Below are positions 1-64,000 of a stretch of 64,000 nucleotides of DNA, one piece after another (the first letter of the stretch is position 1; each line of letters begins with the position of its first letter). The DNA is from Branchiostoma lanceolatum (taxonomy: Eukaryota > Chordata > Leptocardii > Amphioxiformes > Branchiostomatidae). The notes under the pieces are model-generated. The model ran no database searches, had not been told where the DNA came from, and saw nothing but the letters and a program-made list of their open reading frames with translations. Both the position numbers and the translations under genes were made by a program. The stretch is taken from NCBI RefSeq assembly GCF_035083965.1, contig NC_089723.1, forward strand, positions 19,247,489-19,311,488, written 5' to 3'.

Positions 1-311
1 TTGAAGTATCAAAGAAGAACACAAATTACATTTACATGACTATGTGCCAATTGCCTTGTAAACCGGGAGAATAATTTAGGGAAGTTCTGATGGAGGGTAG
101 AAGAGGGGGGGCGGGGTGTGAGGGGTGTGGAAACAAGGACAATGGTGAACAATAATTTTCATTTCCCGTTTACACACAGCAATTAATCTATGACTTTCCA
201 AACAACACACACAATGTGCACGAGATTCACCACTTTGCGGCAATTGTTGTTCTTATTATCATGATTATGACCTTATCACGCCCCATATTAAAGCGATATC
301 CATGTACCCAC

Positions 312-440
312 CTGTTCTTTGAAAACGAAGGCTATGAACATCTTGTACTCGAACTGATCTGCCAGAGCCTCCCGTTTCCTCCGTAGCTGCGTCCGGAGCC
401 GGTTTAGAGTCGCACTCTTCCTAGCCTGAGGGTCTCCCAT
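312..440 (-). CDS. C6orf62: C6orf62 homologue, first coding exon (gene continues off left edge)
   Basis: This 43-codon exon starts at an ATG (440 down to 438) and ends in CAG followed by a GTGGGT donor on the minus strand (phase 0). The product begins [16 protein letters not shown] and contains LADQFEYK and IAFVFKEQ. From memory this matches the highly conserved N-terminus of vertebrate C6orf62 (MGDP start, RLRxQLRx[13 protein letters not shown]). An in-frame upstream ATG at 473 exists, but MGDP is the family start, so 440 is preferred. The remaining exons would lie beyond position 1. The protein is a small conserved one of unknown biochemical role. The gene is divergently arranged relative to the SLC5 gene to its right, about 2.1 kb away. 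Confidence 0.72.
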
Positions 441-2588
441 TCCGCAGGGGTAAAGGTGGGAAACACACGCCACAAAAAATAACGTAAAATGTTCGGCTAG
501 AAATTAGAACGGAAACTTTGGAATATACTAAAACTGCAGCACAGCACCTCTCCGGGCGAGGGGGGACTTCCCCTATCAAAAAATCATCGCTGCGATCTTA
601 AGAAGTCCTCTTTCTCTGAATGGTATGTCTTGAAGTGACCAAGAAAATGTTCTTTGCCCGAAAATTTGCCATAACTTCCCCCCGACGGCTAAATTTTGGC
701 TGGATATTTCTGTAAAGTCCCAGCAACGTACTGGCTCGCAAGGTGGAAGTACACAACTCTTATTGGTGACGTCACGTAGCTAAACTCTCAACTTTGACCT
801 TCAACCTTTTTCTTACAGTTGAATTTTTTTTCATCAATCTCAGAAATTATTTCTTCAGTCAAAAATATCAATACAAAAGCATTCATTGTTTATCAGCATG
901 GTTTATTCCCGGCTCATCTGTTTATTTGAAGTTTTAATTAACATGAATAAAACATGCATATGTAACCAATTATCTTTCACATTGCATCACATTGAGCAAG
1001 AAGGGTACTATAAGAAGGGCCTGTTTGTATGTTTTAGTGATACTTTGTGGAATATTTAGGATACCCTGGTGCATGTAGGTATGTAAGGTATTTTCCATTT
1101 ATTCCAAATTACTTGGGAAGATAATTGTTTTCATCCTTTCTCCTGAAAGATCGTTGAAACAGTGTAATGTTTCTGACTCCCTGTTGCGTTTGTCCTTTGC
1201 AAATCTAGGTCAGCATACAGCTGGTGTGATATTTCTCAGGGCGTGAGCACACTTACAATACACAAAATAGAATTTGTTTTATTACATTTTTGTCTTCGAC
1301 AAAAACAATTTTAAAGATGATTTACATTATATTCTCCGGTAGTTGATGAGTTCAGTTCATGACCCTTTGCGTTGCGTTTGGATGCGGTGTAGTACAAGCA
1401 ACATGAGCTGACTCGTGAGGTCACATCGCATCGGTTCAATCGTGCCATGAAATCTTGTTTGCAAACAAACGGTGGGTCCAAAAGTCATATCAGAATTCAC
1501 CAGTTGTACATGAATGTTCTGCGTAGTTACTGAAAGAGTCTCTGTCAAGGAATTTGTTCGTCTGGCTTGGGGAATCTGCTTTCCCCAGAGTTGCGTTCAA
1601 GTTCGACCTAGCGGATGTTAGCAGACGACGGAAGCGTGAACAACAACAGTGAGTCACAATCGCACCATGTGGTGTGAGGGCTGTCATGCTGCGTGTTTTA
1701 CATGTGTCTGGTTTACTCGTGTACTTTGAGTGTGAGTGCTTGATGTCACATTGGAGTAAAACTACAAGGTCGTTTAGTATATATTCCTTCTTTATGCTTC
1801 AAAGTGTTGTGTATCCAATTTTGTAATTCCATGTGAAGCCCCGCTGACACTGACTGGTTGATCATACGTTTGTGCCCAGAGCTCGTGAAATGCACAACAG
1901 CTAACAGATTTAAATCTCTCCATATGCATACCCTCTGGAGGCCCCCAGGTTCTTCTCACTAATGGTTCCATCACTAATGGCATTAGCAGTATCCCCAAAG
2001 GAGGTCGATCTCAACTTTATCCATCAAAGTAGCCCCTCAGCCTTTGTTGACACAACAGCATACACATGACATGTACAAAGTTCATTTCTTTTGATATGAG
2101 TTTGAAACTCTTCTAAGACATGTATATTTGTTTTGAATTTAGTATTCTTTCTCAGGCAGAATAGTTATTACTTATGTGCATTGGTTCCAAATTTGGAACT
2201 TTTCTAATGCTGCTTTTCTAACATTCCCCTGTGTCTTCTTATAGTTAATCGTTACTTGCTGAATAAGTTTGGACAATAATTCTCATCATGAGCAGCTAGC
2301 CGCTACCATTCATAATGCCGTCAACACTCCCATGTATTCAGTCAATCGAAGGAAAAAGGGGAAATGTGGAATAATCCTGAAACTTTTAATCATTACTACG
2401 AAATGTGCAATATAGTGAGTAGTGAAAGCTTTTACCTCGTTATTTGTACATTGAATGTAATTCAGTGATCTCACTGCGAAGTTCAATAAATAAATCTTAA
2501 ATCTTGTATATTTTAAAAAGTGTCTGTTGACAATTCTATGTTCTCGTGTTACTTCATCTGCAATTTCATTTTTTGTCATCATCTACAG
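441..2588. other. Intergenic region between divergent C6orf62 and SLC5 genes
   Basis: I see no supported coding sequence here. Short open frames lack splice context and family resemblance. The stretch must contain the promoters of both divergent genes. A TATCTACAG acceptor-like sequence ends at about 2588, so an SLC5 5' UTR exon from about 2589 joined directly to the ATG at 2661 is plausible. Confidence 0.4.
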
Positions 2589-2660
2589 ATTGATTGAGTG
2601 GGTAGATCATTACCCACAGCAAACAGCCTCCTACAGACGTCAGCTGAAAAACATTCCAAC

Positions 2661-5600
2661 ATGGCCGTCACGCCGCAGTTTTCAGTGGCAGACTACGCCG
2701 TCTTCGCTATATCCCTCCTCATCTCAGCTAGCATCGGCTTGTACTACGCACTAACAGGGGGCAAACAGCGTACCACTCAGGTGAGTAGGGAACATGCAGT
2801 GTTGGCTGCAATACTTTAAGTTTCTATTAGGACATATACAAATTTGCAGATGTTATCATTGCCCTTTTTTTACACTTATTTAGAAGAAACCATGATTACC
2901 CACTATGTTGGATGAACATGTAGGAGTCATCTAGCCATGATTCTTTAAGATACTGTATGGAGTTAAATGTATGTACAGTCTGATTTATTCGTTCATTTCA
3001 TTGCTCTTTAGGAGTTCCTGATGGCTGACAGGAAGATGTCAGCTGTTCCCGTGGCGATGTCACTCATGGCCAGCTTCTGTTCAGCCATAGCTCTGCTGGG
3101 ACAGCCTGCGGAGGTCAGTTCAGGTCAAGGGTGCAAGGATTGAACAAGGGCCCGACATAATTCAATTGGCCTTGACACATCACTGTGACAAGCTCTAAAT
3201 GGGTAGCCCTATCGACCTGACATAACTGTGTGGATGAAACCATCCATCTATCCTCCACTCACTTTGAATTCCTGCCTGTCTGCAACATTGGACCAGAGCC
3301 AAATAAGACTTCCAATTCTCCAAGTATCCCATTACACCATTTCTATCTGACAACCAATCTTCACATAACTGCGGATGCACACCATGACAAATACCTCCAT
3401 TGACACAGAAGAAATAAAGCTTAAGTCTAGTTTTTATCATTACAAAATCAAATCAATTGAATCAAGGTCAATTAAATGCCTGTATCAGATACTAGGTGAT
3501 ATTTTTTTTAATGTCTTAGTGTATACTCTTATTATAAAACAGTATTTTCCTCCAAAACAGAATTGAAATATCAATATGAAAATGATTGTTTGAAGGTTTT
3601 TGCAGCATCTCTTGTTATAAGCACTTGTAACATGTTGACCCTTGTTTGCAGGTGTACAGGAATGGCTCAGAATACTGGATGTTGGGGTTTGCGTACTTCC
3701 TGATGCTGCCTCCCGTGGCCCTGCTCTACCTCCCTGTCTTCTACCAGCTCAAGCTGACCAGCTGCTACGAGTACCTGGAGCTACGCTTCTCCAAACCTGT
3801 GCGCCTGGTTGCCACAGTCATGTACAACATACAGATGGTGTTGTACATGGGCATTGTGCTGTACGCACCTGCACTGGCTCTCAATGCTGTAACTGGGGTG
3901 AGTTTTTGTAACCACAAAATGTTTACATAATGCCAAAGATGTTGATTGTATCTGATGTACAATTGAGAAATTACGTATAACACTATAATATAACAAATGG
4001 ATTGTGCAGCTTTTGACTTAACCTTCTCCCTGCTGCCTAACCTAGGAATCAGAGCAAATTTGTTGCCAAATGGTGACCTTTGCAAGCTGAAAGTTAACAA
4101 ATGTTTAGGAATATGTAACTCAGCTTATGGCTACTAATATACTTCAGTACCCTAATCAATCACTCAATCAATCCATCAATCAGTCATTCATTCATTCAAT
4201 GAAAGACAATGCAATTACTTTTGTTACAGTGTAACAATATTCTCTGTAACTTGTTCCTTGTTATATGCAATCTCCCAGGTTGACTTGTGGGGCACAGTGC
4301 TAGCCCTGGGTGTCATCTGTACTTTTTACACCACCGTGGGAGGGATGAAGGCAGTTATCTGGACGGACACATTTCAGACAGTCATCATTCTGGCAGGACA
4401 GTTAGCTGTACTGATCCAGGGCAGTATTGATGTTGGCGGCTTTCACAAGGTAAAATAAGCTGCTCTCTGTCTCTAGCCACAAGTTTATTGATATGTTTAA
4501 CATTATAGCACATTATACACTGATGAAGAATACATTAACTGGAAAGTTTTTGAATGTTACTGGTTGATTTGCCTTAGTTTCAGTCACTGTTGACACATTG
4601 AATCGTAGCCCAATCTTGCAGTGAAGGCAAATATGCCTACAATATTCTTGCATTATCGCTCAGCAGAATTAAAAGGAAAATTAAGTTTTTAGCCATGTTA
4701 GTAGGTGATTAGGTACATCAATGTTATGTATGTTTGTTTTTCAAACCCTTGTAATTCCTAGTGGTACATACTAACATAGGGCAGCAAGTTTCCTTGCTAT
4801 TTCAGTACCAGGGTACTGGTATGTTCTTACAAGGAGGGGTTGCTAGCCCTTCCTCTTTTACCTGCTTGATCATGAGGCCCAACCAGGATGTCCCCAATCC
4901 AGGTTTGAACCAGGGTCTCCCAGTTAGCACCTGATTGGAACCAGGAGCTCAACGGTGAGGCTGCTACCAGTTGAGCTACATGGATTTCCCCAATATTATG
5001 TCAATATGTGGGCGTGTGTACTTGTGGAAACAAGAATCACTTTGTTGACTCTGATCACATGGAAGTTGTCTGTATTCTCCAAGGTGTGGGATATCGCCAC
5101 TAGTGGGAAGAAGGTGGAGTTCTTTGACCTTGACCCCAACCCGCTGACCCGACACACCTTCTGGACCCTCTCAGTAGGCGGGACTGTGATGATGATGGCC
5201 CTGTATGCAGCCAATCAGGCTACAGTAAGTACTCGACACTCAGTGTAATTTGAAAATATTACAGCGGATTATAATTAGGACAGATTTCAGTGTCTACAAT
5301 CCGTAGATTAGCGCAGTAATTCAGACTAATTCTGTCTGCTAAGTGAATAAAGTTTTGAAGTTCAAGAAGTGCGTAAGTGCGTATAAGGCGCAAATTATCA
5401 TTTGATGAAAAAGAAAAGGCTAGATGTTGTGGAATTGTTAGATATGCATGAAGAAAGACAGCTCTTGCTTCTTTCATTAGAAGATGATTTTCATTTTTGT
5501 ATAGCTATGAGGAACTGGTGATACTAGGAAGATGAAGTTTTGTTGGACCTTTATTACAGGTGCAGAGGTATCTAAGTGTAAAGTCTGAGCGAGCGGCCAA

Positions 5601-8470
5601 GGTGACCTTGCTGGTGACAGCACCGACCCTGCTGTTCACCCTGGTGCTCAGCTGTCTGATCGGTCTGGTCATGTACGCACGGTATGCTGACTGTGACCCA
5701 AAGGTTGGTCTTTTCAGTGTCTTAGCGCAGAGAGATGATTCTCACTTTCCCTTGCTGAGTTTGACTTATATCTGCTTTCCTTCTTCTTGTTGGAACATTA
5801 ACTACATGTACATACCTGGGGACTTCAGATTATGTTCAGTCACTGACAAAAGACAGCAAATACCGTCTGATATGTGTGACCATTTACGACGTATCCAGTT
5901 ACTTGTGTAACTTTTGTATCAAGGGATGTCTAACCTTAATCAACGTATTATATACATGAGTTTTACTGTAACATGTGGCTGTTATGTCTTATACCCAGAT
6001 ATTACAAGCCTCTAATATAAATAGTAAATTCTTGACCATTTTTCACCTTAAGTCACAGATCTACTTAAATCAATAACCTGTAATGCATGAAAGGAATCTC
6101 TGTTGTTTCAGTCACATTGCGGTGACAATTGTGATGAAGAAATTATTCATAAGAGTTATTCAAAATTTCCTAATTATAGTCTAATGCCAGGTACCTAGCC
6201 TATAACATGTTTGGATCATATACTCTAGAAGACATGATTACCACTAACCTCACCATACATTTTTCTGCTTGTCACTCTCAGGCCATGGGTAAGATCAACA
6301 GTTATGACCAGCTGCTGCCGCTGTTTGTGATGGAGATCATGAGGTTCTTGCCTGGCATGCCCGGCTTATTTGTGGCCTGCATCTTCAGGTATTACCTTTC
6401 ATTAATTAGATGAAGCTAAGCAGTGTATTCAGATGACTTGCTGTATGTACTGTTCATACAGATGCAGAAGGCTATGGGACTTTTATTTTGTTTCATTTAT
6501 GTCCATGTCAATAAGTTTGCACAACATAAGATTTTTATTTAAGCCTCTAAAGTATCATGGAAGAGTTAGAGGTAAAAAAATGACTGACATCTTGCGTTCT
6601 TATAGATTATCTTAGAATACTGTTGGTTACAGAGTTACGTAGCAGGGAGAAGGTTATACTAATCACAGTTCAATGTCATTAGAAGTCATGGTGCTGGTTA
6701 AGATGTGTTTTTTTTCTTGTCTTGCCAGTGGTGCCCTCAGCACCATCTCGTCTTCTCTCAACTCCTTGGCTGCTGTTACTCTGGAAGATGTCATCAGACC
6801 ATTCACCAAGAATATGTCTGAGACTAAGGTAGGAAAGTCATTTCATTGTAACTTTTAGTACTTGCTTAATAACGTTCTCTATTTTCCAAGCCATATTTTA
6901 GTACAGTTGGTATGGTGCCTTTAAAATCTCTCTATGTACAAGTGCAATATAGCAGTGCCATAACACACACACAAAGTGTAAAAAGCAAATGATTATTTTT
7001 CTTACATATCATCATGTGCCTTCAGTCAAAAAGGATTGATAAAGTAGTAGTTGATAGACCAAATACAATTGTGTGACAATGGACTGTGATTATAGTAAAC
7101 CTCTGGTGAAAATTGCCTGACATTACATGTACTTGTCCTTGTGCCCAGATTACATGGATCAGTAAAGGGCTAGCTATGGCCTATGGAGTGATCTGTATTG
7201 CCATGGCATGGGTGGCCTCTCAGATGGGAGGAGTCCTGCAGGTTAGGACCAGAGTTGGATTCATCATGTTTACTCATACCTCAACTTTTCCAGCCTTGTC
7301 TAGTTTGTTGTAAAGTTTGTCAGTCTCATAAAAAGATGTGGCATGCAGTTGTTTGTGTTTCTGCTAGATGGCTCTGCTTCAGTATTGTCAAACTCTCATT
7401 CACAAGATATCAATCTAAGCTTCCAAGTATGCAAAATGGTATTCTTAGTATATGTACTTACTTTTTACCAAATGTTGATGTAGCCTAGATACCAGACCCA
7501 TAGCACACGAGCCAATGCCAATCTCTTCAGCTGTACAAAATGGTATTCTTACGTACTAGCTATAGGTTTTCAGCAAATGTTGATGTAGCCTAATGCAGAC
7601 CCTTAGCTTTAGAGGCAACGTCAACCCCTCGTTTGGGAAGCAACACATGTCTCAGAGTTGGCACCCTACCTCAAGTAGAGGGTGGGTACCAAGTCTGGGA
7701 TGGGGGAATGTTGCTTCCCTGGCTGATGGGATCCGTATCATCTCTTGCTGGGTCTGACATCCAGGCTAATTTTGATGCATCATTTTCTGTATAATGCATC
7801 ACTACAACATTTCTCTCTTCTTCAGGCTGCTCTGAGTGTGTTCGGTCTGGTGGGTGGCCCTCTGCTGGGACTCTTCTCCCTGGGAATGTTCTGCCCCTGT
7901 GCCAATGCCATTGGTGCATTTGTCGGCCTTCTCAGCGGCCTCGCTGTATCGCTCTGGATCGGCATCGGTGCGTTCATCATCCGCTACACCGCGCCTGCGC
8001 CCCCCGCACCAGAAGTGCCCACATCTTGCTACGGCTTTGCATCAAACTCTACAGTTGTTTGGAGCCTGGCTAATCAAACCATGCAGTCTACCGTATCCAG
8101 CCTGGGGATCGGAACAAGTGCTACACCAGGAAACGTGACGGCAGGCACAGAAACCCTCTCTGTGAGCAGCATCTACAGCCTGTCCTACCTGTGGTACAGT
8201 CTGGTGGGGGCCGCTGTGGTCATCATCATCGGTCTCCTGGTCAGCGTCCTGACGGGATGTTCGCGGGGAAAGAGGCTGGACCCCAGGACAATCTCGCCCG
8301 TCTGCCGGTGGATGTGCCGGTGTCTGCCCGAGCAGGTTGCCATGGAAACAGAGCGCAGGGCAGAGGAGCGTCTACAGTTGCACGATGATGACAACAACCA
8401 GGAACTTCCAGTTGATGTCCCCAAAGAGGTGTCAGAGTCATCTTTTGCAGAAGTGGAAACTTCACTGTAG
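2661..8470 (+). CDS. SLC5-family sodium-coupled monocarboxylate-type transporter (SLC5A8/SLC5A12-like)
   Basis: Ten exons join in frame: 2661-2780, 3012-3113, 3652-3897, 4279-4449, 5084-5224, 5560-5703, 6282-6388, 6729-6828, 7149-7241 and 7826-8470, giving about 622 aa, usual for SLC5. Motifs typical of the SMCT branch are REFLxxxR-like [31 protein letters not shown], LKAVxWTD-like [41 protein letters not shown] (the TM8 Ser-rich sodium-site region) and TWISKGL. About 13 membrane helices are expected at the plasma membrane, co-transporting Na+ with a monocarboxylate or related anion; the substrate cannot be assigned within SLC5A5/6/8/12. The last extracellular loop has three N-glycosylation sequons (NST, NQT, NVT). 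The C-terminus ends ETSL, a class I PDZ ligand. A possible AATAAA lies at 10026-10031. Confidence 0.93.
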
Positions 8471-11400
8471 TTTGTAGTTTACATTGTGTATATTTTTTTC
8501 GTACAGTGTACATGTAAATGTGCCTTCTATCATTCTGCAGTGGTAATGTGACACATTTTAATCTTTATGATATATTGATATGAGAATATAAGATTATAAG
8601 CTGCAATATAAGGAAATTTGAGGTACAGGGTATACACCATTGATGTTGCACACAAGAATTTTGTGATTTTTATGATAATTACTTGGCACTAAATAGACAA
8701 TGAAATGATGCACTTAGACATGCTACATTTATGTTGTACATTTATGGTGGGTTAGCTAGTACATATATGTTTATTAGTAGTAACAAGATAGTTGTATAAA
8801 GATTTGTGCTATAGTTTTATAAATGATGTTATCCTAAACTCCTGAACTGAGAAAGACTCAAATGTGTGGCAACTAATTGGAAACTCAGGTACTTTTTAAA
8901 GCATACCATGATGTTATATTTTCTCGAACCAAATGTGTAGTGACCAAATTATGATTAAGGATGCACACTGCTTTTTATAGCCTTACAGACTTGTTTCTAT
9001 CGATGACATCATTTGGACAGCCCAAACTGATGAGAGTGCACAAGAAAAGATGCCTCAATTTTCAATCCACATGATCAGCCTAAACCTTGACCAACCCACA
9101 CTATGACCAACCCAAACCTTGACATTAGCTCAAGCTAGCCTGACCTAACATCATTGGCACACCGGAGAATGATCCAACCTTGGCATTGTCGCAGATCTTT
9201 GCCTGTAGTTGCAAGGGGCCATAAAAAATCTATTCTTTTTATTTTGATTCCAGGCAAAAATTATTGGGCATGTGAATATGTCATCCATGTAACCAAGTTA
9301 GTGTGGCCTAATGCTATGACAATGGCTCCTTCCTAAGGTGTCCGATATCCACTGTGAGTTGTATTAGGGCTGTACAGTATTGAATGCAGTATTTGATACT
9401 AGGGCTTAATTAGTTGAGGTGCCAACGTGTAGTGTACTTGAATACAATGAGATTTGCTGGCTCCTGGTTGTAAACTTAATGGTGAACTATACTGTAAAAA
9501 AGACCTTGAATATTGACATATATTTTGTGGTGTCTAACGACTTACAATATTTGACTGGCAGGAAGATGTGTCATTCAGAACAATGCAGTAAGATGTTGAA
9601 ATATGTGCACAGATATGTATGCACTCTCTAATGTGACCAAATGTGTTGTGATTATGATGGACTACATCTTTCAATCTTTATATTACCCATGATCCGAGAA
9701 ATGTGATCATAAGAGAAAAATTATGATAACTATTTATTTATGAGAACTCAAAACATCTTACATTTCATCTTTCATTGAAATACAAGAAATTAGTTTCTTT
9801 TCCCTGCATTGCAGAACTCGTACTTCTCAGTTTTAGTAACAAAGCTTGTTACTTACAAATTATAGTCTATGGAGGCATATATGCTTTTTCCATTTCAAGC
9901 ATACTGAAATTACATGTACATATTGTAGATTCAATAGATATATATTATGGCTTGTTTGTAGATTTCATTGATCTTTATTCCTGACAAAATCTCTTTTTTT
10001 TTCCACATATGCATGTATTATCAAGAATAAACCAATGATAGTACAGTACTGTCAGTACTAAATATGTGGAAATAAGATGTGTTTTGACAGTCATTGATGA
10101 TCTGTTGTCTTTTCTGTCCAGTTTGTCAAGTGTTGACCCCACCAGAATGACAGTTACGTGTCCGTGCATTGTTTGATCAAGGAGGTTAAAACACAACTGA
10201 TGGCGTCCAATGAAACTTTTAATATTGTGGTCACGTGATGTTTTGACAGATGCCGTTGTGTGCACGTAATGCACTGCGGCACTTTTGAACCCTTGCAAAC
10301 GACACACCCTTAATTAGGATATGTTTGTCCCTTCTCAAACTGAGGAGCGTCAAGGCCAAAACCATTTTTTACAAACGTGTATTCATTCTTGCGCTTAATA
10401 TTGTGACTACCAATATGAACGTATAAACTTGACATTCCTAGCCATTGGACATTAAGAGAACCCCATCTTATGCGGCAGGGCTTCAACGCTTAAATCCCTG
10501 TCATCACACACACACATTGAATGTACTTAGGGAATCGTTAAATGCTTCGGTGGAAACTACCCTCTCATTAAGAAGTCAACCAGATAGACATGACTCATAG
10601 CAAGGACATTATATAGGAAGTCCTTGCTCATAGCGACAGCCGCTCACACAAACATGGGGGCGGGGTTGTCTGCTGACCAGTAAAGATTCACACTTTGAAG
10701 GGGGCTTAACAAAATCTTAAGGGTGTGCCCTTCGAGAAAAGGAAAGAAAGATAAGTTCTAATTTCAATGTTTAAGTAAAGACCACCCATTGCCCATCCTT
10801 GAGTGTTCAAAATGCATTTAAATGCACCTACCCATTTACTTCAACCAAGGAGCTTCAACAGATAAACAGGGCGTTTCTTAAATGAATATTTAAAGCCCAC
10901 TGGGTCTGGTAGACACCATTCCAGGATAGGTGGGCAGTCTAGAACCCGGTCTCCCTCGCTTCTTGTGGGACATGAGAGAATGAATAATTTAAGCCACGCT
11001 TTAAGGACATAGCGTGTAGGTGGATGAGTATGAGTAATTGCGTGATGACACTTACTGCAATAGTAAATTATCTACCTGATGTTGCCCGCATATTAATATG
11101 TAGCAGTTTATGGACTGATTTTTAGGGGGAAAAAACAAGGACATAGAATATATTCTACGTGCTGGAAAAAAAATAATAATTTCGTCCGGCTGGTTTAAGC
11201 CCAATACGGATTAACACGACCCTTTGTTTGGGAAATTTTAATTACGATCTTCACTCTGCTTCCGTTTCCCATTGATTCGTTAACGAGAATCTAGAATTCA
11301 AACCCAGCCCTACCTCCCGCCCACTTCTGCAAACCGACGTTCATCAATATTCATGATCATACTGTATGACGTGCGAAGCGCTTGACCCAAGACCGAACGT

Positions 11401-12010
11401 GAGGTCATCAGCTATTATTGTATTATGATCAGTTTATGAACACTGTCGTGTCTCTCGCTGAAACTTTTGTATAATCTCCATCCAATTCAACTCGTAATAT
11501 CAGGAGATCTGTACCAAGATATTTGTATATTATCTTAAAAGTTCCATGCAGAATATGGAAATTATAAGAACGATATTTTCAGAACACAGAACATCAATTA
11601 TTTGCTGTAGAGTGGTTAACTAAAACGCACATATACGTGCATTTTTGTGATCCGCAAACCAAGCAAGCTTATCGAATGCGGAGTTTTATCCGTACGTCTA
11701 TCATCAGTGGTCAGCTTACAAAAAGGTTGATTCATGATTTTCTACTTGGTTGAAGAAGACAAATTTGGACGACGAACAATAGATGTCTGCTACCCTCAGG
11801 CTAGGGAACATGAAGAACATGGCCCAATGGGCGATCGTCACCGATAGATTTTGGCCTTTAGGTAATTACATGCAACGGATATTCGAAAACATATACAACG
11901 TTGCTTGTTCTCCCTTCATAACAAAGCGGTGGGCATCAGTGAACAAGTAGGGTATAACAACATTTCGTAAAATTCTTCAGACTTTATGCGTTGGTGCAGA
12001 CCAGTCATCG
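8471..12010. other. SLC5 3' UTR and intergenic DNA
   Basis: After the SLC5 stop the sequence is AT-rich with no coding signal. A candidate polyadenylation signal AATAAA sits at 10026-10031, implying a 3' UTR of about 1.55 kb. A small direct repeat of GACCAACCCA-type units lies at 9088-9120. An imperfect hairpin GCAAGGACATTATATAGG...GTCCTTGC lies near 10600-10630. Nothing else was recognised. Confidence 0.4.
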
Positions 12011-12175
12011 GTGGGTGTGGTGGACGCTTTTAAAGTTAAGGTCACCACTAGCGATTGCACACCTGGTAGAGTGAAGACACTGCGACGGTTTACAGCCTGT
12101 GAAACTAGTCGCGTCTGTACCAACGAGCCGACCGGTGGAAACTTGGAGCCTTCTTGTCGGAGACACCCGCATGAG
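12011..12175 (+). other. Possible 5' UTR exon of IgCARD-A
   Basis: A good donor, GAG followed by GTAAGA, occurs at 12175/12176. The signal-peptide exon begins after a CTACACTAG acceptor at 13010, so a leader exon ending at 12175 is plausible. If they are joined, an upstream ATG at 12171 would make a five-codon upstream reading frame whose TGA overlaps the main ATG (ATGA). The exon start is unknown and no transcript evidence is available. Confidence 0.3.
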
Positions 12176-13019
12176 GTAAGACACAGTCCTTAAGGATCAT
12201 CATGATCTCTAGCTTTATATTGTTCCTTGTTCTGGGAACGGTGAAGCTACGATGTCGGACAAATAGACTTGTCGTAGAGTGGCATACACTACAGCCATGT
12301 TCGGTGCACCGTAAAACAAGATAAGACGAACAGGTCAAACCTTCCACCTGGAGAATACCGTAGTCCTGTCTTTGTCTGATCATGAGAGTCAAAGAAAGTG
12401 CATGATGACAGTAGCAAACAGGACATCAAAGTATGGCTGTATTATGGTCAAGCCTGTGATCGTGACCAAGGTGGCATTGTGTCTGCAAAGAAATACAAGG
12501 TCAAGGTAGATCACTATCAAATATCGAACGTAAACAAATGGATGTAGAATGGCTTCTTTTGTGAACGTTTCGATACATAAATAAGTCGGACTGTTCTTTG
12601 GTGGTCTGCTTTGACACGGGTCTCTTGAGACTTGTAGATCAATTTCAAGTCGTTGACAACAGGCTTGTGATGTGAACGTTTTCAGATGGGAGGGGGGTCG
12701 GGTACGTGACGGCATGTTCAAGAAGTAATTAGCTTTTACAACACGGGGTATTCCAATATTGGCCCTTTGCTATCTTCCTTTTGACAGGTTACCATGCTTC
12801 TATAGGATAATAAGCAGCACCAGTATCATTTAAATGGAATCAAAGAGGTACATGTACATATATTAATACAACTAGGAACTGGAGGTTGATAATATTTATG
12901 ATGACATGAAACTGGGAGTGACAATACTGAGACAGGACGTTACCTGAAGTCACCTCGTTACTTTTTTTAATGTAGGAATCGTCTTTTATACTTTGTTTTT
13001 TCTACACTAGATTGTCCCG

Positions 13020-16000
13020 ATGAGTTGGCTGTGTCTCATCCCATTGGCGGTCTGCCTAGTAGTGGTGGATGGAACCAGTAAGTAGATTTGTTTGTTATTT
13101 CCCTTGCCTTACATCAACGTCATGTGGACAATGTGGTTTTACTAACATTGCTTTTTCGACGATTACAACAATTTCTTTTCAAGACCTACATGGTCATGTG
13201 AAAAATATTGACATTTCTGAGTTGTACGAATGTTCCGACGAAGCTGAAATTTCTAGCTTTTGTTTCATTTATCTGCTTTGTTTTTACCAAACGGTATTGT
13301 ATTCTACCTTGACATTTGCATATATCTATTGTACGTTGGGATTACAATAACGGTTTATCTATCAATCTATCTATCTATCTACCTCTCGGTCTGTTTCACC
13401 CTTGAGTGTGCATTACTTTGTGAATATTAAACGAATTTTCAAATCCAACTGATAGAAGTCTCAAACTAAGTAATTGTACAGTTAACGACCAACCGTCAAG
13501 CAGACAAATAATTTACCGGTCATTAACCTTTTTCTCCAACATAAGGGCCGTGGCCTGGGTGTTTTCTCGTGTCTGGGTACATGGATCTACTATAATTGGA
13601 TCCTTTGTGATCTTTGTTTGTCTGGGGTATCCTCGTGTATGCTGGTATTAACTAAAATCCCCCGGATCTAGTGCACCAGACTGTATACTGCATTCTTCGT
13701 GCGATCATTTGTGAAAAATGCCGTTTTCCCCTCCCCACTGTATACTGACATAGATCCTTCCGAAGTTCGGGTATACCAGACTGCCTGTTTTATACCTTTT
13801 CTTCGCGCGGTTACCTCAGTAACTTTGCTTTAAAAATGTATACCTTTTCCGAAACGACCAAAATTGATATCCTTCCCGCTAGCACTGCAGCAGGAGGAAA
13901 GACAGAACGAAAGGTGGAACATTTTGTGAGGACCATGCACAACAAAGCCATGATCATGAATGTCTGCTTAACTTCCGACCTTGATTAATCTAATGGAAGT
14001 TGCATCGCCATTGTCATCGGGATTAGATGACGGAAGAAGACGTTTGTCTGTTTTCTAAAGAGGGCGTCCTTGTGCTTTAGCAGAAAGCCTCTAAATCTCA
14101 TGATCTCAAGTCACCAACGTCTCATCCTATTGTGTCTTTACACCCGAGTCTTATATAAAGTGGAGACTGAGATATCCTGTTGTATTGAGTCAGAATTGGC
14201 TTAATAATATACAAGTACATTGCGGCTTCTCTTCGTGTGGTCCTTATCAACAAATAACTGGACAAAACTACACGACAGACAGGAACATAACATACATGTA
14301 TACAGAATATGTCTCGTAAGGTGATTTGGTCAAGTCAATAAACCTTTAGCTTATTCCACATGCATGTGCCAGACAACAGTGTACTGTCGCCTTGCTAAGC
14401 GACATTGGGGACATTTTTTGCAGACTCGACCTAGTTATTAAGTCACTCTACAGGTACAAAACAGGTGTCTTGTGGTCTGTGGCCCGCGAAATATTAATCT
14501 CTAGATAAGATCTCATCACAGATGAGTTAATAACAGTGTAAAGTGATGCCTTCGACCAGGGTCACTGGAAACCCCAGAAGTGCAAGAACACCAGGCAATG
14601 TTGATTTGATTATACGGATGACATCCGCGCGCGGATCAATTTTCGTCTGTTTAAAAAAAAGGTTTTCGATCATACCGTGATATAAGTAGTACAAAGCAGC
14701 TGCAAAATATCAAATATTTTCTGTAAATTGCAAACAAAATTCGGGAAACTGATAGAAATGTCGAAGTATGTTAAAGTCAATTCTAAGTCAAAGAAGATGT
14801 GAAAGAAAAAAAGGAAGAATCTATTTTTCGGAAGACCATACTCTGTGTGTTTATTCATTTGTTCAACCTTGCTATCCACTTAGATTTCATAATGAAGACA
14901 ACTCTTTTTTTTGCCACTTGAACTTTTTTATCTATTCGCACGCTCGCATCAGTTTTGGGGTCCCAAAAGGATGGGGTCATCCATATAATCAAATCATGGC
15001 CTAAACCAATGTAAGGTCGAGGACACTGTTAGCCCCCGGCCAGGTCTCAAACCACCTGTCCCGGGCAGTCTTTTATATCTACTAATCAAGTCATCAATCT
15101 TGGAGTAACTACATCAGCAACTGCTTCCATTTTTCTTCTCCCGTTCATGTAGTGCGTTTATCTTCGTATGTATAAATTGCTCTTGTCGGCCAAAATGATC
15201 AAATAAAACCATTCATTCATTGATTCATTCAATCAAATGTAATTCAAAGTCTCGTTAGTTCGTTCCCGTGACTTTTACAGCGATGTCTAATTGTTGTTTT
15301 TACATAATGTCTATGTAACAGCGAGGAGGTTAAAATACCTATTTTAACCTCCTTGGTAACAGTGATTTTGGGGACTAGACTAGATATCACGAAATATCGC
15401 AATCAACAGCAAACAAATAAGCGAAAATGTCTCTGCTCTTAACTAGAATTTATTTTGCAGTTTGTAATTTTTGAACGGAAGGTTTCTCAGCATACCTTTC
15501 TGAAAATAATATCCTGATTACTAAAGCGTGATCAGTCAGACACTATTTTGTAACGCGTTACGTGACCTTTATTTGAAAACATGAATCATTTTTTCCAATG
15601 TGTGCCCGTAAATTGATGTTTAGGTTTAACACTCAACCCATTGTCATTGACTTTGAATCGTCGGGACGGTTAAAACGGTTATAAGTGTTGATGACTCAGA
15701 TGACCCGACAATAATCGAGCCTACGGAAGGAAACATGCCTTTTGACCTTTCCACAGCTGTAAGCTCAAATCGGACGAACGGAATCGCATCAGTCAAGAGA
15801 CGCTAAAACTTAGTCACACACACACCCAAACCGGTCCGGCAACGGTCTGAACGCTATGGCAACGGCTAGTACATCATTTGTCACTGAATCAGGTGTTAAG
15901 GGTGTACCATCAAAACATGTTTTGAACTCAGAATCGTCTTTTGTAGGTCAACTTGACATGATTCGAAACCAGTAGGTTCAACGGCTCTACAAGTGTTTGT

Positions 16001-18016
16001 AAACGTTATTTTGCGATATTGGAGTTGCCATGGCGCCAATGATACCTATTAAAGATATCAAGCTTTGTATCAAGGTAATTTGATTTTTTACAAGCTAACT
16101 AATAATAGCCTGGTTTTCTCTCAAACCTACTGTTTTTCAAAGTGACGGATTTATGTAAGCCGGCGGGACGTTAATGGAGGTCACGTGCGTAGGTCATACA
16201 CAGAATGAATTTGAGGTGTTGTAGTAGGAAAGCAGTTCTTTTTCAGTATGCGTTTATCCAGTGAAACTGAGAATATAACAACGTGGATTAATCAACTCTG
16301 GAACCACAGCTGTTGTAATAGTTCTCATCTGGTAACTTTCGTATTTTCCTCTGCACATAAAGCGCTACCCGAGGACCAACTGGCCGCTCCTCGCCTGGTG
16401 AAACATCCCGCCAGTCTCATCTTTGATTCACAACTAGGTTCCAACAATCTGACGTTCCAGTGTGCGGCGCTAGGGGACCCGACACCACAGTACGTCTGGA
16501 TGAAGGATGGGTCCCAAATAAACCAGGTGCCCAAAATGATGTTTTTTTACAAAAAAAATTCATTTGTACTATCTGAATGTTACAAGGAAAACAGAATCTC
16601 AATTGCCGGGATTCAATAACGTTAAATCTACATTCATCTTCCAGATACTAATATTTTCAAAAAATCTAGTTCGGAAAGCTAACAGAGTATGCATCTGTTT
16701 TTCTCACACATCTTTAGAGTAAGCCTTGACTTTTGAAATATGTTTTCCCGGAATTAAGTCGAGGTGCCCTCATGCAGCAAGCCGTACTAAACTGCATTAC
16801 GATTGCTTCAATGTCCTTCGTATAGCATCTTTCATAGGATCTGCTTGCTTGCTTACAACGCTTGTTGTATTTGAAAAGTGACGAATCTAGCAATGATGAT
16901 GACTTTGAATAGTGATGAATCTAGCAATGATGATGACTTTGAATAGTGATGAATCTAGCAATGATGAGGATTTTGAATAGTGATGAATCTAGCAATGATG
17001 ATGACTTTGAATAGTGATGAATCTAGCAATGATGAGGATTTTGAATAGTGATGAATCTAGCAATGATGAGGACTTTGAATAGTGATGAATCTAGCAATGA
17101 TGAGGACTTTGAATAGTGATGAATCTAGCAATGATGAGGACTTTGAATAGTGATGAATCTAGCAATGATGAGGACTTTGAAAAGTGCTGAATCTAACCAT
17201 GATGAGGAATTTACATAGCTGCTACTTTAGTAGTAATGATGAGGACTTGGAATGATGGTTAATGCAGCAATATTGACTCTAGAATCTAGTGGTGTAATGT
17301 TATATCACTGTATATGTATGATGTAATGATACGTCACTTTCATCACCATATGTCATAGCGTTATTACCCCACCCCTGACTTCATTTTCTACTTAAGATGA
17401 TCACTAATTGATAAGATATACCTTTACAGAATTCCCGGTACCGGTTCAGTGCGGACGGCAGTGTTCTGACGATTCTCCAGCCGAATAAAGACACAGACGC
17501 CGGGGCCTACCAGTGCGAGGCTTTCAACGAGTATGGTCGGGTCAGAAGTGTTCTCGGCAAGCTGCGATTTGCTTGTAAGTTTCTAAATTTCTCTCTAACA
17601 CAAGACCACTGTCATCAATATCATTACCATCATCGTCATCATCAACCGATAAGCGGAAGATGTGACAAAACTTGTAGTCAAGTGAGTTTCATGTGTTTAA
17701 ACTTATAATCTGTGCGAACGGTTGCATCATATGCTAAGTTTGACCCCAATTTACTTAAGAAGCTCGTTCCAGTGAAACCAGTGTGGCATCAAAGTTTCCA
17801 TACAGACTCGAGTGTTGTCAGCTAGAGATGACTGCGTGTGAAGCATGTCGGTTTGTTGTTTGTTTCGTTTGTTTGTTTGTTTGTTGCTTTTTTGTTTGTT
17901 TGTTTGTTTTTTGGGTTGGTTGGTTGGTTGGTTGGTTGGTTGGTTGGTTGGTTGGTTGGTTGGTTGGTTGGTTGGTTGGCTGGTTGGTTGGTTGGTCGGT
18001 CGGTCGGTCGGTTGGC

Positions 18017-18059
<43 letters not shown>

Positions 18060-21000
18060 GAGACTAGCATATCTTGTGAAATCTGGTTTCATGAGTGTGA
18101 CATGTTGATATGTGCCGTTCCCCAGTCGCAAACCGGTTTTCGGACGCTGCAAGACCTGACGTGTCCTCGTCAGCTGGGAACGGGGCTAAACTGGTGTGTG
18201 ACCCTCCAGACGCGCTCCCAGGTGAGAGTTTCCCTTCCGCAAAATAAGGACGAATAAATGTAGCTCCATATTGATGTCCGCCATTTTCAATGCAATCAAT
18301 GATGAATAATCAAGAGTGGTGTATCTTGGTATTGATGGCTTCCTTTGAATACTGTAAGTTCATTTATATTCGCGAGATATTCAAGTTCGTGATGTTCACG
18401 TAGACCCTTGCAAACTCATCTACTGGCGAACTTTTTTGACTGTGCCGCCCCTTCCCCACACCTTCCGTCCCGAACACTTGCACGACAATCATAGCAACTC
18501 CTACCGACGATAAGACTCAACTGATAAACAGACCATTCATTCTTTCCAGCATGAAAGAAAAGTTTTTTTCAACACACATGCGATGCATGGGGTCATGTGT
18601 TAGGGGGCATCATTAACATGCATATAACAAACGTCGCCTTCATGCAGTATACATGACATGACATGTTGTTGTTTGTGACATCATCTGTTAGCGGTTTGTT
18701 TCAAATTCATTTCTTTTTAGGACTCGCCTATGAGTGGATTGATCACGAATCCAACGAGTTCATCCCGGACCCTAACAGTGATGACGACACGAACATCAAC
18801 GAACGAGCCTACGTGTCCAAGAAAACGGGAGACCTCTACTTCGCTAACGTCATCAGTGACAGAGACACCGGAGGATACCAGTGTACGGTGAGGTTGAAGA
18901 CGAGGCAGGAAGCCCCCTTTAGTGACGTGAGCGGGTCTACTAAGCTGGATGTAGCGGCACGCAGTAAGTTTGTGAACGATTCAAGGTCAATACCATACAA
19001 ATTCTCCGCGATTCTATGTTGTTGAATTTTCTTTGCAAATTCTTGCCCGAAGGCTAATTGCAACATGAAACAATGTATAGACAAAGTATACAGACAATGC
19101 AAGTTAACAATGCAATTAATGGTGACAAGTGGAACAAGTGATTTTTCTAAGAACTGCTACAGAATACAATTTAAGCTTTTTGGGTTGGACTTTTTTTTGT
19201 AAGCAGTAGAAATCACTATTTGATGTCAAACACGTTGTACCTTAATGACCCAAGTAATGATGGGACCTTGACTAGAATTTTCTGTATTAGTATTTTGGAG
19301 AGTCTGCCATTCCTGAAGTGAACTTTACCTGCTTAATTGAAATGACATTTTAAAATACGCGAGGAACCCTGAACAACATGGTCAGTCAGGATGAGTACAC
19401 ATACACACATTGACAGTTAAACACACAACACTACCCGCGGACTAGCCTTCCTATTGCGCAAATATGTGGCCCAAGGGCTAACGAAATATTAATGGAGATG
19501 GGCACCACCCCTATGTATCATATCAAGACGCCCGGGTGACTTAAGCTTTAACACATGCAATACGTTTCTGTAGGTCCTGTACCTCAGAGCGCTCCACAGA
19601 TAGCCCTGAAAGAGGATGTCATCTACGCAGAGGAAGGAAGTGATGCCTTGATCGAGTTCTTCGCCTATGGGAAGTAAGTAACGATACACCATACTGCAGT
19701 CACCTAACGCTAACGCCTATGGGAAGTAAGCACAGATACACCATACTGCAGTCACCTAACGCTAACGCCTATGGGAAGTAAGTACAGGTACACCATACTA
19801 CAGTCACCTAACGCTAACGCCTATGGGAAGTAAGTAACGATACACCATACTACAGTCACCTAACGCTAACGCCTATGGGAAGTAAGTAACGATACACCAT
19901 ACTGCAGTCACCTAACGCTAACGCCTATGGAAGGTAAGGACAGATACACCATACTACAGTCACCAAATGCTAACGCCTATGGGAAGAAAGTACAGGTACA
20001 CCATACTACAGTCACCTAACGCTAACGCCTATGGGAAGTAAGTACAGGTACACCATACTACAGTCACCTAACGCTAACGCCTATGGGAAGTAAGCACAGA
20101 TACACCATACTACAGTCACCTAACGCTAACGCCTATGGGAAGTAAGTAACGATACACCATACTACAGTCACCTAACGCTAACGCCTATGGGAAGTAAGTA
20201 ACGATACACCATACTGCAGTCACCTAACGCTAACGAATATGGAAGGTAAGGACAGATACACCATACTACAGTCACCAAATGCTAACGCCTATGGGAAGAA
20301 AGTACAGGTACACCATACTACAGTCACCTAACGCTAACGCCTATGGGAAGTAAGTACAGGTACACCATACTACAGTCACCTAACGCTAACGCCTATGGGA
20401 AGAAAGTACAGGTACACCATACTACAGTCACCTAACGCTAACGCCTATGGGAAGTAAGTACAGGTACACCATACTACAGTCACCTAACGCTAACGCCTAT
20501 GGGAAGAAAGTACAGGTACACCATACTGCAGTCACCTAACGCTAACGCCTATGGGAAGAAAGTACAGGTACACCATACTACAGTCATCTAACGCTAACGC
20601 CTATGGGAAGTAAGTACAGGTACACCATACTGCAGTCACCTAACGCTAACGCCTATGGGAAGAAAGTACAGGTACACCACACTACAGTCACCTAATGCTA
20701 ACGCCTATGGGAAGAAAGTACAGGTACACCATACTACAGTCACCTAACGCTAACGCCTATGGGAAGAAAGTACAGGTACACCACACTACAGTCACCTAAC
20801 GCTAACGCCTATGGGAAGAAAGTACAGGTACACCATACTACAGTCACCTAACGCTAACGCCTATGGGAAGAAAGTACAGGTACACCATACTACAGTCACC
20901 TAACGCTAACGCCTATGGGAAGAAAGTACAGGTACACCATACTGCAGTCACCTAACACTAGCGCCTATGGGAAGTAAGTACAGGTACACCATACTACAGG

Positions 21001-24000
21001 CACCTAACGCTAACGCACATGGGAAGTAAGCACAGATACACCATACTACCTATAGTCACCTAACGCCAACGCCTATGGGACGTGAGTAGCATTACATCAT
21101 ACTAGAATCAACTAGAGTTCCACGAACACATTATCTTCGTCAAAAAAATCAAGGTTTATTATGGAGAGTGATTGATATTTACATGCTTATATCACCCCCT
21201 GCAAATTTGATCATGCACCATACCATTTGGAAGTTATGATGGGGCGAATGAGTCCAGTCTAGATGGGGTTAAAAATCATTTGGTGGTACAGGACTAGTAT
21301 ATGTGTAGAGTGTGCTGATACAAATGTATATGTTATAACTGGTCATGAAAAAATATGAGTATGTTGATATCATATGGGCCACAAAGGTTCGATATTGCAG
21401 TGTTGTAAGTTGACAGTGATGATGAAATGGTACAGTCAATATATATGAATAGAATAAATCTTTATTCCACATCATACACATTTTGAAAGACATAGTACAT
21501 GTGACTTTTCCGCACCTAGCAGTGGTGCAGTTCATAATATCATAATATCATAATATCATAATATCATAATATCATAATATCATAATATCATAATATCATA
21601 ATATCATAATATCATAATATCATAATATCATAATATCATAATATCATAATATCATAATATCATAATATCATAATATCATAATATCATAATATCATAATAT
21701 CATAATATCATAATATCATCATATCATAATACCATAATATCATAATATTATAATATCATCATATCATAATACCATAATATCATAATATCATAATATCATA
21801 ATATCATAATATTATAATATCATAATATCATAATATCATAATATCATAATATCATAATATCATAATATCATAATATCATAATATCATAATATCATAATAT
21901 CATAATATCATAATATCATAATATCATAATATCATAATATCATAATATCATTATATCATAATATCATAATATCATAACATCATAACATCATAATATCATA
22001 ATACCATAATATCATAATATCATAATATCATAATAGGTAACATAAAAAAAGCCCACTGCAGTTCTAAGCAAGCCACTAGGGGGTCTAAACTTACATCACT
22101 TACTCCCTGCCCCAAGAGCTGTACACCACTTCAAAATCGTTACCAAAGCACTTGCATGAAATTTGACTACAAGCTTTCGGCGAATTTATAAACTTTCCTC
22201 ATTTATTATACAAATTATCGTCTTATTTGCATGACAAGTATTCAGTTATGTAAAGCATCACCGAAACTATTCACATGCCATAAATCATGATAATCCGTCA
22301 ATCCCTCCTGGAGTTATTCGTCTCCAAATGGATCAACAAAAACGCCAACTGCAGTTCCAAACGAGCAGCTAGGGGGCCTTAATTCCCACCACTCACTTGC
22401 CGTCCCAGAAGCTATATACTACCAAAAAATCATGAACCCCGACGCCTCCAGAAAATTTGGCCTCAAACGTTGAAGCTCCGCTGCAGTACCTCAAATACCC
22501 GATAGGAGGCCCATTATCGAAGTTGACCTTCCTCTTTGACATCACTACCTATCCACGAAATATCATGCACAACCGCCAATAGCTCCTCGAGTTATGATGG
22601 CGACATACAAACTCTCACACACACAAAGCCTGCTGCAGTTCTGTAGGAAAGCGCCAAATAAATAATTTTTAAACTTGATTTCCGTTCCCACAATCTCTTC
22701 CAAACTACCAAAAATCATTGAGATCCATCAACGTTTCCGTCACTTTTTTTTGCCTACATACAAACACAGAAAAATTAAAAGTCCGCAGCAGTATTGTTGG
22801 AAAACGCCAGGTAAACGATTTTTAAACTTGACCTTCCTTTGCACAACCACTACACACCTACCAAATATCATGAAGATCCATCAAAGGTTTCCCGAGTTAT
22901 GCTCTTGACATACATAAAGACCCACACAACAGCCGGCTCAACCGAAAACATAATCTACTCCGAGTTCCTCGGCGAAGATAACTAACGATAATTCCTATGG
23001 GAAGTACGTAGCAACACACCATACTACCTAACGCTAAGACTGGTCTAGATTAGTCAAGCGCCATGACTGGGTCAACACTTTTGTCTTTCAAAGATATTTC
23101 TGGTATACTAATATATAGCTCGATTACAGAATGATAAGTCCCTGCATTAGAAATGTTGTATGCAAATTACTAGTATGTCGGCATGCTCAGTAGTAACCTT
23201 TTTTTGTATTAGACTCACCAAATAACCGTTTGTTTGACGCAAGCGTTTCCGTAAGGACTGTTCCACAGTCACTTAAAGCTGGCGTTCTTTGAATATCAAT
23301 TACCTACCAAGTATAACGTTTCTTGCACTGTGTTTCAAGGCACTTTGGCAGATACAACATGTAGAATTATCGGTTGTTTTTTTTGTCTGATCTCGTTTTA
23401 GCCCGACGCCCACATACACTTGGCGTCGGTTAAAAAGCCCTGGTGGCACGGAGCTTCCCATGCCAGCAAAAGGCAAAATGGAAGCGTACAACAGGAACGT
23501 CGCCATCGGTAATGCGGCCATAGCAGACGAGGGATTCTACGAGGTGACGGCCACCAACGCGCAGGGATCGGACACCGCCATTACTCAGCTCGAAGTGGAA
23601 AGTGAGTTTCACCCTCCACACACTTTATAGATTATTTATCGAATGATAAGATGTGTAGAGCTTGGCTCGTTGATACACTTGACATCATATTTGTAAGGAA
23701 TAACAGTTACTGTAACTGTTCCGCTCAATAATGTATGAAATATAGTGAACCCATTTCTCAGCTAATCGACGTCTATCGCGCCGCAGTCATAGCTTGGAAT
23801 CCAAACCTATTATAGCACCCGAGTCTCTCTCCGCAATTTGCCTCACGATTAGCCCACGGCGCAATTTGCGGAGAGAGACTCGGGAGCTAAAATAGATTTG
23901 GATTCCAGGCTACCGCAGTCATCCCTCAGTAAGACATCTGGAGCCGCATAGTTCCGCTTGATAATGTACGCACATTTCTTAGTCCTATCTAGTAGCCATA

Positions 24001-27000
24001 AAATATGGCGTTGTTCCTGATTAAAAGCCACATGATCGTCAGTGTCATCTATGACCATCACCATCAGTACTTTTTCCTTCTTGTTTCCTCCAAAGATAAA
24101 CCGAAACTAACACAAAGCCTTGCCAACCAAAACCATGACGACGGAATCGGAGAAGCCGTGAACCTGAACATGGGATGGGAGGCAAGCAGGACGCCTGTAA
24201 CTGCACAGTGGTTTCACAATGGACAGGTAATGCTACAGTCCCGTTTGTACCGGCGCCAATAGAGGGTGTAGCCCCGGCGGGCCCCGAAGACACAAATTTG
24301 TCCCGGCGGACTGCCGAACACCGGAAGGATACCTCTCGGTGTTCTCACGATTAGCCCACGGCGCCTGTTCGTTACCGGGTCCCGTTTTGATTTTAACTCC
24401 GTGTTAAAAACTTCCTGGGCCCCGGTTGTGACCCACAATGTGACCCAGTGATTGTGATGAAGTAAATTAACCGTCTTTTTTTATGACGTGCTAAGGTGAG
24501 CAATAACCAGTAAATGTTTGACTAAGTTAATGACTGAAATAGGCTACAACGCTCCACACTGAAGCGATCAAGCAAGAAAAAAGGCTGAAGATTTCCGCTT
24601 TTAGATAGATGGGTAGAGCTGAGAGTGAGTGAGTGAGTGAGTGAGTGAGTGAGTGAGTGAGTGAGTGAGTGAGTGAGTGAATGACTGAGTGAGTGAGTGA
24701 GTGAGTGAGTGAGTGAGTGAGTGAGTGAGTGAGTGAGTGAGTGAGTGAGTGAGTGAGTGAGTGAGTGAGTGAGTGAGAGAGAGGGTTTAACTGCTTTGTC
24801 TTCCTACCACCAGCCAGTACAGGACGGGGGTAGGTACCAAATCACCAATACGCCGACAGGATCGTCGCTTAGAATTCCAGACACACAACCACAGGACAGC
24901 GGTTCGTTCCAGTGCATCGCGTCCAACATGTACGGCGGTACAACGAGCTTTTCCGAGGCCAGAGTCGGAGGTAAAATTAGCAAAGTTGACATGATATTTC
25001 CAAAACAAATGTTTCCTGCCTGAAAAATGGAGGTATTGTTTCGGGTCTGTCAGTGCGTGTGTGTTTCCGGATAATTGTGGTCAGCATAACTTTAAAACCG
25101 TTGGATGGATTGTTATTATATTCGGTATGTGGATATATGTTTGGAAGACGAAGGCCAATGTCGATTTTTGGCCCCCATGTGTGTGCGTGCCTTTTGGTAC
25201 TGCAGCAGTACTTCCGGTCTTTGTATCTTTTGTCCTGGATGTGCTCTGGTCTTTTTTGGTGGCAGATAGCTTTTCATGTAAGGAAGAAGTGGCGTTGGTT
25301 TGAGCCCCCTAGCAGCTTGCTCTGGAACTGCAGGGGCGTTTTTGTATAACGCATCCCGCAATTTGCTGACATACTGCTACTTCCTTTGCCCTGTTTTCAG
25401 CACCAAAGAAGATGGGTGACGCCAGGGTGACTCAGAAGGGAGACGACTGGGTGACGATAGACGGCTCGAAGCCGGACAGTTTCGGGGCGGTGAACGGGTA
25501 CCAGGTCGCGTACTTTCCCACAGCCGAGGGACCCAACGGACCGAACAGGAAGGTGGTCAACGTGCCGGGCGCAGACGGTTTACCCACGACGATCTCTGAT
25601 CTGGGAAATGCAGAGGACTACACGTATCAGGTGCTTAACGTCACGCGTTCTATCTGAAATGTTGTGATGTATTGGCAACATTGCAATACGATGTACAAAT
25701 CAAAATTCTAATCCAAAAATTGATCGATAGATTGATTGATTGATTGATTGATTGACCGCTTGAGTGAATGAGAGTGAATGAATGAATGAATGAATGAATG
25801 AATGAGTGAGTGAGCAGGCGAGCGAGTGAGTGAGTGAGAGAGTGAGAGAGTGAGTGAGTTGAGTGAGTGAGTGAGTGAGTGAGTGAGTGAGTGAGTGAGT
25901 GAGTGAGTGAGTGAGTGAGTGAGTGAGCGAGAGGGTAATTGAGTGAGTGACTTGAATGATGACTGACATGGAGAATACAAGTGTATGTTTGTCCTCCAAG
26001 AGCAAGTGAGATATGCGAAATACCTCTTGACAGTCACGTTTTTGTTGCAACGTTAACTTAAATCATGATTCGCCTCTTTGATTTGTCTTTACGAAGGTCC
26101 GAGCCACAACAGACGAAACGTTCGGTCCGTACAGCGCTCCTATCATCGGCGGTGTGAACCCCACCATATCACCCGGAGGCGGAGGCGGTGGTGGAGGCGG
26201 AGGGGGCGGTGTTCGTACAGGCGGCGCCGGTGTACCCTTGCTCGCCTGGCTGCTGCCTCTTCTGCTGATACCTTTGCTTTTCATGCTGGTAGGGTGTCAA
26301 TATATACCATTAGAATATATACGCATATACATGTACGCCTTTCCGATACATCCAAATCTATGAATACGTGATGTTCCAAGGAGGTTCTGGTACATGACAT
26401 TTGGGAAAACTGGATCAAAATGGTATGATCTTTATTGAGACTTCTACAAGTACGGCTTCACAGAGAAAGAGAGCTGTAACATCTATTGTCTATACCACAG
26501 TGTGTCTATACAGTATCACTAAGTCACTCAGCGGTGCCCCCTCGCGAACTTTGTTTATCTACGTTATAACATTGTTGTTGTTTTGCTGTTTCAGTGCTGT
26601 TGTTGTTGCTGTTGTTGCTGTCGTGGCGGCCTGTGCGGGACGTATTGCGGGTCGTGCGGAGCTCCCTGCGAAAGCATGTGCGCCCCTTGTTGCGGAGGTG
26701 GCGTCGGTGCCGGTGACATCGACAAGAAGTGGCCAAGCAAAGAGAGCCTCCCAGATGTGGATATGAAGGGCCCTGGGATGAAGGGTGGATCTATGGGATT
26801 CATGAACCAATCCTTGGCGATGAAGAATGAGCTGGGGAGTGGACTACCGTCCGGATCCCTGGGAATGAAGGGCGGTGCTCTGGCGGCGGGTGGAGCGGCC
26901 TTGGCGGGCGGAGCGGCCCTTGGCGGAGCGGCCCTGGGGGGAGCGGCCCTGGGGGGAGCGACCCTGGGTGGAGCGGCCTTGAAGAAGGGTGGAGCCGCAG

Positions 27001-30000
27001 CAATGAACGCTGCCGCTGGGATGTCCGCCGGAAAGGCGGGTGAGTGTGGACAGTTTTACTCGTTAATCGGCAGCGATACCGAGAATGGATACTATTAGTG
27101 GAGAATATAATTCGTTCTGTTCTTTCACCGCAACCTGTTCCTCAAAGTTCCCTATATGTTGATCGGCAGTACGTACAAGGCAAGTCAAAGACGACTTCAG
27201 GTGTACATGTACCAGTGAGCGAATGTCCAGACATCTTATTTGATAGTGTATCTTGTTCCAGGAATGTCGTTGATGAAGGTTCAACGTCTGCGCCAGCACA
27301 GTTCGCTCCTGGTGGAGAAGATGAATTCGCAGACAACTATTCAACACCTGGTGAAGAACAAGGTACTGATGGAAATACATCCGATTCGCTGTTTTAGCAA
27401 AAATGTCGTTGCCTAGATTCCCTTCTCAACATAGCTGAAGTAATTTTGTGGGGTTCGAACGACATATAGTACATACGTTTTGCTTGTGACATACAGTATT
27501 TCCTAAATTGCTTTTTGCCGCTACAATAGCCTAATAGGCAGATACATTCCACCTAAAAAAAAGGTTGTGTATTCAAGTTTAAAGGTTAACTTTAAAAAAA
27601 ACACAGCTATAAATGTACAAAGTTTAAATCATAGCTATAGGACCAATGCTGCTTACACGTTTATTGTGTCAGTGCCGTTGCATGGAATCATTGAACATGT
27701 TATCAACCACATGATACAGCAAAGTCAAACCATGTCTTTTCTGCCACACTAAGGCCCGATTTATGCTAGGGTCACATTTCCTAACCGGGGCCCGGCCGGG
27801 CTGTTTGCGGAAACGAAAAATCAAAGTGTATGTCAAAAAATTTGCACAAGCTATGCTCTTAGATAATTTTGCGTACGTTTTGTGTTTTGGTTGTCTTTTT
27901 ATATCATAATTTCCGTTCCTAAAGACTGCCCGGCCGGGCCCCGGATTGAAAATGTGACCCTAGCATAACACACGCGTCCACTTGGAGTCGACTCAGGACT
28001 GTGCAAGGAGAACCATAGGCCACTGAAGTAGCCCAAAGCTCCTGACACACAGCCCCGAATCGACTCCGAACACTTCTGTGTAAATCGGGTCTAAAACATC
28101 ACAAAACACGACACATTTCCAGGTGTTCACCAGCGACATGGCGCAGTACTGCATGAGTGGGAGCTCCGGCCAGGAGAGGAACAGGAGGGTCATGGAGCTG
28201 ATGCAGGCTGGCGATCGCAGTGATCGGGACTTCGACGTCTTCTGCGACGGCCTCAGGACGGACGGGCGGACGGCCTATCTCGGCGACCTCCTTCAGGGTG
28301 AGGGTACCAAAAGTGAGAGAGATGTTTTCATAGTCGTTCACGTGTGCACTTTGTAGATAGCAGTGGTAGTCCGATCAGTAATGGCAATGCTGGGGGTAGT
28401 GCCATTTGTCTGGACTGCGTGGGCATGTACGGCATACAGTGCGCACTTGTACTCAAATAGTAGTGATAGTCTGAATATCTGAGACAGTTTATAACTATAG
28501 CTAAACTCATACGATCGCACATTTTCCCCATTACCAAGCAGTGGCGAGAAGAAGCCGATCTTACACGTTGTTTATGTTTATATGTGTATGTTTTGTTTTT
28601 GGCTGTAACCTATACTGAGCACGGTTGGGCAAAAATGTTCAATAAAGGTTTCTCTATTCTTGTATCATGTTCCAAGAGCAGAAACTATCGCATTTATAAT
28701 CCATTATGTCCTTTATGCTATTAGAGGCTAGCAACAGAGCACGCAAGCTGCAGAATTTCTAGATGCTCGATTCGTATATTTGTGTCATGATCAGTTGCAC
28801 GTCACGGATGTGAATCGGGATACATGCAAAACGTAATCAAACTACATGGCACTCTGCTGATGTCAGTCAGGCAGTTCGATATATTTGGCGGGTTCGCCAC
28901 ACATCTTAGTCTTTTCATTTATCTGGTAATGTATTGGGCACCTGAAGCTACCTGTGTACAGAAAAACGCGTCTGGTTGCTTTTGATAACATATCGGAAGT
29001 GAAAATGATGTTGACTGCCGTGTTGCAGGGCAAGGAGTGGATCTGAACCAGCAGGTGCTGAGGGAGGAGGAGGGAATGAACAGGGCAGGAGCCGGACTGG
29101 GAATGGCGGGAGCGGGGGCAGGACTGGGAATGGCGGGAGCGGGACTCGGGATGGCGGGAGCAGGATCAGGACTCGGAATGGCGGGAACGTCTGTTCAGAG
29201 CCTGCAGAGGTCCGGCATGAACCTCAACGCCAGCCCATCGTGGCAGCAGATGAGTCTATCAAGTGCGTGCATTTACTGTGATGAAAACATCGTACATATT
29301 GATGAATGAGAGGATGGGTGGATGAATGAATAAGATGTTTATTGCTAAAAACAAGTACATGGCAGCCAACGGGCCGGATTGCGTGCCCATTATACAAGCA
29401 GTACTTAAAACAAGCTATTTACCACTTACATATAAGTTACAAATTATTGATACATACTTCACAATGGAGCACAATGCACATGTACTTCTATCCCTTTCTG
29501 CCTGTCTCCCAATGATCTCGTATGTATACCCAGGTGATCAGTGGCCCTCAAAAAAAGGGGAAAGGTAATCCCATAGCCATTTTGATGGCACTGAGTTGTT
29601 ATCCACTGTAACCAGGGCACTTATCATAACCTAATATCTTAAGTTGGATAGTAAAAGTGAGATTTAAAAAAGATGCAAGTTATGAGCATTTTGTGTGGAT
29701 GTTTCAATCTTCGTGTGTGTTGTTTTTTTTTTCAGTTCCCAGTGTGCATATGGACGAGGTGAAGGTGGTGGGCAATGTGGGTCAGCAGGGGGCGCTCATG
29801 TCCGCCTCTTCCGCCACGGTGCCAAACAACCACCCGGTCATCTTGGAAGTACGAGGAGAAGGTATGGATGTATTTTCAGCTTCTTCTGCAACAAGTTATA
29901 ATGTCACGGTCTCCACACATGTACAGGAAGCATGTCCACCTGTCTATCTACTAGTATATGTAAAGTGGTTGCAAAATCGTTCTTGTTACGCGTTTATACT

Positions 30001-30632
30001 TAGCCTGGGTGCCATCCTATTTCTACCGGGGCTCCTACATTCGCTAATGATGGGTAGCGAATGTAGGAGCCCCGGTAGAAATAGGATGGCACCCAGGCTA
30101 TGTATACCGACTCTGGTGATTCCTTTGCATTTATTATGAGGAGTATCATCTGCTCATAATAGATGTTAAACGTTGATTTTTTTTTTACCAACGAAGATCT
30201 AGATTCGTAACCTTTATCTACCATTGTATAATGCTCATACGTTACAAGAACAAATAGATCCTCATACATTTTTAAAACCCAAGAGGATGTCTAGCCCCCG
30301 AAATCTCAAAGCGATCATATTTTTTCGCTTGCTAACGACATATTGATGTTTAAAAATATAAAAAAATTGGAGTTGAAGTTGAACACAGAATGAGTCAACA
30401 GGTTTGAATGACATGTAACAATTGTTTTTCAGTTGACGACGTTGAGTGGATGTACAATGGCCAGAAAATCCAACAATCCTCTAGCACCCGCGCCACATCA
30501 GACGGTTTCACCCACGAGCTTTTCATCGACAGGATGACTCCGGATCGGGACGGGACCTACACCTGTAAGGGCAACACGCCCGACGGAGGGACGGTGTCGT
30601 GCGATATCAAAGTCAGCACACTGATGGAATAG
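13020..30632 (+). CDS. IgCARD-A: Ig4-FN3-TM-CARD-Ig receptor (single-CARD paralogue)
   Basis: Seventeen coding exons join in frame to about 998 aa: 13020-13077, 16363-16526, 17430-17574, 18126-18221, 18721-18963, 19574-19673, 23402-23601, 24096-24226, 24814-24970, 25401-25630, 26097-26288, 26595-27039, 27262-27362, 28123-28297, 29029-29262, 29736-29861 and 30433-30632. Predicted order: signal peptide (1-19), Ig1 (20-122), Ig2 (123-235), Ig3 (236-335), Ig4 (336-431), FN3 (432-528), Gly-rich stalk and membrane helix (to 572), Cys9 plus Gly/Ala-rich segment (573-720), one CARD (721-812), repeat linker (813-890), and C-terminal Ig (891-998). It is inferred to be a surface receptor or adhesion molecule with a CARD-bearing cytoplasmic tail that recruits CARD partners (caspase or NF-kB-type adaptors). 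It is the first of three tandem paralogues and lacks the CARD1 cassette of B and C. A likely poly(A) signal is at 31480-31485. Confidence 0.85.
16871..17215. repeat. 34-bp tandem repeat in IgCARD-A intron
   Basis: About ten copies of a 34-bp unit (core GTGATGAATCTAGCAATGATG) lie between the two Ig1 exons. The copies are nearly identical, which indicates recent expansion. The unit is not a multiple of three and contains stops, so it is non-coding. Confidence 0.9.
17851..18058. repeat. Compound tetranucleotide microsatellite (GTTT)n-(GGTT)n-(GGTC)n-(GATT)n
   Basis: Runs of GTTT, GGTT, GGTC and GATT units follow one another just 67 bp upstream of the Ig2 exon at 18126. The long open frames here in several phases (poly-NQPT or poly-VGWL) are artefacts of the 4-bp period. 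Confidence 0.95.
19662..21110. repeat. 52-bp minisatellite derived from the Ig3 exon 5' splice site
   Basis: About 28 copies of a 52-bp unit. The first copy begins inside the Ig3 exon (CGCCTATGGGAA, exon end at 19673), so the repeat unit contains the last 12 exon bases plus the GTAAGT donor. Later copies keep CGCCTATGGGAAGTAAGT or a damaged version (GAAGAAAG). A further partial copy lies at 22990-23036, beyond the inserted 10-bp satellite. Confidence 0.93.
21533..22034. repeat. 10-bp satellite (ATAATATCAT)n
   Basis: About 50 near-perfect copies of a 10-bp AT-rich unit, with scattered single-base variants (for example CATCATATCATAATACC), lie within the Ig3 internal intron of IgCARD-A. There is no coding potential. 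Confidence 0.96.
22036..22975. repeat. Diverged intronic repeat related to 54660-55610
   Basis: This segment contains several degraded subrepeats built on CTGCAGTTC...AGGGGGCC, CCAAATATCATGAAGATCCATC and GAGTTATGCT. The same words occur in the tandem repeat at 54660-55610, so both probably come from one dispersed family. No coding signal was seen. Confidence 0.6.
23781..23921. mobile_element. Palindromic mini-transposon with 9-bp target duplication
   Basis: Inverted arms (TAGCTTGGAATCCAAACC... and the reverse complement ...GGATTCCAGGCTA) span 23790-23912. They are separated by a short loop containing CACGATTAGCCCACGG. Perfect 9-bp direct repeats CCGCAGTCA flank it at 23781-23789 and 23913-23921. 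It is the same family as the perfect palindrome at 59566-59661. Confidence 0.85.
24621..24783. repeat. (GAGT)n microsatellite next to Ig4 exon
   Basis: A nearly pure GAGT run ends only 30 bp before the Ig4 exon at 24814, leaving a short pyrimidine tract and CACCAG acceptor between them. Confidence 0.95.
25401..26288 (+). other. IgCARD-A FN3 domain, poly-Gly stalk and membrane helix
   Basis: Exon 25401-25630 encodes the first part of an FN3 domain ([24 protein letters not shown]). Exon 26097-26288 supplies the last strand ([15 protein letters not shown]), then a run of 12 glycines, then the helix [18 protein letters not shown]. The usual FN3 B-strand Trp is replaced: the segment reads VTIDGSKPD where IgCARD-C has ATIAWSEPP. 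The poly-Gly run is unusually pure and could act as a flexible tether. Acceptor and donor are clear (ACGAAG before, GTAGGG after). Confidence 0.8.
25722..25936. repeat. Compound (GATT)n/(GAAT)n/(GAGT)n microsatellite
   Basis: Tetranucleotide runs fill much of the intron between the two FN3-encoding exons. Long antisense frames of SLTH repeats here are artefacts. Confidence 0.93.
26595..27039 (+). other. IgCARD-A poly-Cys and Gly/Ala-rich juxtamembrane exon
   Basis: This 445-nt exon starts straight after GCTGTTTCAG. It encodes nine consecutive cysteines, then [16 protein letters not shown] and a further Cys cluster, then about 100 residues rich in Met, Lys, Gly and Ala with repeats of GGAAL. 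It occupies the place of the 82-nt Cys exon in IgCARD-C (CCCCKGWC) and the 157-nt Cys exon in IgCARD-B (CCCFCVERC). It starts in phase 0 and ends in phase 1, as they do. A juxtamembrane Cys cluster suggests palmitoylation (inference). Confidence 0.75.
27761..27968. mobile_element. Foldback element with imperfect inverted ends
   Basis: The left end reads TTATGCTAGGGTCACATTTC followed by GGGGCCCGGCCGGGC. The right end is the approximate reverse complement, with GCCCGGCCGGGCCCC and then AAATGTGACCCTAGCATAA. The arms are about 42 bp with a few mismatches around an interior of about 125 bp. It looks like a non-autonomous inverted-repeat element in the CARD intron of IgCARD-A. The related GC-rich motif recurs near 45870-46030. 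Confidence 0.7.
27970..28095. repeat. Dispersed repeat, copy 1 (inverted relative to 37946-38110)
   Basis: Words such as GGACTGTGCAAGGAGAACC, ACACACAGCCCCGA and TGTGTAAATCGGG occur here. They recur as reverse complements at 37946-38110, so the two are members of one interspersed family. Confidence 0.7.
29029..30632 (+). other. IgCARD-A repeat linker and C-terminal Ig domain
   Basis: Exon 29029-29262 encodes GVDLNQQV and then repeats of GLGMAGA. Exons 29736-29861 and 30433-30632 encode the C-terminal Ig-like domain: [53 protein letters not shown] and [11 protein letters not shown], followed by a stop. It is I-set-like (D-G-x-Y-x-C). The B-strand position lacks Cys, but Cys residues occur in the F and G strands, as in the other two paralogues. 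The domain lies after the CARD, so it should be cytosolic. Confidence 0.8.
30001..30100. mobile_element. Palindromic mini-transposon, perfect 45-bp arms
   Basis: Arms 30001-30045 and 30056-30100 are exact reverse complements (ends TAGCCTGGGTGCCATCC) around a 10-bp loop. Flanking 8-9-bp sequences are similar but not identical (TTTATACT and TGTATACC), possibly a decayed target duplication. It sits in the intron between the two C-terminal Ig exons of IgCARD-A. Confidence 0.85.
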
Positions 30633-33089
30633 GCTACCCACTAACACAGCTCATTCCAACAGTGTGTGTCGTCTTTAATGTTAGTGGTAGTCTTTCTGTG
30701 AAGAAATCAACCATATACCAGGCGTAGATCGCATACAAGTCATTTGATGACCATCAGATACTAGAGGAGCGCAGCTTTTTAGAGGGTTGCGCAGAGTCCA
30801 TTTCAATAGGTCAGTAGATTTGAGTAGAATATCAGAAAAGCTGCATTTTTACTAAATGAAGTTGATCTTACATAGACCGGTCCGTGTACTGTAGATGCCA
30901 GTAATTCATTTTTTTAAATATTTTTCTTAGCTTCAAACAATGCAGCTATTCGTACGTTGATGTTTGTTAACCTAAGCAGAATGATTTTCGGTATGTCGTT
31001 ATGAACTTAGTTAAGAAAATTAAACTTTATTTTGTTTACGGTTGAAGGATACTGTCTGCAAAATTTGAGTTTAAAACTGTTTGCAGATAGCTATCTTCTA
31101 GATTCAGTGATTTTGTTTGCAGTTGACATAGGATGATTAATCTCATGATGAGTTATGTACAGCTGCTGGCATGTATGTATGTTAGGTATTCTCGCCATGT
31201 TTTGGCAATAGATCTACAGTGGATGAACAAACACACAGGAGCAGTCGACTATTTTCTATGTCATTCCGTATGATCTCTGGGATGCTACAAGATCATTCCT
31301 CCCACAGCACTTGATACAATAGGATGACGTAACAGCTTAATAGTTTTGAATAATGTTAACGTGAAGTGACTGAGTTTTTCAGCCTAGGTGGGGCATTATG
31401 TATTTCTTCTAAAGAACTAGGCTGTCTATAGTGTCTTTGCATAGTGCTGCTTAAAATTGTTGTTGCAAGTTTGCCAGAGAATAAACTTTTTTATAAAAGA
31501 TCGTCTTGTTTCCTACTAGTTAGACACAGCAGACAGTAGAAACACCATTGACGGGACATAGCTTGTCCCAAAATGAGCACATCTGTCCCCTCCTGCAATA
31601 CAGGCGTCCAGAGTGCATGACCCCGCTGTCCAGTGAAGACACGGTTTGTACCCTCGAGCAATGCGATTGTCTGGCGCAAGGCATGACTTGCAGAAACAAC
31701 ACGGGGCCTAAAAAATGCATTAGGGTATACTTGTGCATCCAGTACCTGACACGGGTCACAGAGAACGTACAGGTGTAAACAAACTCTTTCAAACTCAGCA
31801 GAAAAAGGCTGCGCCAGTGTAAGAAAACACTTTATCATTCGACCACACCAGGTAAAACATTCTTAGGCGTTTGTGGAAACAATACCATTCCATGCCTTGG
31901 TCTATTAAATCTTCAGAGAGAGAAAGAGTGAAATACACTGTGAATAAACAGTGTTACATATATATTCAATGCTAGGACAGGTCAGAAAGCACAATGCGGG
32001 AGGCCCTGAGGCATCAGTACAGGTGTTAGAAAGCGCCCTTAAAGGTGACCTACGTCACGTCGTCATGACAACGTCACGCTTTTGATGGACATATGCTGAT
32101 AAGTGGAATGCTACCAACCCTGTCCGACCTCTTTGGTTCTAACTGCCTTTTGGTTGAACGCTATCAAAGACAACTGTTAGAAGCGTAGGATTATCTCCGC
32201 GTCAAAGAAGGTGGGTTCGACAACTTGAATAGACCCTTCTCCGCCTGATCCTGGGTACGTGGGAGGTCCTGCTGCTATTCTCGTTCCCAGAAGTCTGCAG
32301 TGATTGGCTCTTGTTGTGAGTAACGAAGATTCGTTATTAACGGCTGGGGGACTTCAGGCATGCCAGGTGGATTCACCTCTGCTGAGTGAGTTTAAAGGTC
32401 AAAGAAAGGGCAACCAAGAAGTTGCAGTCACACGCGTCTTGAAATACGGTATGTACTTCCTTCAACTATCGTCACTTGAAACTTTATGAATGTCAAACGT
32501 TTTCAAGGCAGCTAAAGATTAGGAAGCCTTGTCGTGCTTGGCCTCTCTCGTCGCGTTCACTGATAAGTCGTAGGTCGTCGTACACACGTACAATTTTGGT
32601 ACATCGTAGGATTTCAAGTAGGCCGTGACAGAATCTACTGCCGACAACGATCCAGAAGACAGTATTTTCGGTAACAAGACAAGTGAACCTTGTATGACAC
32701 ATGCATGCCCTCATGTTTGTGATCGTACGACGATCGTACGACGAGAGTGACCAGGCCCTATCAGTTGTAGCGATCCAGAAGGTAGAAATGTGTTTTAACT
32801 ACTCCCGCAATAGTTTCTCTGTTCAAAAGGCATGATAATCTGTGGGCTTACCGTTTTCAAAGATGTAACTTACTCTTAAATTTACAAATTGTCTATAAAC
32901 GTGTATTGTCTCATGGGAGATGATTAACACCTGTGGAGGGGCAGAAAGGGAAACCCTCAAGGGATTTTGTAACTGCCTCGCCTCTGTCTTTACCAGAATA
33001 ACCTATATGAGATGATCTCCTTTACTAGACCGCAGAACTGCGAGCAGCGAGTTGGTGAACAGTCCGTTTAGTACGCCCGGGGTGTGGCC
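30633..33089. other. IgCARD-A 3' UTR and A-B intergenic region
   Basis: The 3' UTR probably runs to about 31500. An isolated Cys-rich open frame on the plus strand at 31548-31778 is unassigned. I searched this region for Ig, FN3 or signal-peptide exons that could feed into IgCARD-B and found none. A stop codon (TAG at 33069-33071) lies in frame seven codons upstream of the IgCARD-B ATG. Confidence 0.4.
31480..31485 (+). promoter_or_regulatory. Candidate poly(A) signal of IgCARD-A
   Basis: The first AATAAA I found after the stop at 30632 lies here, about 850 bases downstream. Confidence 0.5.
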
Positions 33090-36000
33090 ATGGATTCAAT
33101 TTCACCAACAGGAACTCCAGGAACTACTGGAGAGTTTGGCGCCATTGTACTTGCCTGGGTCATACCATTTCTCTTCTTCTTCGTGCTGTGGATAGTCCTG
33201 GTAAGCCTCCTATGGACATAGTCTTAATCTACTGTCTTAAAATGTATCAACCGTTACGAGAGCATTTATAATTATGACATAATTATCGACAGCAGTAGGC
33301 CATGTTGATTTATAGTATTGTTAGTGAGTTAGTCGACCAATACAGCACTGACGTTTGGAGGAACTAATGTTAGGTATACTACAGTCATTCTGAAGCTGTT
33401 GATACAATGAGTAACTTTTAGTAAAATATTAATCTAGTAAGGATAATCTATGATCGGTGAAGTAAATGAAGATTACATGCAGAATTTGAAAACTTCACAG
33501 TTTTATGACTGATACAAAATGTCGTTGCCCTCCCCCTCCCCAGATGGTTTGCTGCTGTTTCTGTGTGGAACGATGCAAGCCTGTGCGAGACAAGATAGGA
33601 CTGGAGAGAAAGTATCGTGAGTTAATGAAGAAGAAGAAGACCGACAACACGGCGATAAGCTTTGCTGCCTCTGATGCTAGGATGTCTACACGCTCTAGAT
33701 GTATGTACTTGTTTGAAATCGAAGTAAATGTACATGTGACGAATATGGCAGGGACGAACAGACAATAATGATAAGTTTACCGCAAAACATGTCCTAATTA
33801 CAACTAACAAAAGCACAGTAAATGAAACCATTGACAATGTGGGGCATGTGGTTAATCCAGTTACAAATTGTCTGATTAGTCTACAAATTAGACAATTGTT
33901 GTCTAGATCTAAATTTGTTATGTTTCAATTTTTGGAAGCAGTGGAGTCCTGAAAAACAGACTTTTCTCATGATACATGTACGTGGGTTCTATGATTTCTG
34001 GATGAGTGTAAAGGATTATTCTTGCTTGTATTTATGTCTACCGTAATTCCAGTTTACTTCCGGTTGTGATAGATTCGATATGTAATGATGGCTTTTATCC
34101 ATCTATTTCATTTTATGAGAACACGTGTTGTTGTCGTACTCTTATCAAATTCTGTAGTATTCTCGGCGATGAGCCATGATCGTCAGGCCATGTTAAAGAC
34201 ATACAGGAATACCATCATCGACAACATGAAGTCTCCTACCACAGTCGCATCGTACCTGGCTCAGGAGGGCGTCATCCCTCCTTCCATGCTTAACACCATA
34301 ATAAGGTGACCCTTTCTTATTTCCATATCACCAATTCCACACTTTTCCACCATATGCATAAGATGACAATCAATCATTCGCAGGCATCAGTGTCTGATGC
34401 ATGGCGGCTGCAGACATGCATAGGGCTCGCCATAAGATGACGCCTTCGGCATATTGATATATTGATTTGAAATATCTACAACGACGCATTTCACTCTGTT
34501 TGCTTGTTTAAACATTTGTTTATTCATGAGAAGCTTAAATCGGCCTGCAGGTCGCTTTTCATTGAGGTAATGAGGGAAGATGATATAAGGGTCAGGCAAA
34601 ATACATAACAAAGGTATAGCTTGTGAGTATATCATAGTGTTTACTTAAAGCTGAGAACAACAACGAGGGATAAAGAAAGATACCTGACAGTCTGACACTA
34701 CTTTCTATCTTTCTCGTCGACAAAGACGTAGCTTTAAGCTAACGGAAAAAGATAAAGGTAACTTGTATTCTCTGTGATAACGCCATCATCAATTGCTGCT
34801 CCTTTAACAGTCAGCCTACACCAGAGGAGAAGTCTAAGAAGTTGTTGGACGCCCTGCCCTCGTACCAGGATGAATCGTACGGCTGCCTCTGCGCGAGTCT
34901 CAGGGACCAGGAACAGCTCCACTGGCTAGCGGACACACTGGAAGGGGAGGGTACGTTGGACATTACACTTTACACCAGTGCCATCCCAGCGATGACTAAG
35001 TTACTGAATGAACTGTAAAAAGTGATGGACATTGATGACATTATATGAATATGTAAATAACATGTGTGTGTGTATTATCGTTGTAAAAAGAGCCAGAAAT
35101 ATTTCACATGTACACGTACTACCGCGAGGCACGCATACGCTCTGTCTGAATGTCGCACTGTTGGACCCTTGTTGTCGTCTTACATTCCGGTTTTTAAATG
35201 TACTGCTTTATCTAACGTTTGATGATTTTAGATATGTCACCAGATTTTACCTAGTCGGTTAATGGTGATACTTTTTTTAAATCTAACTCCAATTCGGTCA
35301 TGAATTTGACTGCCACTGTCAGTTTGTGTAAGTTTTCTTAATAAACCATTCATCATCATCATCATTCATCATCACTTTAGATCTTCTGTAAACGTACCCA
35401 ATCGGCCTAGGCTACACAATTATTATACAAATGTGAAAGCTTTGATATGATACTTACTCCAGCGAAAAGAGATCTTACATAGAAGAAGAATCTTCTTTCC
35501 ACTCAAGCAATACTTAGTTGATTTTCTTATATTGTCCCAGCTTTAACTCTTTATATTTCATTTCCTGATAGGATTGTCAGTGGACAAGAAGAAGCGGATA
35601 GCCAGCCATAGAAACCTGCTGGTTAACAAGATGAATCCTGACGACATCGTCGACCATTTTTCGAACAACAAAGTAAGTACTACGTAGCTGTAAGGAAAGT
35701 GTCTGATAGACATCGAATCGTAAGCAGGTGAGACATTACTGGCTGTGTAAAAGGAAAACTCCAATATCCCAGGTTTACTGTAATTCTTTTCTGCAGGTTT
35801 TCACCAGACACATGGCGAACTGCTGCCTTGGTGCGAAGTCACGTGAGGAAAAGAACAAACGGATTCTGCACCTCCTGGCCTCCCGGAGTGACCGGGACTT
35901 CGGTCTCTTCTGCACCGCTCTCAGGGCAGATGACCAGTCAGCCTACCTTGCTGACCTCCTGGAGGGTAAGACTCCTAGGTTTTAAGTGCTAATGACGTAT

Positions 36001-37858
36001 TTCATTATCAATCTTGCTACATGTGTAACAAGTGCCATGAGTGTTCAATGACGTGCGATATGTGTTCACGCCAGGACAACTTCAACAAGAAAGCGAAGAT
36101 CTCATATAGTCTCTACCAGACTGACTGCGCTGGCTAATGGAGAGAATAATTTGACAAGGGAGTTTGGCTACCAAAGCCAAAGGGGTTGACCGGAGTGGAG
36201 AATGGGTTTTTGTTTTTACAATATATGACACAACCATGTTAATTTCACACATTACATGTACCACTCTCAGGCACATGCCATCCCTCTGACTTCTGGCCAT
36301 GTGCCAACGTTCACTTCCTACCAGCCTGCCGAAGAAATTTGGCCCGGTCAACCTTTGCATCCTGCCAGTCTCCGGCTACAACTCGGCCCGAGAATCAACT
36401 TGGGCCCGGGACAGCCAGAACAAATCTGAACACACACCAAGACAAACAAATGATGGTAGCCTGTGATAACGACAATGGTTTGACACTTTTGTGTCTTTTG
36501 TGTGTATGTGTTTTTCAACTGCCGTCTTTTGTCTAAACTCCAGGCGAGGGTGTTGACCTGAACACGAGGATCATGGATGAGGAAGCTGCCATAGTGAAGA
36601 GTGACGTGCAGATGCATAACAACGTGCAGATGCATAACAACGTGCAGATGCATAGTACCATGCAGATGCAGAGTGACGTGCAGATGCATAGTCCCATGAA
36701 GACCAACAGTACCAGTGGTTCCGATGGAGAAAGGATGGACTCGAGCATAGAGCTGAGTAAGGAATAGCTTAGTTTGAACTCGTTTATTTCTCACCTACAG
36801 ATTCACTATTGCTGTGATTTTGAGTTACAGTCGACAATATAAAACGTTGCACAACTTGTGGATGAGGCATTTTCGTGATCAATTATTTGTATTTTCTTAT
36901 CAAATAGACTATTTTTGACGTCTTTAGATGCAAAGAAATCGAAGATGTGTATGTCAGCTTATGTGTACTTTGTCTTTGTATATGTGTTAGCATCATTCAG
37001 AATAAGCGACGTAGAAATGCCGAACTTTCGTGAGCAGCCATCTTTGCCATGAATGAAACATTGCATTTGTATCGGCAGATCATCAAATCTATTTGATGTA
37101 ACCTACGTTACAAATGCATCGGGCATAATGATATGCATCTCCATCATTCTAGGTCCTAACTTGAAAATGGACGAGGCACCGAAGATGGGGTCTGTGGGAC
37201 AGGCAGGGGGACTTATGTCCGCAGTGTCGTCTGCAGTGGTGCCAATCAACATGCCTGTCATCTTGGAAGTGAGCGGAGAAGGTAGGTATAAATCTCAACG
37301 GAATCCTTCATGTCTATTAATCACACTAGTATCAAACAATATGTATTCTGATGCGTGTTTTGGTTGTTGTTTTGTTCATCTGGCGGTACACGATTCCACT
37401 TTATTGTGATGCAAGTTGGCAGATGGTGAAAAGAAAAGCATAGTTAGCATTGGGCTCACCAAGTATTGAATAGAGATAAGGAGAAACTGTATGCCGTAAA
37501 GGAAATCGAATCGCTCAGTACCTCGAAGTGCACATATAATTATCATATCAATAAATAGATAAATAAGTACAAATAAGCAGTTGAAGCACTGAAGGCGATA
37601 GACGGTCATCAACGTGCAACAGTCACAATGCATTACAAATGTTTCATATTTGTGTCCATAGTTGACGGCGCACACTGGATGTATAACGGAGAGAGCCTCA
37701 GTCGACGCCCGGGGTTCCGTGAGACGTCAGACGGCTTCCTACACGAGCTGCACATCGACCGCATGACCTCTGACCTGGACGGCGCCTACACCTGTCAGGG
37801 ACGTGCACCTGACGGAGGGACCGTTTCTTGCGAGATCAAAGTCTCAACAGTACAGTAG
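33090..37858 (+). CDS. IgCARD-B: membrane-anchored CARD-CARD-Ig protein without ectodomain
   Basis: Nine exons join in frame to about 454 aa: 33090-33200, 33544-33700, 34158-34305, 34811-34950, 35572-35672, 35797-35965, 36544-36756, 37153-37281 and 37662-37858. The start ATG gives MDSISPTGTPGTTGEFG, then the helix AIVLAWVIPFLFFFVLWIVL, then CCCFCVERC with basic residues, so an N-out, C-in orientation is expected. CARD1 spans about 90-185, CARD2 186-275, a His/Met repeat linker 276-346, and the C-terminal Ig 347-454. All phases equal those of IgCARD-C from the membrane exon onward. It could be a constitutive membrane adaptor, or a regulator competing with the receptors through CARD-CARD contacts (inference). 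An undetected upstream exon cannot be fully excluded, since a TTTAG acceptor-like site lies just upstream. Confidence 0.82.
34158..35965 (+). other. IgCARD-B tandem CARD exons
   Basis: CARD1 (34158-34305 and 34811-34950, internal phase 2 intron) shows HDRQAMLKTYRNTIIDNM, YLAQEGVIPP, TPEEKSKKLLDALPS and LHWLADTLEG. CARD2 (35572-35672 and 35797-35965, internal phase 0 intron) shows RIASHRNLLVNKM, REEKNKRILHLLASRSD, DFGLFCTALR and AYLADLLEG. Both fit the six-helix CARD pattern, with the EEK..xLLDxLP helix 3/4 region and LADxLEG end. The different internal intron positions argue that the two CARDs are not a very recent duplication of each other. Confidence 0.88.
36544..37858 (+). other. IgCARD-B repeat linker and C-terminal Ig domain
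   Basis: The linker exon 36544-36756 has repeats of the hexapeptide NNVQMH (18-bp DNA unit GTGCAGATGCATAACAAC). Exons 37153-37281 and 37662-37858 encode the Ig domain: GGLMSAVSSAVVP, PVILEVSGEG, AHWMYNGESL, SDGFLHELHIDRM, LDGAYTCQG and DGGTVSCEIKV. The domain is strongly conserved with the other paralogues. Confidence 0.83.
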
Positions 37859-37945
37859 GACGTTAGAGGGCGTGGGAATGTTTCCCAGAACAAATAGGTC
37901 TGGGCGGAGGAATGCTAATTCAAACATTTCTGGGTGATACTTTGA

Positions 37946-38110
37946 TAGGCCCGATTTACACAAGTTTTCGGACTCGGGGCTGTGTGTGTGGAGATCTGAG
38001 CTGCTCAAGTGGAGTTTTTCTCCTAGAAAATACTACTTGAGTGGCCTAGGGTTCTCCTTGCACAGTCCTGACTCCAAGTCGACTGAAAAAGGCGTGTGTA
38101 AACCCAGCCT
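37946..38110. repeat. Dispersed repeat, copy 2 (inverted relative to 27970-28095)
   Basis: Contains CCCGATTTACACA, TCGGGGCTGTGTGTGTG and GGTTCTCCTTGCACAGTCC, the reverse complements of words at 27970-28095. It lies within the probable 3' UTR of IgCARD-B. Confidence 0.7.
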
Positions 38111-38469
38111 TAGTACTCAATAGTAAGTTAGGTGATTATTCTACTGTAATCGGAATGTAGTCAAACTCGGTATCAATTGTCTATAAATGTCTATATACCC
38201 GCCTACCATCAGGTGCTCTATGCGAAACTTAAGGTGTACAATTTGCATGTAGACTTGCAACGTTACATAAGACTATTTCCAAGGAATTCACAGAGTAACA
38301 AATTCTACGCTAGACATATACATGTACTAGTACTAGTCTACCCATTCCTAAGCATTATAGTCAAGATATAACAATTGATCACCAAGAACTGAATGATAAC
38401 ATGTATTTTCATTATATTTACGTATCATATCGACTGACATGCAGACAAGTTTACCATTTTTGCCGTGTC

Positions 38470-38475
38470 AATAAA
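38470..38475 (+). promoter_or_regulatory. Candidate poly(A) signal of IgCARD-B
   Basis: AATAAA about 610 bases after the stop at 37858, in the context TCAATAAAGTTTG. Confidence 0.5.
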
Positions 38476-41400
38476 GTTTGATTTGGTTTGGTTATCAGGG
38501 GCTAATATGTCAGTTCGGAATTGATTTGATTTGATCCTCGTTCATCTCCCAGACGTTACCCACATTCTTTTATAGATAATCTTTTTTACTGCTCTTGGTG
38601 GCAAATGTTCAGACGTTGGCACATTGGCGCAACAAATCAGTAGTGGGTTTTTTTGGCACACATGATTGTAGATAATTGGTGGATTGCATATCACGTTCGA
38701 GGTGTGACTGTCCTTGAATAAGATACGTACCTACGGATTAACGTCCCGTCCGAAGGACTGCGACCCCTACCGATAGGGTCCAAAACTAGCCTAGGCCGAT
38801 AGTGGGTGTGAACTCAACTAGACCGACGTGCCCTGCGTAATGATACGTTAGGTTACCAGATGAATTGGTGTCCAAATTTGTGAAAGTACTTTTCCTTTCT
38901 GGTACACTTCATTCCAACAGCTAAAACAAAAATGGCTTTCATTTGATATGATGCATAGCACGAACTTGTTACACTTAATACGGATAAGTAACTCAAGTTG
39001 TCAACAATAAGATATGTTAGTCCTGGGCATCCTGGACTACGATAAATTTGAACTTGACATACTCTTCACACATATGCCTTCACACCTCAGCGAACGCTAC
39101 AAGTGTATGAAAACATTATATCATGTAAACATAGGCGGCTTTAGGTATCAATCACGGCTCACATCGGTGACCCCTGAACACCTGGTATGCTAACGACGAA
39201 GGGTCGGACATGTTGATTCCTTGTCAATTGTTCCCTTCGCTGTACCCTCGAGCGATCATCGGCTGGGTGAAGAAAAGCACGCTTGTTAGCAATTAGGATG
39301 GCAGTTTTCTAGACACTCCTTTCTGCTGCAAGGTTAACGGATTTTGGCCTTCATATGGACACAGTGCAACGGTTTTGACCTTTGCCTCATAATGAGAGAA
39401 CGTTATGACTTCAGGCGCTAACGACTTGTGATGACACTTTGATGTCTTGGAAGATTTGCATAAGGATTCCACAAGCTACTATGCGAACCATAATGTCTTA
39501 CACATATTTGCTAAAGAAACACGAAGGCGCATATCTACTGTGTTGATGGATGATTATGAAATGATAATGCAAAACGTATAAGATTTGATCGGAACGATAT
39601 GACCGCTCTGCATAGTTGTCAGACAAGTCATGGCGCATCGCGTTGCGTGTGGGATAATTGCTTCTGGGCGCGGTGTTAGAAGGCCATCATGACAATAGGA
39701 CGGTTCAAAGATCATCCCGCAGTTGAAAAGGGGCGTCTAAGACAGTCCGTGTAGTAGTGGCGGTTCTTAACGTCTTGGCGTCTTCAGGAAAGGCGGTAAA
39801 CACCACACACATCCTCAAAAGGTAAGATAACATTCCTCCCGTTAGGTCCTGTCAATACTTACAACATGGACATCTCCATTTCCGTTTTTAACCTGGTTGT
39901 GAAAAAATCTCGTCAAGACCTAGATTTTGGGACAATTCTTCCATTACGAGTCGATGGGGTTGTGCGTACCAGAACGATCACAGAGGAACCTAGATGTTCA
40001 ACTTAAACGTCTACGTTCAATGATTGAACTCCTTAAAAAAGAACATGTTTAGATCCAGATGCCCTCGAGAATTGGGTCTTTAACGTTTCGGTGACAACAC
40101 TGACAAGTGTCTTTCGTTGACAACACTAACTTACATGCCCGTATAGTTACAGGGGAGGGGTTGCTATTTCAAAATTTGCAAATGATTTTGAATGTTGTTC
40201 AGCTACTTGATTATTGCTACTAAATCATCAGCGTCGGTAACTATTTGATATAGAATCCAAATCATCCAATAGTGCATCGATGAGATGCCGGGTTCTGAGT
40301 TCTAAAGCATGACGAATAGACAGTCGTATTGGGACATTTAGAATAGTCAGACACTGAAGCACTGGCCTTGGTAGAATTGGTTAGACTTGAAGTCCATTCA
40401 CGCCTGACAAGTTACCATAAATTGTGACCAATTGAAATTTTATTTCACTGGTCACTGGTGCTTCGTTTGCCAAAAGTAGCTGGTACACGATAAATTAAAC
40501 TCGGTAAGAGGAGCTTACTTCAGACATAAAACAACACATGGCTCTTGCAATAGTGATATATGTCGCCATCATAGACAGCGTACGTTCTACCTGACGTTTT
40601 TCAGAAATTAATAGTCGGGGTAAAAACACCGCTTCTTTCTTGTAACCTGGGTATATCTGTGGTCGTACAAACGTTTGTTTTCGTCAAAGCGTCAAGTCAT
40701 TCATTTGTAAGACAAGAAAAAGACGCCCCATGACAAGACTGAGTTCATGATTGAAGGGGGTGGGTGGTAGTTGTAATGCGTGCAATGCTCTGTGGGTAAT
40801 AACGACTATTACATATATGTCGGCCATTTTGAAATTCTGTACCGTCTGTATCTACTGATTCTCCGCAGGGCAAATCGGGCCTTTGTTAATGTTGTTTTCA
40901 CTACTGTAGATTTTTTTGGGCGACAAGGAAACAGACTTAACGCTCTAGTTGTGAAAAGAGCTTTCCTGACGAGACATATGCGTCACATCTATGGTGATAA
41001 ATCCTAAGGATAATCTCTGCTACAAGAATATGGTACTTAAGATGTCTGTATCATGAACAACACGAAAATCTATCACATGACGTTTATACTATACAATAAA
41101 TTATATAAATGTCATTTTGATTGATAAGCTATGCTTTGATAACAATAAATTTATCCCCACTAAACCTTGCTCCATAGATTGTGAGTGCGAATGTCATGAA
41201 ATGTGCAAATGTACAGTGCCAACAAAATGATATTACATAGATGTTGCGAGGTCACCGTTGGCTGATTAACTAGTGCAGCAAACAGGGGCCTACTTGTGTC
41301 AAATATATGTTGTGTCTTCCATACCAAAACCCACTGTGTCTTTGACTCTCGTGCCGGCCTTCATTTTGGATGTCTACGTCCCGCAACGTTGGTCAACTGT

Positions 41401-42088
41401 GAGCACGTTATCCAGTTTTACAGGTGTCATTTTGTTTGATGTGAAACAAAGGTTAATCTCCACTTCAGATGCTTTACAACGTCTATCTTGCCACTAGTAA
41501 CAGTAGTAGTTGCCGGCGTCTATTTCAACATCAAAAAAATGTGATGCCCCTTCCAGCTGGATAACTTCAGTATTTGATTTAAGGATTATGATTTGGATTC
41601 GACGCTCGGTTATGTATAAATTATATTTTTGGTTACTTTCTGTTCATTATTTTATGTTATTTCCTTGTTATGTTATTCAGTCTGTTTATGTTATTCTGTG
41701 ACTGTGCAGGGCACGCATGAAAAGCAGTGCGTTTAGCACTGAGTGCGATAACCCTGGATAAAGAAAACAGAAATAAAGAAATAAATGAATATCAACAGTT
41801 ACACTTTTATGTTTTGGAGATTAGCCATTACAGAGTTTTGACGATATCTTGTATACTTTGTACATTTGTGAATTTTGTATATGTTGTGTACTGTATTTCA
41901 TGTACAGTTAGGTATCGGCAATCGGGCGATATTGCCTTGGTTGCCTATGTAATTTTCGTTTTGGGTGATATTTTACCAATAACGATAAACTATTACCAAC
42001 ACCAATGTTGCTATATACATTTGGAATGCATTACCCGGCTGCCTATTCACGGATCATCAACATTTCATTTTGACTTCGCTACTCACAG
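38476..42088. other. B-C intergenic region
   Basis: No gene is supported. Two small Ig-like fragments are noted as weak findings (plus strand near 41275-41360 and minus strand near 41500-41590). The promoter of IgCARD-C must lie here or in an unseen leader intron. An acceptor ACTCACAG at 42088 precedes the signal-peptide exon, so a 5' UTR exon lies upstream. Confidence 0.4.
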
Positions 42089-42097
42089 GTCACCAAC

Positions 42098-45000
42098 ATG
42101 TGGGTATCAGTGATTCTGGCAATAACGTGTATAGGACTGGGCACGACAGGAGGTACGTCGAACTAGTGTTTATTTCCTTCCACTTGCATGATTTTCTCTT
42201 TGTGGTTATTGATTTAAATTGGTTACATTTTTGGTATATATAAAAGATGTTTAACAAAGTGATCTTTTATCCCTATCCCTATCCAACACTACTGGTTCCG
42301 CATGATTTGTCCCCATCCCTTATGATGAAATTGTCTACAAACCGCTCCTCCAACTGGTGAGTTGTGATGACGGAGTGTGTGGTTGTGGTGGTTGCTGGAG
42401 CTTTGCTGGTGCTGTTTAACACAGAAGCGTAACTCAGTGTGCACGCTGACGCATAATCTCCGGACGCTTCGCTCACTAACAGCAAACTAAATAAGCCTAA
42501 TAAACCAATAATGTTTTTTCACTGTTCAACCCTTAGGTTGTAGATTAACTGACACATTACTTAACATCTAGACTTTTGAACTGCACACTAAAAAAGTCAA
42601 TAAATGTTTGGCATCTTACAATGTGAGCAATACTCTCCCTTCTACAACAGAGAAAAAAATTAAATCATGTTGTTTATCGTTTTCTAAATCTCTTTGCTTC
42701 GTCTGGTTTCGTTTGACTGCTAAATGGACCAAAATACCATCCAAAAGGCCACCAAGCCTTCGTTTCAATGAGCCCCTGTGTGTGTCTTTCTAAAGTTATG
42801 CATAACTGTAGGTTATGAGCGGAAACGAGTGAAATTTCAGTTGGGTACAGACAGTGCAGTTTTGAACTTCACTCCTGTGAGCCATTTGTGGCAAGTAAAC
42901 AGTGATGTCCGAAAGAATTATATATGTTCGATATATTCAGTGTATTTTTGAAAAGAAAAAAAAATAGAGAACTAGAGGGAAATGTTGCGTGGTGGGTAGT
43001 AGATGCTGGCTGGTTTTACCGCTGTTTTAGTTGTGAGTAGTTGCTCGTAGATGCTGGTAGATCTCGCAGCTATAGCGTTAACGTTACAGATATGCTGCAA
43101 AGTGTATGGGGTTGTGCTGTGAGAATCTAAAGGTTGCACTAGTAGCACTGTAGTAGTGTCAGTGAATGCATTTCATAAGACTGCACTTTTTGAATCATAG
43201 AATATGGCATCATTGCGATAGAGATTTTAACATAGTGAACATGATGAGTGCTGCAAGCAAACAGCTTAAGCGACTTGTTCAATAATATAAACAAAGTACT
43301 ATACTACGTATACAATACACCCAGCTGATATTCAGGATAGCGTGTGACTAGATGTGTTACTCATTGTGATCGTACAAATGACTAATAACTAAACAAAGAA
43401 CGGATTCGCTGTCTGACTCTGGTGAGTCATTGGTAAACGTGGGCGATTGTTTTGAACATTTCATTCCACTCGCCGACTAGAATAATTCCAACAGGGTACA
43501 CAATTCCGCCACCCTGAAAAGTTCGAACAGATCTCCAACCCAACGTCCCACAGTATGATACTCTCCAGGAGTCCTGTATATCTAAACCGTACACACGTGT
43601 GTGTCTGTTTTATGCTGCATTAGTGATCTCTCGAACCCACTGTTTTTCAAAGTGGCGAATTTAAGTAACCCGGCGGATTGATGTTAATGGAGGTTACCCC
43701 TGGTAAACAGGCCTTGGGCAGTGGCAAGGACATTATGTATAATGTCCTTGGCAGTGGTGAGGTTATCATCCCGGCTTCTCAAGGCCATATACCTTTCTTT
43801 GCATCAGGCTGAATCATATGCTTCCCAGGCTCTGCAAACATAATAAGCAAGTATTTTCCTAGACATTTACGGTAAACTTACTGATGACGTGAGTTATTAA
43901 CGACAACTTTGTGTTCTGACCACATAATACCACCACTAATATGACCTTAAAATGATTGTTCCCTAAGACCAATGTTGTCACTTGGTGTAAACGTGAGTGT
44001 CCGTTGAAAGTTTTTTGGCAAAGCCAGTGGTAACGCTAATTATCGCCTTGAGGTCAGGATGACTCATAATTGACGACACGAGAAAAACAAGAGTCAGTCT
44101 GTTGTGAAACCATCATTACAAGCTTAGTCAGTGGTTCCTACAGTCATGCAAATGATTGCAGCCTAAAGGTTAACCTTCATTGACCTCTAAAGAATTTTTC
44201 CCATTAATTACTGAATATGTTGTTTTACATATTCTATTAAATGTGTGCGTATCCTTAGACAGTTGGTGTTACCTACGCCCTTCCCTGAGTTCATTTCTGA
44301 GGTTCCAAACCTGTACTAATTGCAATCATTGAGCTAAAAACGTCGCTTTCATTTCCTTTCTTGAATCTACCAGACACCTGGGCCTCTTCCCCTTTTGTCG
44401 GACGTCTATCCTCTCAGACGCTTTAAATGGCCCCTATTAAGGACACGACGCTTGTCTGAGCGTTGAAGCAGAAAATTAGAATTTTGGGAGAGGATGCCCA
44501 TTATACAAAAACCTGTTTCTCAGCCCACGAGCACCAGACAACAAAGCACAAGGATTGGGCGTAGTTTTCAGAGCTGTGAAGTTGTAAATAACGAGACCAC
44601 TACTGTTTTTCATTGACACGATGACGGCTCTTAACCTCCAAGCAGATGTTGCAAGGCAAAAACCGGGGTTGTTTGTCACTGGGTGTCCGGTCTTTACCTT
44701 GAAAAACGATGAGACGTGGCTATTGACAGGATTACCTTGTCAATAACAGGCAATTTGAAACTATTGACAGGATAATCCTGTCAGTCTAGGGAAAGGTCTG
44801 TTATTGACAGGATCATCCTGACAATACTGCATTCATTTTGTTATTAACAGAATATTTCTGTCAATAGCGCAAATGCCCCCTTATTGACATGATTGTTTCT
44901 GTCAATACTTAGGTCAGGGTTAGGGTTAGATTTGTACTATTGACAGGATGGTCTTGGCAATAGTGATTATATTTGCACTATTGACAGGATGACGCTACCA

Positions 45001-48000
45001 ATGACAGAAGCGTTCGCACTATTGACATGATCATCCTATCAACAGTGGGAAATCCTTTTATCATCATCCTGTCAATAGTACAGATATTCCCACTTTTGAC
45101 AGGATGATCCTGTCAATATCCCCAGGCAATATGATGGGCCCTGAAGCAAACTTAGAGTAAGAACATGCCGTGACTACAAGAAATGACTGATTTAACGTAT
45201 CATGCATACCCACAATAGGAAAATAAAGAAGAGTGTATATTTCAATCAATTTGTAGCGCCATTCGACCCAGCTCAAGTGATCTCGCCGACGCTCAAAGTT
45301 GAGCCAACAGACGTGCTGTTTGACCCAGGTAGTTCCACAACCAGCGTGTCGTTTCAATGTAGCGCTACAGGGGACCCCGCACCAGAATACGTGTGGTATA
45401 AGGAATATGTTGACCTCGACACGGTAAGTAGAACACAGATTTTTGTCATCATCGACATTTACTCTACATTATGTCTTCGCCATGTTATCTCAAAATGTGT
45501 TTTATTGCATTTTGCACATTTTACTGTTACATTTGTACCTGCATGCGATTTGTATTTTGTAGATGTAAACACATATCTAAGTGCACAACATGAGCATTTC
45601 GACATCACCAGCCTGAACTTCAACAGTCTGTCAAGTAGAATAGGAGTTTAAGAATGACAAGATACGTCGATATCATTTGCAGATCACACGGCAGCCTCTT
45701 TACCAGACATCAGGAGGAACCCTGACCATCCCTGCGCCCAAGGCTGCGGACCAAGGAAGGTACTGGTGTCAGGCCTTCAACGAGTACGGCAGGGTGGTCA
45801 GCGTCGGGGCCAACTTGACATTTGCTTGTGAGTCTATTGTTATTGTTTTACTTATGCTTAGGTCCTAATTGGAAAAAAGGGGCCCCGCCGGGTAGTTGAC
45901 AGGCTGTTCTTTTGCACTTTTGAGTGTGACCCCTACGTGGCCCCGTGGCACACCCTGTGGCTGCCGGGCTATTTTTGGACCCGGCCGGGACCCCGAATCA
46001 TTTTAGCCCGGACTTATAATCAACGTGGAAGCCGGTAACAAATAGACACCGTGATCTAATATTGCGAACACCGGGACGTAGCCCCTCCTTTAGCTGACAG
46101 GCTAAATCGTGAACAAGTACCCGGGAACAACGAGCACATCGCAGACTGTCTGAGGCTTTTCTAGTCTGATGTAGTTTTCCCTGTCTTGCAGATGTTAACG
46201 ACTTCGATCCAGCTCAACGAACAGGCGCTACAACTACTTCTGGAAACGGTACACTTTTGCCGTGTTCGCCTCCAGGCGCATATCCCGGTAAGTGACAGAC
46301 TGTAGATGATCATACAAACGATGCACCGTACATACGTTCAGAGTCATTAAAGGAAAGGCTGCAGATCATGTCAATAAATGATCGAGAAGTTCTGTATGTC
46401 AACGGAACAAGCAGCTTGTCTGGGAAACTTACCTGCTACTTGAATGAGAATGAATAATGACACGTGTTGTTAGGTCGTATTTGTTTGCAAGTTGTTCTTT
46501 GTTTGTTCGCTCGTTATGGGAATACAATGGGATATTTCAACGTTGCTTTCAAGCTCTGGTATACCACTGGATTGAGGCCGGGAAGACTGCTTTCATTCCG
46601 AACGATGTGCGGAAGTACGCGTCACAGAACAATGGTGATTACTACTTCGCCAATGTCAGCCCCGATGACAACGGACTGTATCAATGTGGAGTGAAGATCA
46701 ACCTAAACACTGATGATGCAACGGCGCCAGTGACAGGAGGTTTCAGCGAATTCAGCCCAGAAACACCGCTTACAGTGACCGCTGCCAGCCCCGGTAGGTA
46801 TCATGGTAACACATGGAACATAACGGAGTGACCAGAAGATTAATTCGAGCCGGGGAGGGGGCAAACCGAAAATGCGCAATCTGAATTGATCATATAAGAC
46901 GTCTTATTTATATTTCACTTGGATGAATTACGGTGCAGATGAAGTCGGTGACATAGATGATTTCTTTATCTGTCCATACTTGCACTGATGAATGCTTGGT
47001 TCTCCAGTTCCCACGTCGCCTCCACAACTTGTTCTGTTCGAGACCATCCAGTACAAGAAAAGAGGCGACAATGTTCTGATGGAGTTCTTCGCATATGGAA
47101 AGTGAGTAAAATGATTCCTCTTGTTTATGTTAATCACCAACTTGTCATGACTATACTATGGCAGAAGATCGTTGATTACTACCAGACGAAAAGCTACAAC
47201 GGTAGGGTCTACATTGATAGAACTCCTATACTTGTTCTATCCAACATTTTACATTTCGTTGGCACCAATCCTCCTCTTATAACTTGTCCCCAGTCCTACT
47301 TGCTTCATTTAATTTAATTTGATTTAATCTTATTCAGCGTAAAGACGTACACATCTTATTTGGTTGTAGCACGATATGTAGCTGAGGCTGCCCAACTAGC
47401 TAGTAATTGTCACGAATGGCTAACAAGAAATCAAATATAAGATACTACTCAATCTCTGCCAAAACTAAGTACTGACTATCTAACCACTTGTTCCAGTCCT
47501 ACTCCGACTCTTGACTGGCGCCGCGTCGATGCAGTAGGCGGCAACGCCATGGAGTTCCCAGCGAGTGTAAAGTACGAACAGTGGAAGCGGGCCATGACGC
47601 TGACCAACGTAGCTGTCGCCGACCAGGGATTCTACGAGGTCACGGCCACCAACACACTGGGAACTGACGTCAAGACAGCACAGCTCGTCATAGAAGGTAT
47701 GTACAGGACAATGAAGTGACCATTAAAGGGTCAAGACGTGTGTCTATGTCTTCGGCTCTTTGCGTCTCGGAAGACGGTCGACAGCTTTGGCCAGTCTTTC
47801 GGCTTCGTTGTGTTTATAGTGCCTATGAAAACATCGGTGTCACAGTGAGTTATGAATGATTGTTTCTATAGTAACTATGTTTATATAGTATCTGTCTCTC
47901 GCTATTGTTTTGATACGAAATACTAGTATTACAATATGTATCCGTACAAAAGACATTGCAAACGAACCACGTAGCAGAATACCAATGATTTATTTTGAGC

Positions 48001-51000
48001 CTATCATCAACGTTTGTTTATCATATTCAGATCAGATGTTTCAACTTATAGGTGTAAGGATGATCATATCAATCCAATATTATTCAATAGAGCGTGCTAA
48101 ACGACCAATAGCTAGTTCTGACTTCAAGGACAAAGTCTACAGCAAAATATGTCAGCGCAATCTTAGTCAAACGGATAGGTTCCCTTTCAAATGTGTAGGG
48201 CGCTTTGTCTATTTGAAGTTTTCCTTTTACGACAGACGTTCCACAATATATCAAGAAGTTGGAAACACAGAATCTGGACCAAGCGCCTGGAGAAGACGTC
48301 AACCTGGAAGTGACCTGGAAAGACGACGGCAGGAACACAGTCACTCCTTCATGGTACTACAACGGAGTGGTATGTCTTTTCATCATAACTGTGTGTTGAA
48401 TACATTACGAACGACAGTACGCATTAGTTGTGGTAGAATAATAAATGTAATCAGTTTCGTTTGAAGATTACATATGACACTAAATCTACTTTGAATTGAT
48501 TGAGTTAAAACGCAAACGTCAACTCGACTATATAGGTCCATTGTGACATTAGCATATGCATGGGCATCCCCGTGGTTAACTTCATCATGTCCGCTACGTC
48601 TACGACCTACTAGGTAGAGACTATCGGAGTGAACCTAAACTAAACAGGATGTCACTCAGGCTGCTGAGACATGGTCATGTGAGCCAAACAGAGAAAGAGA
48701 AATTTAGATGGCACATTGTGTGAATTTGATTTCGACCAATCATATCCTTTACAGGACATAGTGCCTGACGACAAATATATCGTCACCAACTCTCCCGCGG
48801 CGTCGTCGCTGACTGTTAAAAACGCCCAGCCTGCCGATGCCGGCTCGTACCAAAGTATCTTGCAGAACCAATACGGCATGGTACCGTCCTTCTCCGAAGT
48901 CAGAGTTGGAGGTATGTGTCAATAATACACAGCAGACTATAATGATTTCGATAGGGAGCTCGTATTCGAGGGAAGCCCGGTCGAATTCTCTGTAATTTTG
49001 TTTGCAGTGTTGACCCCTTCGGCACATGTTCCACTTTTTTTCTAAAATAATTAGTCGGACTTCTAACCTCTTATGAATATACAGCAAACATTACATGATG
49101 AGTACTGTATGTATATATTTTTCAACATCAACATGTGACAACAGACCTTCCACAGTTTTACATGCCCGAGCTAATGTGCATTGCATGTATGTATTGTTAA
49201 CTTGCGTACCTGTAATATCGGAGAATTCAAAGATGAAACGAGGAATGTCTTGATGAGAAAAATGTTTTATGTTGTCTTCCACAGCACCAAGCAAAGTGAC
49301 GGACCTTAAACTTGTTGAGAAAGGGGACAACTCGGCAACGATCGCTTGGTCAGAGCCGCCGACGAAAGCGAACCTTGACGGCTACCAGATACAGTACAAC
49401 CCGACAGACAGCCCTGACAGCAAACAGTACATGGATGTGGGGAAACTTCCAACCCAGGCAACCATTCCCAACTCAAACCCGGATATATCCACATACAGGG
49501 TAAGACGAAATCTTTACCTTTTCGCCTATAGCATTTCCCACATCAATGAAGTCAAACTATGATCAACAATACAACGTTACTAGTAAAAGGTAGTAATGCC
49601 ATTTCACCATATACCACTGACGCTGATGACATCAATGACGGACTTTGTACAATGCTGTGTAACCATGGAGACGGGCTTGCAATGTTAACTGTTATGAATA
49701 TATAGGTTTGAGTGGCAGGATATACAGCAATGATATAGTACATCGAGGTACATATACTAGTATAGAATGCACTGGAAATTGCCTCAAAGTCCCCAGTGAG
49801 ACAAAAAAACATTATGGTTTAGTGAGTGCTGCAATGTAGACGTCAATATTTGTTATTTCAATGCACTAAACTGCAACATATTCTGCACTACGACTAGGTT
49901 CGAGCCAAGACCGTTGACGGCATATATGGCCCATACAGCGACCCACTTGTCAACGGCGTAGTAACACCAATAGGTGACGGACGTACAGCCACCGACACTC
50001 CCCGTGTCGCAGGCGGCGGTGGAGTTCCACTGCTCGCCTGGTTACTGCCTCTTCTGCTGCTGCTGCTCCCTCTGCTGCTGCTGGTACGGTTCCTTAGTTG
50101 TAGTGTCATTGAGCTAAGAGGCAGGCACATAATACTAGTATCCAAACAGATCTACCGGTGCCACCGGTAAATCTGCTTGGAGATTAGGGGGTGCACAAAC
50201 GTTACATAATTCCTGGCTAACTGAGATAAAATTACTGTGACTTACAGCACAATTGCGATCGAAGATTTTGCTTTCAAATTGACACCATCATTTCTGGGTT
50301 TCAAAATGTAAAATGTTAAAGGCTGAAAGACACATGCAGATTTAAAGACGTTTCACTGACAGTCACGTGTTACGAATCGTAAAATGGAGCTATATATGTG
50401 TTATCAATGAAACAAAGATGAGGTGACCAAGTTGTGCAGCAGTAAGAGCATTATCTATACTTTATATCTGTAAGGTAAAAGCGGTTTTTCAGTTTTGTTA
50501 TCATTGCAAATGACCAGCATGTTCGAAGTGTGTTGGAACTTTCTTTCTCGTGTTTTTCAGCTGCTCTTCTGCTGCTGTTGCAAAGGATGGTGTGCCGGGA
50601 AGAAAAAAGAAAAGGCCATAGGAAAAGGAACAGCGCTTGCAAGTGAGTGTGCGTTGTACACATGCAACCTGTTTCTATACACGTTCACTTTCGAACATAC
50701 AAGCACTTCTGGGGTCCAATAACCAAAGACATTTGCATTGAGGACAGCTAACATCCGTGTGTATGCGTTCTCACCTAACTCTCACATACTATACACAATC
50801 TATCATATATCCCTAGTGCTTGCAGTAATCAAGAAAAATGACAACTTTGATTTGTACACAAATCTACGTCACAGATTTGACACCAATGAGCCGGGTTCAT
50901 CAGGAGATGCTGCGGACCTACCGGACCACCATTGTGGACAACATGAAGGCCCCTGGCAAGGTCACGACGCGCATGGCAAATGAAAAGGTCATCAATGCCA

Positions 51001-54000
51001 ACATGGTGCAGGCTATAGCAAGGTAATTCCTGACTGATATTATATGTACTACAAATGAACTCATCTGGAAGAATGAAAAAATGTCAACTTCAGCAACATG
51101 CAAAATATGAAAACCAGAGCAAAAGATTTTTTATCAAAGATGTGAGCAACTAGTTGAATCTAGCATTGAATAGGCTGCAAGCAGAAAGGGACTCTGGATG
51201 ACATTGATGTACACACAGGATGCGTCTTGGGATGAGGAATAAAGTTCCAATTCCATGGTTTATTGCAACATAAGAAATTGAAAGTTAATTGCAAGTTCTT
51301 GCCCGTAGGCTAATTGCCAGTACATGTAACATGTTCTGCACTACGACTAGGTTCGGGCCAAGACCGTGGACGGCATATATGGCGTGTTCTGGCCTGAGCA
51401 CGTAGGCAGTAACATGAAAAGGACGGACAATGAACAACATTTTGTCTGATTTTATACCTTTACAATAGGGAAGGTCTGACATACAACTGTTAAGAGGGAT
51501 ATATGACCACACATGTAAGACACTAGTTTGCTATTGATCCTTGGCCACCTGATTCTTCATCATATAACTTAAAGGGAAACAGCAAACTTTATGGGTAGCT
51601 TTTATAGATGAACGTCATATTCAAACCTATATGAAAGGTAGATTTTGATAATGGGACACACCCTATACACATCTAGCACACATGTGTAACATAATGTGGT
51701 GAAAGAATTGTTTGATTGAATGTTGTTTCATCCATGTCAGCCACCCCGTACGCCAGGACAAGAGTAAGAAGCTCCTGGACAGCATGGTGCTGGGTGGGGA
51801 TAAATCATTCGACAGCTTCTGTGGAGGTCTAAGGAAGGACGAGAAGTTGGACTGGCTGGCAGACACATTGGAGGGCCAAGGTTCGTGAATTGTTTTGCCA
51901 CACAATTGTTGCAAATCTATCTGACTACCTTGCAGTTTTAAGCGATCTAGTACATACGAACATACAAGGAAATCGCTGATGTAAATCCTTCAGTTGTATG
52001 AGAAAACAACCTACCTAGCCTCCTAAAGATACATAAGGCAATTTTACTGGCTGCAACATAACTGTAGAGTGAGGGCATTTGCAGACCCATAGTATGACGA
52101 TGAATGTGAAAATGGTCTTCACATGCGTTGTGGTCCAGCCGGTAACGTACATCTCCTAGTTATCACATTAATGGTCAACGTAACACAATCATGAATAAAT
52201 GGTGCCGATGAAAACAGTCAGTCACTTCGTCTACATTGCAAGGGTGGGTTCTTGATTTAAAGGTAACTGACATTTTAGTCATTAATATTGTCTGCAACAA
52301 CTGCCAATTTTGTCAACAGGGTTGTCCATGGACAATCGTAAAAGACTGGAGGCACACAAGCAGCTGCTGGTGAACAAAATGGACCCGGAGTCAACTCTGA
52401 CCTCCCTAACACAAAACCAGGTAATGATCAATCCTTCGGTTGGGACTGGTAGCATTCCTCATACGATCGCTGTACAATTGTATTCTTGTGGTAGCCGTGT
52501 ATGTATATGTCGTTTCAAAATTCAGCTGTCTTGTTAAGGAAAACGCCGTCTTAGTTTCTTGGGTCGGTAGTTGGTTAGTGTATCAAAATCCTATGACATC
52601 AAAATCATATGACATCTTACAATGCATTAAGTGAGAAACAGTTATCAACACGGACAGAAGTGAAACCTGAATCGGACTGTGCCATGTCCCTCACATGTAC
52701 GGTATGTCTTTAAGATGTAGTGACAAGGAATAGAGCAGAGGAGGAACATGACATGATATGGGAATGGCATCATTACTCTATCACATACCAAAGTTTTACT
52801 ATTAATCCTCAAGAACCCTACGACTTTTCTCACACGGAATAACAGTTCTGAGTATTTTGCTACTATGTAGTATAAACAGTATCTTGTAACATTCAATAAT
52901 CCAAAATCAACAGTTCTCTACTTGTTCCTAGTGTGTGCATTGCTCTGCCGAATTTTTCTCTAACGTGACTGTTTCGTGTATTTTAGATCTACAGTAACGA
53001 CATGGCGGAGTACTGCATGTCGGCAGACTCTACCGAGGAGCAGAACAACCGCATCCTCCACCTGATGCAGTCTCGCAGCGATGAAGACTTCAGCATCTTC
53101 TGTTCCGGACTGAGGGCCAATGGACAGCAGGCCCATATTGCTGACCTTCTGCAAGGTATGGATGTGCATAGTATAGTTACCAAATGTCTATAATCTGGGG
53201 CAAAATTGAAGAATTGTGGTTGAAGAAAAACCAATTCTTTGTCTATGCAAGAGTTAGATGCATCCAAAAATCTGTTTATATTACCCAAGTTCAACTTCCA
53301 TTTTTGACATTTTAGTGCAGTCGAACTTGGATTCAGCAACCACTCAAGGGACTGGTGAAAAACAGTTGCCGAGAACAGGTGATTTCTCAGGACTGGGTGG
53401 GTTAACTATGTAAAAATGGATGGGAATGTTTTAATGTGGCTTGTAACTGGAGGCGGTTGCCTGTAATCTCCAAGCAGATCTATCGGCGGCAAAGACAGTA
53501 TCCAAAGGGCAAAAGCAGTTTCTTTGGCCACCGACTCAGTGGCCAATAAAACTGTTCTTGCCCTTTGGATACTGTCTTTGCCGCCGATAGATCTGCTTGG
53601 AGATTAGGTTGCCTGGGCCAGGTGGTTGCCGGACCAAGTTTGACTGTAGTAATCAATCGACCATTTCCAAGACAAGTACTATTCCTTGCTTGGTTGGGCA
53701 TGAATAATAAGGTAACTGTCGGTTCTATACACTGTACACAAAGCTGACTCAGATGGAGCTTATTGGTGCATTTCAGGAGAAGGGATTGACATGACCAAAA
53801 AAGAGGTGATTATGGAAGATGAATTTGTGAAGAAGGAGGGCATGAGCCTCAACCAATCCGGTGTCGGGTTTGGACTGGGTGCAGCTGGGGTTGGACTGGG
53901 CACCGCCGCCGCCGCTGCTGGTGGTCTGGCTGCCGCCAAAGGAGGCCTGGGTACCGGTGGGGCTCAACTGACCAACAAAGGAGGCCTGGGTACCGGCGGG

Positions 54001-57000
54001 GCTCAACTGACCACCAATGGAGGTCTGGGTACCGGAGGGGCTCAACTTACCACCCAGAGTACCTCCGCATCAGGGTTGAAATCCGCTGGAACGTTTGGAA
54101 CCGACCTGGGGCTCGGCAGTGCTGCCGGACAGGGACTCGACATGGACGGTTCCTTCAAGGGGCGACATGGAGGTTCGTCGAGATGTCAAACACTGTATGG
54201 TTAATCTGCACATCAGAAAAGCCTACCGTAACGTTTTTATTGGTATACATGCAATTCAGCCTACTGGCTGCGAAATGTTTTTACAATGCTTCTGTGCATA
54301 AATATACCATTTCATTCATTCATTCATATCTAGTACGTGTTGTGTGTGCAACTAAATAATGGAATAACTTTATACTACGGTTTAGAGTCAATTCCATGTC
54401 ACCGAGAGGGTTTTCAGATGATATTGCTAATAAGTCTGAACAATTTTAGAGAAAAGACTATTTCAGTCAAAACAAGAGTCTTAGGACCCAAAATCTCCAT
54501 GAAACTTTGTTTTTTTATTAAACCAGTTCCCCCCATTCTATATCGCTCAATGGTATGACCCACACTGGCCGGGCAAGGGTAGAAGTGGCTATAAATAGCT
54601 ACTGACCTAGATAAGAGACCAACAGATGGTGCGACCTCAAAGCCCACAATAGAGTAGATATTCCTCATTACTTATGCAAATTCAGTATGAATTTGCATAA
54701 TTAGCACTTCAGTTTGTACATCTCTGTCCAACCTACCTGCATATCAAATAACATGAAAATCTGTCGCTCCTTTCTTCAGTTATTCTCCTTGCAAAATATT
54801 TACAAACACGCCATTGCAGTTCCAGTGACACATACCAGGGGGCCCAAAATCGACCTTGACCTTTCTCCTCCCAGCACCTACCCACATACCAAATATCATT
54901 TCAATCCATCCACACGTTCTTCAGTTATGCTGATTTTAAGCGTCTGGTGACACATACATACACACACGGTGACACAAACATACACACACGCGCACACACA
55001 CGCAAACACACTAACTTCGCATGATTTGCACTTCAGTGTGTACATCTCTGTCCAACCTACCTGCGTACCAAATAACATGAAAATCTGTTGTTCCTCTCTT
55101 CAGTTATACCCCTTTAGAACATTTTTACAAATAGGCCATTGCAGTTCCAGGGACACAAACCAGGGGGCCCAAAATCGACCTTGACCATTCTCCTCCCAGC
55201 GCATACCCACATACCAAATATCATTACAATCCATCTACACGTTCTACAGTTATGCTGACTTTAAGCATCCGACGACACCCATGCAAACGATTTACCTCCT
55301 TACTTATGCAAATTCGGTCTCATTTGCATAGTTTGCACTTAAGTGTGTACAACTTGGTCTAACCTACCTGTGTACCAAAGAACATGACGATCTGTCAATC
55401 CACTCTTCAGTTCTTCTACATTGAAGATTTTAACAAATACGCCATTGCAGTTCCAGCCACACATGCCAGGGGGCCCAAAATCGACCTTGACCTTCCTCCT
55501 CCTAACACCACCCACATACCAAAAATCATTACAATCCATGTACAGGTTCTACAGTTATGGTGACTTTAAGCGTCCGGTGACACATACATACACACAAACA
55601 CCAAACGCAAGCAAAACAGTATCTCCATGAAAAAGCCTTTTTTCATGGAGATAATAATTCCAGACCATTCAAACAATTAAAAATGAAAGTTTGAACATGT
55701 TTGAACTCATCTATATATTTTGGAAATATTATGAAAGTATTTGCACAAATATCTCTTTATTTAGAACAGTTTTCAAACATCTGTGTGATTGTTCTACTGT
55801 TGGAACATGTTCCAACATTTTGCATCATTCTCAAAATGGTAGATGTGGGTTATTGCCCCCATAAAAGTAGGTGCTAATTAGGCTCTATTGTCTGCCTCTG
55901 TATATTTTTAGATTTCACGTCTGGACACTGGCAACTCTTTTGTCTTTAGGTGTCTATGCATGGCACCTAGGCCTAATCCCCTATACTTTGAAGGGATGTG
56001 TGAATTGCCCTGTTCCCAGCCCACTGACCCAGTTATATCATATTTGTAGAATGTTGGAACATGTTCAAACAAATAATCAATCTATGTTGCAACAATTTAG
56101 AAACTAATACAAATAATGTGTTCAATGTTGGAAATTTGTTTTACCTGTTGGAACACAGCAGAAAATATTTAGAACACCAAATAAATGTTGGAAATTGTTC
56201 TTAACAGTTACTTATCTCACATAGATTGTTACAAAGGTTTTGTAAATGTTAGAACAAAAGGCAACAAACACCCTCTCGGTAATGTGGAATTGACTCTACT
56301 TCACTCGGCAAAGACAGAATGTATCGCTTTGTATCATCATCCGCTAATGACTATGTATGCCTATTAAGTTATACTGATATAGGTGTTGTGCCTTCTCAAC
56401 TGCAATATTGTCTGGGCATTTTGCACTAACAAAACAAAATCTTGTTAACATATCACTCCCTCCGATTACTTATATCATGACCTGATCAAAAGGAAGTATT
56501 TTTTAGTATTTGACATCTTTAACACTGTCGTTACTGTCTGCAGTTTTCTTAGAACTATTGACAACTTGCAGATTGCCTAGTGAATGTCTAAACATGAACT
56601 GTGTTTATTCTAGCCGTTGTCAGGGGCGGAGGCCATAGGTACCTCATTGACGCCACCGCCCCTCAGGGCAGCCTGATGTCCGCCTCCTCCACCGTGGTGC
56701 CCCCTGGACAACCCGTCATCCTGGAGGTCAGGGGAGAAGGTACGTCCTGTTGGCAGCAGATGGACTACTGCAGTCTATTTGATAGGGGGAAAATCTTAGA
56801 AAATTCTGATCAATATCTATCTTCGTTGCATATTGTCAGCTGTAGCTACCAAAGTGCAAATTTGCAATGTCCACTTGGAGTAAAACCAGTCATGTGACTG
56901 TCATATCTATGTATTTATCGATCTTTAGGGTGGTCCCTTCATGATCAGGTAACTGAGTACTAGTAACTGATTTCCAAGGGAGTCCTTACAAAATCATATC

Positions 57001-57313
57001 AAATCAGGATGCAAAACAAAGATAACATTAACTGAATGAATAATGCATGCATAATAATATAACAAAAGCAAAAACCATCAACAACTGCAGTGGTGTTATT
57101 GATTAACTTTCTGCAGTTGACCAAGTTGAGTGGCTCTACAATGGGGGCAGCATCAGAGGAGATCCTGGCATCTCCACACATTCGGACGGCTTCCTACACG
57201 AGCTGCACATCGACCGCATGTCTCCTGAGCGGGACGGCACCTACACCTGCAGGGGGGAGACACCTGACGGAGGGGCCGTGGCCTGTGACATCAAGGTTCA
57301 GACCTTAATTTGA
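42098..57313 (+). CDS. IgCARD-C: Ig4-FN3-TM-CARD-CARD-Ig receptor (fullest architecture)
   Basis: Nineteen exons join in frame to about 1015 aa: 42098-42152, 45257-45423, 45683-45827, 46192-46287, 46554-46793, 47008-47101, 47497-47696, 48236-48369, 48755-48911, 49285-49499, 49898-50083, 50561-50642, 50875-51022, 51741-51880, 52320-52420, 52987-53155, 53777-54172, 56614-56739 and 57117-57313. Order: signal peptide (1-18), Ig1 (19-122), Ig2 (123-234), Ig3 (235-332), Ig4 (333-429), FN3 and helix (430-563), Cys/Lys juxtamembrane (564-590), CARD1 (591-686), CARD2 (687-776), Gly-rich repeat linker (777-908), C-terminal Ig (909-1015). Exon lengths equal those of IgCARD-A at 145, 96, 200 and 157 nt, proving a duplication. 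Role inferred: surface recognition or adhesion coupled directly to CARD signalling. Two donors are GTTCGT (51881 and 54173), weaker than the rest. Confidence 0.87.
43485..43700. repeat. Dispersed repeat copy in IgCARD-C intron 1
   Basis: Shares AGATCTCCAACCCAACG, CTCCTGTATATCTAAAC and CACTGTTTTTCAAAGTGGCG with 60470-60720, in the same order and spacing. A partial third copy (CTGTTTTTCAAAGTGACGGATTTATGTAA, TTAATGGAGGT) lies at 16127-16185. Confidence 0.75.
43724..43753. repeat. Short hairpin CAAGGACATTAT-GT-ATAATGTCCTTG
   Basis: A near-perfect inverted repeat with 12-bp arms and 2-bp loop. A decayed relative lies near 10600-10630. Confidence 0.7.
44720..45119. repeat. Array of TATTGACAGGAT/ATCCTGTCAATA hairpins
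   Basis: Nine or so imperfect 24-bp palindromes of the form TATTGACAGGAT-N-ATCCTGTCAATA follow one another at variable spacing. Two TTAGGG-like units (GGGTTAGGGTTAG) lie in the middle. The array ends 137 bp before the Ig1 exon of IgCARD-C. Confidence 0.85.
49285..50642 (+). other. IgCARD-C FN3, membrane helix and Cys juxtamembrane exons
   Basis: FN3 is split over 49285-49499 (KVTDLKLVEKGDNSATIAWSE, DGYQIQYNP) and 49898-50083 (VRAKTVDGIYGPYSDP). The second exon ends in [16 protein letters not shown] and further Leu residues. Exon 50561-50642 gives LLFCCCCKGWCAGKKKEKA. The basic cluster after the helix fits a cytoplasmic tail. Confidence 0.83.
50130..50187. mobile_element. Short foldback element, TCTCCAAGCAG family
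   Basis: The inverted ends TATCCAAACAGATCTACCGGT and ACCGGTAAATCTGCTTGGAGATTA resemble the element at 53464-53606 but with almost no interior. Confidence 0.6.
50875..53155 (+). other. IgCARD-C tandem CARD exons
   Basis: CARD1 is 50875-51022 plus 51741-51880 (HQEMLRTYRTTIVDNM, RQDKSKKLLDSM, SFDSFCGGLR, DWLADTLEG). CARD2 is 52320-52420 plus 52987-53155 (RLEAHKQLLVNKMDPES, EEQNNRILHLMQSRSD, DFSIFCSGLR, HIADLLQG). Exon lengths 148, 140, 101 and 169 nt and all phases are identical to IgCARD-B. Confidence 0.88.
51332..51386 (+). pseudogene. Partial duplicate of the FN3/TM exon start
   Basis: About 55 bases here match 49882-49936 with few mismatches (TTCTGCACTACGACTAGGTTCG...GACGGCATATATGGC). The match includes the splice acceptor and the codons for VRAKTVDGIYG. 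It is cut off before the membrane helix, so it is a duplicated exon fragment within the CARD1 intron. Confidence 0.85.
53455..53615. mobile_element. Foldback mini-transposon with perfect 9-bp target duplication
   Basis: Element 53464-53606 has long inverted ends (TAATCTCCAAGCAGATCTAT... and the reverse complement, about 48 bp with few mismatches). It is flanked by perfect direct repeats GGTTGCCTG (53455-53463 and 53607-53615). Confidence 0.9.
53777..54172 (+). other. IgCARD-C Gly-rich repeat linker exon
   Basis: Encodes EGIDMTKKEV, then GVGFGLGAAG, then three copies of a 13-residue unit GGLGTGGAQLTxx, then a Ser/Gly tail ending KGRHG. It is positionally equivalent to the linker exons of IgCARD-A and -B, sharing the entry motif G-x-D-(L/M), but its repeats are unrelated to theirs. 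The GTTCGT donor at 54173 is weak but keeps phase 1 and joins to 56614. Confidence 0.72.
54660..55610. repeat. Three copies of a tandem repeat of about 310-325 bp
   Basis: Recurring blocks GTGTACATCTCTGTCCAACC, GCCATTGCAGTTCCAG, GGGGCCCAAAATCGACCTTG and CCAAATATCATT...CAGTTATGCTGA start near 54710, 55036 and 55340. The family is related to 22036-22975. It lies in the last long intron of IgCARD-C. Confidence 0.8.
56614..57313 (+). other. IgCARD-C C-terminal Ig domain
   Basis: Exons 56614-56739 and 57117-57313 encode [58 protein letters not shown] and DGGAVACDIKV, then a TGA stop. It matches the C-terminal Ig of A and B, with the same Cys in F and G strands. A likely poly(A) signal AATAAA follows at 57539-57544. 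Confidence 0.83.
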
Positions 57314-57538
57314 TGATAATATAGCTGCAGCCACCTGCTGTCGATTGTGAACTGTCATCTGATGCCTTTTTCTATACAACTTTGACTTTTGCTATAACTG
57401 CTATGTTGCAAGGGGTAAAGACGCACTAGGGTAATATTAATACGTATCATTTATGGTTAGTTGAATATTATCTGCCAGTATTAGATATATCAGATGAATT
57501 ATGAAGTACGACAAAAGTGATATGAAAACTGGATATGA

Positions 57539-57544
57539 AATAAA
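57539..57544 (+). promoter_or_regulatory. Candidate poly(A) signal of IgCARD-C
   Basis: AATAAA 226 bases after the stop codon, in the context GATATGAAATAAAATC. Confidence 0.5.
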
Positions 57545-59311
57545 ATCAGAGATCTATTTTGAATTTGAGTGAAATGTATATAAGACCATTAAGAACAGGA
57601 ATCACTTTCATGTAGACACCAGTTTAAGGACAACGTAACAAATCTGGAATGAACCGGAAGGGAAATCTGGAAAGGAAGGGACTACATACATACCAATTGT
57701 ACTATTAAAGTCCCTTCAATGTCCTGAAGGTAGTAGCAGCTATGTTTAAGTAGAAGGTGTTGCACAGAGGGCGCAGGCGCTGGTAAGTTGATTTTAGAGT
57801 AGCAAAGACCCTACGCTGGGTCAAAAATAGTAGGATGCCAAATGCAGTAAAGTGCATGAGGCATTATGTTAGTTTCGTATCTTTCATCATTGTTGCTACA
57901 TTTAGAAATAACGAGTGTTTCTTTCGATGCTGGTAATAAGTTGGAATATTTTGTTGAAACAAATCTGTACAGCTAGGAAGTATGATCATAAACACACGAT
58001 ATGTGACCAAAGAGTATTTCGTCTATTTTCGACTCCTGGGCTGTCAAAACTCTTAGTGTGTCAACACTGTTACTGTTTGCTAATGTTTGTTTTGTTTGCT
58101 TGTTTGTATTGCATACCTGCAGTGGTAAATAATCCACTCATGAAAAATGTGCAAAATGATCAGCTAATAAGCTTTAATGAGTTGAATACTTGTCAGTGTT
58201 TTGTAATGCTTTTTGTTATATGATTTAGGTTTTGATAGTTGAATATTTGACAGTGTTTGTAATGCTTTTTGTTATATGAATATTATGATGGGATTCTTTG
58301 GTGATGTTTGTGACTTGTATATATGAGGGAATTAAAGTTTTGGTACTGGGATTAGAATCACTGTGTTTGTTGTGTCTTCATCCAACTGTACATATACATT
58401 CATTCCACTGGCACAGGTCCACGCCCTTTCTCAGTGGATTTATACTAGTACCAGGTACGTACTCTGAGTGGATATGACGGACAGGTATGTGGGATCCGAC
58501 CCTCGTGATGACTATTAAAGGTGGCTCTAGTAGTGAAAGTGAAAGAGAACTTCAAGATATACGCATGTATTCCATGAAATACATTTATGTGTTTTGAGCA
58601 CCCTGGTCTTGCTCATTCCATCCATGTACTAGTAAGTGTAAGTAATTCTGTAGCGGCTGGAGGGATGGGAGAAACTGAATGACCCGATGTCACCTCCTGA
58701 TCACCTACCAGGAAAGCTACACACAGTTTCAGCCTACATTCTCAGCTCAAGACTTTTTGATAATTGTTTGACAATGTTTAATATTATAAAACCTTTGACA
58801 ACGATTAACTTGTTACTAAGGAACTATCATGGCCACTCATGTGCCAGTAGCAAACGTTTGATCCAATTGCACTGGAAAAAAGACATCTCATTTTCATAGA
58901 TAAACCATTGGATAAACATATCTATTGCCCTCCATCCAACTCACCCACAGCTGTGCCATTGACCCAGTTGTTTTGGTCAAGGAAAATCCTACAGGCAAAA
59001 CTCCCATTCATAGCCTTGGGGCCCAGAAAGGGTAGCCTGCTGAGGTAGCCGACCACGCCTAGCCTAGCCTACTTTTTTTAAAAACCCAATTAACATAGCA
59101 CATAGACCAAATTTAACCTCCTTGCATAGCTATAGACCAAGGAGGTTTGATCTAGACCTAGATAAAACCTCCTTGCATAGACCACAAGGAGATTTTCGAA
59201 GCATTTCTTTCGCCTTACACCATAAGTTACAGTTACAGTATCCTTCCATAGCTTTCCAATGTCCATCCTTCGAGGACTGTTCTTCGAGAGCTAAAATTCA
59301 TAATTCACAGC

Positions 59312-59343
59312 AAGGAGGTTAAAATATATTTTAACCTCCTTGT
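59312..59343. repeat. Perfect 32-bp palindrome CAAGGAGGTTAAAATA
   Basis: CAAGGAGGTTAAAATA is followed immediately by its reverse complement. Related hairpins occur at 15322-15352 and, diverged, at 59115-59150. Confidence 0.9.
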
Positions 59344-59398
59344 TCACAGTAATATCTCCAAGAATATTTGCTGGGAAATGGGGATCAGATTACTTGCC

Positions 59399-59545
59399 TA
59401 GTCTCCAAGCAGGCCCAATGGATTGCAAAGACCGTATCCAACTGGAAGAAGGAGCTTGTATAGCAATCTGCGAAACGTACTTCCTCTGCCAGTTTGATAC
59501 GGTCTTCAGCAACCTATAGAGGATCATAGAGCTGCTTGGAGATTA
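59399..59545. mobile_element. Foldback element, TCTCCAAGCAG family (diverged copy)
   Basis: The ends TAGTCTCCAAGCAG and CTGCTTGGAGATTA match the element at 53464-53606. The interior inverted arms are more diverged. The flanks share ACTTGCC, a probable target duplication remnant. Confidence 0.75.
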
Positions 59546-59556
59546 ACTTGCCTGCC

Positions 59557-59670
59557 TTGTGGTTGTAGCCTGGAATCCAAACCTATTATAGCTCCCGAGT
59601 CTCTCTCCGCAAATTTGCGGAGAGAGACTCGGGAGCTATAATAGGTTTGGATTCCAGGCTATTGTGGTTG
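59557..59670. mobile_element. Perfect 96-bp palindromic mini-transposon with 9-bp target duplication
   Basis: Positions 59566-59661 are an exact palindrome without a loop (48-bp arms beginning TAGCCTGGAATCC). Perfect direct repeats TTGTGGTTG flank it at 59557-59565 and 59662-59670. Same family as 23790-23912. Confidence 0.93.
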
Positions 59671-60116
59671 ACAGCTTGACTGGTCGTCAGTGGTTAGGCA
59701 AACCAGAAATGACTGTACCTTTGGTCAATGAGTTAGGCAAATTAGTTAGACTATTCTATACCCTCAAGGGGGTGATACTATGTCAATAACTGAAAGTATT
59801 TCAAACAATAAGCGACTCTACGCTGTTGTACATTCTTTAGTAGAATTTTATAACTATCACATATGTACTTCAATGATATCAAACAACAAAAATTACGATT
59901 TTCGTTCCGCTAAAAAACAGTTGTAATATTGTGCTCTACAAATAACATAAAGGTGGAAGATTCCCTTCCCGTCATGCTCCACAACGGTTCTTCAAAATGG
60001 CGTCTCTTGGCGGGACGCTCAAGTAGAGTTGTCGGAATTTTTCTTTACATCGGCGTAGTTTCCATAGATACGGACATCCTGCGGTCTAAGAAACTGTGGA
60101 ATAATTCCCTAAGAAA

Positions 60117-62963
60117 ATGGGGACACCGGAGGATTACGATCGCGTGTCTTCCTTTTCTACATCGATGGGAAACAGCCCAGATTGGACGCCGGTCGCCTCG
60201 GCGAAGTGCGAGATGAAGCAGGAGTGTGTGGAGGTGTGGCGGGACGTCAACATGGTTCAGCAAAGGTGGGCGCAGCTATAGGCTGATTACAGTGCGTTTG
60301 TGTACCTGCCAAGATGGAAATATAGGAATGATACTTCCAACGGTTGTCTCGCTTTTGTCGATTTCATCACGATTATGTTTGAAATGGGAAATCATATCCT
60401 GTCTAAAATTTTACTGCTGGCGTCATGCGTCAGACATATGACATAACATATAACATCTAGTATCATAATTCCACCAGGGTACATAATTCTGCCTGCCCAA
60501 ACAGATCTCCAACCCAACGGCCTCCTGTGTAATGCACTCCTGTATATCTAAACTGTGCATGACCAGCATGCCTGGGGGTGCTGCACTAGAGATGTCTAAG
60601 ACTAGGTCCGGAGTAGTCTAAACTGGATGTACATCCTACCATTACCTGACCGAAGACTCTTCTCTACTCTAAAAAGCCACTGTTTTTCAAAGTGGCGGAT
60701 TTATGTAACCTGCCAAATAATTTGATATTAAGGTCTCATTCATGTGTTACTGAACTTACTCCGCGTGTAGACTCTAAAAAGAATCCTTACCCAAAAAATT
60801 AACGACTGCATGAACATGTGTTTATATCGGTCTGAAGTTTCCTTTTTGCCAGCCCAACTGATCTCAAGCGTCAAACTGATGACAGCTTGTTTGTAACTGA
60901 AGCAATTAGCAGGTAAAGTTCGGCACCCGGACACGAGGTCAGACAATGTACAGCCCGACATTGTGGGTGATGCGGTCGTGTGCTTACAGCTGGAAAGTGC
61001 CTTTTTTGGGGTGTAGCTAAGTGCAGTTTGTAATTGCTATAAAAAGAGATTGTATGTAGTGAAACTGTTGGCAATTTTTTTACATGATCTAGGGTTTAAT
61101 GTTCTCCACATGAATGATAAAATAAATAACATTGGTGCATTTTCTACATTATGAATGCGCCCATGTAAAACACATATTATAACATGTAGGCCTATGGGGC
61201 AGAAAAACTCATGAATGAGACCTTAATCATGGCAATTTCCTCATGTTTTTACTTTACAGTATCTCTTAGTTGAGGGAGTGGAATTGCATTTTGATTTGTA
61301 TATTGGACCAGTCCACAAGCTAGGACGGAGCAACCCTTTGAGTAAAATCCGTATCTGTATATATTTATGTGTCACCCAGAAGTAAATACTGTAGTTGCAA
61401 TAGTTTAATGTTCATGGTTTTTGCAGTCACTGTCAATATGCTTGTTCTGTCTTCTGCTTGCCCACTCCTATCTGTATCTGTATCAATATAGCCGGTATAA
61501 CCGCCATTAGGCGTAACACACCACCTTTGTTTTAACCACAACCTTAAAACCACCATTAAGCCATGAACACATTTTCTCCCTACCGCAAAATTACTAGTAA
61601 ATCCTCGCAATCTTAAATGCAGTTACAGTAACACATTCATGGTGAACACCCATCTGTTTCAGATTACAAGAGACAGCAGGTGCAGGTCCTGCAGACCACA
61701 CCTCCCCTCTGCTGGCTGTGAGCAGAGCCAAACAGCTGCAGCTGCAAGCGCAGGTGGAAGTACTGGAGTCGAAGCAGCCGCAGCTCGTGTCTGCCCACAA
61801 AAAGGTCTGTAATGCAAGTTAGAATATTATCATTATGCCATATGATCATATTCACTGGTGATTTGTATAAAACAATACTCGTTATTTGTGGCAGTGATTT
61901 TAGTATTTATGTGTTACCAATGTACATTTGTATCATATATAGACGTTGTTTAGAAACAGGAGCCTTCATATCATATGTTTATATTAAATTGGAGCATTTC
62001 CAGAAAGAAATTGAGTAGGAGCAAGGAGCAAGAATGTAGAGATGTCAAAATAGAATCACCCTAGTATTGAATTTGTTTTTCTAGATAAACCCTACCCCAT
62101 CCCCTACTTTTTCTAAAATAGAAAATCCTGGTTGATACATCCAAGTGATGATAAGGAAACTATTTGGATAAGTATGAATATTAATTTTGTGTACCTGTTG
62201 TTTATGTATAGGTGGTGGAAGCAGTTCTGGTAAATGGTCTGAAGGAGTCCCTGGAGCAGCTGTCTGAACTCCTCCCAGCCATGAAGGCACAGCAGAAGGA
62301 GCTGTCTGCATCCCTGGAGTTGGAGGAACAGTTGTTACAGCAGAGACAGGAGTTGGGGAGGATGCTGGAGGGTCGCCTGGCAGAAGTACCAGACGCACAA
62401 GCAACATCGGCAGATAGTAGGGTAAGGAATTGCTAAATGATTCCCCTGCCAGCACACCATAGTTATACATGTACTGTGGTTCATACATACATTTGATTAC
62501 CAGTATAGTGTTCTTGTATACATCATTTTCTAGTCTAGAAGTGATTTTGTTTTTCAAGATCTTTGCTCAATTGTTTTGTATATCATTTTTCCGTTCTCAG
62601 GTCAAAACATTTAGAAGGAAAATAAAGCGGGCAGAGCAGTTCCATGGCAACCTGGTCCAGAACTTGGAGGAATTCTTGGACAAACACTTCCCTCCCCCAC
62701 AGCCAGCAAATGGAAGAAGACGACGGCGGCACGGATCCGGCCCCGTGGACAAGACTCTTGATGCTGATGACCCCCAGTGGGAGACCCTGAACAAAATGAT
62801 AGAGACACTTATAAACAAGTCTCTGGACTCACCACACGATCCATACATACCCATAGAGCCCAGATATTGGCCACCATACGTTGAGACACTACTGAGATGT
62901 GGTATTGCACAAAGGCATCCAGAGGACAGCATGAGATTTAAACTGGCACCATTCAACCTCTGA
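60117..62963 (+). CDS. CENPK: Centromere protein K (CENP-K), CCAN kinetochore subunit
   Basis: Four exons join in frame to about 287 aa: 60117-60265, 61663-61804, 62212-62421 and 62601-62963 (human CENP-K is about 270 aa). The C-terminal signature DPYIPI...YWPPYVETLLRCGIA and RHPED, preceded by NKSLDSPHDPY, closely matches vertebrate CENP-K (WPPYVELLLRxGIAxRHPED). The N-terminal ECVEVWRDV resembles the family's ECEEMWKDM. The middle two exons are rich in Leu, Gln and Glu and should form coiled coil. CENP-K acts in the CENP-H/I/K/M complex of the constitutive centromere-associated network. The first ATG of the exon was chosen. No functional link to the Ig/CARD genes is implied. Confidence 0.93.
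60470..60720. repeat. Dispersed repeat copy in CENPK intron 1
   Basis: Shares ordered blocks with 43485-43700 (AGATCTCCAACCCAACG, CTCCTGTATATCTAAAC, CACTGTTTTTCAAAGTGGCGG). Confidence 0.75.
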
Positions 62964-64000
62964 GACACTGAAAGTCTGTGTATGTTAATGGTTGTTTGGT
63001 GTCTGTACCTATTTAGTACACATGTATATGTGTTCGATAGGTTTTGTTCCTTGGGTCACCTTCTTTCAAGTTTTGTACAGCTATTGATTGATAACAGTGG
63101 CATTGGATGTGAAATTTTTGTTAAATGTGGAAGATCTCTTAAGCCCTTATTTCCTTAACTTTAATTGACATACATGAGGAGCTGTGTATGTATGCTAGAT
63201 TTGTACGGAATTATGCTCATCATAATTAAGATTTACAAACGAGTTTGATTTTAATCATCACTGGTTTGGTAATCACATAAAGAATGACGTTTTGTGCCAT
63301 TTGACATAAGAATGGACCAGCTTCTAGTCGGATATAAGCAGACTTATGTATGCTAAGTGAAATCGATTTAAAGAGCACAGCAAATCCACCCTCTGGAATG
63401 GTCTATTCCCATGATAGATCGGCACTGTGTGTTGTTATAGTAGTTTGAAGAGAGCTAAATGTACATACATGTATAACAAGGTGACATGGGAAAACTATAC
63501 TGCTTATTAAGCGTTGGTTGTACTAATATGTATTTTCTACATTGCTGAGAGCTGTACATAAAGAAGTGCCTCTGTGGAAAATACTACATATTTTCTCTTC
63601 TGGTTTTGAGATCCTCTCCAATATAGTGATGGAAAAACTGGTCTTATTTTGTTATTGTTTTGTACATTATATATTCATCTAATGTTACATGTAAATGGCA
63701 TCTTAAAGTTGTTAAGAAAAGTGATACAATTTAGCCTCCTGTGTCAGACTATCTCACTGTGTAGGAGCAATGGAATTGGACTCCTTGAAGTTGACAGTAG
63801 TTGACAAAGTAGGACAGCTTTGGAGTAAGGCATATTTCATCAAGAAGTAGAATGTACCCCTATATAGTAATGTCCTTTACATTTATACAAAGAACATTTA
63901 ATGTTCCAAACAGAAGTCGTTGATAATTTTGTACATGTGTATGGTGAAAGTAGAAGCAGATAAGCCTTGACTGTGTATATATATAACCATTTTTTTTAGA
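62964..64000. other. CENPK 3' UTR and downstream DNA
   Basis: AT-rich sequence without coding signal after the CENPK stop. No clear canonical AATAAA was found, so the transcript end is uncertain. Confidence 0.4.

Follow-up and report, generated by a model that had tools for sequence, protein, structure and literature searches.

Assembly of CARDs is normally begun by cytosolic sensors, and CARDs usually sit inside cells, where they trigger inflammation or cell death. NOD1, RAIDD and CED-3 are cytosolic signalling proteins with NACHT-LRR, death or caspase domains, and to our knowledge none of them carries an Ig domain, an FN3 domain or a membrane helix. NLRs and RLRs join a NACHT or helicase domain to a CARD, and death receptors of the TNFR superfamily join a Cys-rich TNFR ectodomain to a death domain tail. 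The mitochondrial protein MAVS has a CARD at its N-terminus and a tail anchor at its C-terminus. Members of the IL-1R family and UNC5 have an Ig ectodomain, one membrane helix and a cytosolic assembly domain. Among adhesion proteins, contactins consist of six Ig and four FN3 domains with a GPI anchor, and the L1/neurofascin family has an ankyrin-binding tail after the membrane helix. The immune repertoire of amphioxus is reportedly the subject of Huang 2008. Amphioxus 'shortcut' receptors have been published, and the accessible part of the paper describes TNFR-caspase, LRR-caspase and TIR-NACHT combinations (PMC2575513).

Here we describe three lancelet genes, A, B and C, that lie on the same strand within one window (the whole 64-kb stretch of DNA analysed), A and B being upstream of C. 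The predicted products of A and C join an adhesion-type ectodomain to a CARD tail.

Gene model and ectodomain of gene C

The sequence-only reading had proposed 19 exons and one open frame of about 1015 aa. Rebuilding gene C from the sequence, with the coordinates known beforehand, reproduced this model exactly: 19 exons over 42098-57313, GT/AG at 18 of 18 introns, a single open frame of 1015 aa and a TGA stop at 57313. The encoded order is signal peptide, four Ig domains, FN3, membrane helix, CARD, CARD, Gly/Ala-rich linker and C-terminal Ig (Ig5), with the double-CARD tract at aa 591-776, as claimed. The features are:

42098..42152, + strand: exon 1, start codon and signal peptide (hydrophobic N-terminus, KD19 1.72)
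45257..45827, + strand: exons 2-3, Ig1 (gene model, Pfam, PDB match)
46192..46793, + strand: exons 4-5, Ig2 (gene model, Pfam, PDB match)
47008..47696, + strand: exons 6-7, Ig3, without Cys like gene A (Pfam, Cys positions)
48236..48911, + strand: exons 8-9, Ig4, without Cys, one being retained in gene A (Pfam, PDB match)
49285..50083, + strand: exons 10-11, FN3 and most of the membrane helix (fn3 34.6 bits, KD19 3.04)
50561..50642, + strand: exon 12, end of the helix, CCCC cluster and Lys-rich juxtamembrane segment
50875..51880, + strand: exons 13-14, CARD1, pI 9.2 (PF00619 40.5 bits)
52320..53155, + strand: exons 15-16, CARD2, pI 4.9 (PF00619 28.8 bits)
53777..54172, + strand: exon 17, linker, starting with GEGIDM (similar in A and B) and continuing with Gly/Ala-rich 39-nt repeats
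56614..57313, + strand: exons 18-19, Ig5 (C-terminal), muscle I-set type, with stop TGA
57539..57544, + strand: AATAAA 3' of the stop

In a leave-one-out codon test the assigned frame was the best of the three in 18 of the 19 exons; exon 15, the first half of CARD2, was the sole failure, and margins were narrow for exons 1, 4, 12 and 14. Weak donors (GTTCGT) follow exons 14 and 17. The hydropathy profile, with a hydrophobic N-terminus and a single strong helix at about aa 550-568, agrees with the signal peptide and membrane helix proposed earlier.

Pfam finds I-set in five stretches of the protein (8.4e-45) and fn3 with 34.6 bits against a cut-off of 25 (2.2e-8), which upholds the FN3 claim; it also accepts the final Ig, which alone scores 29.9 bits against a cut-off of 23.7. 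Among solved structures the ectodomain is closest to contactin-5 (E 1.6e-51, one alignment spanning four Ig domains), with the top ten distinct PDB sequences all being contactins or axonin-1. Neurofascin, of the L1 type, matches more weakly (5.6e-31). Of the earlier description of Ig1-Ig4 as 'contactin/L1-like', the contactin part therefore stands, while L1 is more distant.

Two tandem paralogs and their conservation

A tblastn search of the window outside the gene C locus gave matches down to 8.9e-23. The two tandem paralogs repeat the domain order within the same window, which reinforces the proposed architecture:

13020..30632, + strand: gene A, 17 exons, 998 aa; signal peptide, four Ig domains, FN3, membrane helix, Cys/Ala-rich segment, single CARD, linker and Ig5
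26097..26288, + strand: gene A exon 11, end of FN3 and most of the membrane helix
27262..28297, + strand: gene A exons 13-14, single CARD (PF00619 21.1 bits, 48% to CARD2 of C)
29736..30632, + strand: gene A exons 16-17, Ig5 (57% identity to C)
33090..37858, + strand: gene B, 9 exons, 454 aa; short N-terminus, membrane helix, CARD, CARD, linker and Ig5, with no ectodomain found
33090..33200, + strand: gene B exon 1, ATG and membrane helix together
34158..35965, + strand: gene B CARD1 (exons 3-4, pI 4.9) and CARD2 (exons 5-6, pI 8.9)
37153..37858, + strand: gene B exons 8-9, Ig5 (64% to A, 52% to C)

Gene A has weak donors 3' of exon 2 (GTGCCC) and of exon 10 (GTGCTT). Since the ATG of gene B sits in the membrane-helix exon, helix and CARDs are there in one frame; an upstream exon, so far unseen, may belong to it. 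A search for ectodomain relics in four stretches outside the genes (8501-13019, 30633-33089, 37859-42097 and 57314-64000) gave one match at E<=1 (0.44, 3' of C), and 6 of 20 base-shuffled sets reached E 0.36 or lower. For a CARD1 relic in gene A (26289-28123, values without a shuffle control), the two lowest E values (0.065 and 0.086) fall on the CARD2 exon already described, and all others are 0.53 or higher.

Intron phase is identical at 16 of 16 junctions between A and C and 8 of 8 between B and C (24/24), an agreement partly favoured by site choice, because gene C guided the building of the other two models. Exon length is identical in 6 of 16 A/C pairs and 5 of 7 B/C pairs (11/23), lists that omit exon 12 of gene A and exons 1-2 of gene B, which differ in length from C. 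Module-to-module junctions are in phase 1 throughout. By counting of substitutions, pN/pS is 0.38-0.64 in all nine module comparisons, every 95% interval lying below 1, and a control with shuffled codon pairing gave means of 0.98-1.10; the aligned exons are under purifying selection. As dS is near or beyond saturation in several modules, we give no age for the duplications. Introns matched at E 1e-3 in eight rows, seven of them between non-corresponding introns and one, of 71 bp, linking the first introns of A and C. Because phases are kept, exon lengths are partly identical and selection is purifying, a gene-fusion artefact appears, judging by the sequence, an unlikely source of the architecture.

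CARDs, Ig5 and membrane topology

CARDs were tested with Pfam PF00619 at its curated cut-off of 23.9 bits. The whole gene C protein matches in two stretches (2.1e-15), and both of the CARDs claimed for it exceed the cut-off when searched singly (CARD1 2.7e-10, 40.5 bits; CARD2 1.3e-6, 28.8 bits). Over the three genes 4 of 5 CARDs pass, including CARD1 (32.5 bits) and CARD2 (36.2 bits) of gene B; the single CARD of gene A, which corresponds to CARD2 (48% identity with that of gene C), stays below, scoring 21.1 bits by itself and 15.1 within the full-length protein. A PDB search with a single CARD sequence reached no better than E 0.022. Profiles of two to three sequences rank CARD proteins best among solved proteins: NOD1/CARD4 (4.3e-5), RAIDD (1e-4) and CED-3 (4.1e-4). 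Each CARD spans two exons. That CARD2 is a recent tandem copy of CARD1 is disfavoured by their 23% identity (profile comparison) and by their internal introns, which differ in position and in phase (2 versus 0). Paired CARDs have pI values of 9.2/4.9 in gene C and, in the opposite order, 4.9/8.9 in gene B, a pattern from two proteins only.

Ig5 resembles the Ig domains of MyBP-C, titin and MLCK. It is the module with the highest amino-acid identity in every gene pair (A/C 57%, A/B 64%, B/C 52%), although for B/C its pN (0.34) exceeds that of CARD2 (0.30). In gene B it falls below the Pfam I-set cut-off (19.9 versus 23.7 bits). The sequence-only reading had noticed neither genes A and B nor the muscle-like I-set type of Ig5 nor the juxtamembrane Cys cluster.

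According to the positive-inside rule, basic residues mark the cytosolic flank of a membrane helix. Such residues directly follow the helix in genes C and B, and the CARDs are therefore placed inside.

Proposed mechanism and rival explanations

The explanation that we favour, with somewhat more confidence than doubt, is a tandem trio of single-pass CARD-tailed membrane proteins in which clustering of ectodomains would lead to recruitment of CARD effectors. Its observed ground is the predicted gene models, the domain identities, the conserved phases and purifying selection. As to topology, we infer a type I orientation for receptors A and C, with contactin-like Ig1-Ig4 and one FN3 outside and, on the cytosolic side, a Cys-rich juxtamembrane segment, CARDs (a single one in A, two in C), a linker of low complexity and a terminal I-set Ig. 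A ligand or cell-cell contact would cluster the ectodomains and raise the local concentration of CARDs at the membrane, seeding CARD-CARD stacking; the stack could then recruit a CARD-bearing effector (a caspase, or a RIPK2- or BCL10-like protein). Gene B would act as a co-assembling partner or amplifier without a sensor. Ig5 probably serves for docking or dimerisation, while palmitoylation of the juxtamembrane Cys cluster may keep receptors in membrane patches. Such a coupling of surface recognition to CARD assembly fits the predicted topology and the logic of the family. A more specific version, which we hold only tentatively and think doubtful as a whole, is that A and C, on sensing contact, directly nucleate filaments of CARDs at the plasma membrane, that B is their sensor-less polymerising partner and that the acidic/basic order of CARDs, opposite in B and C, sets which tails pair.

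The architecture itself could be questioned if two genes had been joined wrongly, one for an Ig4-FN3-TM adhesion receptor and, behind it, an independent gene for a cytosolic CARD-CARD-Ig protein. An in-frame ATG lies near the start of exon 13 of gene C, and lancelet gene models contain known prediction errors, the accessible part of one paper giving a case in which an intracellular domain was mixed with an extracellular one (PMC4967905). However, gene B encodes membrane helix, juxtamembrane segment and CARDs from a single ATG in the helix exon, which answers the objection for B, and all three genes have a short phase-1 intron between membrane helix and CARDs (C 232 bp, A 222 bp, B 457 bp); on these grounds we rejected the misjoining as unlikely, and strongly so. 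The TM-to-CARD introns contain no AATAAA or ATTAAA, which is weak evidence, since the + strand of the 64 kb has 35 and 20 such words and less than one is expected per intron. Even harder to credit is a Gly/Ala-rich linker that serves as a second membrane helix and puts Ig5 outside. The linkers reach KD19 1.49 (C) and 1.21 (A), but the main helices score much higher (2.78-3.04), and the Hessa sums of both linkers are positive. The linker of gene B is polar and supplies no window among that gene's five best, the second-best (1.65) lying inside Ig5, yet its Ig5 is homologous; and, with strands placed by eye, Ig5 has no B-strand Cys in A, B or C.

With the architecture accepted, its output can be read differently. 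The CARDs and Ig5 might form a clustering scaffold or cytoskeletal anchor of an adhesion receptor, without death or inflammatory output. The contactin-like ectodomain, the likeness of Ig5 to muscle Ig domains together with its top identity, and tails in which Pfam found no enzymatic or catalytic domain (A, B and C) all suit such a structural role; against it, the CARD profiles match signalling proteins best, and gene B, in which no ectodomain was found, retains two CARDs under constraint. We take it to be improbable, though worth keeping in mind. Still less probable, in our judgement, are negative regulators whose membrane-held CARDs sequester CARD effectors, gene B being a constitutive sponge. 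Here too a tail in which no catalytic domain was found fits, as does the sensor-less gene B, and the opposite charges of paired CARDs would permit masking within one tail; but the charge pattern comes from two proteins, and a long constrained ectodomain in two genes is left unexplained.

If clustering-driven recruitment is correct, a neural-adhesion-type ectodomain joined to CARDs might allow cell-surface contact to set the CARD machinery going without adaptors. The trio, with one-CARD A, two-CARD C and sensor-less B, offers natural constructs for studying how clustered receptors seed polymers of CARDs, and it serves as an example in which paralogs, without transcripts, tell a genuine domain fusion from a gene-prediction error.

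Comparison with known systems

Gene C shares the Ig1-Ig4 type with contactins, in one alignment with contactin-5, but has four Ig domains, one FN3 and a membrane helix with a long CARD tail in place of six Ig, four FN3 and a GPI anchor. Nor does it follow L1/neurofascin: its tail is a juxtamembrane segment, CARDs, a linker and an Ig, and the ten Pfam families listed for it at E<=1 include no ankyrin-binding tail. NOD1, RAIDD and CED-3 share the CARD by profile and are the nearest solved relatives of this domain in sequence. At E<=1 Pfam found in A, B and C no NACHT or helicase family, which sets them apart from NLRs and RLRs, and no TNFR or Death family, which sets them apart from TNFR-superfamily death receptors. 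MAVS resembles gene B in its membrane-held CARD, but in gene B the helix comes first. The IL-1R family and UNC5 are like A and C in having an Ig ectodomain, one helix and a cytosolic assembly domain; they differ in that the tail is TIR or ZU5-death instead of CARDs, and no cytosolic Ig follows at the C-terminus.

The accessible text of PMC2575513 names no CARD-Ig-FN3 receptor, and a literature search of titles and abstract openings found no Ig-FN3-CARD receptor, which supplements or Huang 2008 could mention. Like the amphioxus shortcut receptors, genes A and C, as gene models, unite a receptor part and a death-pathway domain in one membrane polypeptide; unlike them, they combine an adhesion-type ectodomain with CARDs and have no caspase domain. 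Fusions of receptors with the death pathway were already known in amphioxus, and what appears new, within the literature searched, is an Ig-FN3 ectodomain joined to a CARD tail.

Gene models

The sequence-only reading had proposed a single-frame gene of 19 exons that combines Ig, FN3 and CARD domains. Rebuilt from the sequence, this gene (C) holds 18 GT/AG introns and one frame of 1015 aa; five Ig stretches, fn3 and the two CARDs pass in Pfam. A leave-one-out codon test ranked its stated frame first of three in 18 of 19 exons; exon 15 (101 nt long in each of the three genes described here) is the sole miss, and margins are small in exons 1, 4, 12 and 14. Intron phases run 1,0,1,1,1,2,1,0,1,0,0,1,2,1,0,1,1,1, with phase 1 at every junction between modules. 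Modules bounded by phase 1 introns on both sides typify surface proteins built by exon shuffling, and in gene C the rule extends to the CARDs, the linker and the last Ig (Ig5).

Modules of gene C
Ig1: exons 2-3
Ig2: exons 4-5
Ig3: exons 6-7
Ig4: exons 8-9
FN3, helix and juxtamembrane segment: exons 10-12
CARD1: exons 13-14
CARD2: exons 15-16
Linker: exon 17
Ig5: exons 18-19

Further Ig and CARD exons upstream were first visible in a codon-frame scan, and a tblastn search of the window with the 1015-aa protein located them. They form two paralogs on the same strand.

Genes of the array
13020-30632, + strand: gene A, 17 exons, 998 aa
33090-37858, + strand: gene B, 9 exons, 454 aa
42098-57313, + strand: gene C

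Scanning 8600-16400 yielded a single candidate for the signal-peptide exon of gene A, and its phase 1 fits. Gene A has one CARD, matching CARD2 and preceded by a stretch that contains a run of nine Cys together with Ala-rich repeats; a search of the gene for a CARD1 relic found none. The gene B model, without ectodomain, runs from 17 residues including the start Met through helix, Cys cluster, Lys-rich segment, CARD1, CARD2 and a linker of NNVQMH-like repeats to Ig5. No ectodomain relic upstream of it rose above shuffled-sequence level, and the gene may have an additional unseen 5' exon. Both gene B CARDs exceed the Pfam cut-off of 23.9 (32.5 and 36.2 bits), as does the gene A fn3 its cut-off of 25 (28.9); below cut-off are the gene A CARD (21.1 bits alone, 15.1 within the whole protein) and the gene B Ig5 (19.9 bits, I-set cut-off 23.7).

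Several repeats lie within the genes. A 52-bp minisatellite of 27.7 copies (19662-21104) begins within the 3' end of exon 6 in gene A. Each unit reproduces the exon end with its splice donor, and CCTATGGGAA followed by GTAAGT occurs in 11 exact copies, so many donors are possible after this exon. In gene C, short direct and inverted repeats cluster around the unit CTATTGACAGGAT in intron 1 (44718-45121), intron 13, between the CARD1 halves, holds a 59-nt, 93% copy (51325-51383) of the exon 11 acceptor region (49872-49930), and an inverted repeat in intron 16 (53464-53606; 71-nt arms, 93% complementary, 1-nt spacer) looks like a mobile hairpin element. Between B and C, 39171-39293 resembles the start of a contactin-like Ig2, an identity that is unproven since the fragment has no Pfam match, its best PDB match is contactin-2 at E 0.31 and the ectodomain relic search missed it. 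Two of the ten flanking fragments scanned exceed the Pfam cut-off. Upstream of the array lies a sodium:solute symporter (SSF-type transporter) gene fragment (4267-4440; PF00474, 7.5e-10) and downstream a CENP-K coding fragment (62463-62960; PF11802, 1.7e-34).

Comparison of the paralogs

Gene predictions in lancelets are known to join inside and outside domains in error, according to the accessible part of one study (PMC4967905), and the sequence-only reading had itself raised the case of two separate genes. The paralogs speak against such an artefact and make it unlikely here, so that the domain fusion is probably real. Intron phase is identical at all shared junctions (16/16 for A and C, 8/8 for B and C), an agreement that is partly guided because gene C served as guide for both models. 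Constraint and most Pfam hits are independent of this guidance: in each of the nine module comparisons pN/pS over aligned codons lies at 0.38-0.64 and the 95% interval stays under 1 (upper limits up to 0.91), and shuffled codon partners gave means of 0.98-1.10. Exon length is identical in 6 of 16 compared pairs for A and C and 5 of 7 for B and C, leaving out A exon 12 and B exons 1-2, whose lengths differ from C. Of the 8 rows returned by blastn between introns (E 1e-3), 7 join non-corresponding introns; the remaining one, which links intron 1 of A to that of C over 71 bp, is perhaps a repeat.

Protein identity between A and C is 43-50% in Ig1 to Ig4, 42% in FN3 with helix and 22% in the signal peptide; CARD1 is 48% identical between B and C. 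Between genes CARD2 reaches 47-50%, the linker 25-36% and Ig5 52-64%, the highest of all modules in each pair, with B/C pN higher in Ig5 (0.34) than in CARD2 (0.30). The gene B ATG lies in the membrane-helix exon, which places helix and CARDs in one frame. The intron preceding the first CARD is short in every gene (232 bp in C, 222 in A, 457 in B) and contains neither AATAAA nor ATTAAA, one of which occurs within 800 bp past each stop (in gene A the ATTAAA variant only); this pattern is weak evidence, as the + strand of the window has 35 and 20 such words.

Domains

Ig1-Ig4 of gene C align to contactin-5 in one stretch (1.6e-51), followed by other contactins and neurofascin (5.6e-31). Ig3 lacks Cys in both A and C, and Ig4 carries a single one in A and none in C. 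Each protein has a single strong helix (hydrophobicity of 19-residue windows, 2.78-3.04), immediately followed in all three by Cys clusters, which may be palmitoylated, and further on in B and C by basic residues.

By profile, CARD1 best matches RAIDD (1e-4) and CARD2 NOD1/CARD4 (4.3e-5) and CED-3 (4.1e-4); single-sequence search with the tandem CARDs gave 0.022 at best. The two match each other by profile at 98% probability and 23% identity. Since their internal introns lie at different positions and in different phases, they are either an ancient pair or were acquired separately. Each tandem combines CARDs of opposite net charge, in reversed order in B (34158-35965) and C (50875-53155), with pI 9.2 then 4.9 in C, 4.9 then 8.9 in B and 8.8 for the single CARD of A; two pairs make this no more than a hint.

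The linker starts similarly in all genes (GEGIDM, GQGVDLN, GEGVDLN) and continues in gene-specific repeats. Ig5 best matches MyBP-C (1.2e-17) and titin by profile. No Cys stands at its B strand in A, B or C (strand position judged by eye), which fits a cytosolic I-set domain.

Discussion

Ig arrays bind ligands or one another; CARDs stack via charged faces, and clustering seeds assembly. Domain order, constraint and paralogy are observed here. In the most likely mechanism, contact would cluster A and C, whose CARDs would then start to recruit an effector with a CARD of its own; gene B would join the assembly without sensing, and Ig5 would dock a partner. Besides the two-gene artefact judged unlikely above, rival explanations are that the proteins carry a structural tail, that the CARDs act as a sponge, or that the topology has two helices.

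No Ig-FN3-CARD receptor is named in the titles, abstract starts and passages covered, a literature from which subscription papers are mostly absent. In the accessible parts of earlier work, caspases of amphioxus that carry new death-fold prodomains are described (PMC3196919), and amphioxus "shortcuts" unite receptor and death-pathway domains in one protein, for example a TNFR-caspase with cDNA support (PMC2575513).
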